NCBI GenBank assembly: GCA_027309085.1
Contig: DAIDDL010000004.1
Span: 1-64,000 of the forward strand
Direction: 5' to 3'
DNA length: 64,000 nt
Source: Sulfobacillus sp.
Lineage (GTDB): Bacteria > Bacillota > Sulfobacillia > Sulfobacillales > Sulfobacillaceae
Shown here in pieces: positions 1 through 64,000 of the stretch (position 1 is the first letter of the stretch; every line of letters starts with the position of its first letter). Both the position numbers and the translations under genes were made by a program. The notes below the pieces were generated by a model. That model searched no databases. It was not told the origin of the DNA and saw nothing but the letters and a program-made list of their open reading frames with translations.

Positions 1-621
1 GACGTCTGGATGAGTCGGCGGCACGCGGACCAGCCCTTTGAGCGCTATGCTGATGATGCTGTGGTGCATTGTCGCACGTACGCGGCGGCCATCCAACTCC
101 GTGAGGATTTGGCGCAACGCCTGTCTCAATGTGGTTTGGAACTGCACCCTACGAAAACACGGATTGTCTATTGCGCCGATGACAACCGCCAAGGGGCGTA
201 TCCCGACACGAGCTTCGATTTCCTCGGATACACGTTTCGCCCGAGAGCGGCGGTGAATCAGCGGGATGGCCGCTACTTCATTAGCATCCTGCCCGCCGTC
301 AGTCGCACAGCACTGACCGCCATGCGCCAAGTCATTCATGGCTGGCGCGTACACCTTCAGGGCCACCGTAGCCTGTCGGACCTCGCCGAGGAATACAACC
401 CCGTCATTCGCGGGTGGTTGCAGTACTACGGACGGTTTTATCCGTCGGCGCTACATGCCCTTCGGGAGCATCTCGATCGGGTGCTGGTACGCTGGGCGCG
501 CCGGAAATATAAGCGGCTACAACGCCACCACCGGCGCGCGGCACAGTGGCTCCGGGGAATAGCGCAGCGGGATCCGCAGCTATTCGCACACTGGCAAGGA
601 ATGGGACAAACGGTGAGATAG
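1..621 (+). CDS. ltrA: Group II intron reverse transcriptase/maturase, C-terminal part (5' end outside window)
   Basis: The frame is open from the first base (D-V-W-M...), so the gene enters from outside the window and the ATG at 10 is not the start. The YADD box of the reverse transcriptase active site is visible near residue 16, followed by the LGYTF segment of RT domain 7. The last ~90 residues match the GIIM/domain X maturase region (SDLAEEYNPVIRGWLQYYG). The protein binds its own intron RNA, assists splicing and copies the intron during retrohoming. It ends at a TAG three bases before domain V of the intron, the usual arrangement for an intron-encoded protein. The remaining part looks intact. 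Confidence 0.93.
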   Translation, partial: DVWMSRRHADQPFERYADDAVVHCRTYAAAIQLREDLAQRLSQCGLELHPTKTRIVYCADDNRQGAYPDTSFDFLGYTFRPRAAVNQRDGRYFISILPAVSRTALTAMRQVIHGWRVHLQGHRSLSDLAEEYNPVIRGWLQYYGRFYPSALHALREHLDRVLVRWARRKYKRLQRHHRRAAQWLRGIAQRDPQLFAHWQGMGQTVR

Positions 622-623
622 GG

Positions 624-700
624 GAGCCGGATGAGTCGAGAGACTCACGTCCGGTTCTGGGAGGGCCTCGGGGTGTAACCCCCCGGGGCTACTCGCTTAC
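624..700 (+). ncRNA. Group II intron domains V and VI (3' end of intron)
   Basis: Bases 624-657 form a domain V hairpin: GAGCCGGA pairs with TCCGGTTC, there is a two-base bulge at 648-649, and TGAGTC/GACTCA closes on a GAGA tetraloop. Bases 661-690 fold as domain VI, followed by CTACTC with a candidate branch A at 691. The intron probably ends in AC at 700, because the tnpB reading frame resumes at 701. The exact last base is an inference; the domain V structure is read directly. Confidence 0.85.
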
Positions 701-1891
701 CAGCGCTTCTTTAAGAAACTGGGCGGACGTCCGAAGCTGAAGAGAAAATCCGGCCGGCAGGCCGTCTGGCTGACCTCCGAGTTGTTTCAGTTCCTCCCGC
801 AAATCCACCAGCAGATCGGCACCGTCGAATCCTACCAGCTTACTGTGGGGACGGAGAAATTTCCCGTGGGGGTCATCTCGTATCTGGCACATCGGGCGCA
901 TACCGTCCCGTCGTCCATTCACGTCGCGGTCGAGGGCGGTCGCTGGTGGCTGTCCTTTGCGGCCAACGATACGGACGTAATCCTGCCAGGGAATACGGTG
1001 GACGTGGCGACGGAGCAGATCGCCGAGGATTTGCGGCATATGTCGCCGGATCACCTCGCGGAGCGCACACTCGGCGGGGATCGAGGCGTCGCGAAGCCTC
1101 TCACCACTTCAGATAGACAGGTTTTTGATCTCCTGTCCGTGCAGAAGACGCGGATCAAACCCAGTCGCCACCACAGCCAACGCTGGCAGCGGAGGGCGGC
1201 TCGCCGCCAGAAAAGCTCGAAAAACCAAAAGAAAGCGTATCGCAAAGTCGCCCGCTACCAACAGTATGAAAGGAATGTGCGTCAAGAGTATGCGCATCAG
1301 ACGAGCCATGCGCTCGTGGCCAACGCCGCGTACGATCTGTATGTCTTCGAAGATTTACGCATTAAAAATATGACCCAACGCCCCAAGGCGCAACGCGATG
1401 CCCAAGGCCGGTTTCTGCCGAATGGCCGCAAAGCGAAGGCGGGCCTGAACCGGGCGATTCTTGCCTCTGGGTGGGGGCAGGTCGTGGCATTCACCCGCTA
1501 TAAAGCCTTACGGGCGAAGAAGTTAGTGATTCTGGTTCCGCCCGCGTATAGTTCGCAGGAATGTGCCGTGTGCACCTTCACTTCCCCGGACAACCGGCCA
1601 TCACAGGCCGAGTTTGTCTGTCAACGCTGCGGACACACGGATAATGCGGACCACAATGCCGCCTGCGTCATCGCGCAACGCGGCATCAGGAAACTGCTGT
1701 CGGGAGAGCCGCTGACCAAGGCGCACAAACGGACGCGGATTTTTCGGACACTAGGGCCGGAACGGTCCGAAGTCACGCCTGGGGAGATCAGCGTAAGACG
1801 TTTGGGGCCAACGGCCCCGGCGCAGAGATCAATGAGCCAGGAACTTCCGGGAGCGATTCCGGAAACCCCCGCCTTAACCCGTGAGGGTTAG
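701..1891 (+). CDS. tnpB: TnpB RNA-guided nuclease of an IS200/IS605-type element, 3' exon (gene split by the group II intron)
   Basis: In-frame coding starts right after the intron (QRFFKKLGGRPKLKRK..., a typical TnpB segment) and runs 396 residues to a TAG at 1889-1891. The TTG at 782 is internal and not a start. The RuvC triad is complete: Asp in GGDRG (codon 1079-1081), Glu in VFEDL (1349-1351) and Asp in NADHN (1649-1651). A zinc ribbon with two CxxC pairs lies before the last Asp. TnpB nucleases cleave DNA guided by an omega RNA derived from the 3' end of the element. The N-terminal exon lies upstream of the intron, outside the window; a functional protein would require intron splicing. 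No tnpA is visible. Confidence 0.9.
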   Translation, partial: QRFFKKLGGRPKLKRKSGRQAVWLTSELFQFLPQIHQQIGTVESYQLTVGTEKFPVGVISYLAHRAHTVPSSIHVAVEGGRWWLSFAANDTDVILPGNTVDVATEQIAEDLRHMSPDHLAERTLGGDRGVAKPLTTSDRQVFDLLSVQKTRIKPSRHHSQRWQRRAARRQKSSKNQKKAYRKVARYQQYERNVRQEYAHQTSHALVANAAYDLYVFEDLRIKNMTQRPKAQRDAQGRFLPNGRKAKAGLNRAILASGWGQVVAFTRYKALRAKKLVILVPPAYSSQECAVCTFTSPDNRPSQAEFVCQRCGHTDNADHNAACVIAQRGIRKLLSGEPLTKAHKRTRIFRTLGPERSEVTPGEISVRRLGPTAPAQRSMSQELPGAIPETPALTREG

Positions 1892-1910
1892 GCGGCGGGA
1901 GAGTTCATCC
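1865..1910 (+). mobile_element. Right-end hairpin of the IS605-type element / probable omega RNA 3' part
   Basis: CCCGCCTTAACCC (1868-1880) pairs with GGGTTAGGCGGCGGG (1885-1899) around a GTGA loop, followed by GAGTTCATC. The tnpB stop codon lies inside the hairpin. IS200/IS605 right ends have this form, and omega RNAs overlap the tnpB 3' end. The exact cleavage site and guide are inferred, not seen. Confidence 0.65.
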
Positions 1911-2298
1911 ATCCAGCGTGCAACTCCCGCAGGCCCGGATGGAACAGCGAGGCTTTTTTGCCTGCCAGCAACGATCTTGACGTCAAAGTCTTCCGAGAGA
2001 TCTTGGGGCTTCTCCCCGCTGGCGACAAGATCTGGATCTGCGCTCCCCGACTAGAGAATTACGCCTATTTTCCGCGCCCTGCCTGTGATGTTACAGGTAC
2101 CGTCTGAAACGCTGCGCCATTTGCTTTTTGCACCAACATTGGCCTCCTCAAGAAAATAGTACATGAAGCGCCGTAAAAACATCTCCAACACTCTCTCTTC
2201 CGGGTTGACCGATTCGCCATATTACTATACATTCTATAGTATTGGAATTTGACGATCTGACAGCACCAAATGTTAGACGAAGATAGGAGATAGGGAAA
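1911..2298. other. Intergenic region between the mobile element and the MFS gene
   Basis: No complete gene. One plus-strand frame from about 1975 to 2105 reads like a fragment of a protein (DLDVKVFREILGLLPAGDKI...), perhaps a remnant of the insertion target, but I cannot identify it. The promoter-proximal part is A+T-rich and holds the palindrome listed at 2223-2241. Confidence 0.4.
2223..2241. promoter_or_regulatory. Perfect inverted repeat, candidate operator of the MFS gene
   Basis: TACTATA and TATAGTA form 7-bp perfect arms separated by CATTC, ending 57 bases before the MFS start. The position and symmetry suit a dimeric repressor site. No regulator gene is adjacent, so the protein that would bind it is unknown. 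Confidence 0.4.
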
Positions 2299-3564
2299 AT
2301 GGCCAGAAGCGCGAGGGCATTCCAAAAAGGGGACATTCAGGAGAGACCGCCAGCGTCCCGGTGGAATGCCCTGGCATGGATTACAGTAGCCGAGCTTCTG
2401 GCCATGAGCGTCTGGTTCAGCGCATCGGCGGTAACGGGAGCCCTGACACGCCAGTGGAACTTGTCTGGCACTGCGGTGGTATGGCTGACTTCGTCAGTCC
2501 AGCTGGGATTTGTGGGAGGTGCTTTGGTAAGCGCCACGCTCGGTCTGGCTGACCGCTTCCGGCCCCACATGCTGATGGGGTGGGGGGCGATGGGAGCCGC
2601 TGTGACCACAGGAGCGCTGGTGGCATTTTCCCATGGGGGCTGGGAGCCTTTTGCCCTGCGCGTGTTAACCGGAGCCTCCCTCGCCGTAGTCTATCCGGTG
2701 GCGGTGCAGTGGGTAGCGCGCTGGTTCCCCCACCAGCGGGGACTGGCCGTGGGCATCCTCATCGGCGGTCTGACAGTGGGGTCGGCTCTGCCCCACCTGC
2801 TGGTCGGCTTGCCCCTCCTGCAGCACTGGCAGGGAGTGCTGGCTGGCAGCGCCGCCTTGGCGGTCGTCTCCTGGGCGCTGGTGCTGTGGGTGGTTCCGGA
2901 ACATCCGGGCCCTTTCAAACCTCCGGCCTTCCGGTGGGACCGTGTGGGAGCCGTGCTGCGCGACCACCCTGTCATGTGGGCGAATCTGGGGTATTGGGGC
3001 CACATGTGGGAGCTGTATGCCATGTGGGCCTGGCTGCCGGCATTTTTTCTGGCGAGCTTGGCCTCCCGCTGGCACGGGAGCGCCCTTCTCGGCATCGCCG
3101 GAGCCGCCAGTTTCGCCGCGATCGGACTCGCAGGATTCGCCGGGGCTTTGGCAGGGGGCTGGGCTGCGGACCGCTGGGGGCGCACCCGCGCCACCATAGG
3201 GGCGATGAGCGTCAGCGGTGCCATGGCCCTCGTCATCGGCTTCACTTTCCAGTCCGCTCCGTGGGTCACCCTGCTGGTGGCCCTCGTCTGGGGATTCAGC
3301 GTGATTGCCGACTCGGCCCAGTTTTCTGCTGCGGTGACAGAACTGGCTCCCACCAGCCTTCAGGGCAGCGCGCTGACTTTGCAAATGGCCGTGGGCTTTC
3401 TCATCACCATCGGCTCCATCAACCTGGTGGGAAGCCTGGAGCCCATCTACGGCTGGTCTCACGTCCTGATGGTGCTGGCAGCAGGCCCAGCCATAGGCGT
3501 GTGGGCCATGGCGCGGCTGCGCCGCCTGCCGGAGTCTCTCAAACTGGCTCACGGCCGTCGCTGA
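2299..3564 (+). CDS. Major facilitator superfamily transporter
   Basis: A 421-residue integral membrane protein of the usual MFS length, with about 12 hydrophobic segments and a short hydrophilic N-terminus. Typical MFS features are the RxxPHxxG-like loop after helix 4 (ARWFPHQRGLAVGI), the helix 5 motif that follows, and a DRWGRTR loop between the halves. Its general look resembles the CynX/NimT or nitrate/anion branch, but the substrate cannot be read from sequence. An AGGAGA ribosome site sits about 9 bases before the ATG. It stands alone, with no co-directional neighbour within 500 bases. The palindrome at 2223-2241 suggests local control. Confidence 0.9.
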   Translation: MARSARAFQKGDIQERPPASRWNALAWITVAELLAMSVWFSASAVTGALTRQWNLSGTAVVWLTSSVQLGFVGGALVSATLGLADRFRPHMLMGWGAMGAAVTTGALVAFSHGGWEPFALRVLTGASLAVVYPVAVQWVARWFPHQRGLAVGILIGGLTVGSALPHLLVGLPLLQHWQGVLAGSAALAVVSWALVLWVVPEHPGPFKPPAFRWDRVGAVLRDHPVMWANLGYWGHMWELYAMWAWLPAFFLASLASRWHGSALLGIAGAASFAAIGLAGFAGALAGGWAADRWGRTRATIGAMSVSGAMALVIGFTFQSAPWVTLLVALVWGFSVIADSAQFSAAVTELAPTSLQGSALTLQMAVGFLITIGSINLVGSLEPIYGWSHVLMVLAAGPAIGVWAMARLRRLPESLKLAHGRR

Positions 3565-3825
3565 GAATCCGCTCCCGCCCTATCCCGAAAGTAACCGGAT
3601 CTAATGCAGGAGCCCTGGTCTAGTCCTCATCCATTTAGCAAGACGGCCATAACAGGGTGCGCTGCCGGGGAGTGTACAGTGTCTTGGGGCAAAGCCCCCT
3701 GCGGAAAATTCCGTGAGAATTCCCTGGCGGCAGAACACCGCCCGAATGGTGATGGAGCCGCGAACAAGTTCAAACCGTTCCGGCTCCATGTCTTTGTGAC
3801 CATCAACTTTAGGGGAAGATCCGGC

Positions 3826-4623
3826 TTAGCGGGTACGTGCTGGCGTCTCGCGGTCGCTCCATGCCGGTTCGCGTTTGGACAAGAATGCATCCATGCCTTC
3901 TTTGGCATCCACATCGCCGGCCTGCCGCGAAATCACTTCTGTCGCAAAGCTTAGCGCTTGGTCATCATTCATCTGCCACTGGGCATGCAAAGTCCGCTTG
4001 CCGACTTCCAGTGTGGTCAGGGAGTACTGCGCCACGGTGCGGGCCAGCCGCCACGCCTCTTCTTCCAAGGCTTCGTCCTCCACTACGCGGTTGACGAGGC
4101 CGTAGGTCAGCGCATCGGCCGCCGACATGAACTCCCCGGTAAACAAGAGCTCCGCCGCCTTCTTGCGTCCCAGGTTGCGGCTGACATGCACAGCCGGGGT
4201 GCTGCAGAACAGTCCGATTTTCACTCCTGGGGTGGCATAGCGCGCCGATCTGGCCGACACGGCCAGATCGCAAGCTGCAACCAGCTGGCAGCCCGCGGCC
4301 GTGGCAATGCCCTGAACCTGGGCAATATAGACCTGGGGCGCGCCAGCCACCGCGCGCATGGCCTGCCCGCAGGCCAGAAACAGGGCATGCACATCTTCTG
4401 ACGGCTGGTTCAAAACTTCCGTCAGGTCATGCCCTGAACTGAATGCCGGCCCCGCCGACTGGATAATCACCACATTGACCTCGCGCTGTGCCGCAATTTC
4501 TTTCACGGAGGCTTCCAGCTCATTCAGCAGCGCATGGGACAGCGCATTGCGGCGCCGGGGATTGTTCAAGCCGATTGTCGCCACCCGCTCATCTTTAAAA
4601 ACCTTAACCTCTACCAAACTCAT
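3826..4623 (-). CDS. Enoyl-CoA hydratase/isomerase family protein, ECHDC3-like
   Basis: A 265-residue crotonase-fold protein. The oxyanion-hole segment FSSGHDL and the second loop region TAAGCQLVAACDLAV are clear, as is the later FTGEFMSAADALTYGLVNRVV. Both catalytic glutamates of true enoyl-CoA hydratases appear replaced: Gln in AAGCQL and Gly in TPGVKIGLF. The GHDL and GLFCSTPAV signatures match the ECHDC3 group, whose reaction is poorly defined. The start is supported by GGAGGAGG 8 bases upstream. It is transcribed divergently from an acyl-CoA synthetase, which fits a role on CoA thioesters. Confidence 0.88.
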   Translation of the reverse strand: MSLVEVKVFKDERVATIGLNNPRRRNALSHALLNELEASVKEIAAQREVNVVIIQSAGPAFSSGHDLTEVLNQPSEDVHALFLACGQAMRAVAGAPQVYIAQVQGIATAAGCQLVAACDLAVSARSARYATPGVKIGLFCSTPAVHVSRNLGRKKAAELLFTGEFMSAADALTYGLVNRVVEDEALEEEAWRLARTVAQYSLTTLEVGKRTLHAQWQMNDDQALSFATEVISRQAGDVDAKEGMDAFLSKREPAWSDRETPARTR

Positions 4624-4949
4624 TGTGCTGCCTCCTCCTCATTTCCCCTATCGGGTCCCGTGCCGCCAGGCACGCAGATCATTTCTTGGACAAAATAATG
4701 GTACTGGCCCCTTTGCTTGCGTCACAGCTCGAAGAGAACCAGTCTACAATGATAAACGGCACTTTCCCGCGGAGTCCAAATTCCCCGTCCAGCTTATAGA
4801 CCGCCTTTCCCCAGTATAGTATATTATCCATTAAGACGGTATTTTCTGATATATGGGGAATCATTTCGCGGGTGTTTCACACTCGCGTTCTTCCCCGTCA
4901 GGAAGCCTCTCTACGAACGGACTTATCCTAAGAAAAGAGGAGATTTTGC
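4624..4949. promoter_or_regulatory. Divergent promoter region between crotonase and acyl-CoA synthetase
   Basis: 326 bases separate the two divergent starts. An imperfect 21-bp palindrome lies at 4867-4887: CGCGGGTGT, TTC, ACACTCGCG, with one mismatch between arms. A+T-rich stretches such as TATAGTATATTA at 4814-4825 could hold promoter elements. The palindrome ends 62 bases before the synthetase ATG and is a likely operator, perhaps for a TetR-family fatty-acid regulator (inference; no such gene in the window). Confidence 0.5.
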
Positions 4950-6512
4950 ATGATTACACCGCTTACCCCGCTGGAATTTGGACGCCGGGCGTTTAAACTG
5001 TACCCGTCGCGCCTGGCGGTGATTGATGGGGAATACCGCGCCACCTACCAGACCCTGGCCACCCGCGTCTACCAGCTTGCCCGCGCTGTCCGCGCGGCCG
5101 GCATAAACCCTGGCGACCGTGTCGCAGTGCTGGCTCCCAACAGCCATGTCATGCTCGAAGCCTTTTATGGCGTGCCCTGGGCTGGCGCCGTGATGGTGCC
5201 GCTCAACACCCGGCTGAATACGGAAGAATACGCCTACATCCTGGAACATTCCGGCACCCGGCTGCTGATTGCCGACAGTGAGCTGATAGAACCCGTGCGG
5301 GGTTTGCTGCCCGGATTGGAAAAAGTGGTCATTGCAGGCTCGGGAGAGCCGGACTGGGAGAACTACGAGGACTGGATTGGGCAGGAGGACACCTCGCCCC
5401 TGCCTCTGCCGGACATCGACGAGAACGCCATGATCACCCTGAACTATACCAGCGGCACCACGGCCCGGCCCAAAGGGGTGATGCTGACCCACCGCAATAC
5501 CTACATCAACGCCGTGGACTTTTTGCTGCACATGCGCATGCAGACTCAAGACCGCTATTTGCATGTGCTGCCCATGTTTCACGCCAATGGCTGGGGAGAC
5601 GTATGGGCTGTCAGCGCCGTAGGCGCTGTGCACTCGGCGCTGCGCAAAGTGGCCGGACCCCAGTTATGGGACGCCATTGAGAGTCAGGGCATTACCGCAC
5701 TGTGCGGCGCGCCAGCGGTGCTCAATATGCTCGCCACCACGCCCCACCAGCCCCTAAATCACCCGGTGCGGGTGGCCACGGCGGGAGCGCCCCCGCCGTC
5801 CCGCCTCATTGCCGACCTGAGCGCCGAGCATATCGAGGTCATCCACGTGTACGGTCTCACCGAAGTCTCCCCCTGGATTACCATTTCGGAATCCCTTCCA
5901 GAGGATGACGAACTGTCTGCGGAGGCCCGCGCGGAGAAAATGGCGTGCCAGGGAGTTGAGCAGCTCCTGTCCGGCGAAGTGCGCGTCGTGAGGCCGGACG
6001 GCACCGATGTGGTTTCCAACGGAGAAGAGGTGGGGGAGATTGTCTGCCGGGGGAACGTGGTGATGGCTGGCTATTACCACCAGCCTGAGGAAACCGCCAA
6101 GGCGATGGAGAACGGGTGGTTCCACACGGGCGATTTGGCGGTCATTCATCCCAGCGGCTACGTGCAGATCAAGGACCGCTCCAAAGACATGATTATCTCT
6201 GGCGGCGAAAACATCTCCTCCGTGGAGGTGGAGGACCTGCTCTATAGGCACCCGGCCGTCTATGAAGCCGCCGTCGTGGCCGTGCCCGACCCGCAGTGGG
6301 GGGAAACTCCCAAAGCTTTCATCGTCACCAACCCCGGCCAGGAGGTCAGCTCTGAAGAGTTGAGACGGTTCTGCCGGGACCATTTAACCCACTACAAAGT
6401 CCCCTCGTCCTTTGAGTTTGTCGACGCCCTGCCCCGCACGGCCAGCGGCAAAATCCAGAAGTTTGTGCTGCGCCAGCCGTATTGGGCGGATCGCGGCAGC
6501 GGTGTCAACTAG
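4950..6512 (+). CDS. Medium/long-chain fatty acyl-CoA synthetase (AMP-forming)
   Basis: 520 residues, normal for the ANL adenylate-forming family. The ATP-binding P-loop YTSGTTARPKGVM starts near residue 166. PMFHANGWG and VYGLTEVSPW (A5 motif) follow, then GWFHTGDL with the hinge KDRSKDMIISGGENIS, and the C-terminal catalytic lysine in RTASGKIQK (Lys501). The enzyme activates a carboxylic acid to its acyl-adenylate and then to acyl-CoA in the cytoplasm. The MFHANGW motif is shared with medium-chain and aryl-acid ligases, so chain length is open. AGAGGAG precedes the ATG. Pairing with a divergent crotonase points to acid degradation. Confidence 0.93.
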   Translation: MITPLTPLEFGRRAFKLYPSRLAVIDGEYRATYQTLATRVYQLARAVRAAGINPGDRVAVLAPNSHVMLEAFYGVPWAGAVMVPLNTRLNTEEYAYILEHSGTRLLIADSELIEPVRGLLPGLEKVVIAGSGEPDWENYEDWIGQEDTSPLPLPDIDENAMITLNYTSGTTARPKGVMLTHRNTYINAVDFLLHMRMQTQDRYLHVLPMFHANGWGDVWAVSAVGAVHSALRKVAGPQLWDAIESQGITALCGAPAVLNMLATTPHQPLNHPVRVATAGAPPPSRLIADLSAEHIEVIHVYGLTEVSPWITISESLPEDDELSAEARAEKMACQGVEQLLSGEVRVVRPDGTDVVSNGEEVGEIVCRGNVVMAGYYHQPEETAKAMENGWFHTGDLAVIHPSGYVQIKDRSKDMIISGGENISSVEVEDLLYRHPAVYEAAVVAVPDPQWGETPKAFIVTNPGQEVSSEELRRFCRDHLTHYKVPSSFEFVDALPRTASGKIQKFVLRQPYWADRGSGVN

Positions 6513-6579
6513 AAAAACAGAGCAACCGTCCATGCGAGACGCCGCTTAAACATCCCCCGGCGGCGACCGCAAAAGTGGG

Positions 6580-6610
6580 AGAAGGCCGCCCTCATCTCAG
6601 GCGGCCTTCT
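6580..6610. terminator. Hairpin terminator between convergent genes
   Basis: AGAAGGCCGCC and GGCGGCCTTCT form an 11-bp perfect stem with a 9-base loop, just after the synthetase and just before the end of the minus-strand permease. Short T-rich stretches occur on both sides, so it may serve both directions. Confidence 0.75.
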
Positions 6611-6634
6611 CTTGCATTAAGCGTGCACAGCTAT

Positions 6635-7852
6635 TTATTCAAACCGCAGCGCATCGATGGGGTTCAGGTTTGCCGCTTTCCTGGCGGGATACACCCCGAA
6701 CACCACGCCGACCACAACGGCAAAGCCAAAAGCGAGGAAGACGGCATTCATGCCGACCAGTCCGGACAAGTGAAAAATGGACCCGCCAGCGAGGGCGCCC
6801 AGTACCCCGATCACGACACCGATGATCCCGCCTATCACGCTCACCAGAACGGCCTCCACCACAAACTGGGCCAGAATCAGTCCTTTGGAAGCCCCGATAG
6901 CCTTGCGGATCCCAATCTCCCGGGTCCGTTCAGTGACTGAGACCAGCATAATGTTCATAATCCCGATGCCGCCGACTACCAGGGAAATGCCTGCCACCCC
7001 TGCCAGCAAGTCGGTGAGAATCCCGGTGATCGAGGTCAGTGTGCTGAGAAACGATGCCGAGTTCAGCAGAGTGAAGTTGTTCGCCTGCCCCGGCAGAATC
7101 TGATTAGCCACTCGCAGAGTAGAGGTGATTTCCGCCTCCGCCATCGCCATATCGGCCGGGGACTTGGCGGCGGCGTAGATGCCGGTCAGATAGGTCGTAC
7201 CGTCCAGCAGGTTCATGTCGGTCGTCACCGGTATGACAATCCGGTCATCCTCATTGACGAAGCCGTTGGTGCCTACCGCCTTCAGCACGCCGATGACACT
7301 GAAGGGAATGCCATTGACGTCAATGATCTGGCCGAGCGGATTCATCCCTGCCGGAAACAGGTCGGTCTCGACGGTCGTGCCGATAATGGCGACGGTGGCA
7401 TTGTTCTTGACTTCCTGATTGGTGAAATTGCGGCCGCTACCTAACGGCATGTTCTCAATCTCCGGATAGTTGGTCGTGGTGCCCTGAACGGAAGTCGAGT
7501 AGTTGTTTGCCCGCCACACCACCTGGCCCTGGGTGCTGATCAAGGGCGCCACGGCCTTGACGGCGGTGTCTTGCTGCGCTATGGCCTGCACGTCCGCCAT
7601 GGTCAGGGTGGGGGCGCTGCCCTGGCCTTTGCTGACCCCGCCGACGCTGGTGGAGGAGGACATGACTTGAATCAGGTTGGTGCCCAGCGACTCCACTTTG
7701 CTCGTCACCATGTCAGTGGCGCCGCGGCCTACGGCCGTGAGCAGAATCACGGCGGACACCCCGATGATGATGCCGAGCATGGTCAGCAGGGAGCGCATTT
7801 TGTTCGCCCGGATGCTGCGCAGGGCAATCCGCAAGATTTCGATTCCTGGCAT
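6635..7852 (-). CDS. ABC transporter permease, MacB/YknZ type
   Basis: 405 residues with the MacB layout. There is one N-terminal membrane helix (LLTMLGIIIGVSAVILLTAV), a large extracytoplasmic domain, and three C-terminal helices of the FtsX fold containing the typical GIMNIMLVSVTERTREIG motif. The ATG overlaps the TGA of the ATPase gene by one base (TGATG), with AAGGAGG upstream, indicating translational coupling. With the adaptor and ATPase it forms a three-part exporter for peptides, antibiotics or lipids; the cargo is not evident. It is the last gene of the operon. Confidence 0.93.
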   Translation of the reverse strand: MPGIEILRIALRSIRANKMRSLLTMLGIIIGVSAVILLTAVGRGATDMVTSKVESLGTNLIQVMSSSTSVGGVSKGQGSAPTLTMADVQAIAQQDTAVKAVAPLISTQGQVVWRANNYSTSVQGTTTNYPEIENMPLGSGRNFTNQEVKNNATVAIIGTTVETDLFPAGMNPLGQIIDVNGIPFSVIGVLKAVGTNGFVNEDDRIVIPVTTDMNLLDGTTYLTGIYAAAKSPADMAMAEAEITSTLRVANQILPGQANNFTLLNSASFLSTLTSITGILTDLLAGVAGISLVVGGIGIMNIMLVSVTERTREIGIRKAIGASKGLILAQFVVEAVLVSVIGGIIGVVIGVLGALAGGSIFHLSGLVGMNAVFLAFGFAVVVGVVFGVYPARKAANLNPIDALRFE

Positions 7853-8619
7853 CAGTATCCGCCTCCTTCCAATTGCTGCGCGGCGGGTGCGGGACGGCGC
7901 AGGAAGTCGGGATTGGGGACATCGGACTGCACCACGCCGTCTTTAAAGCTGATGATGCGGTGGGCATGATGTGCCACGTCTAACTCGTGGGTCACCATGA
8001 CAATGGCGTTGCCCTGATCGTGCAGATTCTGGAACAGCCCCATAATCTCCTCGGTCGACTGGCTGTCCAACGCGCCAGTAGGCTCGTCGGCCAGAATGAG
8101 GGCGGGGTGGGTCACCAGAGCTCTGGCGATGGCCACCCGCTGCTGCTGTCCTCCGGACAGCTCATTCGGCTTGTGGTGCATCCGGCTTTCGAGGCCGACC
8201 TGCACCAAAGCATCCTGTGCCCGCTGGTGGCGGACCTTCGCGGGCACCCCCGCATAAAGCATGGGCAGCTCCACATTCTCAATGGCGGAGGTGCGGCTCA
8301 GCAAGTTGAAGCTCTGAAACACAAACCCGATTTTCTGATTGCGCAAAAGCGCCAGATCATCATCAGAGAGCTTTGACACGTCGTACCCGTCCAACTGGTA
8401 GAGACCCGCACTTGGGGTGTCCAGACACCCCATGATGTGCATGGTCGTGGACTTGCCTGACCCCGAGGGGCCGATAATGGCAACGTACTCGCCAGCCGCC
8501 ACCGACAGTGACACATCCCGCAGAGCGGGAAACGCCTGCTGTCCCATCCAGTATGTCTTTTGGATATGCTCCATGAAGACGATGGGCTGACTCGGCGTGG
8601 GGACCATCTGTGAACTCAT
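7852..8619 (-). CDS. ABC transporter ATPase, MacB/YknY/LolD type
   Basis: 255 residues. Walker [10 protein letters not shown] spans residues 50-58, the Q-loop FQSFNLL follows, the signature LSGGQQQR starts at 154, Walker B LILADEP at 174, and the H-loop MVTHELDVA later. It hydrolyses ATP to drive the MacB-type permease. The ATG shares ATGA (8616-8619) with the adaptor stop codon, and its ribosome site GGAGG lies inside the glycine-coding tail of the adaptor gene. Length and motifs are complete. Confidence 0.95.
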
Positions 8620-10856
8620 TTAGCTCCTCCGCCGCCTGCCCCACCTGCAGCTCCACCGCCGTGGCCGCCGAACGCGCCGTGATGGGCTCCAGCTCCGCCT
8701 CCTCCACCGAAGTGGAAGCCTTTGCTGACGGGGAGTTTCAGCGAGGCGGGGTCAACCAGCAAGATCTTCTCTCCGGCATAGACTCCTTTAGTGACCTGGA
8801 CCGAGGTGGATCCAAACAGCCCGACGGTAACTGGCACGAAGATCACTCCGGAGCTGGCTTTGGCTGCCGCTTGGGCAAATTTTCCGGACAACTTTTTCTT
8901 GGCCGCCGTAAACTTCTTGTTGTTTTTTAATTTGGCGCTGTTGAATTCGGGGTGAATGTACACGCCCTCTTCGGTCCCTACGGTCTGCAGCGCCACCGCC
9001 GGAATCATGAGCACGTGGCTGGCCGAGGCGGTCTGAATGGTCACACTGGTCGTCATCCCCGGGAGCAGATCCCCTGAGGAATTGTTGACGGAAGTGAGCA
9101 CGGTGTACTCGGTGACGTTATTGACCACGGTCGGGGTCGGCTCCACTTCCAGCACCGTCCCGTGAAAGGTCGCATTAGGAAACGACGGCGCGTTGACGGT
9201 GACTTTCTCTCCCGGTTTGACCTGCGCAATATCCGCTTCGCTGACTTGCACGTTGTCCTGCAGGTCCGATTTCAGGCTGCCATCGAGCACGAACACCGGG
9301 CTCGAGGCACTGAAAGTGTCGCCGGGAAGGTAATTGGAGGCGACGATCACGCCGCTGACAGGAGCTGTCAGCACGGTGTCGCTCTGCGCCACTTTAGCTG
9401 ACGCCAGCTGCGCTTCAGCGGACTGCAAAGACGCTTTAGCCGATGCAATCTGCGCAGGGGTTGAGACAGCTTCGGTCTCAGCCAAAGACGCTTCTGCTGA
9501 CGTCACCCCGTTTTTTGCGGAGGCAATGTTGTTCTGGTCCGCGTCCAGAGCCTGCTGCTGGGTCGTCGTGTTGTCTTCCACGTTCTTGGTCGCCTGCAAA
9601 GACGCTTCCGCACTCTTATACGAGCTCTCAGCGTTCGCCAGAGTAGTCTGCGCCTGCTGCAGGGAGACTTGGGCCGCGCTCACGCTCAGGGGATTGTTGG
9701 TCTGGTCACTGGCCTGCTGATCCTGATCGCTGGTCAGCTGGGCCTGGTCATTGGCCACCGCCGCCTTGGCGCTTTGAATCGTGGCCTCGTCATCCTGGAC
9801 ATTCTTGGTGGCCGTCTGCACGGCGGTTTGGTCATTTTGAACCGTCGTCGTCGCTGACTGAATGGTGTTATAGGCCGACTCGGCGGCACTGGCTGCCTGC
9901 GAGGTGGTGCTGACCTCCGAGCTGTAGGGATTGGACCCGTATCCGTGCCAGGAATTGTAGTCGTTCATGGCATTTTGGTACGCCGTTTCATCGGCTGGGT
10001 ACTGGCCAGCCAAGGTGCCGTACAGCGTCTGATCCTGCGCCAAAGTGGCCTGGTCGGCGGTCAAGGTCTGCTGTGCCAAGGTCAAACTCTTTTGGTCATT
10101 GGATAAGGCTGTCGTATCAGCGGTTTCCTGTTTTTGAGCCGCGGTTACCGCGGCCTCGGCCGCGGTAATAGTTGCCGGCAGGCTATTGACCGTTGAGGTG
10201 CTGACGGCCGCCTGAGCCTGCTGAAGCTTCACTTGCGCAGCGCTCACGGCCGCCTGGTCCGATGCGACCGTGCCTTGCGCCTGCTGCACAGTATTCTCCG
10301 CATTGAGAATGGCCTGCTGTGCGGATGCATGGTTGCTGTCGACGGCCTCTTGGTCCTTGTACTGCTGCTCAGCACCGGCTAGCGCCACTTGCGCCTTCTG
10401 CACGGAGGCTTGCGCCACCGCAATTTCTTGCGGGGTAGCCCCGGCCTCATCTTGCAGCAAAGTCGCTTGCGCGGCAGCTACGCCCGCTTGCGCGGACTGC
10501 ACGGCCGGAATATCCGTCGAGTCATTTAGTGTCGCCAGCACCTGCCCGGCCTGGACATGCTGTCCCAGCGATGCATTGACCGTCGCCAGCACCCCGCTGG
10601 CACCAGAAAAGTTGAGACTGATGGACTGCAGAGGCTGTATGGTGCCAGCAGCCGAGATTGTCTCCACCACGTTGCCGTAGCTGACGGTGGCATAGTCGCC
10701 AGCGGGAATGTTCACTGCCGGGTGGGTAAAGAACTTCACGTAAGCGCCGACTCCCAGCGCAATGACAACCGCGCCGCCCAAAAGATACCACCAGGTGCGC
10801 TTGCGGGGCCGCTTGAGACCCAAAGGTTTCGATGATGGCGGGACTTCTACAGACAT
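8616..10856 (-). CDS. Membrane fusion/adaptor protein (HlyD/MacA/YknX-like) with extended coiled coil and Gly/His-rich tail
   Basis: 746 residues, about twice the usual MacA or YknX length. One membrane helix spans about residues 22-42, then a biotinyl/lipoyl half-motif ([16 protein letters not shown]). A roughly 400-residue Ala/Gln/Asp-rich heptad region interrupted by a short [10 protein letters not shown] loop forms a long hairpin. The second lipoyl half ([18 protein letters not shown]) and beta-barrel follow, then a tail rich in glycine with four histidines in [11 protein letters not shown] and nearby FHFG. AAGGAGAA supports the ATG. It heads the exporter operon. The tail suggests metal binding or surface contact, an inference. 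Confidence 0.9.
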
Positions 10857-11521
10857 GCGTCAATTCTCCTTCTTGATGCGAGTTTATGCGCTTGCAAACT
10901 TTGTGAACCGATCCTAATATTTCGCACCGCTAATGACAAATATCATGGCACCTATGCTGGGCCTCAAATGAGTTCACCCCTCTTGAAGGCGACTGGGTCT
11001 GTTCCCTCAATGTCCATCTAAACCATCAAATTAGTCCTAAAAGGGTAAAAAGTTAAGCATCACGCCCGTGCCACTCTCGGTTGACCGACACTGGCCAGTC
11101 TAAGGCAAAAACAAATTTCTCGGGAGGAATTAAGAATCCATTTCTGAGCCTCCTGCCAAGCAGTCACCCTAGTGTCGTTAAAGACACTCGATAACACGTC
11201 ACGTTTATTGTAGGGGTCCAGTCCTCCACTTACAATGGTTCGGTAACTAAGTTAATGAAATATTAAGGATACTTTCAGTATTGGCTGGCAAACCGCTCTT
11301 CTAGAAATCCGTCTCCGCCGTGGTTTGGCTCCCCTATCTTGAGGCAAGACCACCCAAGATTTTTCATTCATTATGATTAAATCCTGACAGTGTTACCAAA
11401 TTGTTACCAAACTAAATTAATCAGGCGCATTCCACAACAAAATCCTCTTCACGGGGACAGCCAGATCCTTCCGGGAAGAGGCATTTAGACAATCCTTGTG
11501 GGCGACTCAGCCGCCTCATTC
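10857..11521. other. 665-base noncoding region upstream of the exporter operon
   Basis: No gene is supported. It must contain the promoter of the minus-strand exporter operon. Two tandem copies of TTGTTACCAAA-like sequence lie near 11390-11411. CCTCTTC (11444-11450) and GAAGAGG (11475-11481) can pair; read on the minus strand the hairpin is followed by ATTTTGTTG, a plausible terminator of the amidase gene. Confidence 0.4.
11444..11481 (-). terminator. Possible terminator of the acetamidase/formamidase gene
   Basis: A 7-bp perfect stem (CCTCTTC/GAAGAGG) with partial pairing inside lies 40 bases after the amidase stop. On the minus strand it is followed by ATTTTGTTG. The stem is short and the loop long, so confidence is moderate. 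Confidence 0.4.
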
Positions 11522-12813
11522 TCACAGGGTATAGTGTTCCGAAACGAGATTCCACAGACCTTTTGATTCCAGCACCCGACGCGGCACTTGCAGGCTCAGT
11601 TGGACCACGCCGGGAAGCCGCGAAATCTGCACTTCCCCACTGACAGTGCCCCGGTTCAAGATTTCATCCTCACTCATGTTCATAAACCTCGCGGCCCGCG
11701 TTACCGCATTGTTGGTGGCCGTGTTGAGATCCTTGCCCGTTCCGATGAATTGGACAGGCAGCATATCCAGTTCGGGCACCACTCCCAGGTCTTGGCTCAG
11801 TTCAGCGAACTGCTTGCGTTCTTCCTCAGAAAATGGCCGAACAATGCGGGGAAGATCTTCAGCATTGGGCAATAGCAACGGGCCGTCAATGTCCAATCCC
11901 TTTATCACTTCGACTCTTACCGCAATATCTGCCGTAATGTCTATGCTGTGCCCGGCAATTTCTCCGCGTCCCATGATGGAGTGCGCGTCGCCCATGTACA
12001 CCCCCGCCCCGTCCACTTTTTCAAGACGGCGCCTGGGCGTACATCACGGCAGTCCAGGTGGGCGTCGGTTCGTGCCGCGTCTAATTCCTCTTCCGTCACC
12101 CTCCACTCATGGTGAGCCCCAATAAGGAAAGAGCCGAAATCCCCGGCATTATGCGAGTCCGGTAAGGTCCGGGAGGGGATCGTGCCAATATTCCCGATGC
12201 AGGGTTCGACTCGGACGGGAAGTTCCGCCAAAGCGTGGGCGGCATAGACCAAAATAGAGTATTGCTGGCTGCTCGTCGGCAATTCTGCCATAGCCCGTGC
12301 ATCATGCGCATAGTCTTCGGCACGGTCTTGGCCGACCGCCATGGATAAGTGGTGGTCTTTATCAAACGCCACCGTGTACCCTTGTCCAAAATGAAAGGGA
12401 CTAGCCTCGCTGCCACAGTGGCGGCACCGGATACTGCCTTCCCCTATCCCCCGCAGTTCACTCTGAGGCCAAGGCGTTCCACAATGAGGACACTTTTTGG
12501 CCACAAACGGATCCTCGATGAAGGCCGAGGCATTGGTCTGCATCGTGCCGGAACTGGACGCCCGAGACACGACGTTGACGGTCTCGATATAAATGGCGAC
12601 AGCATCACCAATTTTGGCCCCGTCAATATACACCGGCTGGGTCACTTCGTGGCCTCCACGAAAGTCCGGGGTAATCATGGGTCCCCAACATCCCGGCGGC
12701 GTAATCGCGCGGATACGAGCTCCACTCCCCACGCGGGCGAAAAACCCCGTTTCCGGTCCGATCAGTCCGTGAGTGAACTGGGTAACCAAAACATCATTCT
12801 CCAGCTTAGCCAA
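11522..12813 (-). CDS. Acetamidase/formamidase family protein with zinc ribbon, frameshifted
   Basis: Two overlapping minus-strand frames together make one FmdA/AmdA-type amidase that hydrolyses short amides to acid and ammonia. The first frame carries the N-terminal GCWGPMITPDFRGGHEV region, an inserted CPHCG...CRHCG zinc ribbon and IPSRTLPDSHNAGDFGS. The second continues with DGAGVYMGDAHSIMGRGEI to the end at 11522. They join near 12016-12030 at GTCTTGAAAAAGTGG, where one base is missing; a -1 slip on the A-run would also restore the frame. I chose the TTG start at 12813 because AAGGAGG lies 8 bases upstream, not the longer ORF from 12891. Inactive, slipped, or a sequencing error. Confidence 0.8.
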
Positions 12814-13231
12814 TTTGCTCGCCTCCTTGTATATTGCAAACGCTATCTCAAATGCAGAGTATGGCACATCGGCCTCCGGCTGATGCTGCAACTTTTAAGG
12901 AGAATGTGAACTTCTGTTGCGCTAATAAGCAACCCGCGCCACGAGCAGAAAAAATAGCGATTAAATGATATCATAGGCCGTGGCGGCTACTGGAATACCA
13001 CCATAATTCCCGTAAAATGGCGGAACGCAACACAAGATCCATCAAAAACCCTTTTGCGTACCGACCTCTGGTACACTGGTAATGTCACCGCCAAACATGC
13101 AATTGCAGTAATGCTGACTTTTGGTTGCGCTGTTTTCTGTGTCTAGTGTCTCAGTGGGGTTCGGATAACCTCTGGCGCCCTCGCAATGCGCGTATCCCCA
13201 TTATTTCTGGATTACAGGAGGACAAGTCATT
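12814..13231. other. Divergent intergenic region
   Basis: 418 bases between the amidase start (minus) and the YQFW-domain protein (plus). It holds the AAGGAGG of the former and an AGGAGG at about 13215 for the latter. I see no clear operator, hairpin or small gene. Confidence 0.4.
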
Positions 13232-14251
13232 ATGCCGTTTATCGCATCATGGATGTTGGCATCAGCGTTGCAGCGTGCAGGCCTTCAGCAAAACCTCTTA
13301 ACATTCAGCCAGCGCCAGCACGGGGTCTTTATATCGGCCCCGGCCTCTGTCACGACTGGGCAGACCGTCGACGTCACCGCTACACCAGTGCATTTTTACG
13401 ATCCGGTTTTTCAGTACTGGGTTGAACTGCCTAATGGCCAGTTTGAATCGAGCGGGCCTTATAGCCCGAACCCTCACTTTTCGTTTACGGCTACGAGTCC
13501 AGGATCTTTTCAGGTTAAAGTCTATGCCAGAGAATCCAATGCTCCCAGCAACGAAACTTCTGCCCAGCAGAAAATATACGAGGTCAATTCCAGCAGTGCC
13601 CCCATAGTGGTCAGCCCTTCCACGCAATATCCGGTGCAGTTGACAGCCAACGAGCCAATCGTTCGCTCCGGGCAACCCGTCACATTGACAGCCGACCCCA
13701 CCTCTAGCTTGGCCGCTGGTGATTCGCTGGTGATTATGGATTCCACCACGAACACGGTCATCAACCGGACGACGGCGCCTGGACCCTTCCAAGTATCGGT
13801 TTCCTTTAACGCGACGCACAGCTTCCTGGCGGAAATCGTCAACGGCAGCAACCAAGTCGTGGGAAAAAGCGAACCCCTGACCATTTCCTGGGAAACCCAA
13901 GCGACGGGAACGAACGAAGGCCATAAGAATGCGGCGGGGCAAACGGTGTCGCTGTCGTTTTCCCCCACCGGAGTGGTCGGCCAGCCCTTTACCGTTCAGG
14001 CCATCCCTATTGGGTTCAGCAACCCCGTGGTGCAGTTTTGGATATTGGCGCCAGGCGGATCCTATACACCCAACGGCCCTTACCAGCCTTCCATTACTTA
14101 CACCTTCACACCAAAAATCGCGGGGACCTGGCAGGTAATGGTTTACGCCCGGGAGAGTACGGCGCCCCCAAACGAAACATCAGCGCAATCGGCTATCTAT
14201 GAAGCAAAATCCAATACCCACCTGATCACTATCCTCCCCTCAGGCTCGTGA
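13232..14251 (+). CDS. Surface-type protein with repeated YQFW/Ig-like domains
   Basis: 339 residues. Two related ~90-residue modules flank a divergent middle Ig-like stretch: residues ~35-115 (PVFQYWVELPNGQFESSGPY ... FQVKVYARESNAPSNETSAQ) and ~230-325 (VVQFWILAPGGSYTPNGPY ... WQVMVYARESTAPPNETSAQ). The two share the tail VYARES.AP.NETSAQ almost exactly, a recent duplication. The same module occurs in the giant secreted proteins and the kumamolisin of this window. AGGAGG precedes the ATG. The first 20 residues are only weakly hydrophobic, so a Sec signal is uncertain. Function unknown; carbohydrate or wall adhesion is a guess. Confidence 0.8.
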   Translation: MPFIASWMLASALQRAGLQQNLLTFSQRQHGVFISAPASVTTGQTVDVTATPVHFYDPVFQYWVELPNGQFESSGPYSPNPHFSFTATSPGSFQVKVYARESNAPSNETSAQQKIYEVNSSSAPIVVSPSTQYPVQLTANEPIVRSGQPVTLTADPTSSLAAGDSLVIMDSTTNTVINRTTAPGPFQVSVSFNATHSFLAEIVNGSNQVVGKSEPLTISWETQATGTNEGHKNAAGQTVSLSFSPTGVVGQPFTVQAIPIGFSNPVVQFWILAPGGSYTPNGPYQPSITYTFTPKIAGTWQVMVYARESTAPPNETSAQSAIYEAKSNTHLITILPSGS

Positions 14252-14278
14252 TCGCACGTAATGGCTGAGGCCAATATT

Positions 14279-14321
14279 ATAAAAAACCGCCGGCGGAGGG
14301 TCTTCCCACACGCCGGCGGTT
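14279..14321 (-). terminator. Rho-independent terminator of the TPR-glycosyltransferase gene
   Basis: AACCGCCGGCG and CGCCGGCGGTT form an 11-bp perfect stem at 14285-14321. On the minus strand it is followed by a run of six T. It sits 26 bases past the minus-strand stop and also just after the plus-strand gene, so it may stop both. Confidence 0.85.
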
Positions 14322-14347
14322 CATCCACTGGTACATCCTCAATGCGA

Positions 14348-15826
14348 TTATGAGCGCTGTAGAATCTGCTTGGACTGCCCTTCCAGATACTTGATTTGCA
14401 TCTCCACTTCAGGAGAACCAGGATGCGCTTCGAGGGCCTGTTTGTATAGCTGCACCGCCTCAGAAAACCGTCCTTGCAGCTTGGCGACATCGGCCATGCC
14501 CACCACGGCCCGGAACGTGGGAATCGTCGTGTCATAGGACACAATACCGCGGTAAGAGGGCGCGCGGTTTTTTGACTCGGCAAAAGAGTTTTTAGATTCC
14601 TCCAGCATCTTCACCGCCATGGTCAGTTCCACTCGGCCCTTGAGGTACCAGCCGCCGGGGAACTGCGGCATATCACGGACCATCCGTTTGGTGACCTGCA
14701 GCGCTTCTTCCATCCGTTCCAGACGGATAAGGGCTTCGGTCAAGAATGACCGGACTTCCGCGACCCTTCCGTAGTTAGGATTGCCAGCCGCCAAAGCTTC
14801 GGCCTGGTATAATGCGCGCACGGATTCTTCCAGTTGTCCAATCAGATAGTACTCTCTCCCCAGAAATCCCCACGCCGCTACATCTTTAGGATCGTCCTCC
14901 ACCGTTTGCCGGAGTAGACTGATGTTCCGTTCCAGTTTTTTCTTCTGCAGCATCACGTCGGGTTCATAGCCATTGTGGTGCAAGCGAATGCGCACGACGG
15001 GGCGGGCATATATGGTGGCAAACACTCCACCTTCGGGAGGGCCCACCTGCTCGTGAATCCGTCCCCACCACCTCAATCCGAACCGCCTAGAGAATAGCCG
15101 CGACATATCATAATTGGGTTCGACATTTCCGGAAATGTGATTGACCTGCACAATGCGAAAGATCGCCGGAGGGTCCTGCTCGTCAAACAACCCTGCAACG
15201 GTGCGCGGCACGGCGATATCCTCTTCGTCGAGTACCTCGTCTCCGTCCACAAACAGCACCCAATCTCCCGTCGCGTGAGCTAAGGCCTCGTTGCGGGCTG
15301 CGGCGAAGTCATCCTGCCATTCAAAAGAAAAAACTTTTGCTCCCGCCTGTTCCGCCAAATCTTTGGTGCCGTCATCGCTTCCCGTATCGACCACAATGAC
15401 TTCATCGACGGCTTTTAGCAACTGTGTCACGGCTTCGCCAATGCGCTCTGCTTCATTTTTGACGATCATTGCGCCCGAAACAGAAACCTGAGGAACTTTC
15501 AGCAAAGATTGCAGCCATTTCGGTATCCGTCCTGCCGTATAAGCACTAAGTCTCTGCTGAGCGGCTGGCGCCCAGCCAGCCGCCGGGTCCAAAATCCACG
15601 CCCGCTCAAAACAGCGCCACGCTTCTGCCTTTTTCCCCAAATGCTCCAGTGCTTCCGCCAGAAATACCCACAGCTGCGCGACATTGGGATAGTCTTTCAA
15701 CAGCTCCACAGTAGCCTCTTGAACCCGTGGATACTGCTGAGCCTTAAGCATATTGGAAATATCCTGCATTGTTTCGTTAGTCAGCGGCGATGCCTGCACT
15801 GCCATATTCACTGATACCCCTCTCAT
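14348..15826 (-). CDS. Glycosyltransferase family 2 with TPR repeats (SunS-like)
   Basis: 492 residues. TPR-like helices occupy residues ~20-95, then a GT2 catalytic domain from ~110 (GAMIVKNEAERIGE, VVDTGSDDGTKDLAEQAGA, DxD in FVDGDEVLD), then C-terminal TPR repeats to the end. Such proteins add a sugar to proteins or peptides, or to cell-surface glycans, in the cytoplasm. The ATG at 15826 lacks a good ribosome site; GAGGGG before the second methionine (15805) suggests that start. It lies between two YQFW-domain genes and could glycosylate those surface proteins (inference from position only). Confidence 0.87.
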   Translation of the reverse strand: MRGVSVNMAVQASPLTNETMQDISNMLKAQQYPRVQEATVELLKDYPNVAQLWVFLAEALEHLGKKAEAWRCFERAWILDPAAGWAPAAQQRLSAYTAGRIPKWLQSLLKVPQVSVSGAMIVKNEAERIGEAVTQLLKAVDEVIVVDTGSDDGTKDLAEQAGAKVFSFEWQDDFAAARNEALAHATGDWVLFVDGDEVLDEEDIAVPRTVAGLFDEQDPPAIFRIVQVNHISGNVEPNYDMSRLFSRRFGLRWWGRIHEQVGPPEGGVFATIYARPVVRIRLHHNGYEPDVMLQKKKLERNISLLRQTVEDDPKDVAAWGFLGREYYLIGQLEESVRALYQAEALAAGNPNYGRVAEVRSFLTEALIRLERMEEALQVTKRMVRDMPQFPGGWYLKGRVELTMAVKMLEESKNSFAESKNRAPSYRGIVSYDTTIPTFRAVVGMADVAKLQGRFSEAVQLYKQALEAHPGSPEVEMQIKYLEGQSKQILQRS

Positions 15827-15948
15827 CCAGTACTTCGAAAATATTATGCGGTAAGCCTCACGCTAAGGAAATCCCGCAAAGTCTTCCCTCATCTTTTCTC
15901 AACGCCTATACTAACAGATCGCAATATTGACCCGCCAGACCTCGGCTC

Positions 15949-18900
15949 TCAATCTGTGAGCCCCGTGACTGCGCCACTGACATCATCAGGCGAATCACTG
16001 GCGTTGACGGCGCCGTTTGAGAACGCTGGAGACTGGTCCGTCACAACCGTAAACTGCGCGCTGCTTTCTCCAGCCCCTATAGCCACACTGCTGATAGGAA
16101 CTCCAGAGCCATTCTCGATGGTCATTCCGCTGGATGCCGACAGGGTGACTGTTTGACTGGCAGAAGCTACCACCGGATTGCCGCCGCCGTCCACAAGGGT
16201 AACGGTGACAGGATAGGGTGTCGCGGCACTCAGACTCTCGCCGTTGTTTAACCCCGTGAATGCCAATTGCGTGGGCGCGGTCCCGGGAACAATATCAATG
16301 GCTGCCGATCCTTGGGCCCCCGTGCTGTGATCCACCAGCGCTACCGTGGTTTCGCCAGCAATTCCCGCCGTGAGGGTTGTTGATGACAGCAGCGTGCTCA
16401 CCTGGTTCAAAGTCCCTGTCAGCGTCTCCGTTCCGTTGCTATTCGCAGACACCTCTACCCCATCTGTTGAGGAGGTCGGCAGCCCTAGCAGTCCCGGCGC
16501 GTGCGTTATTGTCGCCGTCACCTGGTCTGTCCCGTCCACACTCGCAGACACCGGATTGCTGTTGGCATCAATCCCGGCAGAGACTAAAGAGGGGGTCAGC
16601 GTAACCACATCTCCCGCTTGCGCATACTGCGTGTTGTCGTCGTAAGTCCCCGTGCTGACATCTTCCAAGCTAAAATCGTAGCTCGCGGCAGGGTCATTTT
16701 GCACGTAGAGAGTTACAGATTTAGTGTCTTGCAAAGACCCCGACGCGATATCCCCCGCCGCCACTGTACCGGTAATCGTCCATTGTCCCGTGTAGTCTTG
16801 TGCGCTGAAGAGCACTTCAACGGCCCCAGAGGCGTTGGTGTAGACCGTAGTTGCCGGACTTGCTGAATAAGATCCCCCGTTCAAGGATGCCGCCCCTGAA
16901 GATCCCGCCGCGGATACGCTGACCGGGACGGCATTGTCAAGCACTGGGTTGCCGTAGGCATCCGTCACCTGCAAGCTCAATTCCGTGCTCAGGTGCGCTG
17001 GGGTCAGCACATTGGTGACCGGCGACATGGTGAAGGTGCTGGGACTGCCGGGCAGTTCTGTAACGGTCAAGGTCGCCGGGGCCAATGGCGCTGTGCTCTC
17101 GCCGTTGCGGATGGCCACTGTGTAATCCCCTGCGTCAGGTTGCCCGCTGCTGTCCGTAATAGCAAAAGAGGAGGTGCCCGCAGGAAAATCATAGGTGGAG
17201 CCGCTAACCGCAGCGACCTCGCCGGATCCGCTGATCAGCGTCATGCCCGTCACCGCAACCCCGGAAGTGTTGGTAATAGTCACTTGCGGCACAACAGTGG
17301 AAGGCAGGGCAACCGTATTGCCGCTGGCGTCTGCTGCGCCCAACGTCACTGTGGTTCCCGACGCCGCCCCTTCGGTGAAGCTCGGTGCACTGTCGGATGC
17401 CGTCAAGTCTGTGGGAACCCCCGTGATAATGGCATCAATATTGGCCGTACCGGTGGTCAGCCCTGACCCGGACACCGTGACCACATAGGTCCCCATCACT
17501 CCTTCGGCTCCGTACACAGTTACGGAAGTGGCAGCGGGATCCCCGGACGCATAGACGGTCTGCGAGACGGAGGAACCGGTAAAAGAGGCTCCCCCGGACA
17601 CCACAGCACTCAGCGTGTAAGTGCCCCCCAGCATCGGATATCCCGCCTGGTCATCGACCGTAACGCTCACACTGTCTGGTTCCGCATTCTGGTTGACAGA
17701 CACCGTGCTGGATTGCGGGACGACCGCTATGCTCGTAGCTGACTGGGGAACCGTAGATAGACTTACCGTGCCGTAGCTGACAGAAGATGACTGGGTGTTG
17801 CCCGCCTCAGGGGTGAGCCCCGACAGGGTGACAGTTGCGCTCGCCCCTGGAATCTGCCCGGCTTGGACCACAAACGTCGCGACCCCGTGGGAAAAAGTGA
17901 CCGTGTTCCCAGACACATCGCTCGCCTGATGCGGTGAGGCGGCGAGGGTGACCGCCGTCCCTGTGATATGCACAGTAGCGGTGCCGCTGTAAGTCGCCAC
18001 GGCATTGCCGAGGGAATCCGTGGCCGTGGCGGTGATGGTATCCGTGTCCATGCCGTCCGCAACGACGGTCGGGGCAGATGCAGTCTCACGAATGGCTGCT
18101 GTTTCCCCGTAAGCCACGACGGCATAGGGAGCCGACGGCACGCCGTCGACGGTGGCCGTCACCTCGTAGGTGCCAGGATCATCAGCAGGAACCGTGACCG
18201 CAGTGCTCAAGCTGTCTGGACTAGTGAATGATACCCCAGAGGCCGTGCCATTGCTCGAGGTGACTGTCCAACTGACACTGGCTGGGCTTGTCACCGCCGC
18301 CCCGCTTTCCGTGGCCAGCGCCGTCAATTGCGCGGATGCGCCAGCCGCAATGAAACTACTTCCGGAAATAGTCACGGCGGTCACCCCGGTTCCCACGCTC
18401 TGCGACAATTCGTTGCTGTAGAGCGCGCCTTCCGGATCATTGACCGCAAGTGGCGATTTCGCATAGGCGATAAGATGGTATGTTCCGGTCTCAGCAGCGG
18501 TAAAACTAAAAGTGCCTGATGAAGAATAATTGCCACTCTGCTCCCAGACGCCGGAAGGCGTCTCATACCAGAACTGGTACAAGGGGTTGTAAATATGGGT
18601 AGAGGTCGCGGTCACCGTGACTTTTTGCCCCTTAACCACGGTAGCACTGGGAGCGCTGAGGGTTACTGTGCTGTTGACAAAGACTCCGTCGGCTAACGGT
18701 GTGAGGGCATCCTGCCACAAGCCATGCTGCACCTGGTATTGGGTCAGCACCTCAACGGCCACCAGATAATTTCCGGACTGGACATTGGACAAGGTGAAAG
18801 TATTCGTAGAGGAATAATTTTGTGCATCGACCCATTTGCCGCTGGGGTTTTCGACCCAGAACTGATATTCGGGGTCGGTGACATTGGTGGTCGCTGCAGT

Positions 18901-19065
18901 GAACGTCACCGAACTGCCCGGGTGAGCAATGATGGTTGAGGCCGATAGTGTAGCGGTCGGCGGGCTCTGGGCAAATACGGCTGCCGCTGGCGTCATGGAC
19001 AGCAAAAGCATCGAAGAACTCATCGCCAAGCCCAAAAGACCTCTTCCCAATTTCTTCGCAATCAA
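15949..19065 (-). CDS. Giant secreted Ig-like/YQFW-domain surface protein, paralogue 1
   Basis: 1038 residues with a clear signal peptide (charged start, then LLGLAMSSSMLLLSMTPAAA with cleavage after AVFA). Residues ~30-240 hold two YQFW modules (DPEYQFWVENPSGKW, NPLYQFWYETPSGVW). The rest is a series of Ser/Thr/Val-rich bacterial Ig-like (invasin Big_1-type) domains with recurring DAYGNPV, DSLGNAV and DGGGNPV turns. There is no visible LPXTG or SLH anchor. The TTG start follows GGGAGGG by 8 bases. The gene lies 51 bases after a ribbon-helix-helix gene on the same strand, likely one operon. Probable role is surface layer or adhesion; the exact function is unknown. Confidence 0.88.
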   Translation of the reverse strand: MIAKKLGRGLLGLAMSSSMLLLSMTPAAAVFAQSPPTATLSASTIIAHPGSSVTFTAATTNVTDPEYQFWVENPSGKWVDAQNYSSTNTFTLSNVQSGNYLVAVEVLTQYQVQHGLWQDALTPLADGVFVNSTVTLSAPSATVVKGQKVTVTATSTHIYNPLYQFWYETPSGVWEQSGNYSSSGTFSFTAAETGTYHLIAYAKSPLAVNDPEGALYSNELSQSVGTGVTAVTISGSSFIAAGASAQLTALATESGAAVTSPASVSWTVTSSNGTASGVSFTSPDSLSTAVTVPADDPGTYEVTATVDGVPSAPYAVVAYGETAAIRETASAPTVVADGMDTDTITATATDSLGNAVATYSGTATVHITGTAVTLAASPHQASDVSGNTVTFSHGVATFVVQAGQIPGASATVTLSGLTPEAGNTQSSSVSYGTVSLSTVPQSATSIAVVPQSSTVSVNQNAEPDSVSVTVDDQAGYPMLGGTYTLSAVVSGGASFTGSSVSQTVYASGDPAATSVTVYGAEGVMGTYVVTVSGSGLTTGTANIDAIITGVPTDLTASDSAPSFTEGAASGTTVTLGAADASGNTVALPSTVVPQVTITNTSGVAVTGMTLISGSGEVAAVSGSTYDFPAGTSSFAITDSSGQPDAGDYTVAIRNGESTAPLAPATLTVTELPGSPSTFTMSPVTNVLTPAHLSTELSLQVTDAYGNPVLDNAVPVSVSAAGSSGAASLNGGSYSASPATTVYTNASGAVEVLFSAQDYTGQWTITGTVAAGDIASGSLQDTKSVTLYVQNDPAASYDFSLEDVSTGTYDDNTQYAQAGDVVTLTPSLVSAGIDANSNPVSASVDGTDQVTATITHAPGLLGLPTSSTDGVEVSANSNGTETLTGTLNQVSTLLSSTTLTAGIAGETTVALVDHSTGAQGSAAIDIVPGTAPTQLAFTGLNNGESLSAATPYPVTVTLVDGGGNPVVASASQTVTLSASSGMTIENGSGVPISSVAIGAGESSAQFTVVTDQSPAFSNGAVNASDSPDDVSGAVTGLTD

Positions 19066-19116
19066 ATGAGGGACCCTCCCAAAAGAATCAGCAATTTTTC
19101 CCTGGAAAACTGAAGT

Positions 19117-19356
19117 CTACTTCGCCTTCTTATTCAAAGAATTAGAGACGATTGGCATGTCTGGTCCCGATCCTTCCTGCGGATCCGGCCAGGGAAACTC
19201 CATGTGATCAAAATAGTATTCTAACGCCGCATTCACAATGGCCGCCTGGCTCAAGCCCAGATGATAGGCCCGCGTTTCCAAACGCTGCTTTAGAACGGGG
19301 GCCAAGCGCGCTTGCATCAGCACAAAAGCTCGGGAACGGCCATAAAAATATCCCAT
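19117..19356 (-). CDS. Ribbon-helix-helix (CopG/Arc-type) DNA-binding protein 1
   Basis: 79 residues. The strand segment FVLMQARLAPVLKQRLETRA is followed by helix-turn-helix LGLSQAAIVNAALEYYFDH, the typical RHH fold that binds DNA as a dimer. The N-terminus YGRSRAFV is nearly the same in a second copy at 26597-26815. It lies 51 bases upstream of a giant secreted protein on the same strand, so it probably regulates itself and that gene. A 20-bp element shared with the second copy lies 186 bases upstream of its ATG. No toxin gene is adjacent. Confidence 0.85.
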   Translation of the reverse strand: MGYFYGRSRAFVLMQARLAPVLKQRLETRAYHLGLSQAAIVNAALEYYFDHMEFPWPDPQEGSGPDMPIVSNSLNKKAK

Positions 19357-19827
19357 CTGCTGCCACCGCCTTTCTTAATCAACTCCCTCTGCTTAGTGGA
19401 ATATGCAGTTCAACTGCTGCCGAAGGATCCTGTGACAAAATCGAAAATCTCTAAACCCCTCATGATGCGTTCTTCCATGCTTTAGTTGGGGCATTTGCCA
19501 CAGGGTCTCTAGATGGGATCTTCCAAACTTTCTCAAGTCCCATGAATGAATGATACCAACCACAATACCAGTATACACAACTTGTCCCAAAAGGCAGTCG
19601 ATACTTGGCAAGATTTCTAGAAATATATTGGAGTTCCGTATTGCTAAACTATCCCAACCTATGGGACCGCTCCAATTGTAAGTAGTACGTCATGCTAAAC
19701 GCGTCAGTTCTGCCGGATCCCTTGTCGCATGGATGCCCGGCATGTTCTCGTTCGCCATGAAGTACGGATCAGCCCGACTCAATAGCCTGCACGGTAATTG
19801 GAAAGATGACTTGGGCCGAATAAATCT
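19357..19827. other. Leader/promoter region of the first RHH-surface protein cassette
   Basis: 471 bases with no supported gene. On the minus strand TATACT (near 19570) lies 8 bases upstream of the shared element at 19542-19561, leaving an untranslated leader of over 150 bases before the RHH start. The rest, to 19827, is A+T-rich with nothing recognisable. Confidence 0.45.
19542..19561 (-). promoter_or_regulatory. 20-bp element shared by both RHH cassettes (copy 1)
   Basis: On the minus strand it reads GGTTGGTAT-N4-CATTCAT. The same string in the same orientation lies at 26950-26969 upstream of the second RHH gene. Each copy follows a -10-like hexamer by 6-8 bases, so it overlaps the likely transcription start, as expected for an operator. 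Confidence 0.55.
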
Positions 19828-20055
19828 TTATAACACCGCCCGGGATGTGGGCGCCGACGCTTGGGCCTGCAGATATTCGTGATGGCATGGACGACACAAG
19901 TCTGCGTCAAATCGCCACTGGGCATCATCGGGCTCCCACGTTATGGTCACATTCATCCACTCCGCTCCATCCTGGATCTTCACCACCGAGCGCACATGGA
20001 TGCCAAATCCGTTAATTTCCTTCCCGCAACGTCCGCAAATCATGCCGCCAATCAC
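19828..20055 (-). CDS. Small zinc-ribbon-type hypothetical protein
   Basis: About 75 residues with two CxxC pairs, CGRCGKE near the start and CRPCHHEY near the end, that probably hold one zinc ion. The middle (VVKIQDGAEWMNVTITWEPD) looks like beta strands. I do not recognise the family. The frame starts with GTG at 20055, with an ATG four codons on; neither has a strong ribosome site. The 8-bp tandem repeat array lies 76 bases upstream. It stands alone. Confidence 0.6.
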   Translation of the reverse strand: MIGGMICGRCGKEINGFGIHVRSVVKIQDGAEWMNVTITWEPDDAQWRFDADLCRPCHHEYLQAQASAPTSRAVL

Positions 20056-20467
20056 CCGCTTGATTTGTAATTTTTGCCTTCATATTTTATGTTACATCTG
20101 TTTCGCAAGATAGGCATCGAGTGGACATATGATCCAGTGACCCATTGATCCAGTGACCCATTGATCCAGTGATCCAGTGATCCAGTGATCCAGTGATCCA
20201 AAGAATCCCCTCACGGGTCGAAATTCGCTGTATGAGTATGAGAAAGAACAGCCAATATCATCGTATTTACGGCTGATCTGACGATGGTCGTTCCTCCCGT
20301 GTGAGTCTGTTCGACTATCTCCTCTCTTTACGCATTATTAATGGCGTCCTTGCCTAATCCCAAACAATTTGTGGATCACGTGCAGGCAAAAAGATCGTGT
20401 ATCTTCCACGCTCCCCAGCAATTACCCTCCGTTGTTCTTAGAGAGTTTGTCCAAATACGAACTGAGG
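20056..20467. other. Intergenic region with the tandem array
   Basis: 412 bases between two minus-strand genes. Apart from the array at 20131-20202 I see no gene or convincing terminator. It would contain the promoter of the zinc-ribbon gene. Confidence 0.45.
20131..20202. repeat. 8-bp tandem repeat array (GATCCAGT)
   Basis: Nine consecutive 8-base units: GATCCAGT, GACCCATT, GATCCAGT, GACCCATT, then four GATCCAGT and a final GATCCAAA. The first four units form a 16-bp higher-order repeat. It lies between the zinc-ribbon gene and the end of the membrane protein gene, in noncoding DNA. Such arrays change copy number by slippage. Units are too short and without spacers, so it is not a CRISPR. 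Confidence 0.95.
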
Positions 20468-22528
20468 TCAAGGCACGTAGCGCACCGCGACGGTCGGTGA
20501 ATATCCATAGGGATACGAATCCTGGCTACTGACTAAGTTGGCTTCATAGTAGACCGGATTGCCCTGGGGATTCAGATCGCGCACGGTAAACTGGGCAATC
20601 CCGTCGCCATTAGTGAGTGCGCTCACGGGCGTTTCCCCCACATATCCGTGATTAATGGCGCTTTGCGCCATTTGGGCACCATGTTGAGCATAAACCACTT
20701 GCCCCATGTAAATGGGAATACCGCTCACATGCACCGGTTGGTCCCAGCGATTTAAAATCTCTAGGGTAAAATGCACGGGGGTGCCCTTTACCACGAAACG
20801 ATTGACGGCGTCAGGTGTAATGGCCAAGTGCCATGCCGTGGGAATTACGATCGGAGTCCTGCTCATCGTTTCACTCTTTGGTGTAAACAGCATCATCTGA
20901 AACCCGCTAGAAATCGTAGGCATCGCTCCTACGTTAGGCGCCGCCAAAACGTAGGTTGCTGTCTGATGTGGGGACAACGAGGCCGGGCCGCTCAGAGGAT
21001 GCCAAAATGCTGTCAAGTCCCCCCCGATGTCGGCGGTAAAAGTCGGATGGACCACGGTACCCCCAGTATTTGTCGCCTTAACGGTGACTCGGTCCACCAT
21101 AGCAAACTCTCCACTGGTGTGAATTCCGGTTAATTGCAAACGCACAGATCCAGGCAGCAACAGAGCAGCCAATGCCGCTACACCGCTGGCGATTCCTCCT
21201 GCCCAAACCACGTATCGGCTAGACCGAACCAGTGACTCCACCTTCCGAGCAGGTCGAGTGGTGGCAACCGCCACCACTGTTGCGGGAATCAGCATGAGCA
21301 GGTAGCTGGCAAAAGAGCGGCTGGCAAAGAACAGAGCCACCGAAGGCAACAAAAAGGTCGCTGCCTTGAGTCGTGGGTAGGTCAACGGATAGAGAATCAG
21401 TAACGTCACAAGGACAACAAAACTCAATATTGTATACGATTCTAGTGACCCGCTTCCCCACGGCTCAAATAAGCTGACCGTGATTAATCCCTGCCCATCA
21501 GGAACTGTCTTGCTGATAAGAGGAGCGAGGATTCCACGAAGCCAGGATCCGGGATTAGCCAACAAAAATGGCAAGTTGGGCAACAGAAAGATTCCCCCGC
21601 TGATTAGTGTATAACGGGCGACCATGCGTTTAATGGTCTGACCGCCCATGCCCTGCCTCCGACCTTCGCCGATAAATCCCATGACTAGAAACGGCCAAAG
21701 TATCCATGGTGTTTGCTTGATGCCCAAAGCCAAACCCATCCAAATGGCAGGCCATACCGCAGCCCATCCTTGTTTCAACGGATAGCGATCCCACTGCCGT
21801 GCCGCCAATACCAAAAATGGAACATAGAGGGCATCTGTCACTCCACCTTCGGCAAACCCCACGTACACACTGAAACTGCCGAGAATCAGAATCCAAGGCC
21901 GAATGCGTCGGGGAACAGCGTAATAGGCCAGCGCTATTCCTAAAGCCCATGCGGTCACATTGAGCCAGACAGCGACTTGGTTACTCCAGCCCAATGCAAT
22001 GGCCGGAGCGTAGAGTTCAAAAGCTAGCGCAGGGTAGGACAACAGAGTCACTGGCGTACCAGTCAGGGTCCAAGTGAACTTGTCTGGAGAAACTTGATAA
22101 GCGGAAAAGGCGGCCGCCAACGAACGGCCATAGGGATTAATGCCGTGGACCCACAACACGGCAGCCCATTGATCAAAAGCCATCTCGTCAGTCATGTAGC
22201 TAGGATCAGCATAAATCTGCGTATAAGCCCAGACAAACAGCGCACCGATGACTAACACGAGCAGGAAACTTTCCCAGATCCTCCATGCGCGCTTCCGTCG
22301 TAAGAATGACGGAACCACCATGCTCGCCATACCCCCGGCGGCTAAGATAACGGAGGGCACAGGGGCCACTGCCGTCATGGTCCCAGAAGTCCATAAACGT
22401 AGTCCCCACATTATCAGAGAAACTGCCACTACCAGCCAACTGACCACCAATACACGCGAAGATGGCACAAATTCCGCGGACACATGAGAAGATGAGGAGC
22501 TCCGCGAAGAAGTTTTCAAAAAGTTCAT
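20468..22528 (-). CDS. Polytopic membrane protein, GT-C/GT87-like glycosyltransferase with extracytoplasmic C-terminal domain
   Basis: 686 residues. About ten hydrophobic helices fill residues ~25-445, with an extracytoplasmic loop after the second or third helix holding YMTDEMAFDQWAAVLWVHG, like the acidic loop of GT-C polyprenyl-phosphate sugar transferases. A soluble C-terminal part (~450-686) looks like two beta-sandwich domains (VDRVTVKATNTGGTVVHP, VHFTLEILNRWDQPVHV). The ATG overlaps the stop of a broken lipoprotein gene (ATGA at 22525-22528) with GGAGG upstream, so the two were once coupled. Substrate unknown; the assignment to GT87/DUF2029 is by overall pattern. Confidence 0.75.
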   Translation of the reverse strand: MNFLKTSSRSSSSSHVSAEFVPSSRVLVVSWLVVAVSLIMWGLRLWTSGTMTAVAPVPSVILAAGGMASMVVPSFLRRKRAWRIWESFLLVLVIGALFVWAYTQIYADPSYMTDEMAFDQWAAVLWVHGINPYGRSLAAAFSAYQVSPDKFTWTLTGTPVTLLSYPALAFELYAPAIALGWSNQVAVWLNVTAWALGIALAYYAVPRRIRPWILILGSFSVYVGFAEGGVTDALYVPFLVLAARQWDRYPLKQGWAAVWPAIWMGLALGIKQTPWILWPFLVMGFIGEGRRQGMGGQTIKRMVARYTLISGGIFLLPNLPFLLANPGSWLRGILAPLISKTVPDGQGLITVSLFEPWGSGSLESYTILSFVVLVTLLILYPLTYPRLKAATFLLPSVALFFASRSFASYLLMLIPATVVAVATTRPARKVESLVRSSRYVVWAGGIASGVAALAALLLPGSVRLQLTGIHTSGEFAMVDRVTVKATNTGGTVVHPTFTADIGGDLTAFWHPLSGPASLSPHQTATYVLAAPNVGAMPTISSGFQMMLFTPKSETMSRTPIVIPTAWHLAITPDAVNRFVVKGTPVHFTLEILNRWDQPVHVSGIPIYMGQVVYAQHGAQMAQSAINHGYVGETPVSALTNGDGIAQFTVRDLNPQGNPVYYEANLVSSQDSYPYGYSPTVAVRYVP

Positions 22529-23420
22529 GGCAATGATCCTCCGAGTCCCGTGACGGTCTGTACGTTTCCCATGGCCGATGTACCTACCACAAAATACAAG
22601 GACCCGTCATGGCTGATAAGAAGCTGAATACTGTTAGCAGGAGCCGGCAAGACTTCAGTCACCCTTTCCGTAGAAATAGAGCTCACAGCAACATTCCTGA
22701 CCGTTCCTTGACCCTTGAGTGCATATAGTCCCGTGCCAATCGGATTCACCGCCAAATCTCGTCCTGATGTTCCTATGATAAACTCACTGAGAGCCTGATG
22801 GCTGGCAATCATCCACTCAGTGACATGGTTCGGCGTCGTCAACGCTTACAAATGACTACCATGGTGTCGAGCCGCCAAATCCACTGTATTACGCGGAACA
22901 GCTCACTGATTCACGACCTTCGCGGGGTTTACGCGAACCTCTCCTACTGCTACCTCCAAAAAGTTCCCCTCAAGGCGCAAATATGACTGCCTAAGACTGC
23001 CAGTATAATAACCGATCCCGCTAAAGACAGCGAACTGGTCAATTTCCCCTCTTGCACTATACGCCACTGCACTATTCCCGGCATCCTCGCAAACCCACAG
23101 CCAGAGCTCCGTTTGGCACCAGCGCCATACGGTTCGCCAATGCAGGCACAGCAACCGCTGAATCTACGGTATGCTGAATCAAATGGACCGGATAAAGTGC
23201 TCATATCCAATTGGATCGTCTAGCACCCAAAGTACGCCATTGCTTTCAGGTCCGCCCGCAGACTCCGTTTCAATTGGCGTCGGATAGATAAGTGCAACGG
23301 CACCATGTCTAGCCCTTGGTACCCCGCGACGTGATTGGGAATGACCGCAGACCAAGTAATACGCTGACACACATTCCCCATAACACCAATGATAACGCAT
23401 AATGTCTGTGGTGCAATTCA
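22525..23420 (-). pseudogene. Broken lipoprotein/beta-propeller-like gene, copy A
   Basis: Fragments in different frames align in order with copies B and C: IYPTPIETESAGGP, then LYPVHLIQHTV and RMALVPNGALAVG in a second frame, GNSAVAYSARGEIDQFAV in a third, and an open 3' part (22525-22842) with VTEWMIASHQALSEFIIG...VVGTSAMGNVQTVTGLG. There are at least three frameshifts or stops. Repeating hydrophobic-glycine strands resemble a YVTN-type propeller (inference). The last stop overlaps the start of the membrane protein gene. The 105-codon 3' remnant may still be translated. Confidence 0.75.
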
Positions 23421-23550
23421 CGATTCCTCTTTTAAATTCTTTGCTCTGTTGACAACACCACGAAACATGACGAATTGTCGTAGCATACCTCTTAGTCATT
23501 CCTGTGTGTTCTTTAGCCTGATAATAGTTACCCGACCGAACCCGCCGCAT

Positions 23551-23584
23551 AAAAAAATAGGGCCAAAAAATCAGGCCCTATTTT
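23551..23584 (-). terminator. Rho-independent terminator of surface protein 2
   Basis: AAAATAGGGCC and GGCCCTATTTT form a perfect 11-bp stem; on the minus strand it runs into seven T. It starts 11 bases past the stop of the giant secreted protein. Confidence 0.9.
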
Positions 23585-23594
23585 CAAAGACACT

Positions 23595-26486
23595 TTACCA
23601 ATTAATCGAACTGATAGCCGCACCGTTGGCCGGCGCATACTGAGTACCTGTACCCGTAAAGTACAGTTGCCCGTAATTAGACTCGCTGTAGCCAGTACCG
23701 TTATACGTGTACGCCGTAGAACTACCGGACGGAACCGCTCCAGTGGAAGGCTTCTCTGTGTACGCCGGTGCCGATGTATTACCATTCCACACGTCCAATG
23801 GACCACGTTGCAGTGTTAATGTCACTACACCGCTACTGTTGGAGTATACGGTGGTGCTGCTGGAACTAGCTCCACCCCACAAAACAACTCCAGGCACGGA
23901 TACATTATACAAAACTGAAGCACTGGACAAGGGAATTGGAGTCGCATATGCTACTCCAGACTGCGTGGTTGACAAGGCAATACCGTTAACCTGTGTAATC
24001 CACAGGCCCTCAGGCATGCTACCTTCGTTGATGGTGCTAGGCGCATCTCCAACAGGGTTACCATTTACGTCTTCAACAGTGTAGCTTACGGTTTGCGCTT
24101 GACCATTGGTCAGATCAACCACAGGAGCAAAATTCGCCGCCTGTGCAGCACTGTCACTCAAGACATTGACGGTCGCACTCGCTGGCGTCAAATTGCCAGA
24201 TCCAACGGTCAAAACAGTATTGCCAATTGCGCTGTCGTTTAATACCTCTACAGACAGTATCGGCGTAGCGGCAGACGGAGCCGTACCAGAGAAACCACCC
24301 GGCACCGACAACGTATAGGTTCCATTGTTGTCGTTAAGTGTAACGGTCAAGTCAGAAACCTGACTGTTCAACGGTACGGGTGCCGAACTCCCCACTCCCA
24401 GGGCATACACTACACCACTGTTGCCGACGGAAAGATTGTAAGTTACAGTCCCAGTGGCTAAGCTCGTCGATGTGACGGTCCCAAAGTAGAGTGGAGCTGA
24501 CGCTGTATCATATCCATCCTGAATGCCGGTTAGCGAAGTGACACCGCTCGTGTCAGTCGCTGCGTCTGCTTCGGTCGGAAAAGCATTGACAGCTGTTGCA
24601 ACGCTAGAGGTGCCAAACACTGCTGTAGCGCTGGTTATGAATCCAGCGGAAACAAAACCATTTTGAACAGGATATAGGTAGTAATTCACGTTACCCGTTG
24701 ACGTGTCCGTGACCTCAGCCGTGAATTGTCCCGCCGCGTTCGTTTGGATAGGGTCGCCGTAAGTTGTAGTTGCAGGTGCTCCAGCTGATCCAGTAGCCGG
24801 CCCTAATCCCGAGGCATTAACATCTGGAAAGTCAGTTGATGTTCCGCTCACAACATAGGCCCCGGTAGTCGCTGCAAGTAGCAGCTGTGCATTCGGCAGT
24901 GGATTCCCCTGGACATCCTCCACTACTCCAGACATCTCCACATCGGTCGCGGCTGCAACTGGTGAGGTAGCCGTAGAACTCGGAGTAATGGTGAAGTTGC
25001 TAATCGTTGACGCGATTCCGGGTTGAGACCACTCAACGTATGTGTCTAAACCAGATACGGATGGATCAGCCGTTGTTGCGCTAGCTGTCACTTTAACCGT
25101 TGACGGAGTAGCTGCATCTACGTATACCGTTGCCTGGCCAGCGCTAGTAGTATACACCGTCGCAACTGAGCCCAAGTTAGTGGTCCCAGACGCGTTCGTG
25201 AAGTAGCCACCGGTGGTGACGTCGAACGTAACGGGTAAATTAACCTGTGCCGTCGTGTTGACGGGAGGAAGAGTTACTGTAACGGGCACCACGCCACTGG
25301 TTCCAAGGGAAGCTTGGAACGCAGCACTTCCTGATGCCGGGTTATAAGGGGTAATTCCCGCCTGCCCGGCAGTAACAAATTCTGCATTGATAACCGGAGT
25401 TTCCACAGGCTGGTTGTTTACCTGGTAAGGAGCCTGGGCGTAAAGAGTGTACCCAGCTGTTTGCCCCACAGGGCCTGTAATCGTGATGCCAGCCTGTCCA
25501 GCCGCGTTGGTGTAAACTGTATAATCGGCTCCTGTTGAAGCCGCGGTAGACGAAAGAGCAACACCATCACTCATAACAGTCACAGGATCTGTCGGAGGCG
25601 CATTGTCCTGCGCAATGACATACGTAATGGCCGCACCTGGCGCGGGGTTACCATTGGCGTCTAACAGCGTCGTGGAGACAGCCATGGAGCCATTGTTGGT
25701 CATTAGATAAGGAGAAGCAGTTGTACCTGCCCCGGTCGTCTCGCCAGTGACGGTTAGTCCACTAATCGTGGGCTGTCCCACTGCGCTTTGTGCCGTTTCA
25801 GTTGGGCTATAAGATGCACCTTCTGGATTGTTTAGAGCCAAGGGAGACTTAGCGTATGCAATGAAAGTATAAGTTCCAGTCTCAGTTGGTGTGAATGTGA
25901 AGGTGCTTGAGCTCTGGTAATCGCCACTCTGGATCCACTGCCCATCAGGCGTTTTGTACCAGAACTGATACAGGGGATTGTAAATATTTGCAGCCGTGGC
26001 CGTAACAGTCATAGTCTGACCGGCCGTTGCTGCAGCGGTCGGCGTGGATAGGGTTACGGTCGAGTCAACGAAAACACCTTCAACATCCTGCAGGCCATTG
26101 GCTTCTGCGTTAGTCGCTGCAGAATAGTCTCCGGCTTTGAGGTTGGCTGCGCTCAGAACATATGCAGTTACCAAGTAATCACCGCTGGCAACATTGCTTA
26201 GAGTGTAGGTGTTGGTGCTCGAGTAGTTCTGGACATCTTTCCAAGAACCGTTTGGCTCTTCTACCCAGAATTGATACATAGGATCGGTGACGCCATTAGC
26301 GCTGGCGCTAAATGTTACACTGCCGCCGGGCTGTACTTTCGCGGCGATGTTGTTGTAGCCTTGTTCGGTCAATGTGATAGATGGTGCGGTTGCAGCAAAT
26401 GCACTGGCTGCTGGCAGCATAGACAAGATCAACATTGAAGAACCGATGGCAAGACCACTGACTTTTTTCATAACGTGTGATTTCAT
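23595..26486 (-). CDS. Giant secreted Ig-like/YQFW-domain surface protein, paralogue 2
   Basis: 963 residues with a signal peptide (KKVSGLAIGSSMLILSMLPA, cleavage after AFA). Residues ~30-240 carry two YQFW modules (DPMYQFWVEEPNGSW, NPLYQFWYKTPDGQW) that closely match paralogue 1, including YAKSPLA.N.PEGA.YS. Beyond that the proteins diverge into different Ig-like repeats, with VYTNAAGQAGITITG and VYSNSSGVVTLTL turns. It contains no sortase or SLH anchor that I can see. GAGGGGG lies 15 bases before the ATG; another methionine follows at residue 6. It is preceded by the second RHH gene and followed by a strong terminator, so the pair is one unit. Confidence 0.88.
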   Translation of the reverse strand: MKSHVMKKVSGLAIGSSMLILSMLPAASAFAATAPSITLTEQGYNNIAAKVQPGGSVTFSASANGVTDPMYQFWVEEPNGSWKDVQNYSSTNTYTLSNVASGDYLVTAYVLSAANLKAGDYSAATNAEANGLQDVEGVFVDSTVTLSTPTAAATAGQTMTVTATAANIYNPLYQFWYKTPDGQWIQSGDYQSSSTFTFTPTETGTYTFIAYAKSPLALNNPEGASYSPTETAQSAVGQPTISGLTVTGETTGAGTTASPYLMTNNGSMAVSTTLLDANGNPAPGAAITYVIAQDNAPPTDPVTVMSDGVALSSTAASTGADYTVYTNAAGQAGITITGPVGQTAGYTLYAQAPYQVNNQPVETPVINAEFVTAGQAGITPYNPASGSAAFQASLGTSGVVPVTVTLPPVNTTAQVNLPVTFDVTTGGYFTNASGTTNLGSVATVYTTSAGQATVYVDAATPSTVKVTASATTADPSVSGLDTYVEWSQPGIASTISNFTITPSSTATSPVAAATDVEMSGVVEDVQGNPLPNAQLLLAATTGAYVVSGTSTDFPDVNASGLGPATGSAGAPATTTYGDPIQTNAAGQFTAEVTDTSTGNVNYYLYPVQNGFVSAGFITSATAVFGTSSVATAVNAFPTEADAATDTSGVTSLTGIQDGYDTASAPLYFGTVTSTSLATGTVTYNLSVGNSGVVYALGVGSSAPVPLNSQVSDLTVTLNDNNGTYTLSVPGGFSGTAPSAATPILSVEVLNDSAIGNTVLTVGSGNLTPASATVNVLSDSAAQAANFAPVVDLTNGQAQTVSYTVEDVNGNPVGDAPSTINEGSMPEGLWITQVNGIALSTTQSGVAYATPIPLSSASVLYNVSVPGVVLWGGASSSSTTVYSNSSGVVTLTLQRGPLDVWNGNTSAPAYTEKPSTGAVPSGSSTAYTYNGTGYSESNYGQLYFTGTGTQYAPANGAAISSINW

Positions 26487-26596
26487 CTAGTTCAACAAAA
26501 CCCCCTCAATAAAACTTCGCCATTTGGCGACCTCTTTAATCACGGCCTCATCCGAGACAACGTGTCATTCCCTGAAGGTCTTGCTCTTGAACCTCG

Positions 26597-26815
26597 TTAG
26601 GACGGCCCATCCTTCTCGCGATCCCCTTGTGGTTTCTCGGGATCGTCATCATTTACGGGCACATGAGCCAGATAGTATTCCAAGGCCGCATTGATGATGG
26701 CAACTTGACTTAGTCCCGATTCAAAGGATCGTTGTTCGAGACGAACCTTCATCTCTGGAGAAAGTCGCACTTGGAACGATACGTAGGCTCGGGATCGCCC
26801 ATAGTAATTTGCCAC
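26597..26815 (-). CDS. Ribbon-helix-helix DNA-binding protein 2
   Basis: I start this protein at the GTG at 26815 (72 residues, MANYYGRSRAYV...), because GGAGGTGA lies upstream and the first RHH protein begins at the same point; the longer open frame to 27103 is not needed. SFQVRLSPEMKVRLEQRS and SGLSQVAIINAALEYYLAH form the RHH fold and closely match RHH 1. It sits 110 bases upstream of giant surface protein 2 on the same strand. The acidic C-terminus (DDDPEKPQGDREKD) differs from copy 1. Probable repressor of its own cassette. Confidence 0.8.
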   Translation of the reverse strand: MANYYGRSRAYVSFQVRLSPEMKVRLEQRSFESGLSQVAIINAALEYYLAHVPVNDDDPEKPQGDREKDGPS

Positions 26816-27116
26816 AACTGACCACCCCTCACCTCCTGAAACCCTGCCCTCCACGGAGGTCCACGGCCGTGTAAGGTGCTTAATCAATAAACCGCGGCAT
26901 GGTATGTGATTCTTAGTAAAACTTAGTTTGTACTCCATTGCAATGTTCGATGAATGCAACATACCAACCGACGTCATTGTACCGCATTTTTTCCTCCTTA
27001 GCACAACCTTTCCATGGGATTTATTATCTATTTTTTTGTAGAATGATTCCCCATGGTTCGACATTCGAGACCGCGGCGAGAATGCATTGCCTTTCCCCCG
27101 CACAACTAGTCGAAAT
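26816..27116. other. Leader/promoter region of the second RHH-surface protein cassette
   Basis: 301 bases. On the minus strand TTGTGC and TACAAT, 19 bases apart, resemble a promoter and are followed by the shared 20-bp element (26950-26969), leaving a leader of about 130 bases. No gene is supported. Confidence 0.45.
26950..26969 (-). promoter_or_regulatory. 20-bp element shared by both RHH cassettes (copy 2)
   Basis: Minus strand GGTTGGTAT-N4-CATTCAT, the same as at 19542-19561, placed 135 bases upstream of the RHH 2 start and 6 bases after a TACAAT hexamer. The surrounding leaders are otherwise dissimilar, so conservation of this string suggests function. Confidence 0.55.
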
Positions 27117-30100
27117 TCACTGCACGGTGAGAGTGTCCGTTGCCTTTACGGCATAGGCATTCGTGGCGGGCGCATCCGGATCTTTGGCGTACACGGTGAC
27201 AGTGTAGGTGCCTGCTGAATCGGGGGTGAACGCGTACTGGGCGCTCCCGTAAGCGCCGCTTGAGCTCCACTGGCCTGAAGGGGACTGGATCCAGAACTGG
27301 TATACCGGATCCGTCAGACCGGTGGCTTTGGCCGTCAAGGCAAACGGCGTTCCGGTTGACCCAGTCTGCGGCACGGTGAGGGCGACATGGCTAGCCACGT
27401 TGACCACCGCGGTGGAGTAAAACGCCTGCGAGAAGTCGTGGTGCTGGTATTGCTGGGCGTCTAATGCATAGACGGCCACCACGTAGGACCCGGGCTGCAG
27501 GCTCTGCAAGGTCCATGCATTTTGAGTGGAGAAATTTTTCACCATGGCCCACTGATTATTCGTGCCACGCACCCAGAATTGATACAGCGGTGTGCCCTGC
27601 GGGTCGGTGGCCTGTGCCTCGAAGGCGGCCGACTGCCCTGCGGATTGGAAAACCGCGGGGGCTTTGAGGCTCAGAGCGGAGACCATCGGTACCCCAGATG
27701 GGGCAGCGACAGCCACAGTCTGGGATACTGAGACCGGTGATGTGCTCAGTCCTTGGACATACACCTTGACCTGGTAGGCGCCAGGGACGGATGGGGTGAA
27801 GTGAAACTGGTTGCTACTCGCATATCCGCCCTGGGAATCGGTCCAGACGCCTGTCTGGGGGCTGCGGATCCAAAACTGATAACGCAAGGAGCTTGTGGCT
27901 CCGGTCGCTTGCGCGGTGACGGTTACCGGCTGCCCCACCGTCGGCGCCTTAGATGCGCTGAGGGTTACCGGGGCCTGCACTGCCACTGGCGGGGACGTAA
28001 CGGTCCATTCGGGGTTTTGCGTCACGGTGGCCGTGACCGTCTGGTTCCCAGCCGTGCCAAATGTCACCGCAAACTGCGCTTGGCCTTGGACCACGTTGAC
28101 CGAGGCTGGGAGCTTGGCCAGAGGGTCCGAACTGGCCAGAGTGACGGGGCCGGAAAAGGTTGGCACGGGATTGCCTTGGGCATCGATAGCGTCAAGCGTC
28201 CATGAGACCGGTGTGCCCAGGGTGGCTTCGGTGGGTGCATGGATCCACTGCAGCTGGCTGACGGGCGCGGGTTGCCATGCTTGCGCGAGCTGGTCCCACA
28301 GCGGCGCGCCTAATCCTGTCACTGGATTCCACGTGCCCGCAGTGGAACTGGTGACCTGGTAAAATCCGTTGCTGCCCCATAAAGCCTGCAAGAAGTCTTG
28401 AGGCTGGGATTTCGCAGTCTGAAAGAGCAGGGGGTTGATGTTGCCCAGGCCGCCTTGGATCCCGTCGGCGCTTTCCAAGTCGTCCAGCCAGCCAGCGGTC
28501 AGTGGCGCGGCCAGGCTGGTGCCGCCGAAGTCTACGGCAGAGCCGCTTACGACACCCTGAAACGAGGGCAGGCCAGCGAGAGAAGAAATGTCAGGGGCTC
28601 CCAGCCCGGTCGCCTGGGCAGGAAGCAGGGCGGTTTGCCAACTGGGCACTGGCGTGGATCCGAATCCACCCGACGATGCGTTGTTTTCAGCCAGGTACGC
28701 CTCCAGTGTGGGTGTGGGCAAACCATTCAGATAGTCGCCTCCCCATGCTTTGAGCACAGCCGGACCAGACAGACTGGTCATGGTGCCGCTGTTGTCAAAC
28801 GTGGCGGTGCCCGCCACGTTGAGACCTCCGACAGTCACCACCCCAGGCTGATCGTCGGGGGCGGGCAAGCCAAGGCTCGTGCCCGACACGCTCGCATAAG
28901 CGCCCCCGTCTCCGCTGGCAAAAACCAGCGTGATGCCTTCTGCAGTGCAGGCGTTCACCAGCGTGTTTAAGGTCGAGGCATTCTCCCCATAAAAGGCGTA
29001 GCTGACGGTCGCGATCTTTTGCGCATCATTTTGGGCCAGAAGCGCCAGAAATGCGGTCAGGGGGTCGGACGAATCACCCGTTGGATACACATAGTCCGCG
29101 ATCGGAGCGCCAGGGGCTGACGATGCCAACGCCTGCAGGTCGAGGTTGGGCTCAAGGCTGTTTGGTAAAAAAGAAGCTACAGTAGCCCCAGAGCTGGAAG
29201 AGCTGGTATCTGGGAAGGTGACGTTCGGCGTGGGAAGAGATTCTTGAGTCATCAGTGTCGACAAGTCGGGCAGGCTGGGCGTGGTGCCGATGGTCAGCAC
29301 GGCCACAGGCGCAGGAGTTGAGCCGAGAGCATCCTGATAGAGACTCCGGGCTCCCAATAACTGGCTAATCTGGAATCCGCCCAGCGGAAATAGGGCTGTT
29401 GCCGAACCAGTGAATTGCGGAAGCGGGAACGTAACTTTCTGCGTTGTGCCGTCCGTCAAGGTTACCGTGGCGGACAGGACATCCGGCTGGGAACTGGATC
29501 CAAAAGCCGCAAGCTCCAGTTGCCACAACGTGCCACTGCTGCCCGGAAAGGCTTGGCCATTGCCGTATGACCCGATGTTGTCCAACGTGTCCGTAACATC
29601 GGACACAGATTGTATCGCCAGCGGCTGACCGGCAGCCGTCTCGGCCGCCAAGACGATATTGAACGGGAGACCAGCCGCAAGGTGAGAGGTAATACCCGGA
29701 TTAAAACTCATCGCGGTGAAAACATCTCCGTTGGACGCTGAAACGCTTTGTGCCAGCACTGGCGCCTGAGCGAAGGCATAGGGAGCTAAAGAGGATGCAG
29801 AAGTGGTCAGATCTGGACGGATGGTCGCATCCGCCTTGGGTAGTTTTTGCAGAGGGCGGAGCACTGACGTTTGCGGGGCCGTGATATGGACGGCTGATAG
29901 TCCATCTACCGCGTACAAAGCCGGGGCTACGGGGATTTTGACGGCAGATCCAGATGGCACCTGTGCCGTTATTGTCAGGGCTGTGTGTCCTAATATGCGC
30001 CATCCCGCCGCCTGCAAAGCCTGGCGCACCTGCGCCGCAGCTAAAGCAGAAGGGCCGAATTTACGGTCGAGTGCTGCGGGGCTCAAGAAGTGGTGATATA

Positions 30101-30389
30101 GAGGAGATCCTTGCGTGCTGACGGCGTCTGCATACTCTTGCAGCGCGGCGGCGCGCTTCGGCGTATCAACGACTACGGTGACCCGCCGGGATTTGAGCGT
30201 AAGGGCCGCGTGCTCGAAAGCTGGCAATTCGGTGCGGTAAAAAGGTGTGGACGGCATTTGGGTATGATTCAGTGCCTTTACGGATACGGCATAGGCCACC
30301 GGTGGTGAGGCGGCGCGGCTGATTCCTGAGCTCACTAGCGGCAACCCCAGAGCAACGGAAAACATAACGGACATCAGACGGATCTTCAC
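27117..30389 (-). CDS. Secreted kumamolisin/sedolisin (S53) protease with C-terminal YQFW repeats
   Basis: About 1090 residues. A signal peptide is followed by a pro-kumamolisin domain (LYHHFLSPAALDRKFGPS). An unusual ~130-residue beta-rich stretch comes before the catalytic domain. The S53 catalytic residues are present, counted from my start: Glu413 and Asp417 in EPNLDLQ, Asp494 in ASGDGG, Ser625 in GGTSLAAP. The C-terminal calcium-site segment NPVTGLGAPLWDQL is kept. Three YQFW modules follow to the end. Sedolisins are acid-active endopeptidases. I prefer the GTG at 30389, 7 bases after AAAGGAG, to the GTG at 30395. Confidence 0.92.
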   Translation of the reverse strand: MKIRLMSVMFSVALGLPLVSSGISRAASPPVAYAVSVKALNHTQMPSTPFYRTELPAFEHAALTLKSRRVTVVVDTPKRAAALQEYADAVSTQGSPLYHHFLSPAALDRKFGPSALAAAQVRQALQAAGWRILGHTALTITAQVPSGSAVKIPVAPALYAVDGLSAVHITAPQTSVLRPLQKLPKADATIRPDLTTSASSLAPYAFAQAPVLAQSVSASNGDVFTAMSFNPGITSHLAAGLPFNIVLAAETAAGQPLAIQSVSDVTDTLDNIGSYGNGQAFPGSSGTLWQLELAAFGSSSQPDVLSATVTLTDGTTQKVTFPLPQFTGSATALFPLGGFQISQLLGARSLYQDALGSTPAPVAVLTIGTTPSLPDLSTLMTQESLPTPNVTFPDTSSSSSGATVASFLPNSLEPNLDLQALASSAPGAPIADYVYPTGDSSDPLTAFLALLAQNDAQKIATVSYAFYGENASTLNTLVNACTAEGITLVFASGDGGAYASVSGTSLGLPAPDDQPGVVTVGGLNVAGTATFDNSGTMTSLSGPAVLKAWGGDYLNGLPTPTLEAYLAENNASSGGFGSTPVPSWQTALLPAQATGLGAPDISSLAGLPSFQGVVSGSAVDFGGTSLAAPLTAGWLDDLESADGIQGGLGNINPLLFQTAKSQPQDFLQALWGSNGFYQVTSSTAGTWNPVTGLGAPLWDQLAQAWQPAPVSQLQWIHAPTEATLGTPVSWTLDAIDAQGNPVPTFSGPVTLASSDPLAKLPASVNVVQGQAQFAVTFGTAGNQTVTATVTQNPEWTVTSPPVAVQAPVTLSASKAPTVGQPVTVTAQATGATSSLRYQFWIRSPQTGVWTDSQGGYASSNQFHFTPSVPGAYQVKVYVQGLSTSPVSVSQTVAVAAPSGVPMVSALSLKAPAVFQSAGQSAAFEAQATDPQGTPLYQFWVRGTNNQWAMVKNFSTQNAWTLQSLQPGSYVVAVYALDAQQYQHHDFSQAFYSTAVVNVASHVALTVPQTGSTGTPFALTAKATGLTDPVYQFWIQSPSGQWSSSGAYGSAQYAFTPDSAGTYTVTVYAKDPDAPATNAYAVKATDTLTVQ

Positions 30390-30785
30390 GGGCACGCTCC
30401 TTTGCTAACCATAGAATCATCATCTATGACAAAAATACGAGGTAAAGGGCAACATTCCTTCAGCAACTTTTCGACTGGGGCATCCTCAATGCGCTCAATA
30501 ACTCGCGCAAGCGTATAACTAATTTTGCCATTAACAGCACGGGTAGACAACCACTGGGGTTATACGGTAACATCACAGCGAAGCGATACATGATTCGCCG
30601 GATCTTATTACCTGGCGACAATCTAGCATGACTGAGTGGCTCAACGTTTGTTAAACAGTTCGTGCTGAGGTTGGTGTAGCCTACGGCTATGGACGGTGCA
30701 TAATTTTTAGAACAGCTGTTTGATTAAATAATGAGCACGTTGGCGTCTATCCTTTCTTTTCTTGTGATGACCCTGGAGGTATATG
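30390..30785. other. Divergent promoter region, protease and TPR lipoprotein
   Basis: 396 bases hold the promoters of two divergent genes. I see an imperfectly supported small inverted repeat TAGCC-TAC-GGCTA at 30677-30689 and A+T-rich stretches before the lipoprotein, but no certain promoter or gene. Confidence 0.35.
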
Positions 30786-31370
30786 ATGAAGAGATTTCGT
30801 ATTTTCCCTGTTGCTGTAGCCTCGTTCGCATTGTTTGTTGCCGGATGCGGTCAGTCCCAAGCTATCGGCCATTCAGCTCCTACCAAGCCAGCATCGAAGA
30901 CGGTTGCCAGCAACAAGGCGACGCGAGTTTTGCGAATGGGCGCGACAGCCTATCAGGGCGCGTCCAACCTAAGCAAATATGAACAGCAGGCCAGCACCCA
31001 TCAGCAAAGTTACGAGGCCCAAATCGCAGCCGGAACCGCAGCCGAGGTCAACAACGATCCCCAAAAAGCTATCCAGTACTGGCAGCAGGCCATAAAGATT
31101 GACCCCAAGAAGGGCAACCCATATGAGTATATTGGCAATATCTATCTTGAGGATTACAATAATCCGAAAGAAGCCATGACTTGGTATAAGAAATCCATTA
31201 CCTATGGACCTTCCTACGATTACGGATGGTACCGTGTCGTGCAGCTGGAAGTGCAGTTTGGCGACATGCCCGCAGCCAAGAAGTATGCAGCGGAAGCGGC
31301 CAAAGTTCTCCCCAAGGGCAACAAAGTATTAGCCAATCTGGAAACCTTCGTGGCACCCAAGAAAGGCTGA
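30786..31370 (+). CDS. TPR-repeat lipoprotein
   Basis: About 194 residues. A lipoprotein signal ends in the lipobox FVAGC followed by GQS. A TPR pair follows at ~95-165 (AAEVNNDPQKAIQYWQQAIKIDPKKGNPYEYIGNIYL, in two blocks), then DMPAAKKYAAEAAKVLP. It would be tethered outside the cell membrane and mediate protein contacts. Of two adjacent ATGs, the second (30786) is 6 bases from GGAGG and is preferred. The CGQS start of the mature form is the same as in the broken lipoprotein copies. It is a single-gene unit with its own terminator. Confidence 0.87.
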   Translation: MKRFRIFPVAVASFALFVAGCGQSQAIGHSAPTKPASKTVASNKATRVLRMGATAYQGASNLSKYEQQASTHQQSYEAQIAAGTAAEVNNDPQKAIQYWQQAIKIDPKKGNPYEYIGNIYLEDYNNPKEAMTWYKKSITYGPSYDYGWYRVVQLEVQFGDMPAAKKYAAEAAKVLPKGNKVLANLETFVAPKKG

Positions 31371-31378
31371 CAACGGGT

Positions 31379-31414
31379 AAAGGGCCTCCGTTTGATGGAG
31401 GGCCCTTTTCATTT
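31379..31414 (+). terminator. Rho-independent terminator of the TPR lipoprotein gene
   Basis: AAAGGGCCTCC and GGAGGGCCCTTTT form a stem with one bulged G, followed by CATTTT, 9 bases after the stop. Confidence 0.85.
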
Positions 31415-31786
31415 TGACAGGTGTTGGACCGCAGCTGGTTGCGGTGCGATTTTGCCTGCTGTACGCCACTGAGCAGCCACTCCAGGTTCACTGTCACAAC
31501 TCCCCGCTATGCAGCCATTTCAGTTGTCTAAAAATTCCTCTGCGGCACGTGCCGCACACACCAGCTTATTTTCCAGTCATGGTGCGTGGCCTCCCTAATC
31601 AGCACTGCTCACGCACCCTGCTTGCGGTTGCATTACCGGCAGGAGAATTGCGGCGATAGGCTGCGCGATATTAGGCGGATCAAGGCGGAAGCCGAATTTG
31701 GCTCCCGCCCTGACCGTCCCTACCGTGTGTTGGCAAAAATCTGTCCCGAGGCCATGCGCTGCTACCTTACGGCCCTTGATATGAAG
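31415..31786. other. Noncoding region
   Basis: 372 bases between the lipoprotein terminator and the end of the minus-strand membrane protein. No gene, hairpin or repeat stands out. Confidence 0.4.
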
Positions 31787-32344
31787 CTAAACGGGAGGCA
31801 GCTGGGCCAGCCAAACCATGCAAATGATCGTACCGAGCTGCAGGAAAGTTTCGGCATTCACCGCGTAGCGAAATCGCGTCATTTTCCTGGCAAAATTGGC
31901 CGGAGGCGGTCCTTGTCGTTCACTCATTTTGAGGATCACATAATTGGTTGGCAATATAATGCCGAAACCGTTGACAGTCATCGCAGCGACAAATAAACCG
32001 GCGAGGACAAGCGGCAAAGGAAATGGTGTGAACAAATGTTCTCTTAATGCGATGAAGTAGCCCGACGTCAGGGTGCTGGCCGCTATAATCGGCATCATCC
32101 ACAGGTTGCGTGGAAACAGATGGCGGACAAAAGGGATTCGGTCCTGCGCGGGAATTTTGTTTAAAGCGGGTCCCAGCATCAGTCCTAAAAACAAATCGGT
32201 CCCCGTCCAAATGATTGCGGACATGATGTGAGCAAAAAGCAATCCGCCCATCCACGGGATCAGTGTCATGAGAAGGGTCCATGCGAATAAGGCCCATGCC
32301 CACCAGACAGACAAAAGGGCACGGCGCCATTGAATTGGCTGCAT
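31787..32344 (-). CDS. Integral membrane protein, DUF2269/CopD-like four-helix type
   Basis: 185 residues with four or five hydrophobic helices. The first contains LIPWMGGLLFAHIMSAIIWTG, with a histidine in the helix, and later helices have TLTSGYFIALRE and FLQLGTIICMVWLA. Histidine-bearing helices and size resemble small predicted haem or copper membrane proteins of the DUF2269/CopD type; this is a pattern match, not certain. The start ATG at 32344 has AAAGGAT 7 bases upstream. It has no operon partners. Confidence 0.65.
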   Translation of the reverse strand: MQPIQWRRALLSVWWAWALFAWTLLMTLIPWMGGLLFAHIMSAIIWTGTDLFLGLMLGPALNKIPAQDRIPFVRHLFPRNLWMMPIIAASTLTSGYFIALREHLFTPFPLPLVLAGLFVAAMTVNGFGIILPTNYVILKMSERQGPPPANFARKMTRFRYAVNAETFLQLGTIICMVWLAQLPPV

Positions 32345-33100
32345 TGGTATAATCCTTTCCACAGTGGTTTCATATGCTGGAGGCGGCCAACACTGCAGCT
32401 GACAGCAGCCCGTGCTTACCGTCCATAACCTATTCTATGCATCAGTCGCCGGCTCCCCAGTTTATCCTCGGGGAGACCGGTCTCTCCCGTTATTTTACTG
32501 GGGCGTGCAGAAATTGTCATTCATGGCAGGCCGCGCCTCCCTTCCCCCGGTTTGTCCCAAAGGGCTAGCCGGATCGGCCAGTCCCGCGGATCTCCGCTTG
32601 GATAGAGCCTCTCCGCATACTTGCTGCATCCCCGCCGCCGCGGTGCCAATCGGTGCACAAGCCCACAGGCAGAGTGCTGCCACTATTTAAGGCAGCTTCT
32701 TCGCTTCTATAGTCCAGCCTATTCCCGCATGACCTCACGCGATAGATTTTGTCCCGATCCCCGGCAGATGCTTTGCCGCGGCTGACCATCACTTGGCGGA
32801 GACTCTCTACAGGAAGGAAGAGGAGGGTCGCGGCAACAATTTATGACCCTCCTGACACCTCCTCTGGACTTCATTTTCCAGCCCTTCGTGGCTCTTCACA
32901 GTCCGGCCTCCACCACCTGATGGCTGAGCACAGAGTCAATTCCCACAAGTCTGGCTCTCTGGCCTGGGTTGACAGGTCTTGATCACAGGTTAGCCGTCCC
33001 AGGGCCCATGGGGACCCCGTGTGACGATTGGGCGGCGCTGCCGCTGCCTGCATTCCCGGCACCATGACAGCCTTAGGCACCATGATCCGGATGGCCGGAC
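32345..33100. other. 756-base noncoding region with a hairpin
   Basis: No supported gene. AGGAGGGTC (32821-32829) and GACCCTCCT (32845-32853) form a 9-bp perfect stem with a 15-base loop but no T-run, so termination is doubtful. The remainder has scattered short frames without ribosome sites. Confidence 0.4.
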
Positions 33101-33418
33101 TCAATAGATCTCCACAGCCACAATCAGCAGACTGTGAAGAAGCGTCCAATGCAGAAAGTCATCCAGTACGGCATAGTGCTCTTCCGGGATGTACTCGCGC
33201 CAGCCATTTGCCCAATGCCGGATGATAGCGGCTTTCTCGGTCATGTGCAGACCCTGCCTCTCACCATGCTGGCCTGAAGCCGCCCACCGCGCGATGATAC
33301 TATCCATTTCCTCTTCATTATCACGGTTGATGTAATAGGTATTTTTTGGCACATTAAACGAAATCGTCCACTGTTCCTTGTCCTCCACGGTGAGACTCTC
33401 CTTCATCTGTTTAATCAT
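33101..33418 (-). CDS. Small hypothetical protein
   Basis: Up to 105 residues, soluble, mixed charged and aromatic composition (WTISFNVPKNTYYINRDNEE, HWANGWREYIPEEHYAVLDD). Its balanced amino-acid use suggests a real protein rather than a shadow frame. I do not recognise it. Methionines at residues 1 and 5 are both possible starts, and neither has a strong ribosome site. It is isolated on both sides by long noncoding DNA. Confidence 0.45.
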   Translation of the reverse strand: MIKQMKESLTVEDKEQWTISFNVPKNTYYINRDNEEEMDSIIARWAASGQHGERQGLHMTEKAAIIRHWANGWREYIPEEHYAVLDDFLHWTLLHSLLIVAVEIY

Positions 33419-34080
33419 CGCCTGCCAATGCGCATCTGGCCGCAGGACAGTTCCGAAAATTCCCTATCTGCCGACACAGAGTTGCCATAGAAACTGGCGT
33501 GACCCGATAATATCCAATAGGCTTTTGCGTTTCTATTTAGCGTGGAGATATTTCACAGGTTTTATGTCGGATAAGTCCTGAGGCAAATTGTCGGAAAATG
33601 CGGCAGAGATAACACCGTGGCGCCAACATTTCGCAAATCACGCAGTACATATTTCCGGCACCGTCACACCACAGATTCTAGACACATACCTTAGCACGAC
33701 CCCAAGGTCCTAAATCGGCAGATAGTGAATCCACCGTCTTTGCCATAATGCCAGCGGCCTGGCACCTCTTGCCCGATGGATCCATTTAGAGCCACCTGCG
33801 CCTGACGCGCCCTTCAGAATGCGGGGACGGTATCCAATACGACCGTTACGCCAATTCTCCCCACTTGATGCACCCCCTAAATATTCGGGGACATTTCCAA
33901 ATTTGTATGACTTTCCCAGTCATGCAGGAAATATGGGAGCCCCTGTCGAAAAGGTAAATGTGTAAATCATTCACCAATTTATCGGCTATTCGTGAGATCA
34001 CTAATGTTAATTGGGGGGCCTCTGGAGCAGCAGGCTGCACTTCCCGCCAGCCGTCGTGGCTGGAGCGATTCCCATTGAAA
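33419..34080. other. Noncoding region
   Basis: About 660 bases with no supported gene. It ends at the conserved upstream segment of lipoprotein copy B. Confidence 0.4.
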
Positions 34081-35008
34081 ACATCATGAGAGGATGGACA
34101 GGTTATGCCGCAATTAGGCAGTATGGCGACGGCAACACTGGGCGCCCTTATCATCAGCACAGCCCTAGCCGGGTGCGGTCAGAGCGCTGCGCCCCCGCTC
34201 ACCCGTGCCCCGGTCATCAAAAGCGCAATTCTCCACATTTATCCTACCCCGGCGGACACCGAATCGGCAGCGGGCCCGTCTCAGGGCATCCTGTGGGTGC
34301 TTGCGGGGTCGCCCCAAACCCTAGGCTCTGTTTTCCTTGCCTCTGGGACAGCGCACCGTAGGCCACGGCCTCCCGCTATCCGCAGCCAGCCGCACAGTGG
34401 CTCTGCTGAAAAATCAGACCTTGGCTGTCGGGTTAGCCACTGCCAAGACCGGAGCCGTCCAGTGGTTCAGTGCCCCGTACGCGAAGGTGCAGGCGCTTTG
34501 CCCACTGCCGGGTCCAGTGCTGGACGTGACAGCGGGGCCTCACGGACAGCATCTCTTTGTGCTGTACCAAACCCCCACCCAGGTCATGGCGGGAGTCGTG
34601 TCACTCCTCGCCACGAAGCCCACGGCCACATGGGCCGTGCCGTCTTCTACGGTGAGCTTGGCTCCCGGCCCCAAAGGCGCTCATGTCTACACGCTCACCA
34701 GCGCGGGACAGGTCACCGAGTGACCGGTGGCGTCTTTGCATCCGGCCTTAACGCAATTTGTGGTCGGACAGTCTGGGTACAGTCTGGCGCTCAACCCGCA
34801 AGGCACCCTCCTTTACGCGCTGAAGGGACGGGGACCGGTCCGCAATATTGCTGTCGTGTCGCTTGCTACAGAAAGCGTGCTGAGAGTACTGCCAGCGCCA
34901 GCTGCCAGCCGACAAATCCTCATGAACGCGAATGGCAAAGATCTGTATGCAGTCGTGGGCACCTCCGCTTACGGCAATATCCAGACGATCACCGGGCTTG
35001 GCGCTTAA
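34081..35008 (+). pseudogene. Broken lipoprotein/beta-propeller-like gene, copy B
   Basis: The start MPQLGSMATATLGALIISTA with lipobox ALAGC-GQS and IYPTPADTESAAGP is in one frame. A frameshift near 34320-34345 moves to LPLSAASRTVALLKNQTLAVG..., and a TGA at 34721-34723 replaces the Trp codon seen in copies A and C (VTEW). The rest runs VVGQSGYSLALNPQGTLLYA to a TAA at 35008. The upstream AATGAAAAC/ATTGAAAAC-CATGAGAGGATGGACA region is shared with copy C. A large part is still open and the decay looks recent. Confidence 0.85.
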
Positions 35009-35072
35009 CCGCAAGAGCGGGCGCACCCGCTGCCTGAAGCACCTTTCCACCATTGAGGTCCGGAAAATCGGA

Positions 35073-35100
35073 TGACACCCTGCAAAATAACAGGGGTGTC
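35073..35100. terminator. Hairpin between convergent genes
   Basis: GACACCCTG and CAGGGGTGTC pair with one bulge around CAAAATAA, between the end of copy B and the end of the DUF2079 gene. There is no strong T-run, so its efficiency is doubtful. Confidence 0.4.
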
Positions 35101-35113
35101 GCCCGCCTCTTGA

Positions 35114-36532
35114 TTAAATGCGCCGGAACAGCCAGACAGGTCCCCGGTGGCGCAGTTCTTGCCACTGACTGGGACTGTCTTGGAGGCGGCGAATCGTCCC
35201 CAAGACCACAGCGGGAGCAGTCACCTGATTTATGGGGTTAACGCGCTCGTCTAAGAGCACGTAGGTGCCCGGGCGGATAGAGGCAGTCTTAGGCAGAGGC
35301 AGCAGATAGAGGTCATTACGCGTCGCCAGGGGTGCCAGTGTGCTGTTTTGCCCATATAGCGGAGCGGAGGGGGGAATGAGCTGGCTGACGCTCTTGAGTG
35401 CCGTTTCGGGGGTGCGGGCATACCAGGTTACAGGCTTCGCGAAATAGAACCAGCTCGCCAAGCAAAATGCGGCCAGTATCCATGGCAGAATGGCCGTGGC
35501 GGGGCCGCGCGGAAAGTGTGCGGCCACGATGACGAGCCCGATGAACAGAAAGGGGGCCACAGGGAGAGCATACTGGGTGAAGGGATTGGATTGGTGGCTG
35601 AAAGATGAGAGGACATTGAAGATCATGACGATCCAGACGGGCCATGCCCATCCCCCTTCAAAGAATGTCCAGACCGCTGGCAGAAAGCCCACCCCAGCCG
35701 TCAGCACAAAAAAGTTAAAGAGGGAGCGGGTATGCATCAGGGTTCTGGCAATAATCTGAGGATGCGTGAGAAGCTGCAGAACTCCCCCTCCCGGCGATGG
35801 GGAAATCCATCCGTAAAACGGTTGCCACAAAGCCATCTGGTGGCCTGTGATCAAGGGAAACAGCCATAAGACTTCTCCCAATCCCACCGCCAGCCCCACG
35901 GCGATGCTTATCAAGGCCGTGCGCCACTGCCGGCGCATAGCCCAAGGCCCCGCCAGTCCGATGACTACCAACCCAGCGGTGGTCTTAGTCAGCAGCATCA
36001 ACAATACTGCGACCCAAAATTGTCGTACGTGCCGAGTTTCCACAGCCCAGGCCGCATAAAAAAATGCGGGAATGGCCAAGGTGTCCGGGTGCCAGTCAAA
36101 CAGCGCGGACCCCAATATGGTAGGATAGACGCTATAGAGAATCCAAATCGCCCACCGCAGCTTCCATGGCAGCGAATAGCGCGCCATCCACCAGCCGAGA
36201 AACAACATCCCCGATGCCAAAGCAGCGGATTGCAAAATCAGCAGCCCTGCCGATCCCAACCACGGCGAGATCCATCCTACCGGGTATAGGATCCATGACC
36301 CCGCCACCGTTACCGCAGGCGGCCCCAAAGGCGCCGACCGCGCTGCCCAGTGTCCCTGTCCGATAAGCCACAAGACTTGGCGGTAGTAGCCAAAATCCCA
36401 GTAGGTGGCGCGTCCCGTGCGCAGCCGAATAATGGCCACGGTGCTATAAATCGCCGCGAGAAGAGTGGCGGCAATCCATGGCTGAACTACGGAAGACCGT
36501 ATTGGCGTCTGAGGCTCGTTTTCGCTCGGCAC
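35114..36532 (-). CDS. DUF2079-type polytopic membrane protein (GT-C-like)
   Basis: 472 residues with about ten hydrophobic helices. The N-terminal extracytoplasmic loop with TYWDFGYYRQVLWLIGQGH matches the DUF2079 pattern (an aromatic-Asp-x-Gly loop after the first helix), and LFDWHPDTLAIPAFFYAAW and HQSNPFTQYALPVAPFLFIG follow. DUF2079 proteins resemble GT-C sugar transferases; no activity is proven. The GTG start follows AAAGGAGA by 7 bases. The gene is bracketed by inverted broken lipoprotein copies B and C. A second DUF2079 gene lies at 49668-51629. Confidence 0.8.
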   Translation of the reverse strand: MPSENEPQTPIRSSVVQPWIAATLLAAIYSTVAIIRLRTGRATYWDFGYYRQVLWLIGQGHWAARSAPLGPPAVTVAGSWILYPVGWISPWLGSAGLLILQSAALASGMLFLGWWMARYSLPWKLRWAIWILYSVYPTILGSALFDWHPDTLAIPAFFYAAWAVETRHVRQFWVAVLLMLLTKTTAGLVVIGLAGPWAMRRQWRTALISIAVGLAVGLGEVLWLFPLITGHQMALWQPFYGWISPSPGGGVLQLLTHPQIIARTLMHTRSLFNFFVLTAGVGFLPAVWTFFEGGWAWPVWIVMIFNVLSSFSHQSNPFTQYALPVAPFLFIGLVIVAAHFPRGPATAILPWILAAFCLASWFYFAKPVTWYARTPETALKSVSQLIPPSAPLYGQNSTLAPLATRNDLYLLPLPKTASIRPGTYVLLDERVNPINQVTAPAVVLGTIRRLQDSPSQWQELRHRGPVWLFRRI

Positions 36533-37056
36533 ATTGTAATCTCCTTTACCAAAACCTGTGAGAAAGGATACGCCATCGGCTTAAGAAATTCCTGCCGAGA
36601 TTTGACAAATAGGGCGAAGGTTTGCAAAATGTGTGAAGAGAGATGGCATTTGGTATTCCCGTGGACGGTGCTAACACGGAGAAGTTTTTCTGCAAGTAAA
36701 CTACCGGAAATGAAACAGAGTTTCACCGCATGACTGAAATACCTGCGTTGCCTCATCGCTATAACCTTGCACAATAGGCTATGCAAAATTTTACAGCAAA
36801 TGGGGGCACGCATAATGCTGTACTGTTATGAAAGGAGGCCCTTGCTTCCATAGTGCAGATATGCTTCGCCGCAGTGGATCAAACAGGGAAAGGATTTTCT
36901 ATCGCCACAATCCCAGCCCCCCTCGTGGCCTTGACGGGTTGGGGTTGCAACGAGGCCTTTTTGATACAGACCGAAGTCCCCTCCAAGGTTCTCCTTGACT
37001 TCAATTCGGTGCGGCTGGCAGCAAATATTAAAGAGATGACCGCCACCGTTTGACAG
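36533..37056. other. Noncoding region
   Basis: About 520 bases. A GAAAGGAGG at about 36830 stands before short frames, but none reads like a protein. Nothing else is recognised. Confidence 0.4.
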
Positions 37057-37972
37057 TTAACTTGCCACGCCCGTCAGCGTTTGAAGGTTGCCGAAAGCTG
37101 CGGTGCCCACCACGACGTAAAGGCTCTTGCCTGTGGCATTCATCAAGATTTGCCGACTGGCGGCCGGTGCGGGCAGCACTCGAAGCACGCTTTCAGTGGA
37201 TAAGGACACGACGGCAATATTGCGGACGGGCCCTCCCCTTCAAAGCGTAGAGGAGGGTGCCTTGCGGATTGAGGGCCTGTACCCGGACTGTCCAACCACG
37301 AATTGCGTCAAGACCGGATGGGAGACGCTACAGGCCATTCGGTGACCTGCCCCACGCTGGTGAGCGTGTAGACATGAGCGCCTTTGGGGCCGGGGGCCAC
37401 GCTTACCATAGAAGACGGCACGGCCCATGTGGCCGTGAGGGTCGTGCGCAGAAGTGGCACGACCCCCGCCATGACCTGGTCAGGTGCCTGGTACAGCACA
37501 AAAAGATGCTGTCCGTGGGGCCCCGCTGCCACAGCCAGAACCGGGCCGGCCAACGGGCAGAGTGCTTGCACTTTCGTAGAGGGGGCACTGAGCCACCGAA
37601 TGGCCCCGACCTTGTTAGCAGCTCAGCCCACGGCCAAGGTTTGCCCTTTCAGCAGAGCCACCGTGCGACTGGCGGCGGATAGCGGGATCTCGTGGCCGAT
37701 TGTATGCTGGCTCAGGGGCAAGGGGTAAAGAGCCTGGGCTTGTTGCGTTCCCGAAAGCACCCACAGGGTACCCTGGGAGGGGCCCACTGCCGCTTCGGTT
37801 CCTGCTGCGGTCGGATAAATTTGAGCAATAACACTTTTTTGACGGAAGGCCGGGTGACTGGGGAAATAGCGCTTTGGCCGCATCCGGCCACGGCGCTGCT
37901 GATAACGAGGACCCCTAACAGTCCTGTGGTGAGGCGCTTGACGCGCGGCATCGCCTTGTCCATCCTCTCATG
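37057..37972 (-). pseudogene. Broken lipoprotein/beta-propeller-like gene, copy C
   Basis: It begins MDKAMPRVKRLTTGLLGVLV with lipobox AVAGC-GQS and slips frame before IYPTAAGTEAAVGP. A TGA near 37618-37622 follows LLKGQTLAVG, and another slip comes after VTEWPVAS near 37325. The later text is clearly homologous to copy B at DNA level (for example CCGCAAGGCACCCTCCT in both). It is in opposite orientation to copy B, with the DUF2079 gene between them. Confidence 0.85.
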
Positions 37973-38249
37973 AAGTTTTCATTGGGCCACATCATGACAC
38001 AATCTGGTCCCGAACGCCATTCGATCTCAGCGTTCGTCACTGATCTCAATTAAGCGTCAATTGATTGCACATTGCACGTAGGTCGTCGACAGGCGCTGGC
38101 TCAATTCCTGCTTGACTGGAAATGTTGTGCAAATTTTGGACAAGATTATAGAGGAGTACGATGGCCGTTCGAATAGCCCATCGATACTTTGGCAATGTGC
38201 CGCCCTGGTGTGAAAGGCCGACCTCAGATTCGTAAACGATGCCATTCCC

Positions 38250-39266
38250 TTAGAGGTTACACGCCCCATATTGATGCGCGTAATAGTCCCGGTAACTCCC
38301 ACTTTTAATGGCCTTCCACCAGTTTTGATGCGTTTGGTACCATGAGACGGTCTGCCGCAAGCCCTCCTGCCACGGAATGAGAGGTTCCCAACCGAGTTCC
38401 TTAGTAATCTTCTGGGAATCAATCGCATACCGCCGATCATGGCCTAGCCGGTCTTTTACGGCGACCATGACAGAAGAAGGCAATCCCAAGATACGCTGAA
38501 GTTCCTCGGCCACGGCGCGATTGGACTGCTCGTTATGTCCGCCGATATTGTAAATTTCTCCACGATGTCCTTCGGTTAAAACCATCCAGATCGCCCGCAC
38601 ATGGTCAGACACATGCAGCCAGTCTCGCACATTCAAGCCATCGCCGTACAGAGGCCATGGCTGCCCTTCCAGCCCGTTGGTCACGAACAGGGGGATCAGC
38701 TTTTCCGGAAACTGATAGGGGCCATAATTATTGGAGCACCGCGTAATCACGACATCTTGTTGATGGGTGCGAAAGGCGGCCAGCACGAGCATATCCGCTG
38801 CGGCTTTGCTCGCGGAATACGGACTGTTCGGATTCAGCGGAGTCGTTTCGCTGAACAAGCCTGTCGCCCCCAAACTGCCGTAGACCTCATCCGTCGAAAC
38901 ATGCAGAAAGCGCGGCACGTGGTATTTCCTCGCCAATTCCAGCAGGATCTGGGTTCCCAGAACATTCGTCGTCACAAAGGGAGCCCCCGACATGATGCTG
39001 CGGTCGACATGCGATTCCGCCGCGAAGTTGATGACCGCATCCACTGACCTGTCCGCAAAGAGAGGTTCCAGTGCATCATGGTCGGTGATGGAGACCGCCT
39101 CCCAGCGGTATCGCGGATCCTCGGAATACCCGGCCACATTGGCCGGGTTGCCGGCATACGTTAAGCTGTCGACATTGATAATCTGCACGTCCGGAACCGT
39201 GTCCAGAGCCCACCGAATCATTTGGGAGCCAATAAATCCTAGCCCACCCGTGACGATAATTTTCAC
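38250..39266 (-). CDS. rmlB: dTDP-glucose 4,6-dehydratase
   Basis: 338 residues from the GTG at 39266, which has GAGGCG 7 bases upstream and starts exactly at the Rossmann strand (VKIIVTGGLGFIGSQ). The frame open to 39389 is too long and overlaps rmlC. The NAD site TGGLGFIG, the STDEVYG active-site motif, the YSASKAAAD pair (Tyr-x3-Lys) and RCSNNYGPYQFPEKLIP are all typical. It converts dTDP-glucose to dTDP-4-keto-6-deoxyglucose in the cytoplasm. It is the third gene of rmlA-rmlC-rmlB, 16 bases after rmlC. No rmlD follows. Confidence 0.95.
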   Translation of the reverse strand: MKIIVTGGLGFIGSQMIRWALDTVPDVQIINVDSLTYAGNPANVAGYSEDPRYRWEAVSITDHDALEPLFADRSVDAVINFAAESHVDRSIMSGAPFVTTNVLGTQILLELARKYHVPRFLHVSTDEVYGSLGATGLFSETTPLNPNSPYSASKAAADMLVLAAFRTHQQDVVITRCSNNYGPYQFPEKLIPLFVTNGLEGQPWPLYGDGLNVRDWLHVSDHVRAIWMVLTEGHRGEIYNIGGHNEQSNRAVAEELQRILGLPSSVMVAVKDRLGHDRRYAIDSQKITKELGWEPLIPWQEGLRQTVSWYQTHQNWWKAIKSGSYRDYYAHQYGACNL

Positions 39267-39282
39267 CCTGTTCGCCTCACAT

Positions 39283-39753
39283 TTATTTGTATTGGGTACT
39301 CCAGTCGAAACCAATCGTCGGATCATTCCAGGCAAAGCGCTTTTCATCCGGGTCGTCCGGTCGATAGGATTCCGTGGTAAAATACACAATCATCAAGGGC
39401 GTCTGACCGAGCACCCGGTATCCATGGACGACGCCGACAGGGATGACAACCAACAGCGGATTCATCTCACTGGGATACAAGACCTGTGTGACCCCATGCG
39501 TCGGAGAATCAATCCGCTGATCGTACAACACGACTTGAGCCGCACCGACAGGAAAAAACCATAAATCGTCCTGACGCTCATGATAATGAAAAGCTTTAAT
39601 GACGCCGGGATAGCTCATGGACAGCGAAGCCTGTCCGAAATTTCTCAGGAGTGCATCGTCGTCCCGCAAGATTTCCTGGAAAAAACCCCGATCATCCGGG
39701 TGGCGCACCAATTTCTTCACCACGACCCCTTCAATCGATCCCAATTTGCTCAT
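39283..39753 (-). CDS. rmlC: dTDP-4-dehydrorhamnose 3,5-epimerase family (RmlC-like cupin)
   Basis: 156 residues from the ATG at 39753, 8 bases after GGAGG. The RmlC cupin pattern is visible: HPDDRGFFQEILRD, VIKAFHYHERQDDLWFF, then VVIPVGVVHGYRVLG. The histidine in KAFHYH is the usual catalytic base region. At 156 residues it is shorter than typical RmlC (about 180), like the short RmlC-related epimerases of some Gram-positives and archaea. It could also be a 3,4-ketoisomerase-type cupin, but linkage to rmlA and rmlB favours sugar epimerisation. Confidence 0.85.
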   Translation of the reverse strand: MSKLGSIEGVVVKKLVRHPDDRGFFQEILRDDDALLRNFGQASLSMSYPGVIKAFHYHERQDDLWFFPVGAAQVVLYDQRIDSPTHGVTQVLYPSEMNPLLVVIPVGVVHGYRVLGQTPLMIVYFTTESYRPDDPDEKRFAWNDPTIGFDWSTQYK

Positions 39754-39781
39754 TAATATATCCTCCAATACTTGCTTTTTG

Positions 39782-40847
39782 TCATAACGTCACGATGCTT
39801 TGATCGCCTAGAACCAGCCGCACCGCCTTCGGCCGCTTATGGCCACCCTCCACCGTGACCCCCCGGCCAATCAACGACTGGTCGATCCGTTCAGGCACGC
39901 CGATAATGCGGCTGTCCGGCAAGACCACACTGTTCTCGATCTCTGTCTGCTCAATGATGACGCGGTCGCCTATGGCTGTATAGGGGCCGATATAGCTATT
40001 CGCAATAGACACGCCTTTTCCAATCACGACTGGTCCGCGAATCGTGCTGTGCGTAATACGGGACCCGTGCCCGACTTGAATGCGCCCAGCGATGTCGCTA
40101 ACGGCATCAATGTCGCCTTCCACCGAGGATGAGATATCTTCCAGCACCAACCGATTCGCATCAATGACATCCTGCGGATGTCCCGTATCTTTCCACCATC
40201 CTTCGACGAAGGTGGCGTCCACAATGCGATTTTTGTCAATCAGCACTTGAATGGTATCGGTAATTTCATATTCACCACGCCCAGACGGAGTTAACGCCTT
40301 CACGATATCATGAATCTCCGGGCTAAAACAGTACGCGCCGACCAACGCCCAGTGGGAGGGGGGACCTTTCGGCTTTTCGACCAGGCGGGTCACTCGTCCT
40401 TGCTCGACGACAGCCACCCCAAATTGCCGGGGATCCTCGACCTCGGTGAGGAGAATGGAGGCGGCATAATTCCCGTTTTTAAACCGCTCCACGAGCTGCG
40501 TCAGCCCGCTTCGCAACAGATTGTCTCCCAGAAACATCAGGAAAGGATCGTTGCCCAAATAGGATGCCGCCGTCTTCACGGCATGAGCGAGACCTAATGG
40601 CGCGGATTGCGGAATATAGGTAAACTGGCAGCCAAACTGCCGCCCGTCTCCCAGATTGTCTTGAATGGTTTGCCCCGTCTCCCCAAGAATGACTCCAATA
40701 TCCTCGATGCCGGCCTGCACCATGGCATCTACGGCATAAAACAAAATCGGCCGGTTGGCCACAGGAATTAACTGCTTAGCTCCTGTATAGGTTAGGGCGC
40801 AAGCGACTACCTGTGCCTCCTGCCAGAATTAACCCTTTTAACTTCAT
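39782..40847 (-). CDS. rmlA: Glucose-1-phosphate thymidylyltransferase (long type), frameshifted near its start
   Basis: The ATG at 40847 follows AAGGAG by 8 bases and begins MKLKGLILAGGTGSRLRP, the nucleotide-binding signature. At 40793-40794 the frame breaks: CGCCCT-A-ACCTATACAGG would need two more bases to read RPLTYTGAKQLIPVANRPI. The rest of the enzyme is open to 39782, with MFLGDNLL, VEKPKGPPSHWALVGAYCF and a left-handed beta-helix C-terminus (HGSRITHSTIRGPVVIGKG). It is the long, archaeal-type RmlA. It would make dTDP-glucose. The lesion is a real mutation or a sequencing error in a TT run. Confidence 0.88.
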
Positions 40848-40896
40848 ACATTAACTCCTTCACATATTAATAGGATATATTAACTTTTTGCTGATC

Positions 40897-41136
40897 TCAA
40901 CTATGCATAATGGCCAGAATGTCGGCCCATGTCAAAAGACGCGTAATCACGGCAAGCCCTGCAAACACCGCTATTCCGATTCCTATAATGACCCACACGG
41001 AGGAATACGGCAGCAATTTATAAACAATACCAGGCATGAGAAGGCTGTTGAAGACGGCAATTTCTCCCGTTTTCCACGGGAATGCGATACGGCGAAATTT
41101 GCGACGCAGTGCCCACCCCGTGTAAATCAGTGACAA
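40897..41136 (-). CDS. Small membrane protein, hypothetical
   Basis: Up to 79 residues with one or two hydrophobic segments (VWVIIGIGIAVFAGLAVITRLL) after a basic half. The reading frame has natural protein composition and ends 49 bases before rmlA on the same strand, so it may head the rml operon. The start is unclear: a TTG at 41136 overlaps an inverted repeat TGACAA-ATCC-TTGTCA (41131-41146). It could be the remnant of a larger membrane protein. Unrecognised. Confidence 0.4.
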   Translation of the reverse strand: MSLIYTGWALRRKFRRIAFPWKTGEIAVFNSLLMPGIVYKLLPYSSVWVIIGIGIAVFAGLAVITRLLTWADILAIMHS

Positions 41137-41806
41137 ATCCTTGTCACCATGCTAATGCAAAAAACTTATGCTGCATTGGATATCCAAGGTTGGACTAAAC
41201 CGCTTCGCGGTGGTTACAAAGCTTGTCTGTCCCGAAAACGAATAGAGGGTACTTCTTGAGGTTTCTAGATGGAAGATCGTATAATTGTTCATAAAAGGTT
41301 CCCTTTCTCTGTTTGGAGCATACCGCAAGGAGGTTGCAACTGTGAAGCATTCCAAAAATAGAGTATACCCCCTGCGGGTGCGTGAGCAAATGGTATGCTG
41401 TTCACCATACGGCGAGGCATACCCTTGGGGGTAGATCCGATTGATTTCCCATAGCACCACGGTTTAGTCTAAAAGAATTATCCCCAGTTTGGCGCTCCTG
41501 TTCTCCGACCGCTTGGGTGCTTGTATCCGACTGCGGATAATTCTCTATTTATTATGATCAGTAACTGTTCAGGTGCCCCTTCGTCTCGCCCGTTTTCTCC
41601 CGAGATTTCTCGCGTCTAGGCGATCCGTGTTGCTTGAGCGCCCTATCCTGGTAGGGCGCTCCGTTTGGCCATGGATTCTGTAGGTCCTTTATACTTTGTG
41701 GGTGCACCGTATTAATTGTGTTCTTCGAGAATAGTAGTCTTAGAAACCTATTAAGAGAAGGCTTACCCTTACGATAGCAGTGAATTAATTTCGCCATTTG
41801 GACATT
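41137..41806. other. 670-base noncoding region between rml operon and flippase
   Basis: A+T-rich with no supported gene. A perfect 9-bp stem, AGCGCCCTA and TAGGGCGCT around TCCTGG (41637-41660), lies 147 bases past the flippase stop; it lacks a T-run. The region separates two transcription units of the polysaccharide cluster and must hold the rml promoter. Confidence 0.45.
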
Positions 41807-43231
41807 TCACGAACGCATTCGCATAGCGTCCAATACCTCGTGCCACGGCATGGACCGAGTCAAAATCGTAAGAGTGCCGTACAATAGGATACCAACACCA
41901 ATTGCCACCTCTACCGGAACTAACGTCCGAATTTCCCAAACACAAATTCCCATTACGACACTATTGATGATAATCTTAATGAACGGCTTGGCTTGACTTT
42001 TGATATCTATCGAATTTGGTAAGATCCTCTGGACAGCCCACACATTTGACACTAACAATAGTCCTTGCGTTATCACTAAAGCAGTCGCCGTTCCTATCGG
42101 CCCCCATCGAACTAACCACACCATCAATCCTACGTTCACGACAGCACCAATCGCGAATAATTTAGCAAATAGGATTTCGTGGTTGCTGGCTACTAAGGTA
42201 ATGGAAAAGATATCCCGCAAAAGGCCTAGGCAATATGACCAAATTAATACCGCAAGTACTGCACCGCTCGCAGTATATTGATGTCCAAATGCATAGAGTA
42301 TCAAAGGATTCGCGATTACATCGGTACCGACTCCTAAAGGAACTACCAATGCAAAAATTGATATGTTAGCCAACTGTAATACTTTCCGGGCTGTATTTGG
42401 TTCCCGAATCATCAATCGACTCAAAAGAGGAAAAGTTATGTTGAAGTATACCCCAGAAAAAGTCAGCAAGAATATGATCGGACGGTAAGCTGCAGAATAA
42501 TATCCAACGGCACGCGCTCCCATGACCGCGTGCAAGATCCATGTGTCCAACCCAGAATACAAAATGCTGACTAAAGAGGTGACCCCGAGAGGCAACCCTT
42601 CGCGAATCGTTTTCCATCCCTGCCGTAAAGAAATACACGTCAGTCGAAAAGGCACCAACCAACGGAGCCAGATGATCTCACCAATCGCAGGAATCATGAT
42701 GGATATTACTGTTACTTCCACAGCCTGGCTCAAATTCGTTGGAGAGTGAACAAATAAGACAGTCAATACAAGTCGCATAACTGCCCCCAAGAGATCGCCC
42801 AGGCTCGGAATCCATAATCGTTGTAAGCCGCTAAAAATCCACCGCGGATTAACTCCGTTTATCCACACGGTGATGCCCCACAAATCAAAGAGCATCTGAT
42901 ATTGATTCAAACTAGGAATGATGTAGACGCCTACAATAAAACCAGTCGTCACGATCAGACTAACTAAACCCGTTAACGAAATACCATAGCCGATTATCGG
43001 CGAAAAGTTATCCGTACGGCTCAGTTGGCGAGTTAAGAGTGGAGGGATACCCAAATAGGTCACCGCCCCAATCATCCCAATAATCGCCCACGTATAGCTA
43101 AATATGCCGTAATTAACAGGATCCAGTATACGTGCCATGTATACCACAGTTATTAAATTAGCGATGCCTTGAATGGCAGTCGCTATGGAACTCAATGCCG
43201 TATTTCGCCAAATCGACGACAGTCCTGTCAT
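41807..43231 (-). CDS. Polysaccharide flippase, Wzx/MVF superfamily
   Basis: 474 residues with about 12-14 hydrophobic helices, normal for Wzx. The N-terminus SIWRNTALSSIATAIQGIANLITVVYMARILDP and the repeated FGHQYTASGAVLAVLIWSY segment are typical of oligosaccharide flippases. It would move lipid-linked repeat units across the cell membrane. The ATG overlaps the stop of the preceding GT4 gene (ATGA, 43228-43231), so they are translationally coupled. It is the last gene of the glycosyltransferase operon. The region is visibly richer in A+T than the window's flanks. Confidence 0.92.
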   Translation of the reverse strand: MTGLSSIWRNTALSSIATAIQGIANLITVVYMARILDPVNYGIFSYTWAIIGMIGAVTYLGIPPLLTRQLSRTDNFSPIIGYGISLTGLVSLIVTTGFIVGVYIIPSLNQYQMLFDLWGITVWINGVNPRWIFSGLQRLWIPSLGDLLGAVMRLVLTVLFVHSPTNLSQAVEVTVISIMIPAIGEIIWLRWLVPFRLTCISLRQGWKTIREGLPLGVTSLVSILYSGLDTWILHAVMGARAVGYYSAAYRPIIFLLTFSGVYFNITFPLLSRLMIREPNTARKVLQLANISIFALVVPLGVGTDVIANPLILYAFGHQYTASGAVLAVLIWSYCLGLLRDIFSITLVASNHEILFAKLFAIGAVVNVGLMVWLVRWGPIGTATALVITQGLLLVSNVWAVQRILPNSIDIKSQAKPFIKIIINSVVMGICVWEIRTLVPVEVAIGVGILLYGTLTILTRSMPWHEVLDAMRMRS

Positions 43232-44361
43232 GCTTCCCGACTGGAGTGCTCATGTCTGCCGACCTGAGACATGGTTTGCTCACAAATAGCAAGGAAGCTG
43301 TCGACCACATCGTCGACCTGGCAGTACGCAACCGTAGCGCATACTTCATCCGAAGAGGGCAATGCTATCTCGCCTCGAACAAGGCGACTCAGTTGCTCCG
43401 CAAATGCAACATTGTCTCGAGCTACCAACCAACCATTAACTCCTTCTCGCATAAGAGCACGGGGTCCAAATTCACAGTCAGTCGCCAAGACCGGAAGACC
43501 ACGCGCTAGTGCCTCAACCATGGCAACACTAAAACCTTCGTAGTCGGATGGGAACCCAAGGATAGAGGCTGAATCTACGACATCCCAAGGGTTCTCGTGC
43601 CATCCCATCCAGACACAGTAATTGCTAATGCCCAATTCGTCCGCCAATGTCGTCAAAAGAGTTCGATCAGGGCCATCACCCACTATTGTCAATTCCCAGT
43701 TAATCGTTCTCGGTAATTGCGCACAAGCCTTCAGCAAGCGATCTAATCTTTTCTGTTTCTGAAATCGCCCGACAAATAGTATACGAAAGACATCGGGTGA
43801 CGGGCGAGGAATTCGTGGCACGGATGTCTCGATAGGTGACCCAACGGCTGAAGCCAAAACTTTTAACTTCTTACGAAACACATCCGCAGCATCTTCACCT
43901 CCGACGACCACATGATCGCATGAGGATATGCCCCGAGACGTAGCCCAACGATAGAGTAAAGATTTTCCGTCTGCCCATCCTTGACCTATTCCACCTGGTT
44001 CATAAGCAATTATGGCCGTAGTCGATTTGAGAAGTCCCAGTTTTTTGAACAAATGTGTTATAATCCCCAACGGCCCCCAATTTATTAGAACCACGTCCGG
44101 CTGCTCCTTTGAAAATATGGCAAAAATAAAGCGAACGTATCTCACAAGATTTTTGGGAAGCGATCGCAGGCTAAGCGATGAAATTGGACCCACGACAACA
44201 TTTGAAAGATGATTCTCCCACGATCGGTCATTATACGATGGACCAGGCAATACACACACAAATCGATGGCCTTTTTGCTCCAATGCAACACTTAACCGCA
44301 ACGTAAGATTTTCGGTTCCACCGCGTCCACTTGGTCTATCATAAAGTGATACAATGTTCAT
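43228..44361 (-). CDS. Glycosyltransferase family 4
   Basis: 377 residues of GT-B fold. The N-terminal PSGRGGTENLTLRLSVALE glycine loop, the central RILFVGRFQKQKRLDRLL, and the C-terminal nucleotide-sugar motif FPSDYEGFSVAMVEALARG (E-x7-E) are clear, followed by ATDCEFGPRALMREGVNG. It transfers a sugar from an NDP-sugar to a lipid-linked glycan in the cytoplasm, retaining anomeric configuration. GGGAGG lies 11 bases before the ATG. It is coupled to the flippase downstream. Confidence 0.92.
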   Translation of the reverse strand: MNIVSLYDRPSGRGGTENLTLRLSVALEQKGHRFVCVLPGPSYNDRSWENHLSNVVVGPISSLSLRSLPKNLVRYVRFIFAIFSKEQPDVVLINWGPLGIITHLFKKLGLLKSTTAIIAYEPGGIGQGWADGKSLLYRWATSRGISSCDHVVVGGEDAADVFRKKLKVLASAVGSPIETSVPRIPRPSPDVFRILFVGRFQKQKRLDRLLKACAQLPRTINWELTIVGDGPDRTLLTTLADELGISNYCVWMGWHENPWDVVDSASILGFPSDYEGFSVAMVEALARGLPVLATDCEFGPRALMREGVNGWLVARDNVAFAEQLSRLVRGEIALPSSDEVCATVAYCQVDDVVDSFLAICEQTMSQVGRHEHSSREA

Positions 44362-44559
44362 AATGTAATTAGCCTCCCAAAGTTTGTTGGTCTTTACCTT
44401 ATCATCGATGGCGCTTCATGGATAACGCTTAAAACTAACAATTGTCGTGGCCATGAGTTTTTGCGGTTCTCCAAGTTTTGGTTCCGCCTTTTCACGCCTT
44501 TCATGGTTTACCTCGAAGCTAATAAAACAAGGCATTATTCGTTAGATTATATCCGTGTG

Positions 44560-45444
44560 TTAAAACTCTTTAAATTTATGATATGTTTTTAATAGTTGAT
44601 TTCGCATCGTCGCACTCGGGATCACAATATTTAACAGTTTTCTCGCAGCATACATTCGATAAGCTACCTGGCTACGCCTTTTCAAAAATTTAATGGCCAT
44701 GGCCGTTTCGCCACTATCTGTGCGTTCAGAAGACAGAAGTTTAACATAATAATTTGCGGATTGGTGGATACCATAATAGAGTTCCACACTGTTCTGACTC
44801 AGACTACCAGGACGAAGAGCACGATAATGATAGAGTGCCTCCGGAGACATCCCGATGATTGCACCGGACCATGCCATCTCAAGCAAGAATCCAAAATCCT
44901 CACTATAGCGCCAATCTCTCCATTTTACACCAGAGCGGTCTAGGTATTGCTTGCGGACAATCACCTTCAAAAAAGCAATAGGTGTTTTACAAATATCGGT
45001 TATTTCAATTAGTAGTCCTTTGTACGGTTCAATAGTTGAACTGACTTCACTCCATTTACGAGGAGCACTATCTGGCTTATGAAGCCATAGGTCGTCTAAA
45101 ACGACATCAAGACCATTTGCTTCGGCATAGCTAATAAGATTCGCTAACCGCTCATTCTCCCACCAATCATCACTGTCGAGAATCGCAATCCACTCACCTT
45201 TAGCGCACGACAAAGCTCGGTTTCTGGCTTTGCCAGGTCCCGAGTTGTTACTACTTTGCAGAATGGTAATGCGATCGTCAATGCATTTAAAGCGGTCAAC
45301 GTGTTCCAGTGTTGCATCCCTGGACGCATCATCACTTACTATTAACTCCCAATCTGTTAGAGTCTGGTGCGTGACCGATTGGAGAGCTATATCAATATAT
45401 TCTTGTGCATTATACGTCGGTATGATAACAGTTACTTTAGGCAT
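44560..45444 (-). CDS. Glycosyltransferase family 2
   Basis: 294 residues with a GT-A fold. The start VTVIIPTYNAQEYIDIALQS is followed by DWELIVSDDASRDATLE, then the metal-binding DxD as ILDSDDWW and an aromatic-rich acceptor region. The ATG follows GGAG by 7 bases and overlaps the upstream GT4 gene by 8 bases. It is an inverting sugar transferase; donor and acceptor unknown. A 198-base gap without a gene follows before the next GT4. Confidence 0.92.
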   Translation of the reverse strand: MPKVTVIIPTYNAQEYIDIALQSVTHQTLTDWELIVSDDASRDATLEHVDRFKCIDDRITILQSSNNSGPGKARNRALSCAKGEWIAILDSDDWWENERLANLISYAEANGLDVVLDDLWLHKPDSAPRKWSEVSSTIEPYKGLLIEITDICKTPIAFLKVIVRKQYLDRSGVKWRDWRYSEDFGFLLEMAWSGAIIGMSPEALYHYRALRPGSLSQNSVELYYGIHQSANYYVKLLSSERTDSGETAMAIKFLKRRSQVAYRMYAARKLLNIVIPSATMRNQLLKTYHKFKEF

Positions 45445-46624
45445 CCTGCTTCTCCATTAACTGTTCAAAAAGAACATCAACACTATGCACAGATTGATTC
45501 CAGTTATACCCTGCTATGGTTTCGATGCCTTTGTTGGCAAGACGTTGGCGTAGCTCATCATCGTTTAAAAGATGACTTACATGCTGCTCAAGAAAGCTTG
45601 GATGCCGCACTGGACTAATCAATGCATTAACATCATGAGTTGCATAGGCAGCTGCTCCTCCATTACTCGTGGAAACCAAGGCAGCGCCGCATGCCATCGC
45701 TTCCATCCCTGGTAAGCCCCATCCTTCAAAATGGGAACCCACTACGAAAATTTTCGTGTGGTTATACAGTGCACTCAACTCGCAATCCGAAGGATGTCTG
45801 TGATAATCGATCCAAGGCGGCAAATTCGGATGAGGCGCGGAACCGAATGTCCACACTTTTCCCAGCAAGTTGTAAGGCTCGATGAGACCTGATAAAGCTG
45901 CCACGACATCCGGCGTTCCCTTATAGGATTCGAGACGATAAGGAAATCCAATGGTGTCACGGTCTTCTCCCGCGATGGGATTGTCTAGATGATAAATTTT
46001 ATCATCTAGAGCATTGGGAATCATCGTAGACTCAACATGGTTTATGGACAACAACTCTTGCAATACGGGCGAGATAACGATCACCGTAAATGGGCCATGA
46101 TATGTAGCCATCATACGCTTACGAACAGTGTCCGAGGCAGTCATCAAATGCTCATAATCTTGAACAAAATATACCTTACGTCCCTTAGACTCTGGATAAT
46201 TTGCCACCCATTCTGCTGTTGTCCATGCTGTTGCTACTACTATATCACTGTTTGGAATATAGCGGGGATGTAGAGTAGGAACTGTTAGCATCCGGACTCG
46301 GGGATCGATAGAAAACCATTCTCCCGGACCATAGCTGACCTTTGCTTGACGCAACATCCATCCTCCCAATCGCACGGGATACTCACGCCACGGCACTCCA
46401 TTGAGGAGAAGGTCAGGGTGAACCACCGTGACCTCATGATGCTTCGCTAAGCGATTAGCGTATTCATAAACGACCTTAAAACCTCCAGTAGGATATTGGG
46501 CATAACCTGGCATACAAAATAAAATTCTAATTGGAGCATCCTCCTCGAAACCTTTGTTGTTTACAGTATTTGTTGATGTACTGCAAATCATAAGAGCAAC
46601 CACATTCCTAGAAGTGTCTGCCAC
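45437..46624 (-). CDS. Glycosyltransferase family 4
   Basis: Up to 395 residues. IRILFCMPGYAQYPTGGFKVVYEYANRLA opens the N-terminal Rossmann domain in two blocks. VYFVQDYEHL and the C-terminal VVGSHFEGWGLPGMEAMACG (E-x7-E) with STSNGGAAAYATH identify GT4, of the type that follows rhamnan synthesis genes. The first ~30 residues are atypical. The GTG at 46624 overlaps the previous gene by 37 bases, while other starts (ATG at 46591) are possible. It overlaps the next GT2 by 8 bases. Confidence 0.88.
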   Translation of the reverse strand: MADTSRNVVALMICSTSTNTVNNKGFEEDAPIRILFCMPGYAQYPTGGFKVVYEYANRLAKHHEVTVVHPDLLLNGVPWREYPVRLGGWMLRQAKVSYGPGEWFSIDPRVRMLTVPTLHPRYIPNSDIVVATAWTTAEWVANYPESKGRKVYFVQDYEHLMTASDTVRKRMMATYHGPFTVIVISPVLQELLSINHVESTMIPNALDDKIYHLDNPIAGEDRDTIGFPYRLESYKGTPDVVAALSGLIEPYNLLGKVWTFGSAPHPNLPPWIDYHRHPSDCELSALYNHTKIFVVGSHFEGWGLPGMEAMACGAALVSTSNGGAAAYATHDVNALISPVRHPSFLEQHVSHLLNDDELRQRLANKGIETIAGYNWNQSVHSVDVLFEQLMEKQDA

Positions 46625-47538
46625 GAGTTCCCAAAAAATCCATAGTGCATGCCGATTCTTCGTCGTTGGACAAAAGAGTGGGGCCGTAATCCAACGTATT
46701 CATTCAGCATGCGGATAGTGGGATCATCTAGTTGAGGCGCATATTGATCCAAGAACGCCTCAGCCTGCCGTTGGGTTCGGTCCAACCGGCGAACCATCGT
46801 CTGCTGGAGAACATGCCAAGTTGTCCAGAGTGCACTGATCCGGTGTTGCGCTGGTTGAAGTTGCACTTTCTGCGCGCCCACCATATTCGCTCCATGCTGG
46901 CGGTAGCGAATGGTGGGCTGAGGAACCGGTACCAAAGAACCAAAAGCGGCGGCCACTAACGCCATCCACCAATCATACATGAAAATTTCTGATGGAAAAG
47001 GCATCGCCCTTTCTAACAAGGAACGATTCATCATCATGGTACACCCCGTGACGACATTTTGAAACAATAATTGCGGTAATCTCTGGGTAGGCTTGAGATG
47101 AGAGTAATGCCAATACGAGGGATCCATTTGCATCAATCCCGCATCGACCACTTCTAGGTCTGTATGAACCAGACAAGGTCTTTGCGGACAATCTCCTTCA
47201 GCCTTTATCATGGCATCCATTGTCAGGCCAACCTTCTGGGACAGCCAAACGTCGTCGTGATCAGCAATCATAACATAGGGAGTCGTAGTCTGACCGAGGA
47301 GATATTCCACATTGCGCGAGACATTATGAAACGGTTCGGTCGGCGTCACATTCACAATCTGTCCGGTATGCTGATCTTGATAGTCTCGGATGATATCCAT
47401 TGTGCCATCCGTAGATCCATCATCCGAAATCAACAGGGTCCAGTGAGAATATTGCTGTCCCACAATGGACTCCAGTTGTTCGCGGAGAAACTCAGCCGCA
47501 TTATAGGTGGTCATGACAATTTCCACTGGGGGTTCCAT
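46588..47538 (-). CDS. Glycosyltransferase family 2, rhamnosyltransferase-like
   Basis: 316 residues from the ATG at 47538, which has GAGGAG 7 bases upstream and starts just before the catalytic domain (VEIVMTTYNAAEFLREQLES). The longer open frame to 47772 overlaps the upstream gene and is rejected. Motifs: LLISDDGSTDGT, then VMIADHDDVWL, typical of GT2 enzymes that add rhamnose or related sugars, and FMYDWWMALVAAAFG near 210. Together with dTDP-sugar genes this supports a rhamnose-like sugar in the product (inference). Confidence 0.9.
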   Translation of the reverse strand: MEPPVEIVMTTYNAAEFLREQLESIVGQQYSHWTLLISDDGSTDGTMDIIRDYQDQHTGQIVNVTPTEPFHNVSRNVEYLLGQTTTPYVMIADHDDVWLSQKVGLTMDAMIKAEGDCPQRPCLVHTDLEVVDAGLMQMDPSYWHYSHLKPTQRLPQLLFQNVVTGCTMMMNRSLLERAMPFPSEIFMYDWWMALVAAAFGSLVPVPQPTIRYRQHGANMVGAQKVQLQPAQHRISALWTTWHVLQQTMVRRLDRTQRQAEAFLDQYAPQLDDPTIRMLNEYVGLRPHSFVQRRRIGMHYGFFGNSWQTLLGMWLLL

Positions 47539-47582
47539 GGCGTATCTCCTCAACCTCCCGTACAGTCGTGCAACCGCAACAC

Positions 47583-48536
47583 CTAATATGTCAGCCGCCA
47601 GCGCTGATACACTAACCGGACCATGGTCCGGAATACCGCTGCCGAAGAACACTGATGCGCCTCCAATGTTTCCAGCGCTTGCGAGGATATCCCAAATTCG
47701 CTCGGACGCCACGGTTCTCGCAATAGATGAAACAAGGTCACACTCCACTGCAACGCATGGATCCGCTGCCATGCTGCAACCCGCTGCTCTGAAGACAATA
47801 GTTCGGCAACAACCGGGTCGTCAAGCAATCGCTCCAATGTTTCACTTTCATAATAGACTAACCGTCCACTCCGTAAGAAAGCCGTGGTCTGCGTGGACTG
47901 GTCCACATGCTGGTAAACTTCAGCTTCGGGCACAAACACCACAGGATGCCGTGCGGCGATTTTGACAAATGCCTCGTAATCCCCCGCCCATGGGTTGTCA
48001 GCCCGAATGCCGCCTACCTCGGTGAGCGCTTGTCGACGGATCACCACCGACGAATAGAGTCCGTACAAATTGCCATTTGCCACAGCCCGCGCAATCGTCG
48101 TGCCCGCCTTCCAATAGCCGGTGAGCGGGGTCGCATAAGGCCTTAGACGTTGGTGAGCGTCAGACAGTACACGGCGACCGCAGACTAATCCAGCATCGGG
48201 ATAGGCGGCGAGACCCTCCCAGACCTTTTCCAAAAATCCCGGCGTTAATTGGTCATCCGCCGCCAACATCAATACATAAGGGGCGGTGCCCTGACTCCCG
48301 CATTCGCGAAAATTGGCCGCCAGCCCTTGGTTCGCTGTGTGCCGAAAGGCACGAAATCGGGCATCTTCTGACGCGACCATCTGCGCCACATCCCACGCAC
48401 TGTCCGTTGACTGATCATCGATAATGACACATTCCCAGTCAGATATGGTTTGCTCTTGCAGGGCCCGTACTGTTCTGAGCAACAGAGGAGCCCGGTTGTA
48501 CGACGGAATGGCAATGGCAATCCATGGCGACTGCAT
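47583..48536 (-). CDS. Glycosyltransferase family 2
   Basis: 317 residues. WIAIAIPSYNRAPLLLRTVRAL begins the GT-A fold, followed by CVIIDDQSTD, the AADDQL metal site and [30 protein letters not shown] precedes the ATG. It lies 7 bases after the dolichol-phosphate-mannose-synthase-like gene and 44 bases before the next GT2, all on the minus strand. Donor unknown. Confidence 0.92.
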   Translation of the reverse strand: MQSPWIAIAIPSYNRAPLLLRTVRALQEQTISDWECVIIDDQSTDSAWDVAQMVASEDARFRAFRHTANQGLAANFRECGSQGTAPYVLMLAADDQLTPGFLEKVWEGLAAYPDAGLVCGRRVLSDAHQRLRPYATPLTGYWKAGTTIARAVANGNLYGLYSSVVIRRQALTEVGGIRADNPWAGDYEAFVKIAARHPVVFVPEAEVYQHVDQSTQTTAFLRSGRLVYYESETLERLLDDPVVAELLSSEQRVAAWQRIHALQWSVTLFHLLREPWRPSEFGISSQALETLEAHQCSSAAVFRTMVRLVYQRWRLTY

Positions 48537-48543
48537 CTCTGTT

Positions 48544-49542
48544 CTATCCTTCCCCGGAGATTTTCTGTGATCGGGGAAGAAGAGGTGCTGTCACAGGCAA
48601 GGACGGGTCGTCAAAATTCCATGCTCTCGAAATGACATAGAGTGGCCGCTGCCGCACCTGGTCCACCACATGAGCCATGTACTCTCCAATGATCCCAATG
48701 GCCCCGAGCTGCAGGGCGCCTAGCCACAAGATGGTCACCATTACTGACGTCCACCCCAGGATCAAACTGTGAGGATAGAGTAACTTCTGGCGGATCAACA
48801 ACACACTGGCAATCAACGCCACAAAAGCGACCGTCAAGGCCCCCCGACGCACCCACCGCAAAGGGGCTACGGAAAAACTGGTCACCGCATCGAGCGACAG
48901 ATGCCACATCTTCCGCCAAGGATACTTGCTCTCGCCCGCTGCCCGTGCCGCCCGGCGGTACGACACCCCGGTTTGCCGGAATCCCGCCCATGCTGTCATC
49001 CCTCGGACAAATCGGTGGCTTTCCGGCATGGCATTGATGACATTGACGACAGGCCGGGACAATAACCGAAAGTCGCCGGAATCCACAGGAATATCAACAT
49101 CGCTAACGGACCGCAGAAATCGATAAAAAACATAGGCCGTAATTTTCTTACTCCAGCTTTCTCCCTCACGGTCCTGCCGCACACCGTAGACGACATCATA
49201 CCCGTCTTCCCACGCGGAGACCATTGCGGGGATCACTTCCGGTGGATCTTGCAGATCGGCATCGATGAGGACGACCGCGTCCCCTTTCGCAAAATGAAGA
49301 CCTGCGGACACGGCCGGCTGATGTCCGAAATTGCGAGAAAAGGCCAGCACTTTGACCCGATTGTTAAGAGAGGCCCAATGCTGAAGCAGAGACAGGGAAG
49401 CATCTTGAGAACCATCATCAACAAAAATCAATTCATAGTCATAAGTTTCCATGACGGCCAACAACCGCGCATAAGTCTGCGGTAACACCGCGACCTCATT
49501 GTAAACTGGAATCACAATGCTTAGGTGATACGGGGTAGCCAT
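48544..49542 (-). CDS. Polyprenyl-phosphate glycosyltransferase, GT2 with two C-terminal membrane helices (GtrB/ArnC/DPM-like)
   Basis: 332 residues. LSIVIPVYNEVAVLPQTYAR, FVDDGSQDASL, FSRNFGHQPAVSAGL and LIDADLQDPPEVIP are hallmarks of the GtrB/DPM1 branch. Two membrane helices (VAFVALIASVLLI and ILWLGALQLGAIGIIGEYMA) close the protein. It loads a sugar on undecaprenyl phosphate. Such lipid-linked sugars are donors for GT-C membrane transferases, which fits the DUF2079 gene just upstream. GGAG precedes the ATG. Confidence 0.93.
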   Translation of the reverse strand: MATPYHLSIVIPVYNEVAVLPQTYARLLAVMETYDYELIFVDDGSQDASLSLLQHWASLNNRVKVLAFSRNFGHQPAVSAGLHFAKGDAVVLIDADLQDPPEVIPAMVSAWEDGYDVVYGVRQDREGESWSKKITAYVFYRFLRSVSDVDIPVDSGDFRLLSRPVVNVINAMPESHRFVRGMTAWAGFRQTGVSYRRAARAAGESKYPWRKMWHLSLDAVTSFSVAPLRWVRRGALTVAFVALIASVLLIRQKLLYPHSLILGWTSVMVTILWLGALQLGAIGIIGEYMAHVVDQVRQRPLYVISRAWNFDDPSLPVTAPLLPRSQKISGEG

Positions 49543-49667
49543 CTTCCGGCTCCTTTCTTAACCCATTCATTATTCCATAAGTTCAGGCAACGAACCCCAT
49601 TACGTCTTTTCCATTCCACGTTGCATTAAAGTTCTTGTGCTTTGACCATGCCTCACAGAATATCTTA

Positions 49668-51629
49668 TCATTCCCCAGTAATCCCCACGGTATAGACGGA
49701 AACTTTTTCATGGCCGGGTGTCCAAACACGCACTTCGACGTTGTTATCCAGCGTTGGCACTACTGGCTGGTACCGAAATGGCCCAATTCCAGAATAAATA
49801 TTTCGCGGAAATTGGTGGGCAATGACAAAAGGAATATTCAAAGTTTCTATCCCATGAGTTGCTGGGATGGTCCGCCGAGCCAAAAGCAGATTTCCGGTGT
49901 CGTTCCACACTTCCACGTTTACAGAACCCGTCGCCTGTAATTTGACGGAAGCTTGGTAACTTCCCATACCGAGACGCCAATAGTCTCCATCCATGACGTA
50001 GCCTGCAACTGTATTGTCGGCTGAAAGGTGCCATCGGGCGACGGGTCCCGTCAGGATGTGATGCCCCACCGATGACTTTAGAGTCCATGCGGGAATGTGG
50101 TTTAGCATCCCAGGCCATATCACTCTATGCACGGATAGCGGCGCTACCCATTTATAAACCCACACATTATTCGTATGAGTCAGTACCGAAACGTGCAAGG
50201 TATCTACCAAGTAGGCCATACGAGAAAAAATGGCTTGTTGAGGCATTGGATTGATACCTTGATATGGGGAAATCACAAAGTAAACAGGGCGCGTAACCAC
50301 GGGGGTACTCGAAAATCCCCAAATATAGGCGTGGGAGCGATTAGCAAACCGTCCGATGACGCTCTGTGATGCAATAACCTCAGAATTTTGGGGAACCGCG
50401 TGAAGAGTTTTGGTGAGAACACGTGCCCCTTGATTAGACACCATGGTATATTTCAGAGGCAGCGCAGTATATCCCATCACAGCCCAACCCACTGCAGAGA
50501 GGCTCACAAGACCGGTAACCACTCCGGCTAACCACCTGTTCTTACGAGAGAGCCAATAAAGCATCATGACCGTGCCGACGGTTGCGATAGCCCAAATGGC
50601 AATGGTGTTTTCTCCCGGTTCCGTGAAAAGTGGGCCACCAGCCAGAGCGGTTTCGACAACAATGAGGCCGGGCACCAGAAGCCCCCACAGAGACAGCACC
50701 CCCAGATAGCCCGTTGGACCAAAATTGGCTAACAGGTTCCCTCGCACACCCCAAATGGATGCCAGAATGTGTCCAGGATGGCTTATAAGGCCGAGCAATC
50801 CCGAGGTTGGCCGAACAAATGCCGATGATTGTGTGGCAGAAGTCTGCGGTGCTCCGGTTCCTGCCACAAATCCTAGGCCGTTCACTCCCAAATGTTCTGT
50901 AAGAAAAAACCACCCGAGACCTAATACGACCACAATAACCCCATCCATGCGCCGTTTTCGATTCATAAAAAAAATCAGAACGCCCATCGGCACCAAATAA
51001 GTCGTAGACACCTGACTCGCTAACAGCGTCAGTCCCGCAACGATATAGCCCGTGAAGCGACGATTCGTATAAAATGCCCACAATGTAGCCATAACTAAAC
51101 ACGCCTCAATGGCATGAAAGTGAAAGTCAAAGCTGTTGGCCCAAAATACCCATGGATTCATAACCATAAGACCAATAGTTACAATGCTGAGAACCCTTTC
51201 CCTTTTACCTAAAACAAAATTTTGGCGATGAAAGGCATGCCAGAGAATCAAAAAACCAAACCATTCCGCACCGACCGAAGCAAGATCTTGCACAATCAAC
51301 AAAGTTGGTCCGTTCGGCCATAACCAATATAATAACGCCAACGGCCACATTAAAAGTTCCAAATGTACTTTCCAAAACGGCGTCCCGACGACGGTTAATT
51401 GAGGATTGAGATGACCATGCGCAATGAACCACCATGCCTGAGTAAAAATCCCATAGTCAATAGTCAACCCAAAATGCAGGAACTGCCAGATACTCAGTCC
51501 TATCAGCACCAGCGCCTGGACTCCGAAGACAATCATGGCCCCACGGTAAATCCAGTGATCTTGTTTCATTTGAATCTCTGAATTGTTTACAAAATCCGAA
51601 TGGTGGCTATCATCATTTGAAACCTGCAT
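49668..51629 (-). CDS. DUF2079-type polytopic membrane protein, probable GT-C transferase
   Basis: 653 residues with about ten hydrophobic helices in the first 430 residues and a soluble C-terminal part. The loop after the first helix (HFGLTIDYGIFTQAWWFIAH) and WKVHLELLMWPLALLYWLWP match the DUF2079 pattern more fully than the 472-residue copy. The C-terminus (residues ~450-650, beta-rich) would face outside. AGGAGG lies 10 bases before the ATG. It is upstream of the GtrB-like gene, so it may use the lipid-linked sugar that GtrB makes (inference). It heads the glycosyltransferase operon. Confidence 0.85.
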   Translation of the reverse strand: MQVSNDDSHHSDFVNNSEIQMKQDHWIYRGAMIVFGVQALVLIGLSIWQFLHFGLTIDYGIFTQAWWFIAHGHLNPQLTVVGTPFWKVHLELLMWPLALLYWLWPNGPTLLIVQDLASVGAEWFGFLILWHAFHRQNFVLGKRERVLSIVTIGLMVMNPWVFWANSFDFHFHAIEACLVMATLWAFYTNRRFTGYIVAGLTLLASQVSTTYLVPMGVLIFFMNRKRRMDGVIVVVLGLGWFFLTEHLGVNGLGFVAGTGAPQTSATQSSAFVRPTSGLLGLISHPGHILASIWGVRGNLLANFGPTGYLGVLSLWGLLVPGLIVVETALAGGPLFTEPGENTIAIWAIATVGTVMMLYWLSRKNRWLAGVVTGLVSLSAVGWAVMGYTALPLKYTMVSNQGARVLTKTLHAVPQNSEVIASQSVIGRFANRSHAYIWGFSSTPVVTRPVYFVISPYQGINPMPQQAIFSRMAYLVDTLHVSVLTHTNNVWVYKWVAPLSVHRVIWPGMLNHIPAWTLKSSVGHHILTGPVARWHLSADNTVAGYVMDGDYWRLGMGSYQASVKLQATGSVNVEVWNDTGNLLLARRTIPATHGIETLNIPFVIAHQFPRNIYSGIGPFRYQPVVPTLDNNVEVRVWTPGHEKVSVYTVGITGE

Positions 51630-52317
51630 GCACCGTCTGTCCTCCTACTGCTAATCCCACGTCTCAATTTAAATCGCCCAATGGAAAATCACTATGGCTT
51701 ATTTACGATGGAAGCTATCTCTCCATCTCCTCAATATATAAGGGAGCCCTATATTGCCCCATAGAAATCTCATAGAAACAACGAATGCAGTTCAGGAAGC
51801 ATCAACCCGCATTTCATCCATATCGAGTTCGCCATCGATCCTCAGCCGACTCTATCTCCCCACTTGCCCTAAGGACAGTTGCCGATTACGGGATGCATGT
51901 AGCTATTACAATATCTGCCTACTTGAACGCAACTCCATGACAATCATCTCATGAGCAAATCACCAAATACACCCGATATTATCCATCATGTATTGTGTCT
52001 TAATCGGGGCGTTACTGTCAACGGGCTCTTCGTTTGCCGAAATGTTCGGTACAGTGTGCGGGTCTCTTGTCGAAGAAAAGCAGGCCTGAGAAATTATTGG
52101 AATCTCTCTCGAATTCCTTGGCTCCTCGCCTACTCTTGAAATAGATCGGACCTCCAAAACAATCACATTTACGGAGCTCGCCTAATGGTTAAGGAGTAGC
52201 TCATTCACCGCAGGCTGCTACGTCTTGATGGTCTCTGGACTTGGGTGGGAGTATCTCGGTCACCACTTCTTGGCATAATGATGACCGCATTACTGAAAAT
52301 CGCCTTGTTCCGGCCCC
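51630..52317. other. 688-base noncoding region
   Basis: Between the polysaccharide cluster promoter and the end of the LacI-debranching gene. Moderately A+T-rich; no gene, strong hairpin or repeat recognised. It must include the promoter of the 49.5-51.6 kb operon. Confidence 0.4.
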
Positions 52318-55300
52318 TTACTTCTTCACTCCCTCTTGTCTCCGTCCCACCGCATGAAAAGTCCACTGCGGAGGCATATCCGTGGCCTTCACCCTTCTGC
52401 CGTCTGAAGACAGCGTAAATGCCAGTCCCGGGGTCAAGGGAATCGTTTCAATCGTAAAGGCCCCTAACGAGTCTGGGGGGGTGGCCAGGCAGCGGATGGT
52501 GCGCTGCCTGGCATCGATCTCCAAGCCTAGCAGAGTCTGCACCAAGTGCAGCGGAGCTGCCGAGGCCCAGGCCTGCGGCGCGCAGGCTTCCGGATAGGGG
52601 ACGGGTTCTTGCTGGGCGCTGCTCTCGCCGGCAAATAGCTCGGGCAGGCGGAACCAGGGAAAGCGGGACGCCGCCCGCATCAGGGACAGGGCCAGTTCCA
52701 GAGCCTGAGAGGTGGCGCCTGCGGCTTGCAGCCCGGCTGCCACCAGACTGGTGTCATGGGGCCAGACACTGCCGCGGTGATAGCTGTAGGGATCGTAAGC
52801 GCTCTGGCTGGCCGCGAGAGTCCTGATGCCCCAGCCTGAATACAAATCCGGCGATAGCAAGGCATCCGCCACCATTTGGGTCTTGGCCTGCGGCACAATG
52901 CCTGACCACAGGCACTGTCCGGGATCAGAAGTCATAGCATCGACTGCCCGGCCCTGGCCGTCCACCGCCAGGGCGTAATACTGCTGGTCCGGCATCCAAA
53001 AGAGCGCGTCAAACTGCTTTTTCAGCTTGGCAGCCCGGCGCTCCAGCGCCTTCGCTTCCGGAGCATTGCCTGCAGCGCGGTAGTATTCCGCCATCGCCCG
53101 AAAAGCCCGGTAGACATACCCTTGCACCTCCGCCACCGCCAGAGGCGGGGCGGCGTGGTCGCCATTGGCAAACACCATGGAATCCGAAGAATCTTTCCAC
53201 GACTGCACGGCCAGACCTTGGGAGGAGCGCGGAGAGAAGCTGATAAGCCCCCAGCGGTTGCGGTCTTGAGCTTGAATCAGCCAGCCGAGCGCCCGCTCGG
53301 CGGACGGCAAAAGACGCGCCATCAGCCCATCGTCCCCCGTGCGCCGCCAGGTATCCACCAGCAAGCCCAAAAACAGCGGGGTCACATCCACTGAGCCGTA
53401 GTAGCGGGCAAAGGGCACCTCTCCCGTGCGGGCCATTTCTCCGAGACGGATTTCGTGAACCATTTTTCCGGGTTCTTCCTCGGTTTCTGCGATATCCTGC
53501 GTCCCCTGCCACGCCGCCAGCGTACTGAGCGTATGATACGCCCAGGCCGGGGCCCACGCCAGCACCTGATAGGAGGCGATGATGGCGTCACGGCCGAAGA
53601 ACGTGCCGAACCACGGGATCCCCGCCATGGGCACCACGCCGTGGCCGTAATTGGTGGCCAGCATTTCCATGTCCGCGCACGAACGGTCCGTGACATTTTG
53701 CCAGGGCTGGTGCGCCCACTCAAAGCGGGGGAAGGACATCGTCTCTTCGCGCACTGATGGTATGTTCAACTCCGGCACAGGGTTGTCCCACACCGCCTTA
53801 AGAGTAATGCTCCCCGCTCCTTCTTCCTCCCCTATGGGCCATTCCCACTGTCCGCTGGCGTTGTCTTCAGCTGGACGGGAAGACTGCAGAACCACCTGCC
53901 TTGCCACTCCGTCCAGTCCCTCGTACCGGTAGCGCGCTTCTGTGGCGCTGCGGCTGACGGTTTTGCTTCCCGCCCGCCTGCGCACCGATCCCCGCAGCTC
54001 AAAGATGTCGGTGAAATCCGCGTCAAAAGCTAAAGACAGCGTCCACGGCTCCGCCGTCCCGTAATGGCGCCAAGACCAGTGGTCCTCCAGCCCCTGGGGC
54101 GACAGCCGCAGCGTGCGCATGACGAACCGGGTCATCCCGGAATGCTGGAAGACGTAGCGCGCACTCAGAGAATTCGCCGTCACCCGCATCGCCAGAGGCG
54201 CTGGCACCGCGCTGTCAATCCGCCACTGATAGGTCGACACCATCCGGGTATCGTACAGGTAGATCCCCTGGCGCAGCGAATCCGCTTCAATGCGGCCGGC
54301 CGTTGACAGCACCGCAAAAGCCGCCCCCGCCTTGAGCACTGGCTCCTGGGGATTCGTCCTCGGCGTCTGGTACACCGCCGGCACCCCGGTGGACTCCCTC
54401 ACCCGCAGCACCGGGCGCACCCGCTCGCACAGCACATCCTCGCCGGTGATGCGGCTGATCAGCATGGCGGCCAGGCGCTCTCCCGCCTGCACCAAATCAT
54501 GCTCCACCGTCGTCAGTGGAGGAGACGCATGCCTGCCGGCCACCTCGTTGCCAAACCCGACCACAGAAAGCTGGCGGGGCACGTGAATACCGATGTCGCC
54601 CGCGCACTGCAAAGCCCCCATCGCCACGGCGTCGCTGACCGCGAAAATAGCGGAAGGGCGCCCCGGCGCCGTCAACAGACTATACGTCCGCTCATAGCCG
54701 CTCTGCACGGTCATAGGACCCAAGACCGCCCACGGTTCAATCTGGTGAGCCGCCAGCACCTCTTCGTAGCCCTCACGTCTCTGGTGTGCGGCCAGACACA
54801 TGTCCGGTCCGGCCAAGTGGACAATGCGCTGGTGGCCCAGCTCCACCAGGTGCTCAGTGGCCAGCACGGCCCCCCTTTTGTTGTCCGTGTTGTACCACGT
54901 GCAGGCCTCCGGCTCCGCCCCGTAAACCACGCAAGGCACCCGCTCGTCCTGCAGGATCTGGACCGCTCCTTCCAGATCCGCATCATAAATCAGCACCACC
55001 CCGTCGACGCGGTGTGAGCGGGCAATGCCCTCCAGATAGGCACCGATATCCTGGGAGCCTTCCGGGGCCAGCACCATCAGGTGGTAGCCGGCGTGCTGGC
55101 ACGCCGCAATCAGCCCCGACAGCAGAGGCGAGGGCAGCGTACCCGCCCGCGCCATGGACTCGGGCACCACCACCCCAATGGTTTCGGACTGCCCCCGCAC
55201 CAGAAACCGTCCTTGGGCGCTCGCATGGTAGTGCAGAGTTTTCGCAGCCTGGCGAACCCGCTCCGCTGTTTCAAATGAAATGTTGCCGCGGTTGTTGAGA

Positions 55301-55380
55301 ACGTATGAGACCGTGGCCGTCGACACCCCCGCCAGTTTGGCCACATCGCCAATGCGGCTGGGACGGAATTTCTCCGGCAA
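52318..55380 (-). CDS. LacI-family regulator fused to a glycogen-debranching-type glycosidase
   Basis: 1020 residues without an internal stop. Residues ~8-60 are a LacI helix-turn-helix (IGDVAKLAGVSTATVSYVLN). Residues ~65-330 are the periplasmic-binding-type sensor (IGVVVPES, DGVVLIYDA, PSAIFAVSDAVAMGAL, LSVVGFGNE). From ~345 an amylo-alpha-1,6-glucosidase N-terminal domain begins (VLKAGAAFAVLSTAGRIEAD, GIYLYDTRMVS). The (alpha/alpha)6 catalytic domain follows from ~560 (GIPWFGTFFGRDAIIA, EVPFARYYGSVDVTPLFLGL, SWKDSSDSM). It would bind DNA and a sugar and also hydrolyse or debranch oligosaccharide. It is divergent from a sugar ABC operon. A GTG at 54384 (residue 333) preceded by GAGGGAG could give a separate enzyme. 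Confidence 0.93.
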   Translation of the reverse strand: MPEKFRPSRIGDVAKLAGVSTATVSYVLNNRGNISFETAERVRQAAKTLHYHASAQGRFLVRGQSETIGVVVPESMARAGTLPSPLLSGLIAACQHAGYHLMVLAPEGSQDIGAYLEGIARSHRVDGVVLIYDADLEGAVQILQDERVPCVVYGAEPEACTWYNTDNKRGAVLATEHLVELGHQRIVHLAGPDMCLAAHQRREGYEEVLAAHQIEPWAVLGPMTVQSGYERTYSLLTAPGRPSAIFAVSDAVAMGALQCAGDIGIHVPRQLSVVGFGNEVAGRHASPPLTTVEHDLVQAGERLAAMLISRITGEDVLCERVRPVLRVRESTGVPAVYQTPRTNPQEPVLKAGAAFAVLSTAGRIEADSLRQGIYLYDTRMVSTYQWRIDSAVPAPLAMRVTANSLSARYVFQHSGMTRFVMRTLRLSPQGLEDHWSWRHYGTAEPWTLSLAFDADFTDIFELRGSVRRRAGSKTVSRSATEARYRYEGLDGVARQVVLQSSRPAEDNASGQWEWPIGEEEGAGSITLKAVWDNPVPELNIPSVREETMSFPRFEWAHQPWQNVTDRSCADMEMLATNYGHGVVPMAGIPWFGTFFGRDAIIASYQVLAWAPAWAYHTLSTLAAWQGTQDIAETEEEPGKMVHEIRLGEMARTGEVPFARYYGSVDVTPLFLGLLVDTWRRTGDDGLMARLLPSAERALGWLIQAQDRNRWGLISFSPRSSQGLAVQSWKDSSDSMVFANGDHAAPPLAVAEVQGYVYRAFRAMAEYYRAAGNAPEAKALERRAAKLKKQFDALFWMPDQQYYALAVDGQGRAVDAMTSDPGQCLWSGIVPQAKTQMVADALLSPDLYSGWGIRTLAASQSAYDPYSYHRGSVWPHDTSLVAAGLQAAGATSQALELALSLMRAASRFPWFRLPELFAGESSAQQEPVPYPEACAPQAWASAAPLHLVQTLLGLEIDARQRTIRCLATPPDSLGAFTIETIPLTPGLAFTLSSDGRRVKATDMPPQWTFHAVGRRQEGVKK

Positions 55381-55607
55381 ATCTTTTCACCTCTTTGGTT
55401 AATCGCTTCACTTAAACGATTGAATTATAATGAACACCATGCCATAATACTAGGAGTTTTCAGTATTCACTATGTAATCACACACATCCATCCGACTGCG
55501 GGCGGCAAGACATCTTTCCGCCCGCAGCCGCCAGCGCGCAGATTCGGCAGCCATTGTCCATCAATTCCATTATACTGCCGCGCTCTTGAGAAGATAGGAG
55601 GTACCAT
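55381..55607. promoter_or_regulatory. Divergent control region of the oligosaccharide locus with candidate LacI operator
   Basis: AATCGCTT, CACTT, AAACGATT at 55401-55421 is an imperfect palindrome (7 of 8 arm positions match) of LacI type. A -10-like TATAAT occurs on the plus strand at 55426-55431 and on the minus strand at 55429-55424. The palindrome thus lies over the likely +1 of the LacI-fusion gene and next to the plus-strand promoter, where a repressor could control both. No clear -35 boxes are seen. Confidence 0.6.
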
Positions 55608-56882
55608 TTGACTATGCCAAGACAGGTTCGCCGCCGCTCTCTCGCCTTGCTCAGCGGGGCCGGTTTGCTCCTGACCATCGCGGGCTGCGGTTCCGCACCC
55701 GCCGCATCCGGTCCGCACAATGTGACCATCGTCTTTGCCAGCCAGGGCCTGGGCACTGAAGCGCAGGCCACTCAAGCCGCCGTCAACTCTTTTGAGAAGC
55801 TCCACCCCCATATTCATGTGCAAATAGAAACCTTATCCGCTTCCTCCAATGATGCCTACCAGACCCTGATTACCGACCTGACTTCCGGTTCCGGCACCCC
55901 CGACGTGATTACCGCCGACGTCATCTGGCCAGCCACGTTTGCCGCCGCGAAATGGATCCTGCCCCTCAACCAGTTCCATCCGGACACCAGCCGCTTCTAC
56001 CAGGGGATGGTCAAGTCCGGGGAATACCAGGGCAAGCTCTACGCCATGCCCTGGTTCATCAACGTGGAAGGGCTGTATTACCGCACCGACCTGGTGAAAA
56101 CTCCCCCGGCCACTTTTGCCCAGCTCACCTCCGATGCCAAGTCTGCGATGAAGAATAATTCCAAGCTTACCGGTCTGGCCTTTGAGGGCAACAAATACGA
56201 AGGGGCGGTCACCGTCTTCCAGGACATCTCCGGCGGATTTGGCGGGGAATTCCTCAATGCCCAGGGCAAGCCTGTGCTCAATTCTCCCCAAAACATCAAA
56301 GCCCTGACCTGGCTCAACAACGCCATCAAAACCGGGATATCACCCGCAGCCGTGACAGGCTGGGAAGAAGGCAATGTGCAGCAGGCCTTCCTGTCCGGGG
56401 ACGCTGTCTTTGCCACCAACTGGCCATATCTGTACCCACTGGCCGAAGCTTCCGGATCCGCCGTGAAGGGAAAAGTCGCGTTTGTGCCCACCCCCGTCGA
56501 CGGCGGACAGGCCACGGCCTCTTTAGGGGGAGATGACCTCGTCATCAACAAGAACACCAAATACCCCAAGCAGTCGTGGGAACTGGTGCAGTATCTCACG
56601 TCCGCCAAGACCATGACGGCCCGGGCGCTGATTTCGGGAGACCCTCCTGCCCGCACCGATGCGTATACCCCTGCACTGTTGCAAAAAGCGCCCTGGTTCA
56701 AGCAGGAGGAAGCCGTTTACGCCGACGCCACCCCACGCCCGGTGACGCCCCTGTACCCGCAGATCTCGGCGCAGATCCAAGAAGCGCTGTCCGCGACCTA
56801 CTCCGGCCAGCTCACTCCCACCAAGGCGCTGGACCAGGCGCAGAAGGCCGTGGAGGCCATTGTGAGCGGCCATGGCAGCTAA
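55608..56882 (+). CDS. ABC transporter sugar-binding lipoprotein (family 1 solute-binding)
   Basis: 424 residues with a twin-basic signal ending in lipobox TIAGC. After the anchor, VTIVFASQGLGTEAQATQAA and LITDLTSGSGTPDVITADVIW follow the extracellular binding protein family 1 pattern, with FLSGDAVFATNWPYLYPLA near 265. The tethered protein captures an oligosaccharide outside the membrane. AGGAGG lies 7 bases before a TTG at 55608, and an ATG follows two codons on; the TTG is the better spaced. It is the first gene of a four-gene operon. Confidence 0.93.
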   Translation: MTMPRQVRRRSLALLSGAGLLLTIAGCGSAPAASGPHNVTIVFASQGLGTEAQATQAAVNSFEKLHPHIHVQIETLSASSNDAYQTLITDLTSGSGTPDVITADVIWPATFAAAKWILPLNQFHPDTSRFYQGMVKSGEYQGKLYAMPWFINVEGLYYRTDLVKTPPATFAQLTSDAKSAMKNNSKLTGLAFEGNKYEGAVTVFQDISGGFGGEFLNAQGKPVLNSPQNIKALTWLNNAIKTGISPAAVTGWEEGNVQQAFLSGDAVFATNWPYLYPLAEASGSAVKGKVAFVPTPVDGGQATASLGGDDLVINKNTKYPKQSWELVQYLTSAKTMTARALISGDPPARTDAYTPALLQKAPWFKQEEAVYADATPRPVTPLYPQISAQIQEALSATYSGQLTPTKALDQAQKAVEAIVSGHGS

Positions 56883-57825
56883 ACCTCAGATAGGGCCGTC
56901 CCTCGGGACGGCCTCCCCCCGTCCCCGCCGCCGCCGTTCGTATATGGCTTCGCGGTCCCGGGTCGGATATCTGCTGGTTTTGCCCGCGGTGGCGGCCCTG
57001 GCCGCCATCGCCATCTATCCCCTGATTTACAACATTGTCCTGTCCTCCCGGTTCGACGTTCTGACCGAACCGGGCACAGGGCATTTCACGGGACTGGCCA
57101 ACTACCGGCAGATGCTGACCGACCCTAATTTCTGGGGGGATTTGGGCCGCACAGGCATTTTCATGGTCATCTCCGTCACCTTGGAGTTCGCCGCAGGGCT
57201 GATTCTCGCCCTTATTGTGCACCGGGAGTTCAAAGCCCGGGGACTGGTGCGAGCCTCCATCCTGATTCCCTGGGCTATTCCCACAGCGGTGTCAGCCCTC
57301 TTGTGGAAAATGTTCTTTGACATCCGCTCCGGCTTCGTCGATTTTGCCCTCAAGGCCCTGCACCTGCCGGGGGCCAATCTGGTCTGGTTCAATTCCCCGG
57401 TGCTGGCCTGGGTCCCCATCATCCTGAGTGACATGTGGAAGAACACCCCGTTCATCGCGCTCCTTTTGCTGGCGGGACTGCAGACCATCCCCCAGGAGAT
57501 TTATGAGAGCGCGCGCATTGACGGGGCCACCGGCTGGCAGGCATTCTGGTCCATCACCCTGCCCCTTTTGCGCCCGGCGGTCATGGTGGCCTTAATCTTC
57601 CGCACATTAAGCGCCATGCTCGTCTTTGACACCATCTTCGTCATGACCGGGGGCGGTCCCGGCCAGAGCACCGAAGTCGTGGCCTACTACGACTGGTACA
57701 AATATATGGTGTCCTTGAACTTTGGATTTGGAGCGGCCGTGGCCGTGGCCATTACCGTGCTAGCCCTGATCCTGGCGACCGTCTATGTCAGGCTGCTGCG
57801 CCAGCGGGGAGGATTCATGACATGA
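56872..57825 (+). CDS. Sugar ABC transporter permease, MalF/UgpA type
   Basis: 317 residues with six membrane helices and the permease EAA loop YESARIDGATGWQAFWSITL, where it contacts the ATPase. MTGGGPGQSTEVVAYY is a further MalF-family hallmark. It overlaps the end of the binding-protein gene by 11 bases. It forms half of the membrane channel for oligosaccharide uptake. An arginine-rich N-terminus (RPRRRRS) faces the cytoplasm. Confidence 0.94.
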   Translation: MAAKPQIGPSLGTASPRPRRRRSYMASRSRVGYLLVLPAVAALAAIAIYPLIYNIVLSSRFDVLTEPGTGHFTGLANYRQMLTDPNFWGDLGRTGIFMVISVTLEFAAGLILALIVHREFKARGLVRASILIPWAIPTAVSALLWKMFFDIRSGFVDFALKALHLPGANLVWFNSPVLAWVPIILSDMWKNTPFIALLLLAGLQTIPQEIYESARIDGATGWQAFWSITLPLLRPAVMVALIFRTLSAMLVFDTIFVMTGGGPGQSTEVVAYYDWYKYMVSLNFGFGAAVAVAITVLALILATVYVRLLRQRGGFMT

Positions 57826-58649
57826 GACAACGCATGGGTCGCACCGGATTCAATGCCTTAGTCGCCATCATCATCTTGTATTCCCTGTTTCCCTTCTACT
57901 GGGTCTTCAAATCCTCGGTCGAGTCTTCGATTGCCCTCAACCGGCAAACCTCGAGTCTGTGGCCGACCAACTGGACCTTTGTGCATTACGAGGCCATTTT
58001 CGCTGTGGAGAACTTTCTGCGGCCGCTGTTGAACAGCATGTTTGTGGCGGGCATGGCCACCCTCATCTCAGTGGTGCTGGGCTCGATGGCGGCTTACGGC
58101 CTGTCCCGCATGCCGATCAAGGGCAAGGTCCCCATTTTGGGCTTCATTCTCTTGGTCTCCTTCTTCCCCCAGATTGCCATGGTCGGGCCGCTGTTTCTGG
58201 TCTTCCGCCACCTGCACTGGCTGAACACGTATCAGAGCCTGATTTTTCCCTATCTGATCTTGTCCCTGCCCATCACCACCTGGATTCTGACCGCATTCTT
58301 CAGCCAGATTCCCGCAGACATTGAAGAAGCCGCCATGATGGACGGGGCCACCATCACCCAGACCATCACCCGGGTGTTTGCCCCCATTGCCATGCCCGGG
58401 ATCTTCACGGCGGCGATCCTCGGATTTCTGCTGTCCTGGAATGACTTTCTGTTCGCGCTCTCCTTCATCCAAACGCCCAACATGGATACGGTGCCGCTGG
58501 CCTTGGTCAATTTCCGCAATGCGTACTACGTCCACTACGGGCAAATCTATGCCGGCGTGGTCATCGCCTCCTTGCCGATTGCGCTGATTGTGCTTTTCTT
58601 GCAAAAGCGCATCGAGTCGGGACTGACAGCCGGCAGCGTCAAAGGGTAG
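57822..58649 (+). CDS. Sugar ABC transporter permease, MalG type
   Basis: 275 residues with six membrane helices, YSLFPFYWVFKSSVES at the start, and the EAA loop EEAAMMDGATITQTITRVFA. The ATG shares ATGA with the MalF stop. It pairs with the preceding permease. No ATPase gene is present in the operon, so the importer would rely on a shared MsmX/UgpC-like ATPase encoded elsewhere (known for Gram-positive sugar importers; inferred here). Confidence 0.94.
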   Translation: MRQRMGRTGFNALVAIIILYSLFPFYWVFKSSVESSIALNRQTSSLWPTNWTFVHYEAIFAVENFLRPLLNSMFVAGMATLISVVLGSMAAYGLSRMPIKGKVPILGFILLVSFFPQIAMVGPLFLVFRHLHWLNTYQSLIFPYLILSLPITTWILTAFFSQIPADIEEAAMMDGATITQTITRVFAPIAMPGIFTAAILGFLLSWNDFLFALSFIQTPNMDTVPLALVNFRNAYYVHYGQIYAGVVIASLPIALIVLFLQKRIESGLTAGSVKG

Positions 58650-58762
58650 AGCAAATGCCCGCCCGTTTCATCTGGACCACGGCCACATGCCGTGGTCCAG
58701 CCATCTTCCTAGAGGAACCCGGAAAAATATTCCACAGCAGAAAGGCAGGATGCACCATTACG

Positions 58763-60559
58763 ATGAAACCGTTCTATGCCCTCTTGGGAAATGGAGTGAC
58801 GTCCGCCTTAGCCGGTCCCACAGGCGCGGTCGACTGGTGGCCCGTGCCGCGGTTTGACGGGCCCACCATCTTCAGCCGCTTGCTGGATCACCATGCCGGA
58901 GGCTACTTGAGCCTGGAGCCGGAGCACTGGACAGCGGTCACCCAGCGCTACCGTCCCGAAGGGCTGTTCCTGGAAACTGCGTTTGCCTGCGACCAAGGCG
59001 CGGCCACTGTCACCGTAGGGCTCGAAGTCGGCCGCAACGCCCTGTGGCTGACAGCCAGCAGCACCGCGCCCCTCATCCTGACATGCCGCCCCAGCTTCGA
59101 TTACGGGGTGGTGCGCCCGTCTTTTGTGCCGGTGCCCCACGGCATGCGCTACATCAATCCCCTAGGGCCGGGGCAGGCCTCTCTTTTGATCCAGGGACCG
59201 GCCGATCTGATCGACCGGATGGACCAGTGGCGCTGCGGTCCGGGGTCCATCACCGTGGTCTTCCGGGTATTGATGGAATCCAAACCCGACCTGCGCTGGC
59301 TGTCCGCCCCCATCGGGGCCGACGCTGCGCGCATCTGGGCCAAGTCGGCCCCATTCTGGACCGTGTCCAAAACCTCAGAAGCGGCGGGCGAGCCTGTCCG
59401 CCGCAGTCTGCAGATTATCAAAGGGCTCACCTTCCGGCCGACCGGCGCCCCGGTGGCGGCCGCCACCACATCCCTGCCGGAGGCGCCCGGGGAGGCCCGG
59501 CAGTGGGACTACCGCTATGTGTGGGTCCGCGACAGCGCTTACAGCGGGGAATCCTTGCTGTTGGCCGGCAATGTGGTGGATGCCAGGCGGATTGCCGAAT
59601 TCCTGCTCAACAGCGTCATGCTGAACGGGCGCGTGTACTCCGCTCCCTTTCTGCGGGTGGACGGCACCGTGCCCGAGCGCGAACAGGACCTGCTGTGGCT
59701 CAGAGGCTATGAGCAGACCCGTCCCGCCCGCGCCGGCAACGGCGCGATTTCCCAACGGCAGCTGGACCTGGTGGGCAGCGTGCTCTGGCTCGTGTACCGC
59801 ATCTGGCAGGAGACGCACGATGACGCTTTTATCGACACCTACTGGTGGGCCATCGCCGCTTTAGGCGACTGGGCCCAGAAAACTTGGCACCAGCTCGATG
59901 CGTCGCTGTGGGAATACCGGACTATCCGCGGCCAGCATACCCATTCCCGCATGATGAACTGGCTGGGACTGAAAGTCGCGTCCGAAATGGCTGGCCGCGC
60001 CAGGCATGATGACGTCACCGCCAGGCGCTGGAGTGAGGCCGCCGCGAAAATCGCCAGCGTCTTGTGGGGCGAGGCCCAGCTGGCGGGGTCATTTCTGCCC
60101 CGCTCCACAGGGGGCATCCCCGATGCCGCCCTCCTCACCCTGCCCCTTTACGGCTTCGTGTCCGTGCATGATCCCTATTTTGCCACGACGCTGCAGACCA
60201 TTGAGCGGGACCTGGTCGACGACGGCCTGGTGTACCGCTACCGCGCCGATGACCTGGGCAAGGCCCGGTACCCTTTCCTGCTGGTGGGATTCTGGTACGC
60301 CCGCATACTGCTGCGGCAAGGGCGGCACCAGGAAGCTCAGAGAGTGATTCAGCGCCACCTGGACCAAGCTACCCCGCTCGGACTCTACGGCGAGCACACC
60401 GACGAGAAGATGGGCACCGTGCGCGGCAATTTCCCCCAGCTCTTTTCCCACAGCGCCCTCGTCACCACCCTGATGGAACAGCAGCGGATCGAAAAAGGCC
60501 TGCCGCTGGCCGAACAGGACTTTCTGGCATCCCCCGGCCGATTTGCCGCTGGAACGTAA
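58763..60559 (+). CDS. Glycoside hydrolase family 15 (glucoamylase/trehalase-like)
   Basis: 598 residues from the ATG at 58763, where the family begins (KPFYALLGNGVTSALAGPTG, DWWPVPRFDGPTIFSRLLD); the frame upstream to 58655 is not typical. The catalytic acid region SLWEYRTIRGQHTHSRMMNW and the base region LYGEHTDEKMGTVRGNFPQL each keep the glutamate, and QWDYRYVWVRDSAYS and NGAISQRQLDLVG are conserved. There is no signal peptide, so it acts in the cytoplasm on imported glucan, maltodextrin or trehalose. It is the last gene of the import operon, 113 bases after the permease. Confidence 0.92.
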   Translation: MKPFYALLGNGVTSALAGPTGAVDWWPVPRFDGPTIFSRLLDHHAGGYLSLEPEHWTAVTQRYRPEGLFLETAFACDQGAATVTVGLEVGRNALWLTASSTAPLILTCRPSFDYGVVRPSFVPVPHGMRYINPLGPGQASLLIQGPADLIDRMDQWRCGPGSITVVFRVLMESKPDLRWLSAPIGADAARIWAKSAPFWTVSKTSEAAGEPVRRSLQIIKGLTFRPTGAPVAAATTSLPEAPGEARQWDYRYVWVRDSAYSGESLLLAGNVVDARRIAEFLLNSVMLNGRVYSAPFLRVDGTVPEREQDLLWLRGYEQTRPARAGNGAISQRQLDLVGSVLWLVYRIWQETHDDAFIDTYWWAIAALGDWAQKTWHQLDASLWEYRTIRGQHTHSRMMNWLGLKVASEMAGRARHDDVTARRWSEAAAKIASVLWGEAQLAGSFLPRSTGGIPDAALLTLPLYGFVSVHDPYFATTLQTIERDLVDDGLVYRYRADDLGKARYPFLLVGFWYARILLRQGRHQEAQRVIQRHLDQATPLGLYGEHTDEKMGTVRGNFPQLFSHSALVTTLMEQQRIEKGLPLAEQDFLASPGRFAAGT

Positions 60560-60591
60560 TTCTGCTGACTGAACTGAAAGACCCTACACTC

Positions 60592-60637
60592 CCCGGGGCA
60601 GCCGCTCTTGCCACACACCGGCTGCCCCGGGCGTCTT
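60592..60637 (+). terminator. Rho-independent terminator of the oligosaccharide operon
   Basis: CCCGGGGCAGCCG and CGGCTGCCCCGGG form a 13-bp perfect stem followed by CGTCTTTTC, 32 bases after the GH15 stop. Confidence 0.9.
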
Positions 60638-60774
60638 TTCTGAATGACCGGAGCGCGTGCTGACAAGCCACGGTCTCTGCGCCCAAGCCCCCCTTGAATC
60701 TCTGCAGAATAACAGCCGTATCCGCCTAAGCCCCCTTGATGCGTTACCCTAACCAAATTTGACCCGAAGCGCTC

Positions 60775-61698
60775 TCATTCATGGCCGGGCGGCTGTGCTG
60801 CATCCGCTGTGGTTGGTGGACGTTGCGGGCCCGCCGGGATTACCGCATTTTTGAATACTTGCCAATCGGGATACCACACCTTTCCTGTGCTTGGCATTAT
60901 TTGATCCAACCGAACAAAAAGGTCATAGAACGCCGGCCGGAGGTGTTGGCGGCGGTACAGCAGCGCCCGTTTATAAAGAACTTTGCACTCTTTTGGCAGA
61001 TAGTCAGGGGGAATACGGTCGATGATCTCCGCGATGCTGGATTCGGGCAAGGTTTCGATTTTCTCCAGATACGGCAAGCAATGTTCCCATTTCACCCGAT
61101 TGAATACTTGGTTGACGGTTTGGTGTACGAAAACCTGGCGCCAGGTACTTGAATTGCCCGTCCAGCGCATGCTTTGGTCAAAATCGTAAAAATACACATG
61201 GTCCAATCGCCCTGGTGAATATCCGACCATGATATTGCGGTCCGTGCGGTCACGGTTTTGAATCCATGTATCGAATACCCACATGCCCGCAGTGACTGCA
61301 ATGTCACCGGCAAAGTAGTCGATGACCTCGGCGATGACGCGGGATTCAAGGTTTTGCCGTTGCAGGCGGAACCAGCTTAAATGGTTCCGCGATAGCGAAC
61401 ATTTGGATAAGGCCACTGGCTGCGTGGATCCGTCCGGCTTGGTGACTTTGCACAGCAATACCGATACCACGGGCAATCTCAGCAAACGGCCCAAGTCCGC
61501 GCTGATTTTCTCACGGGCCGGCACCGCGCTGTCCTTTCGCCGTGGTTTGACCCAGGCTTTTTCTAGGGGCCGGGTGCGGCAATATGCCGGGCATCCGTTT
61601 GTATCGGACCGTTCCGACCATAAAATCTCCCACTCTGATGAAGACGCCTCTACGCAATTAAACCATTGGCTTGATTGATACGTTGCGGTGTGTTTCAC
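60775..61698 (-). CDS. HipA-like (HipA_2-type) kinase-fold protein
   Basis: 307 residues. The region FDTWIQNRDRTDRNIMVGYS holds the catalytic HRD-like Asp and the following Asn, and VYFYDFDQSM carries the metal-binding Asp, as in HipA and CtkA-type protein kinases. REKISADLGRLLRLPVVSVLL resembles the helix before the core. These proteins phosphorylate proteins with ATP; HipA targets GltX to cause dormancy, but the target here is unknown. There is no HipB-like antitoxin next to it, and no RHH or HTH neighbour. The ATG is at 61698 with a weak ribosome site. Confidence 0.8.
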   Translation of the reverse strand: MKHTATYQSSQWFNCVEASSSEWEILWSERSDTNGCPAYCRTRPLEKAWVKPRRKDSAVPAREKISADLGRLLRLPVVSVLLCKVTKPDGSTQPVALSKCSLSRNHLSWFRLQRQNLESRVIAEVIDYFAGDIAVTAGMWVFDTWIQNRDRTDRNIMVGYSPGRLDHVYFYDFDQSMRWTGNSSTWRQVFVHQTVNQVFNRVKWEHCLPYLEKIETLPESSIAEIIDRIPPDYLPKECKVLYKRALLYRRQHLRPAFYDLFVRLDQIMPSTGKVWYPDWQVFKNAVIPAGPQRPPTTADAAQPPGHE

Positions 61699-62662
61699 GA
61701 CAAACTCCTTTGGGTGGCAAAAGAGGTTCTAGGGTGCTTACGTTTCCATTTGGCGAAAATTGCTCCGGAGAGCACGCTGAGCTCACAATTGGGGACACCT
61801 CTCATGACATCATGTTCTCAAAAAATACATAGGCCGGTCACTGCGGTTTGCTTCTTGACTGGAGGAATGGCTGCCAAATTACAGGTCTGTCGACAAATCA
61901 CGTCCCACGCCCTGTTAATTGGGCACCACTTCATTAAAGTATGTCGTGAGTCCAGAAGCGGCCGCCACGGCCGCGCGGCATGGGGCCCCCTCTGCTCCTC
62001 CACGGTGCTGCGCATTCGAACAATTCCTCCTCCACGGATTGTGGGCATTGATAACTGGGCGCCCGCCCAAGGGCACCGCTATATGGCCCCGGCGGCCGCT
62101 GTCAAGCGCCATTGCGCCATCAACATCCTGCCGGTTCGCACGGCCTACACCGCTTGGAGGACGTGCCGACAAGGGCGGTTGTTTGCTATGGCATTCCCTA
62201 AATTCTGCACGAGCTGATCTTTAATTGATCCTGAGCGGCACGCTCACCGGCCTCAACGGCTATTGGAAAGCCTAAGTGCAAAGTTTATCACGCCGTGCTC
62301 CATCGTCCCCTCGGCCCCACGCCGCTCGCAGCGTGGGAGCATTCCCCAGCGCAAGACGGCGCCCGCGCCACATCGCGCCAGCCGCGCCGCAGCAGATTTT
62401 TCTCTGGCAGGGCCAACGGATAAAACCGGGGTCATTGCCCTGGCGAGCCATCGCTCTGAAGTGGATGTAGCCGTCACCGTACACCGCATCCTGCGTCGCT
62501 ATGATCCTTCCTTATGCACTGCGCGCCACTCATGTCAGCTATCAGGGTCATGCCTGTGCCGGCGCCGCGCCGTTAGTCTTGCGTCATCATCGCCAGCGCG
62601 AGGTCCGGCTTGCCACCCCGGGCTCCGGCTGGTTGGCATTTAGCCCAGTTGGCCCAAGACCA
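61699..62662. other. 964-base noncoding region
   Basis: G+C-rich second half with many short open frames but no ribosome site or family resemblance. It may hold decayed genes; I cannot name any. It would contain the HipA-like promoter. Confidence 0.4.
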
Positions 62663-63889
62663 TCAAGGGGCAGACACAAAACAAGACTGGTACAGGGCTG
62701 CGATTTTTTCTGCCATGTCGCTGGCCCGCAAATGGGTTTGGGCGTACTGCTGGGCACGGGTGGCCAGCGCATGCCTCGCATTCGCATCGTGGATCAGCAA
62801 GATAAGTTTTTCTGCCAATTGCTGCGCGTTTCCCGGATCCACAATGAATCCGGTCTCGTTATTGCGGATAATCTCCGGGATGCCATTGACCTGGGTCGTA
62901 ATGATGGCTTGGCCGCCAAACATGGCCTCGATAACGGAAATCGGCAGCATATCACTGGTCGTGGAATGGACGTAGATATCCGAACGTCCCAATATTTCTG
63001 CGATATCTGTCCGGTGCCCACAAAACACTACATGGGGCAGCTCAAGGTCTTTGGCCAATGTTTCCGCAGCATGCCTCGCTTCGCCATCACCGACTATGAG
63101 TACTTCGACCCCTTCCAAGTGCTCTTTGATCATGCTGAGCGCTTCCAGCAAGTACCTATGCCCTTTGCGCGGGGTCATTCTCGAGATGCTGGTAATCACG
63201 AGTTTGTTCTTCTCCTGGCCCGAACTCTCCGGTACGCGAAGATCGCTCCCGGTGTACACCGTATGCAATTGACCGGGAAACGCCCCTAACCCCCTCAACG
63301 GCTCATGAAAGGCATTGCAGATCGTAATGATTTTGTAGGCGTAGCGGATCGCAGCTTTGTCAATTTCGCGGAAAAATGCTTCTTCCACCGAGCCCTGTGC
63401 AATTTCTTTCAGCAACAGGCTGCGGTTTATCCCGAGTTGGTGCGGGGTATAAAACAGCGGGGTGTGATAGTAGAGGTTCTGCCTTCCCAGCACATTGGCG
63501 GCAAACCTGTCCTGGGCATGAAAAATGTCATAGCTGCCGAGATCCCACTGCCGTCTCAGCTGAATTTCGTAACCGTAAAGCTTGTAGAGCACGTTTACAA
63601 TCTTCTCGACCTTATGGCCGTACCGCCCTATGAGGCACTTCTCCACGGAGGCCTTTGTCTCACCGGCTGTGTCCCCATGACTCTGATAATCCGCCACATC
63701 GACATGATGCCCAGCCTTTTCCAGACCTGTTTTCAGTGTCTCGATATACTTAGACAATCCTCCGGCTTGCGGATATTTCCAAAATGTCGCCAGCAGCACG
63801 CGCAATGCCCTCGGGGTAGCGGAACCTTGGTTGTAGCCATAGTGTCGGTCCATAGCCGCAAGGACATCAGGATACGGTGCGTACGTCAT
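62663..63889 (-). CDS. Glycosyltransferase family 4
   Basis: 408 residues. An atypical 25-residue start is followed by the GT-B N-terminal domain with WKYPQAGGLSKYIETLKTGL and the C-terminal domain starting VITSISRMTPRKGHRYLLEA. The nucleotide-sugar site STTSDMLPISVIEAMFGG differs from the usual E-x7-E by having Asp-Met at the first position, but keeps the second Glu. TTQVNGIPEIIRNNETGFIV completes the motif. GGGAGGG precedes the ATG. It stands apart from the main glycosyltransferase cluster; substrate unknown. Confidence 0.9.
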   Translation of the reverse strand: MTYAPYPDVLAAMDRHYGYNQGSATPRALRVLLATFWKYPQAGGLSKYIETLKTGLEKAGHHVDVADYQSHGDTAGETKASVEKCLIGRYGHKVEKIVNVLYKLYGYEIQLRRQWDLGSYDIFHAQDRFAANVLGRQNLYYHTPLFYTPHQLGINRSLLLKEIAQGSVEEAFFREIDKAAIRYAYKIITICNAFHEPLRGLGAFPGQLHTVYTGSDLRVPESSGQEKNKLVITSISRMTPRKGHRYLLEALSMIKEHLEGVEVLIVGDGEARHAAETLAKDLELPHVVFCGHRTDIAEILGRSDIYVHSTTSDMLPISVIEAMFGGQAIITTQVNGIPEIIRNNETGFIVDPGNAQQLAEKLILLIHDANARHALATRAQQYAQTHLRASDMAEKIAALYQSCFVSAP

Positions 63890-64000
63890 GTGTTGCCCTC
63901 CCTCATCTCATTGCCACGCCCTATTCCGGATGTGAATGCGGTGCGTCACTGGAACTGCCCGTGCCGCTGCCTGCGTGACGCCAGCGCGCCGGAGATCACC
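63890..64000. other. Window end, noncoding
   Basis: 111 bases upstream of the GT4 gene; it holds its GGGAGGG ribosome site and no other recognisable feature. Confidence 0.4.

Follow-up and report, generated by a model that had tools for sequence, protein, structure and literature searches.

A predicted LacI-type repressor fused to an amylo-alpha-1,6-glucosidase-type enzyme beside a sugar-import operon in Sulfobacillus

LacI is the textbook sugar-sensing regulator, a protein separate from the enzyme that consumes the sugar. In the DNA analysed here (the window: 64,000 nucleotides of a Sulfobacillus sp., assembly GCA_027309085.1, contig DAIDDL010000004.1, positions 1 to 64,000), a single gene appears to encode both, which raises the questions of whether repressor and enzyme really form one chain, what this chain would control and how it would sense sugar. 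The minus-strand frame from 55380 to 52318 comprises 1020 uninterrupted codons and begins with a TTG start codon, 7 nt upstream of which lies the sequence AGAGGTG. The gene and its parts are as follows:

52318 to 55380, minus strand: fused gene, LacI-GDE (repressor-glucosidase), 1020 aa (frame, Pfam, PDB, homologues, AlphaFold2 model)
55388 to 55394 (plus-strand numbering), minus strand: Shine-Dalgarno sequence AGAGGTG for the TTG start (sequence)
55222 to 55353, minus strand: LacI-family helix-turn-helix (HTH), residues 10-53, with TVSYVLN and Tyr at LacI position 22 (PF00356, 59.8 bits, cut-off 27)
54376 to 55197, minus strand: LacI core, a periplasmic-binding-like domain, residues ~62-335 (PF13377, 108 bits; VIA-align Z 32)
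54340 to 54375, minus strand: short interdomain linker, residues ~336-347, with an in-frame AGGAGCCAGTG at its end, at V348
53746 to 54339, minus strand: GDE_N_bis beta domain, residues ~348-545 (Pfam PF14742, 87 bits; AlphaFold2 model)
52513 to 53718, minus strand: (alpha/alpha)6 glucosidase catalytic domain, residues ~555-956 (PF06202, 39.7 bits; 7vma; AlphaFold2 model)
53191 to 53193, minus strand: Asp730 in WKDS, putative general acid (invariant in 27 fusions and 7vma)
52639 to 52641, minus strand: Glu914 in PELF, putative general base (invariant in 27 fusions and 7vma)

All domains score above their Pfam cut-offs and follow one another in the order LacI HTH (residues 10-53), LacI core (Peripla_BP_3, 175-331), GDE_N_bis (349-515) and GDE_C/MGH1-like (α/α)6 domain (MGH1-like_GH/GDE_C, 676-942). 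A search of the PDB divides the chain in two, with residues 6-339 matching many LacI, PurR and RbsR chains and residues 351-956 matching the glucosidase 7vma (303 bits). An AlphaFold2 model of the fusion, built from 27 fused homologues, reached a mean pLDDT of 86 and a pTM of 0.74. The sequence-only reading had described a LacI regulator and an amylo-alpha-1,6-glucosidase-type enzyme in a single frame, and the frame, Pfam, the PDB and about 30 fused loci bear this out.

The LacI half is, to judge from its HTH, hinge Leu and core, an ordinary member of the LacI/GalR family. Its modelled core superimposes on the ancestral LacI 9nt3 with a Z of 32 (VIA-align), and Leu60, which corresponds to the minor-groove Leu of the hinge helix (LacI L56), is found in every fused sequence covering that site. 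The enzyme half can likewise be predicted to be an ordinary prokaryotic member of the amylo-α-1,6-glucosidase type: 610 residues of the model align with 7vma at 2.1 Å (Z 53.2), and the active-site motifs around Asp730 and Glu914 are invariant among 27 fusions and common to 7vma, the role of Asp730 being assigned by comparison with the catalytic acids of GH133/GH63 enzymes. The term "glycogen debranching" used in the sequence-only reading goes too far, as the fusion has just the GH133/GH63-like glucosidase half (GDE_N_bis plus GDE_C/MGH1-like); a Pfam scan of the fusion found no 4-alpha-glucanotransferase domain, and the protein is therefore not a debranching enzyme of the eukaryotic type.

The fusion is not restricted to this genome. 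Full-length open frames of fused homologues, free of internal stops, are present in 17 of the 42 genomes of the order (the window's own included), in some of them twice; two more genomes of the order carry incomplete copies, one a fragment at a contig end (G009) and the other a split copy (G004, S. thermotolerans Kr1). Among 154 genomes of the class, additional fusions were found in G523 and G524 and a fragment in G495. A scan of named genomes with an alignment query yielded about 30 fused loci in both MAGs and isolates, including S. benefaciens, S. thermotolerans (split) and many Bacillota MAGs. The search for the same two-part architecture that the sequence-only reading had called for turned it up in about 30 loci of the class and a few other MAGs. 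The fused homologues, at 36-63% identity, occur in the genus, family, order and class of the window and in a few other MAGs; many acid-dwelling relatives of Sulfobacillus keep the joined form. In a sample of 398 genomes of the phylum (E <= 1e-80), the fusion was seen only in the window's own family, and the remaining genomes have the enzyme alone or beside a separate lacI. A sequencing error that joined two genes at the junction is ruled out by the conservation of the fusion in about 30 loci. The main fused clade (clade A) comprises about 25 divergent sequences with one common frame, and the mean identity within it is 59% for the HTH, 56% for the catalytic domain and 37% for the LacI core.

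The main fused clade also contains four MAGs with the title Actinomycetes bacterium (L078, L080, L085 and L089), which cluster together beside Bacillota; this reflects either gene transfer or mis-binned or mis-named MAGs. Two sets of candidates were rejected: the LacI in a 963-aa open frame at L060 begins at residue 634 and is accompanied by no other domain, and the open frames of 1099-1111 aa in G026 and G028 come from a class search that reads through stops (three TGA and one TAA in G026), the actual ORFs being 732-733 aa long and unfused. Plasmid records matched the enzyme part alone, with no match covering 80% of the query, and a PADLOC run gave no match.

What would such a protein control? 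As the sequence-only reading had noted, the gene lies opposite a sugar-import and GH15 operon, and the four genes concerned are indeed divergent at 55608-60559:

55608 to 56882, plus strand: ABC sugar-binding protein (SBP) (ORF, domain searches)
56872 to 57825, plus strand: ABC permease 1 (ORF, domain searches)
57822 to 58649, plus strand: ABC permease 2 (ORF, domain searches)
58655 to 60559, plus strand: GH15 alpha-glucosidase/trehalase-like protein (NCBIfam archaeal TreH1, 518 bits, under its cut-off of 820)

Most members within the genus of the window have their transporter operon in divergent orientation, at 80-96% identity. Outside the genus, the fusion is the first gene ahead of a different SBP-permease-permease set (25-35% identity), and almost all clade-A fusions whose flanks could be read have SBP or permease genes as neighbours. 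Elsewhere in the window, a HipA-like kinase (PF20613; 60775-61698, minus strand) is located close to the GH15 operon, and three proteins of very large size whose starts resemble secretion signals (15949-19065, 23595-26486 and 27117-30395, minus strand) share, by eye, a repeated motif of about YQFW....P.G.W with an Ig-like look.

The intergenic region between the fused gene and the operon contains two predicted operators and a promoter-like site:

55397 to 55412, no strand: operator 1, GGTTAATCGCTTCACT (operator scoring, predicted)
55410 to 55425, no strand: operator 2, ACTTAAACGATTGAAT, 13 bp from operator 1 (operator scoring, predicted)
55420 to 55448, plus strand: sigma-70-like promoter of the divergent operon, TTGAAT-17-CATAAT with TG before the second hexamer (consensus match only)

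A 16-bp CG-centred palindrome, approximately AGTKAADCGHTTMACT, is located upstream of every clade-A fusion examined and scores well above the shuffled maximum; the nine sites that seeded the matrix, two of them from the window, match by construction, and most other loci were unseeded. The predicted operators are flanked by the ribosome site of the fused gene on one side and by the divergent promoter-like site, which operator 2 overlaps, on the other. Tandem operators exactly 13 bp apart are predicted at 13 loci including the window, and L083 and L114 have weaker operator neighbours with the same spacing. At this distance there seems to be too little room for two ordinary dimers next to each other. 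Loci with pairs of this kind, which overlap by 3 bp, include L067, L068, L069, L070, L072, L073, L075, L077, L092 and L093. When the 4.5-Mb genome was scanned with a strict IUPAC pattern of the operator, three places matched, two of them inside unrelated ORFs; the only intergenic match is the fused locus. This near-uniqueness is as expected for a local regulator and argues against a global one. The operator resembles generic LacI/CcpA-type sites, and another LacI-family protein could use it. Overall, the fusion seems to be autoregulated and co-produced with the importer.

The reading that we consider probable is that of one bifunctional, autorepressing repressor-glucosidase, which controls its own gene and the divergent SBP-permease-permease-GH15 operon. 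Bound as a dimer to the tandem operators (55397-55425), the fusion would repress both itself and the operon, since these sites lie a short way ahead of its start codon and also overlap the likely promoter of the divergent transporter genes. Once an alpha-glucosidic oligosaccharide has been imported, this sugar or one of its products would relieve repression and lead to the production of more fusion protein, whose enzyme part would hydrolyse the imported sugar together with the GH15 enzyme. Enzyme dose, transporter and repressor dose would thus rise and fall together in a circuit of negative autoregulation. The sequence itself provides the fusion and its conservation, an intact HTH and intact catalytic residues, the predicted operators and the linkage to an ABC sugar transporter; DNA binding, catalysis, dimerisation, the identity of the inducer and the direction of the switch are what we infer. 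The loss of the Asp274 equivalent from the LacI pocket of the window protein (see below) speaks against the bifunctional reading, as does the S. thermotolerans Kr1 copy (CP019454, G004, L069; 70-71% identical), which has a frameshift, located within the LacI core and not at the junction. This frameshift, at about 6702-6843 of L069, stands in a complete genome and is either real decay or a sequencing error.

How repression would be relieved is less clear from the residues of the LacI core. Asp274 is an essential inducer contact of LacI. Two positions of this pocket are of interest in the window protein:

54550 to 54552, minus strand: Gly277, at the position of LacI Asp274, a canonical inducer contact that is missing here (alignment to LacI)
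54778 to 54780, minus strand: Arg201, the equivalent of LacI Arg197, kept here and lost in about three related lineages (alignment to LacI)

The pocket was mapped against E. coli LacI, whose numbering was verified at eleven known positions. The Asp274 equivalent is retained in 16 of 30 fused proteins and that of Arg197 in 21 of 30 (approximate counts, as a few rows are gap-shifted or partial), compared with all 13 adjacent unfused LacIs for both residues and, among other LacIs of the same family, 23 of 28 for Asp274 (27 of 28 if Asn is counted) and 28 of 28 for Arg197. In close relatives of the window protein, the 246/247 pair and Arg197 have been lost as well. A tree of the GDE part only requires a minimum of four changes at Asp274 and three at Arg197, and its starred branches force at least two of the Asp274 changes. 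The lineages that lost pocket residues have retained their operators and every catalytic residue. Two related stand-alone LacIs, L006 (own genome, C107:164-1099) and L082:4677-5705, likewise carry Gly in place of Asp274 and are devoid of Asp247; here the pocket has changed in unfused proteins, which makes a second such case.

These residues bear on the self-resetting switch proposed in the sequence-only reading, in which an oligosaccharide is the inducer of the LacI core and the attached enzyme destroys this same inducer. The part that places repressor and enzyme in one chain is the best reading, given the intact HTH and catalytic residues, the operators and the linkage to a sugar operon; the part in which the oligosaccharide lifts repression via the LacI pocket is not supported for a protein with Gly277 in place of Asp274, and normal induction is therefore doubtful in the window protein. 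Substitutions of R197 leave E. coli LacI on its operator and render it non-inducible (PMC4632034), which weighs on the sister lineages without this Arg. Furthermore, the switch assumes that inducer and enzyme substrate are one compound. However, Arg197 and Asp274 are not both required in every LacI-family protein, and about half of the fusions retain both equivalents, so that these lineages may plausibly sense sugar in the classical way; there, a loop in which sugar frees the repressor and is then consumed by the enzyme and GH15 is a fair hypothesis. As a general account, the self-resetting switch is possible but less likely than not. The window lineage, to judge from its pocket residues, must sense differently: through a different ligand, a weakened pocket, some other form of relief or the enzyme domain.

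A plainer alternative is that a stop codon was lost between lacI and gde and that the joined protein behaves as the two proteins did apart. Adjacent unfused pairs are common in sugar operons of Bacillota: the order lacI-gde-SBP-permease-permease is found in Tumebacillus, Alicyclobacillus, Alkalicoccus and others, with open frames that sometimes overlap, and a paralogous unfused lacI-gde locus is present on contig C144 of the window's own genome. Such pairs suggest how a fusion of this kind can arise. In the GDE tree, clade A (26 rows, support 100) adjoins solo enzymes including those of Trueperaceae and Spirochaetota, and the unfused enzymes closest to it are located at the far end of operons in these two groups and not beside lacI, which speaks against a neutral operon fusion. 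A second group of fusions, clade B, consists of near-identical copies from high-GC Bacillota MAGs (L088:3-3020 and L094:5995-9123) and falls among Bacillota enzymes in the GDE tree, apart from clade A; in the LacI tree, both clades group together with weak support (67). Two fusion origins are thereby suggested, and a single origin is compatible with the AU test, which did not reject it (p 0.162). L094 lacks the operator of the main clade, and L088 starts at a contig end. Within clade A, the LacI and GDE trees give the same subclades, as is expected if both parts are inherited together. The long-kept joined form, the possible second origin and the concentration of pocket loss in the fusions suggest an altered constraint, and a neutral fusion is, on this evidence, unlikely.

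It is also conceivable that, in lineages with an eroded LacI pocket, substrate bound in the glucosidase active site, or contacts between the domains, would release the DNA, with the LacI core acting just as a dimerisation or allosteric bridge. The repeated loss of Asp274 and Arg197 in the fused clade, set against none among the 13 adjacent unfused LacIs and near-complete retention in the same-family controls, and the conservation of operators and catalytic residues in the pocket-losing lineages are in line with this idea; however, a lost pocket could just as well mean that another small ligand is bound, that the repressor is constitutive or that dilution relieves repression. That the enzyme serves as the sensor is accordingly quite improbable as matters stand, and the same degree of doubt attaches to the corresponding history, in which sensing moved after fusion from the LacI pocket to the glucosidase active site and the pocket then decayed independently in several lineages.

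Equally improbable is that the fusion is cut, or that translation of the enzyme can also begin at an internal site near residue 348, giving separate parts: the window has AGGAGCCAGTG in frame at V348 and clade B a strong in-frame GGAGGAG...ATG at the start of the enzyme, likely a relic of the separate gene, but neither start codon nor ribosome site is conserved in clade A, where the V348 codon reads GTT, CGC, GTC, ACA or AGC, and dual products from a conserved internal start were rejected.

If the bifunctional repressor-glucosidase exists as proposed, the repeated loss of sensing residues with operator and active site kept would amount to a natural experiment in the transfer of the sensing role of a transcription switch to an enzyme, and self-limiting sugar biosensors could be built on the fusion as a ready scaffold.

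With LacI/GalR repressors such as LacI, PurR, RbsR and CelR, the fusion shares the HTH, the hinge Leu56 equivalent, the core fold and a CG-centred palindromic operator; it differs in its extension into a 670-residue enzyme, in Tyr at position 22 and in the loss of the Asp274 equivalent here. The enzyme-like part of BzdR reportedly functions as an effector-binding module. Enzyme-regulator fusions and trigger enzymes are represented by BzdR (PMC3602430), which likewise carries a DNA-binding and an enzyme-derived domain in one chain; in contrast to BzdR, the present fusion unites a full LacI core with a complete hydrolase of predicted enzyme activity. The amylo-α-1,6-glucosidase of Thermococcus gammatolerans STB12 (7vma), an active enzyme of solved structure (PMC9142091), has the same GDE_N_bis and (alpha/alpha)6 domains at 31% identity, with WKDS and PEL[FY] in both proteins, but stands alone without a DNA-binding part. 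The GC domain of the eukaryotic glycogen debranching enzyme, whose activity requires Asp1241 and Glu1492 in CgGDE, is an (alpha/alpha)6 glucosidase domain of the same kind (PMC4837477), and the eukaryotic enzyme additionally possesses the glucanotransferase half. The closest parallels in gene content are the adjacent lacI-gde-SBP-permease operons of Alicyclobacillus, Tumebacillus, Alkalicoccus and the C144 locus of the own genome, which have the same genes in the same order; unlike the fusion, they encode two proteins, keep all LacI pocket residues, and their enzymes lie on a separate branch. A search of open-licence literature found no description of a LacI-glycoside hydrolase fusion. Regulator-enzyme fusions as such are already known and the parts themselves are ordinary members of their families; what appears to be new is that a sugar-family repressor and a hydrolase, both complete, are joined in one chain, a form retained across a large part of a bacterial order and also outside it.
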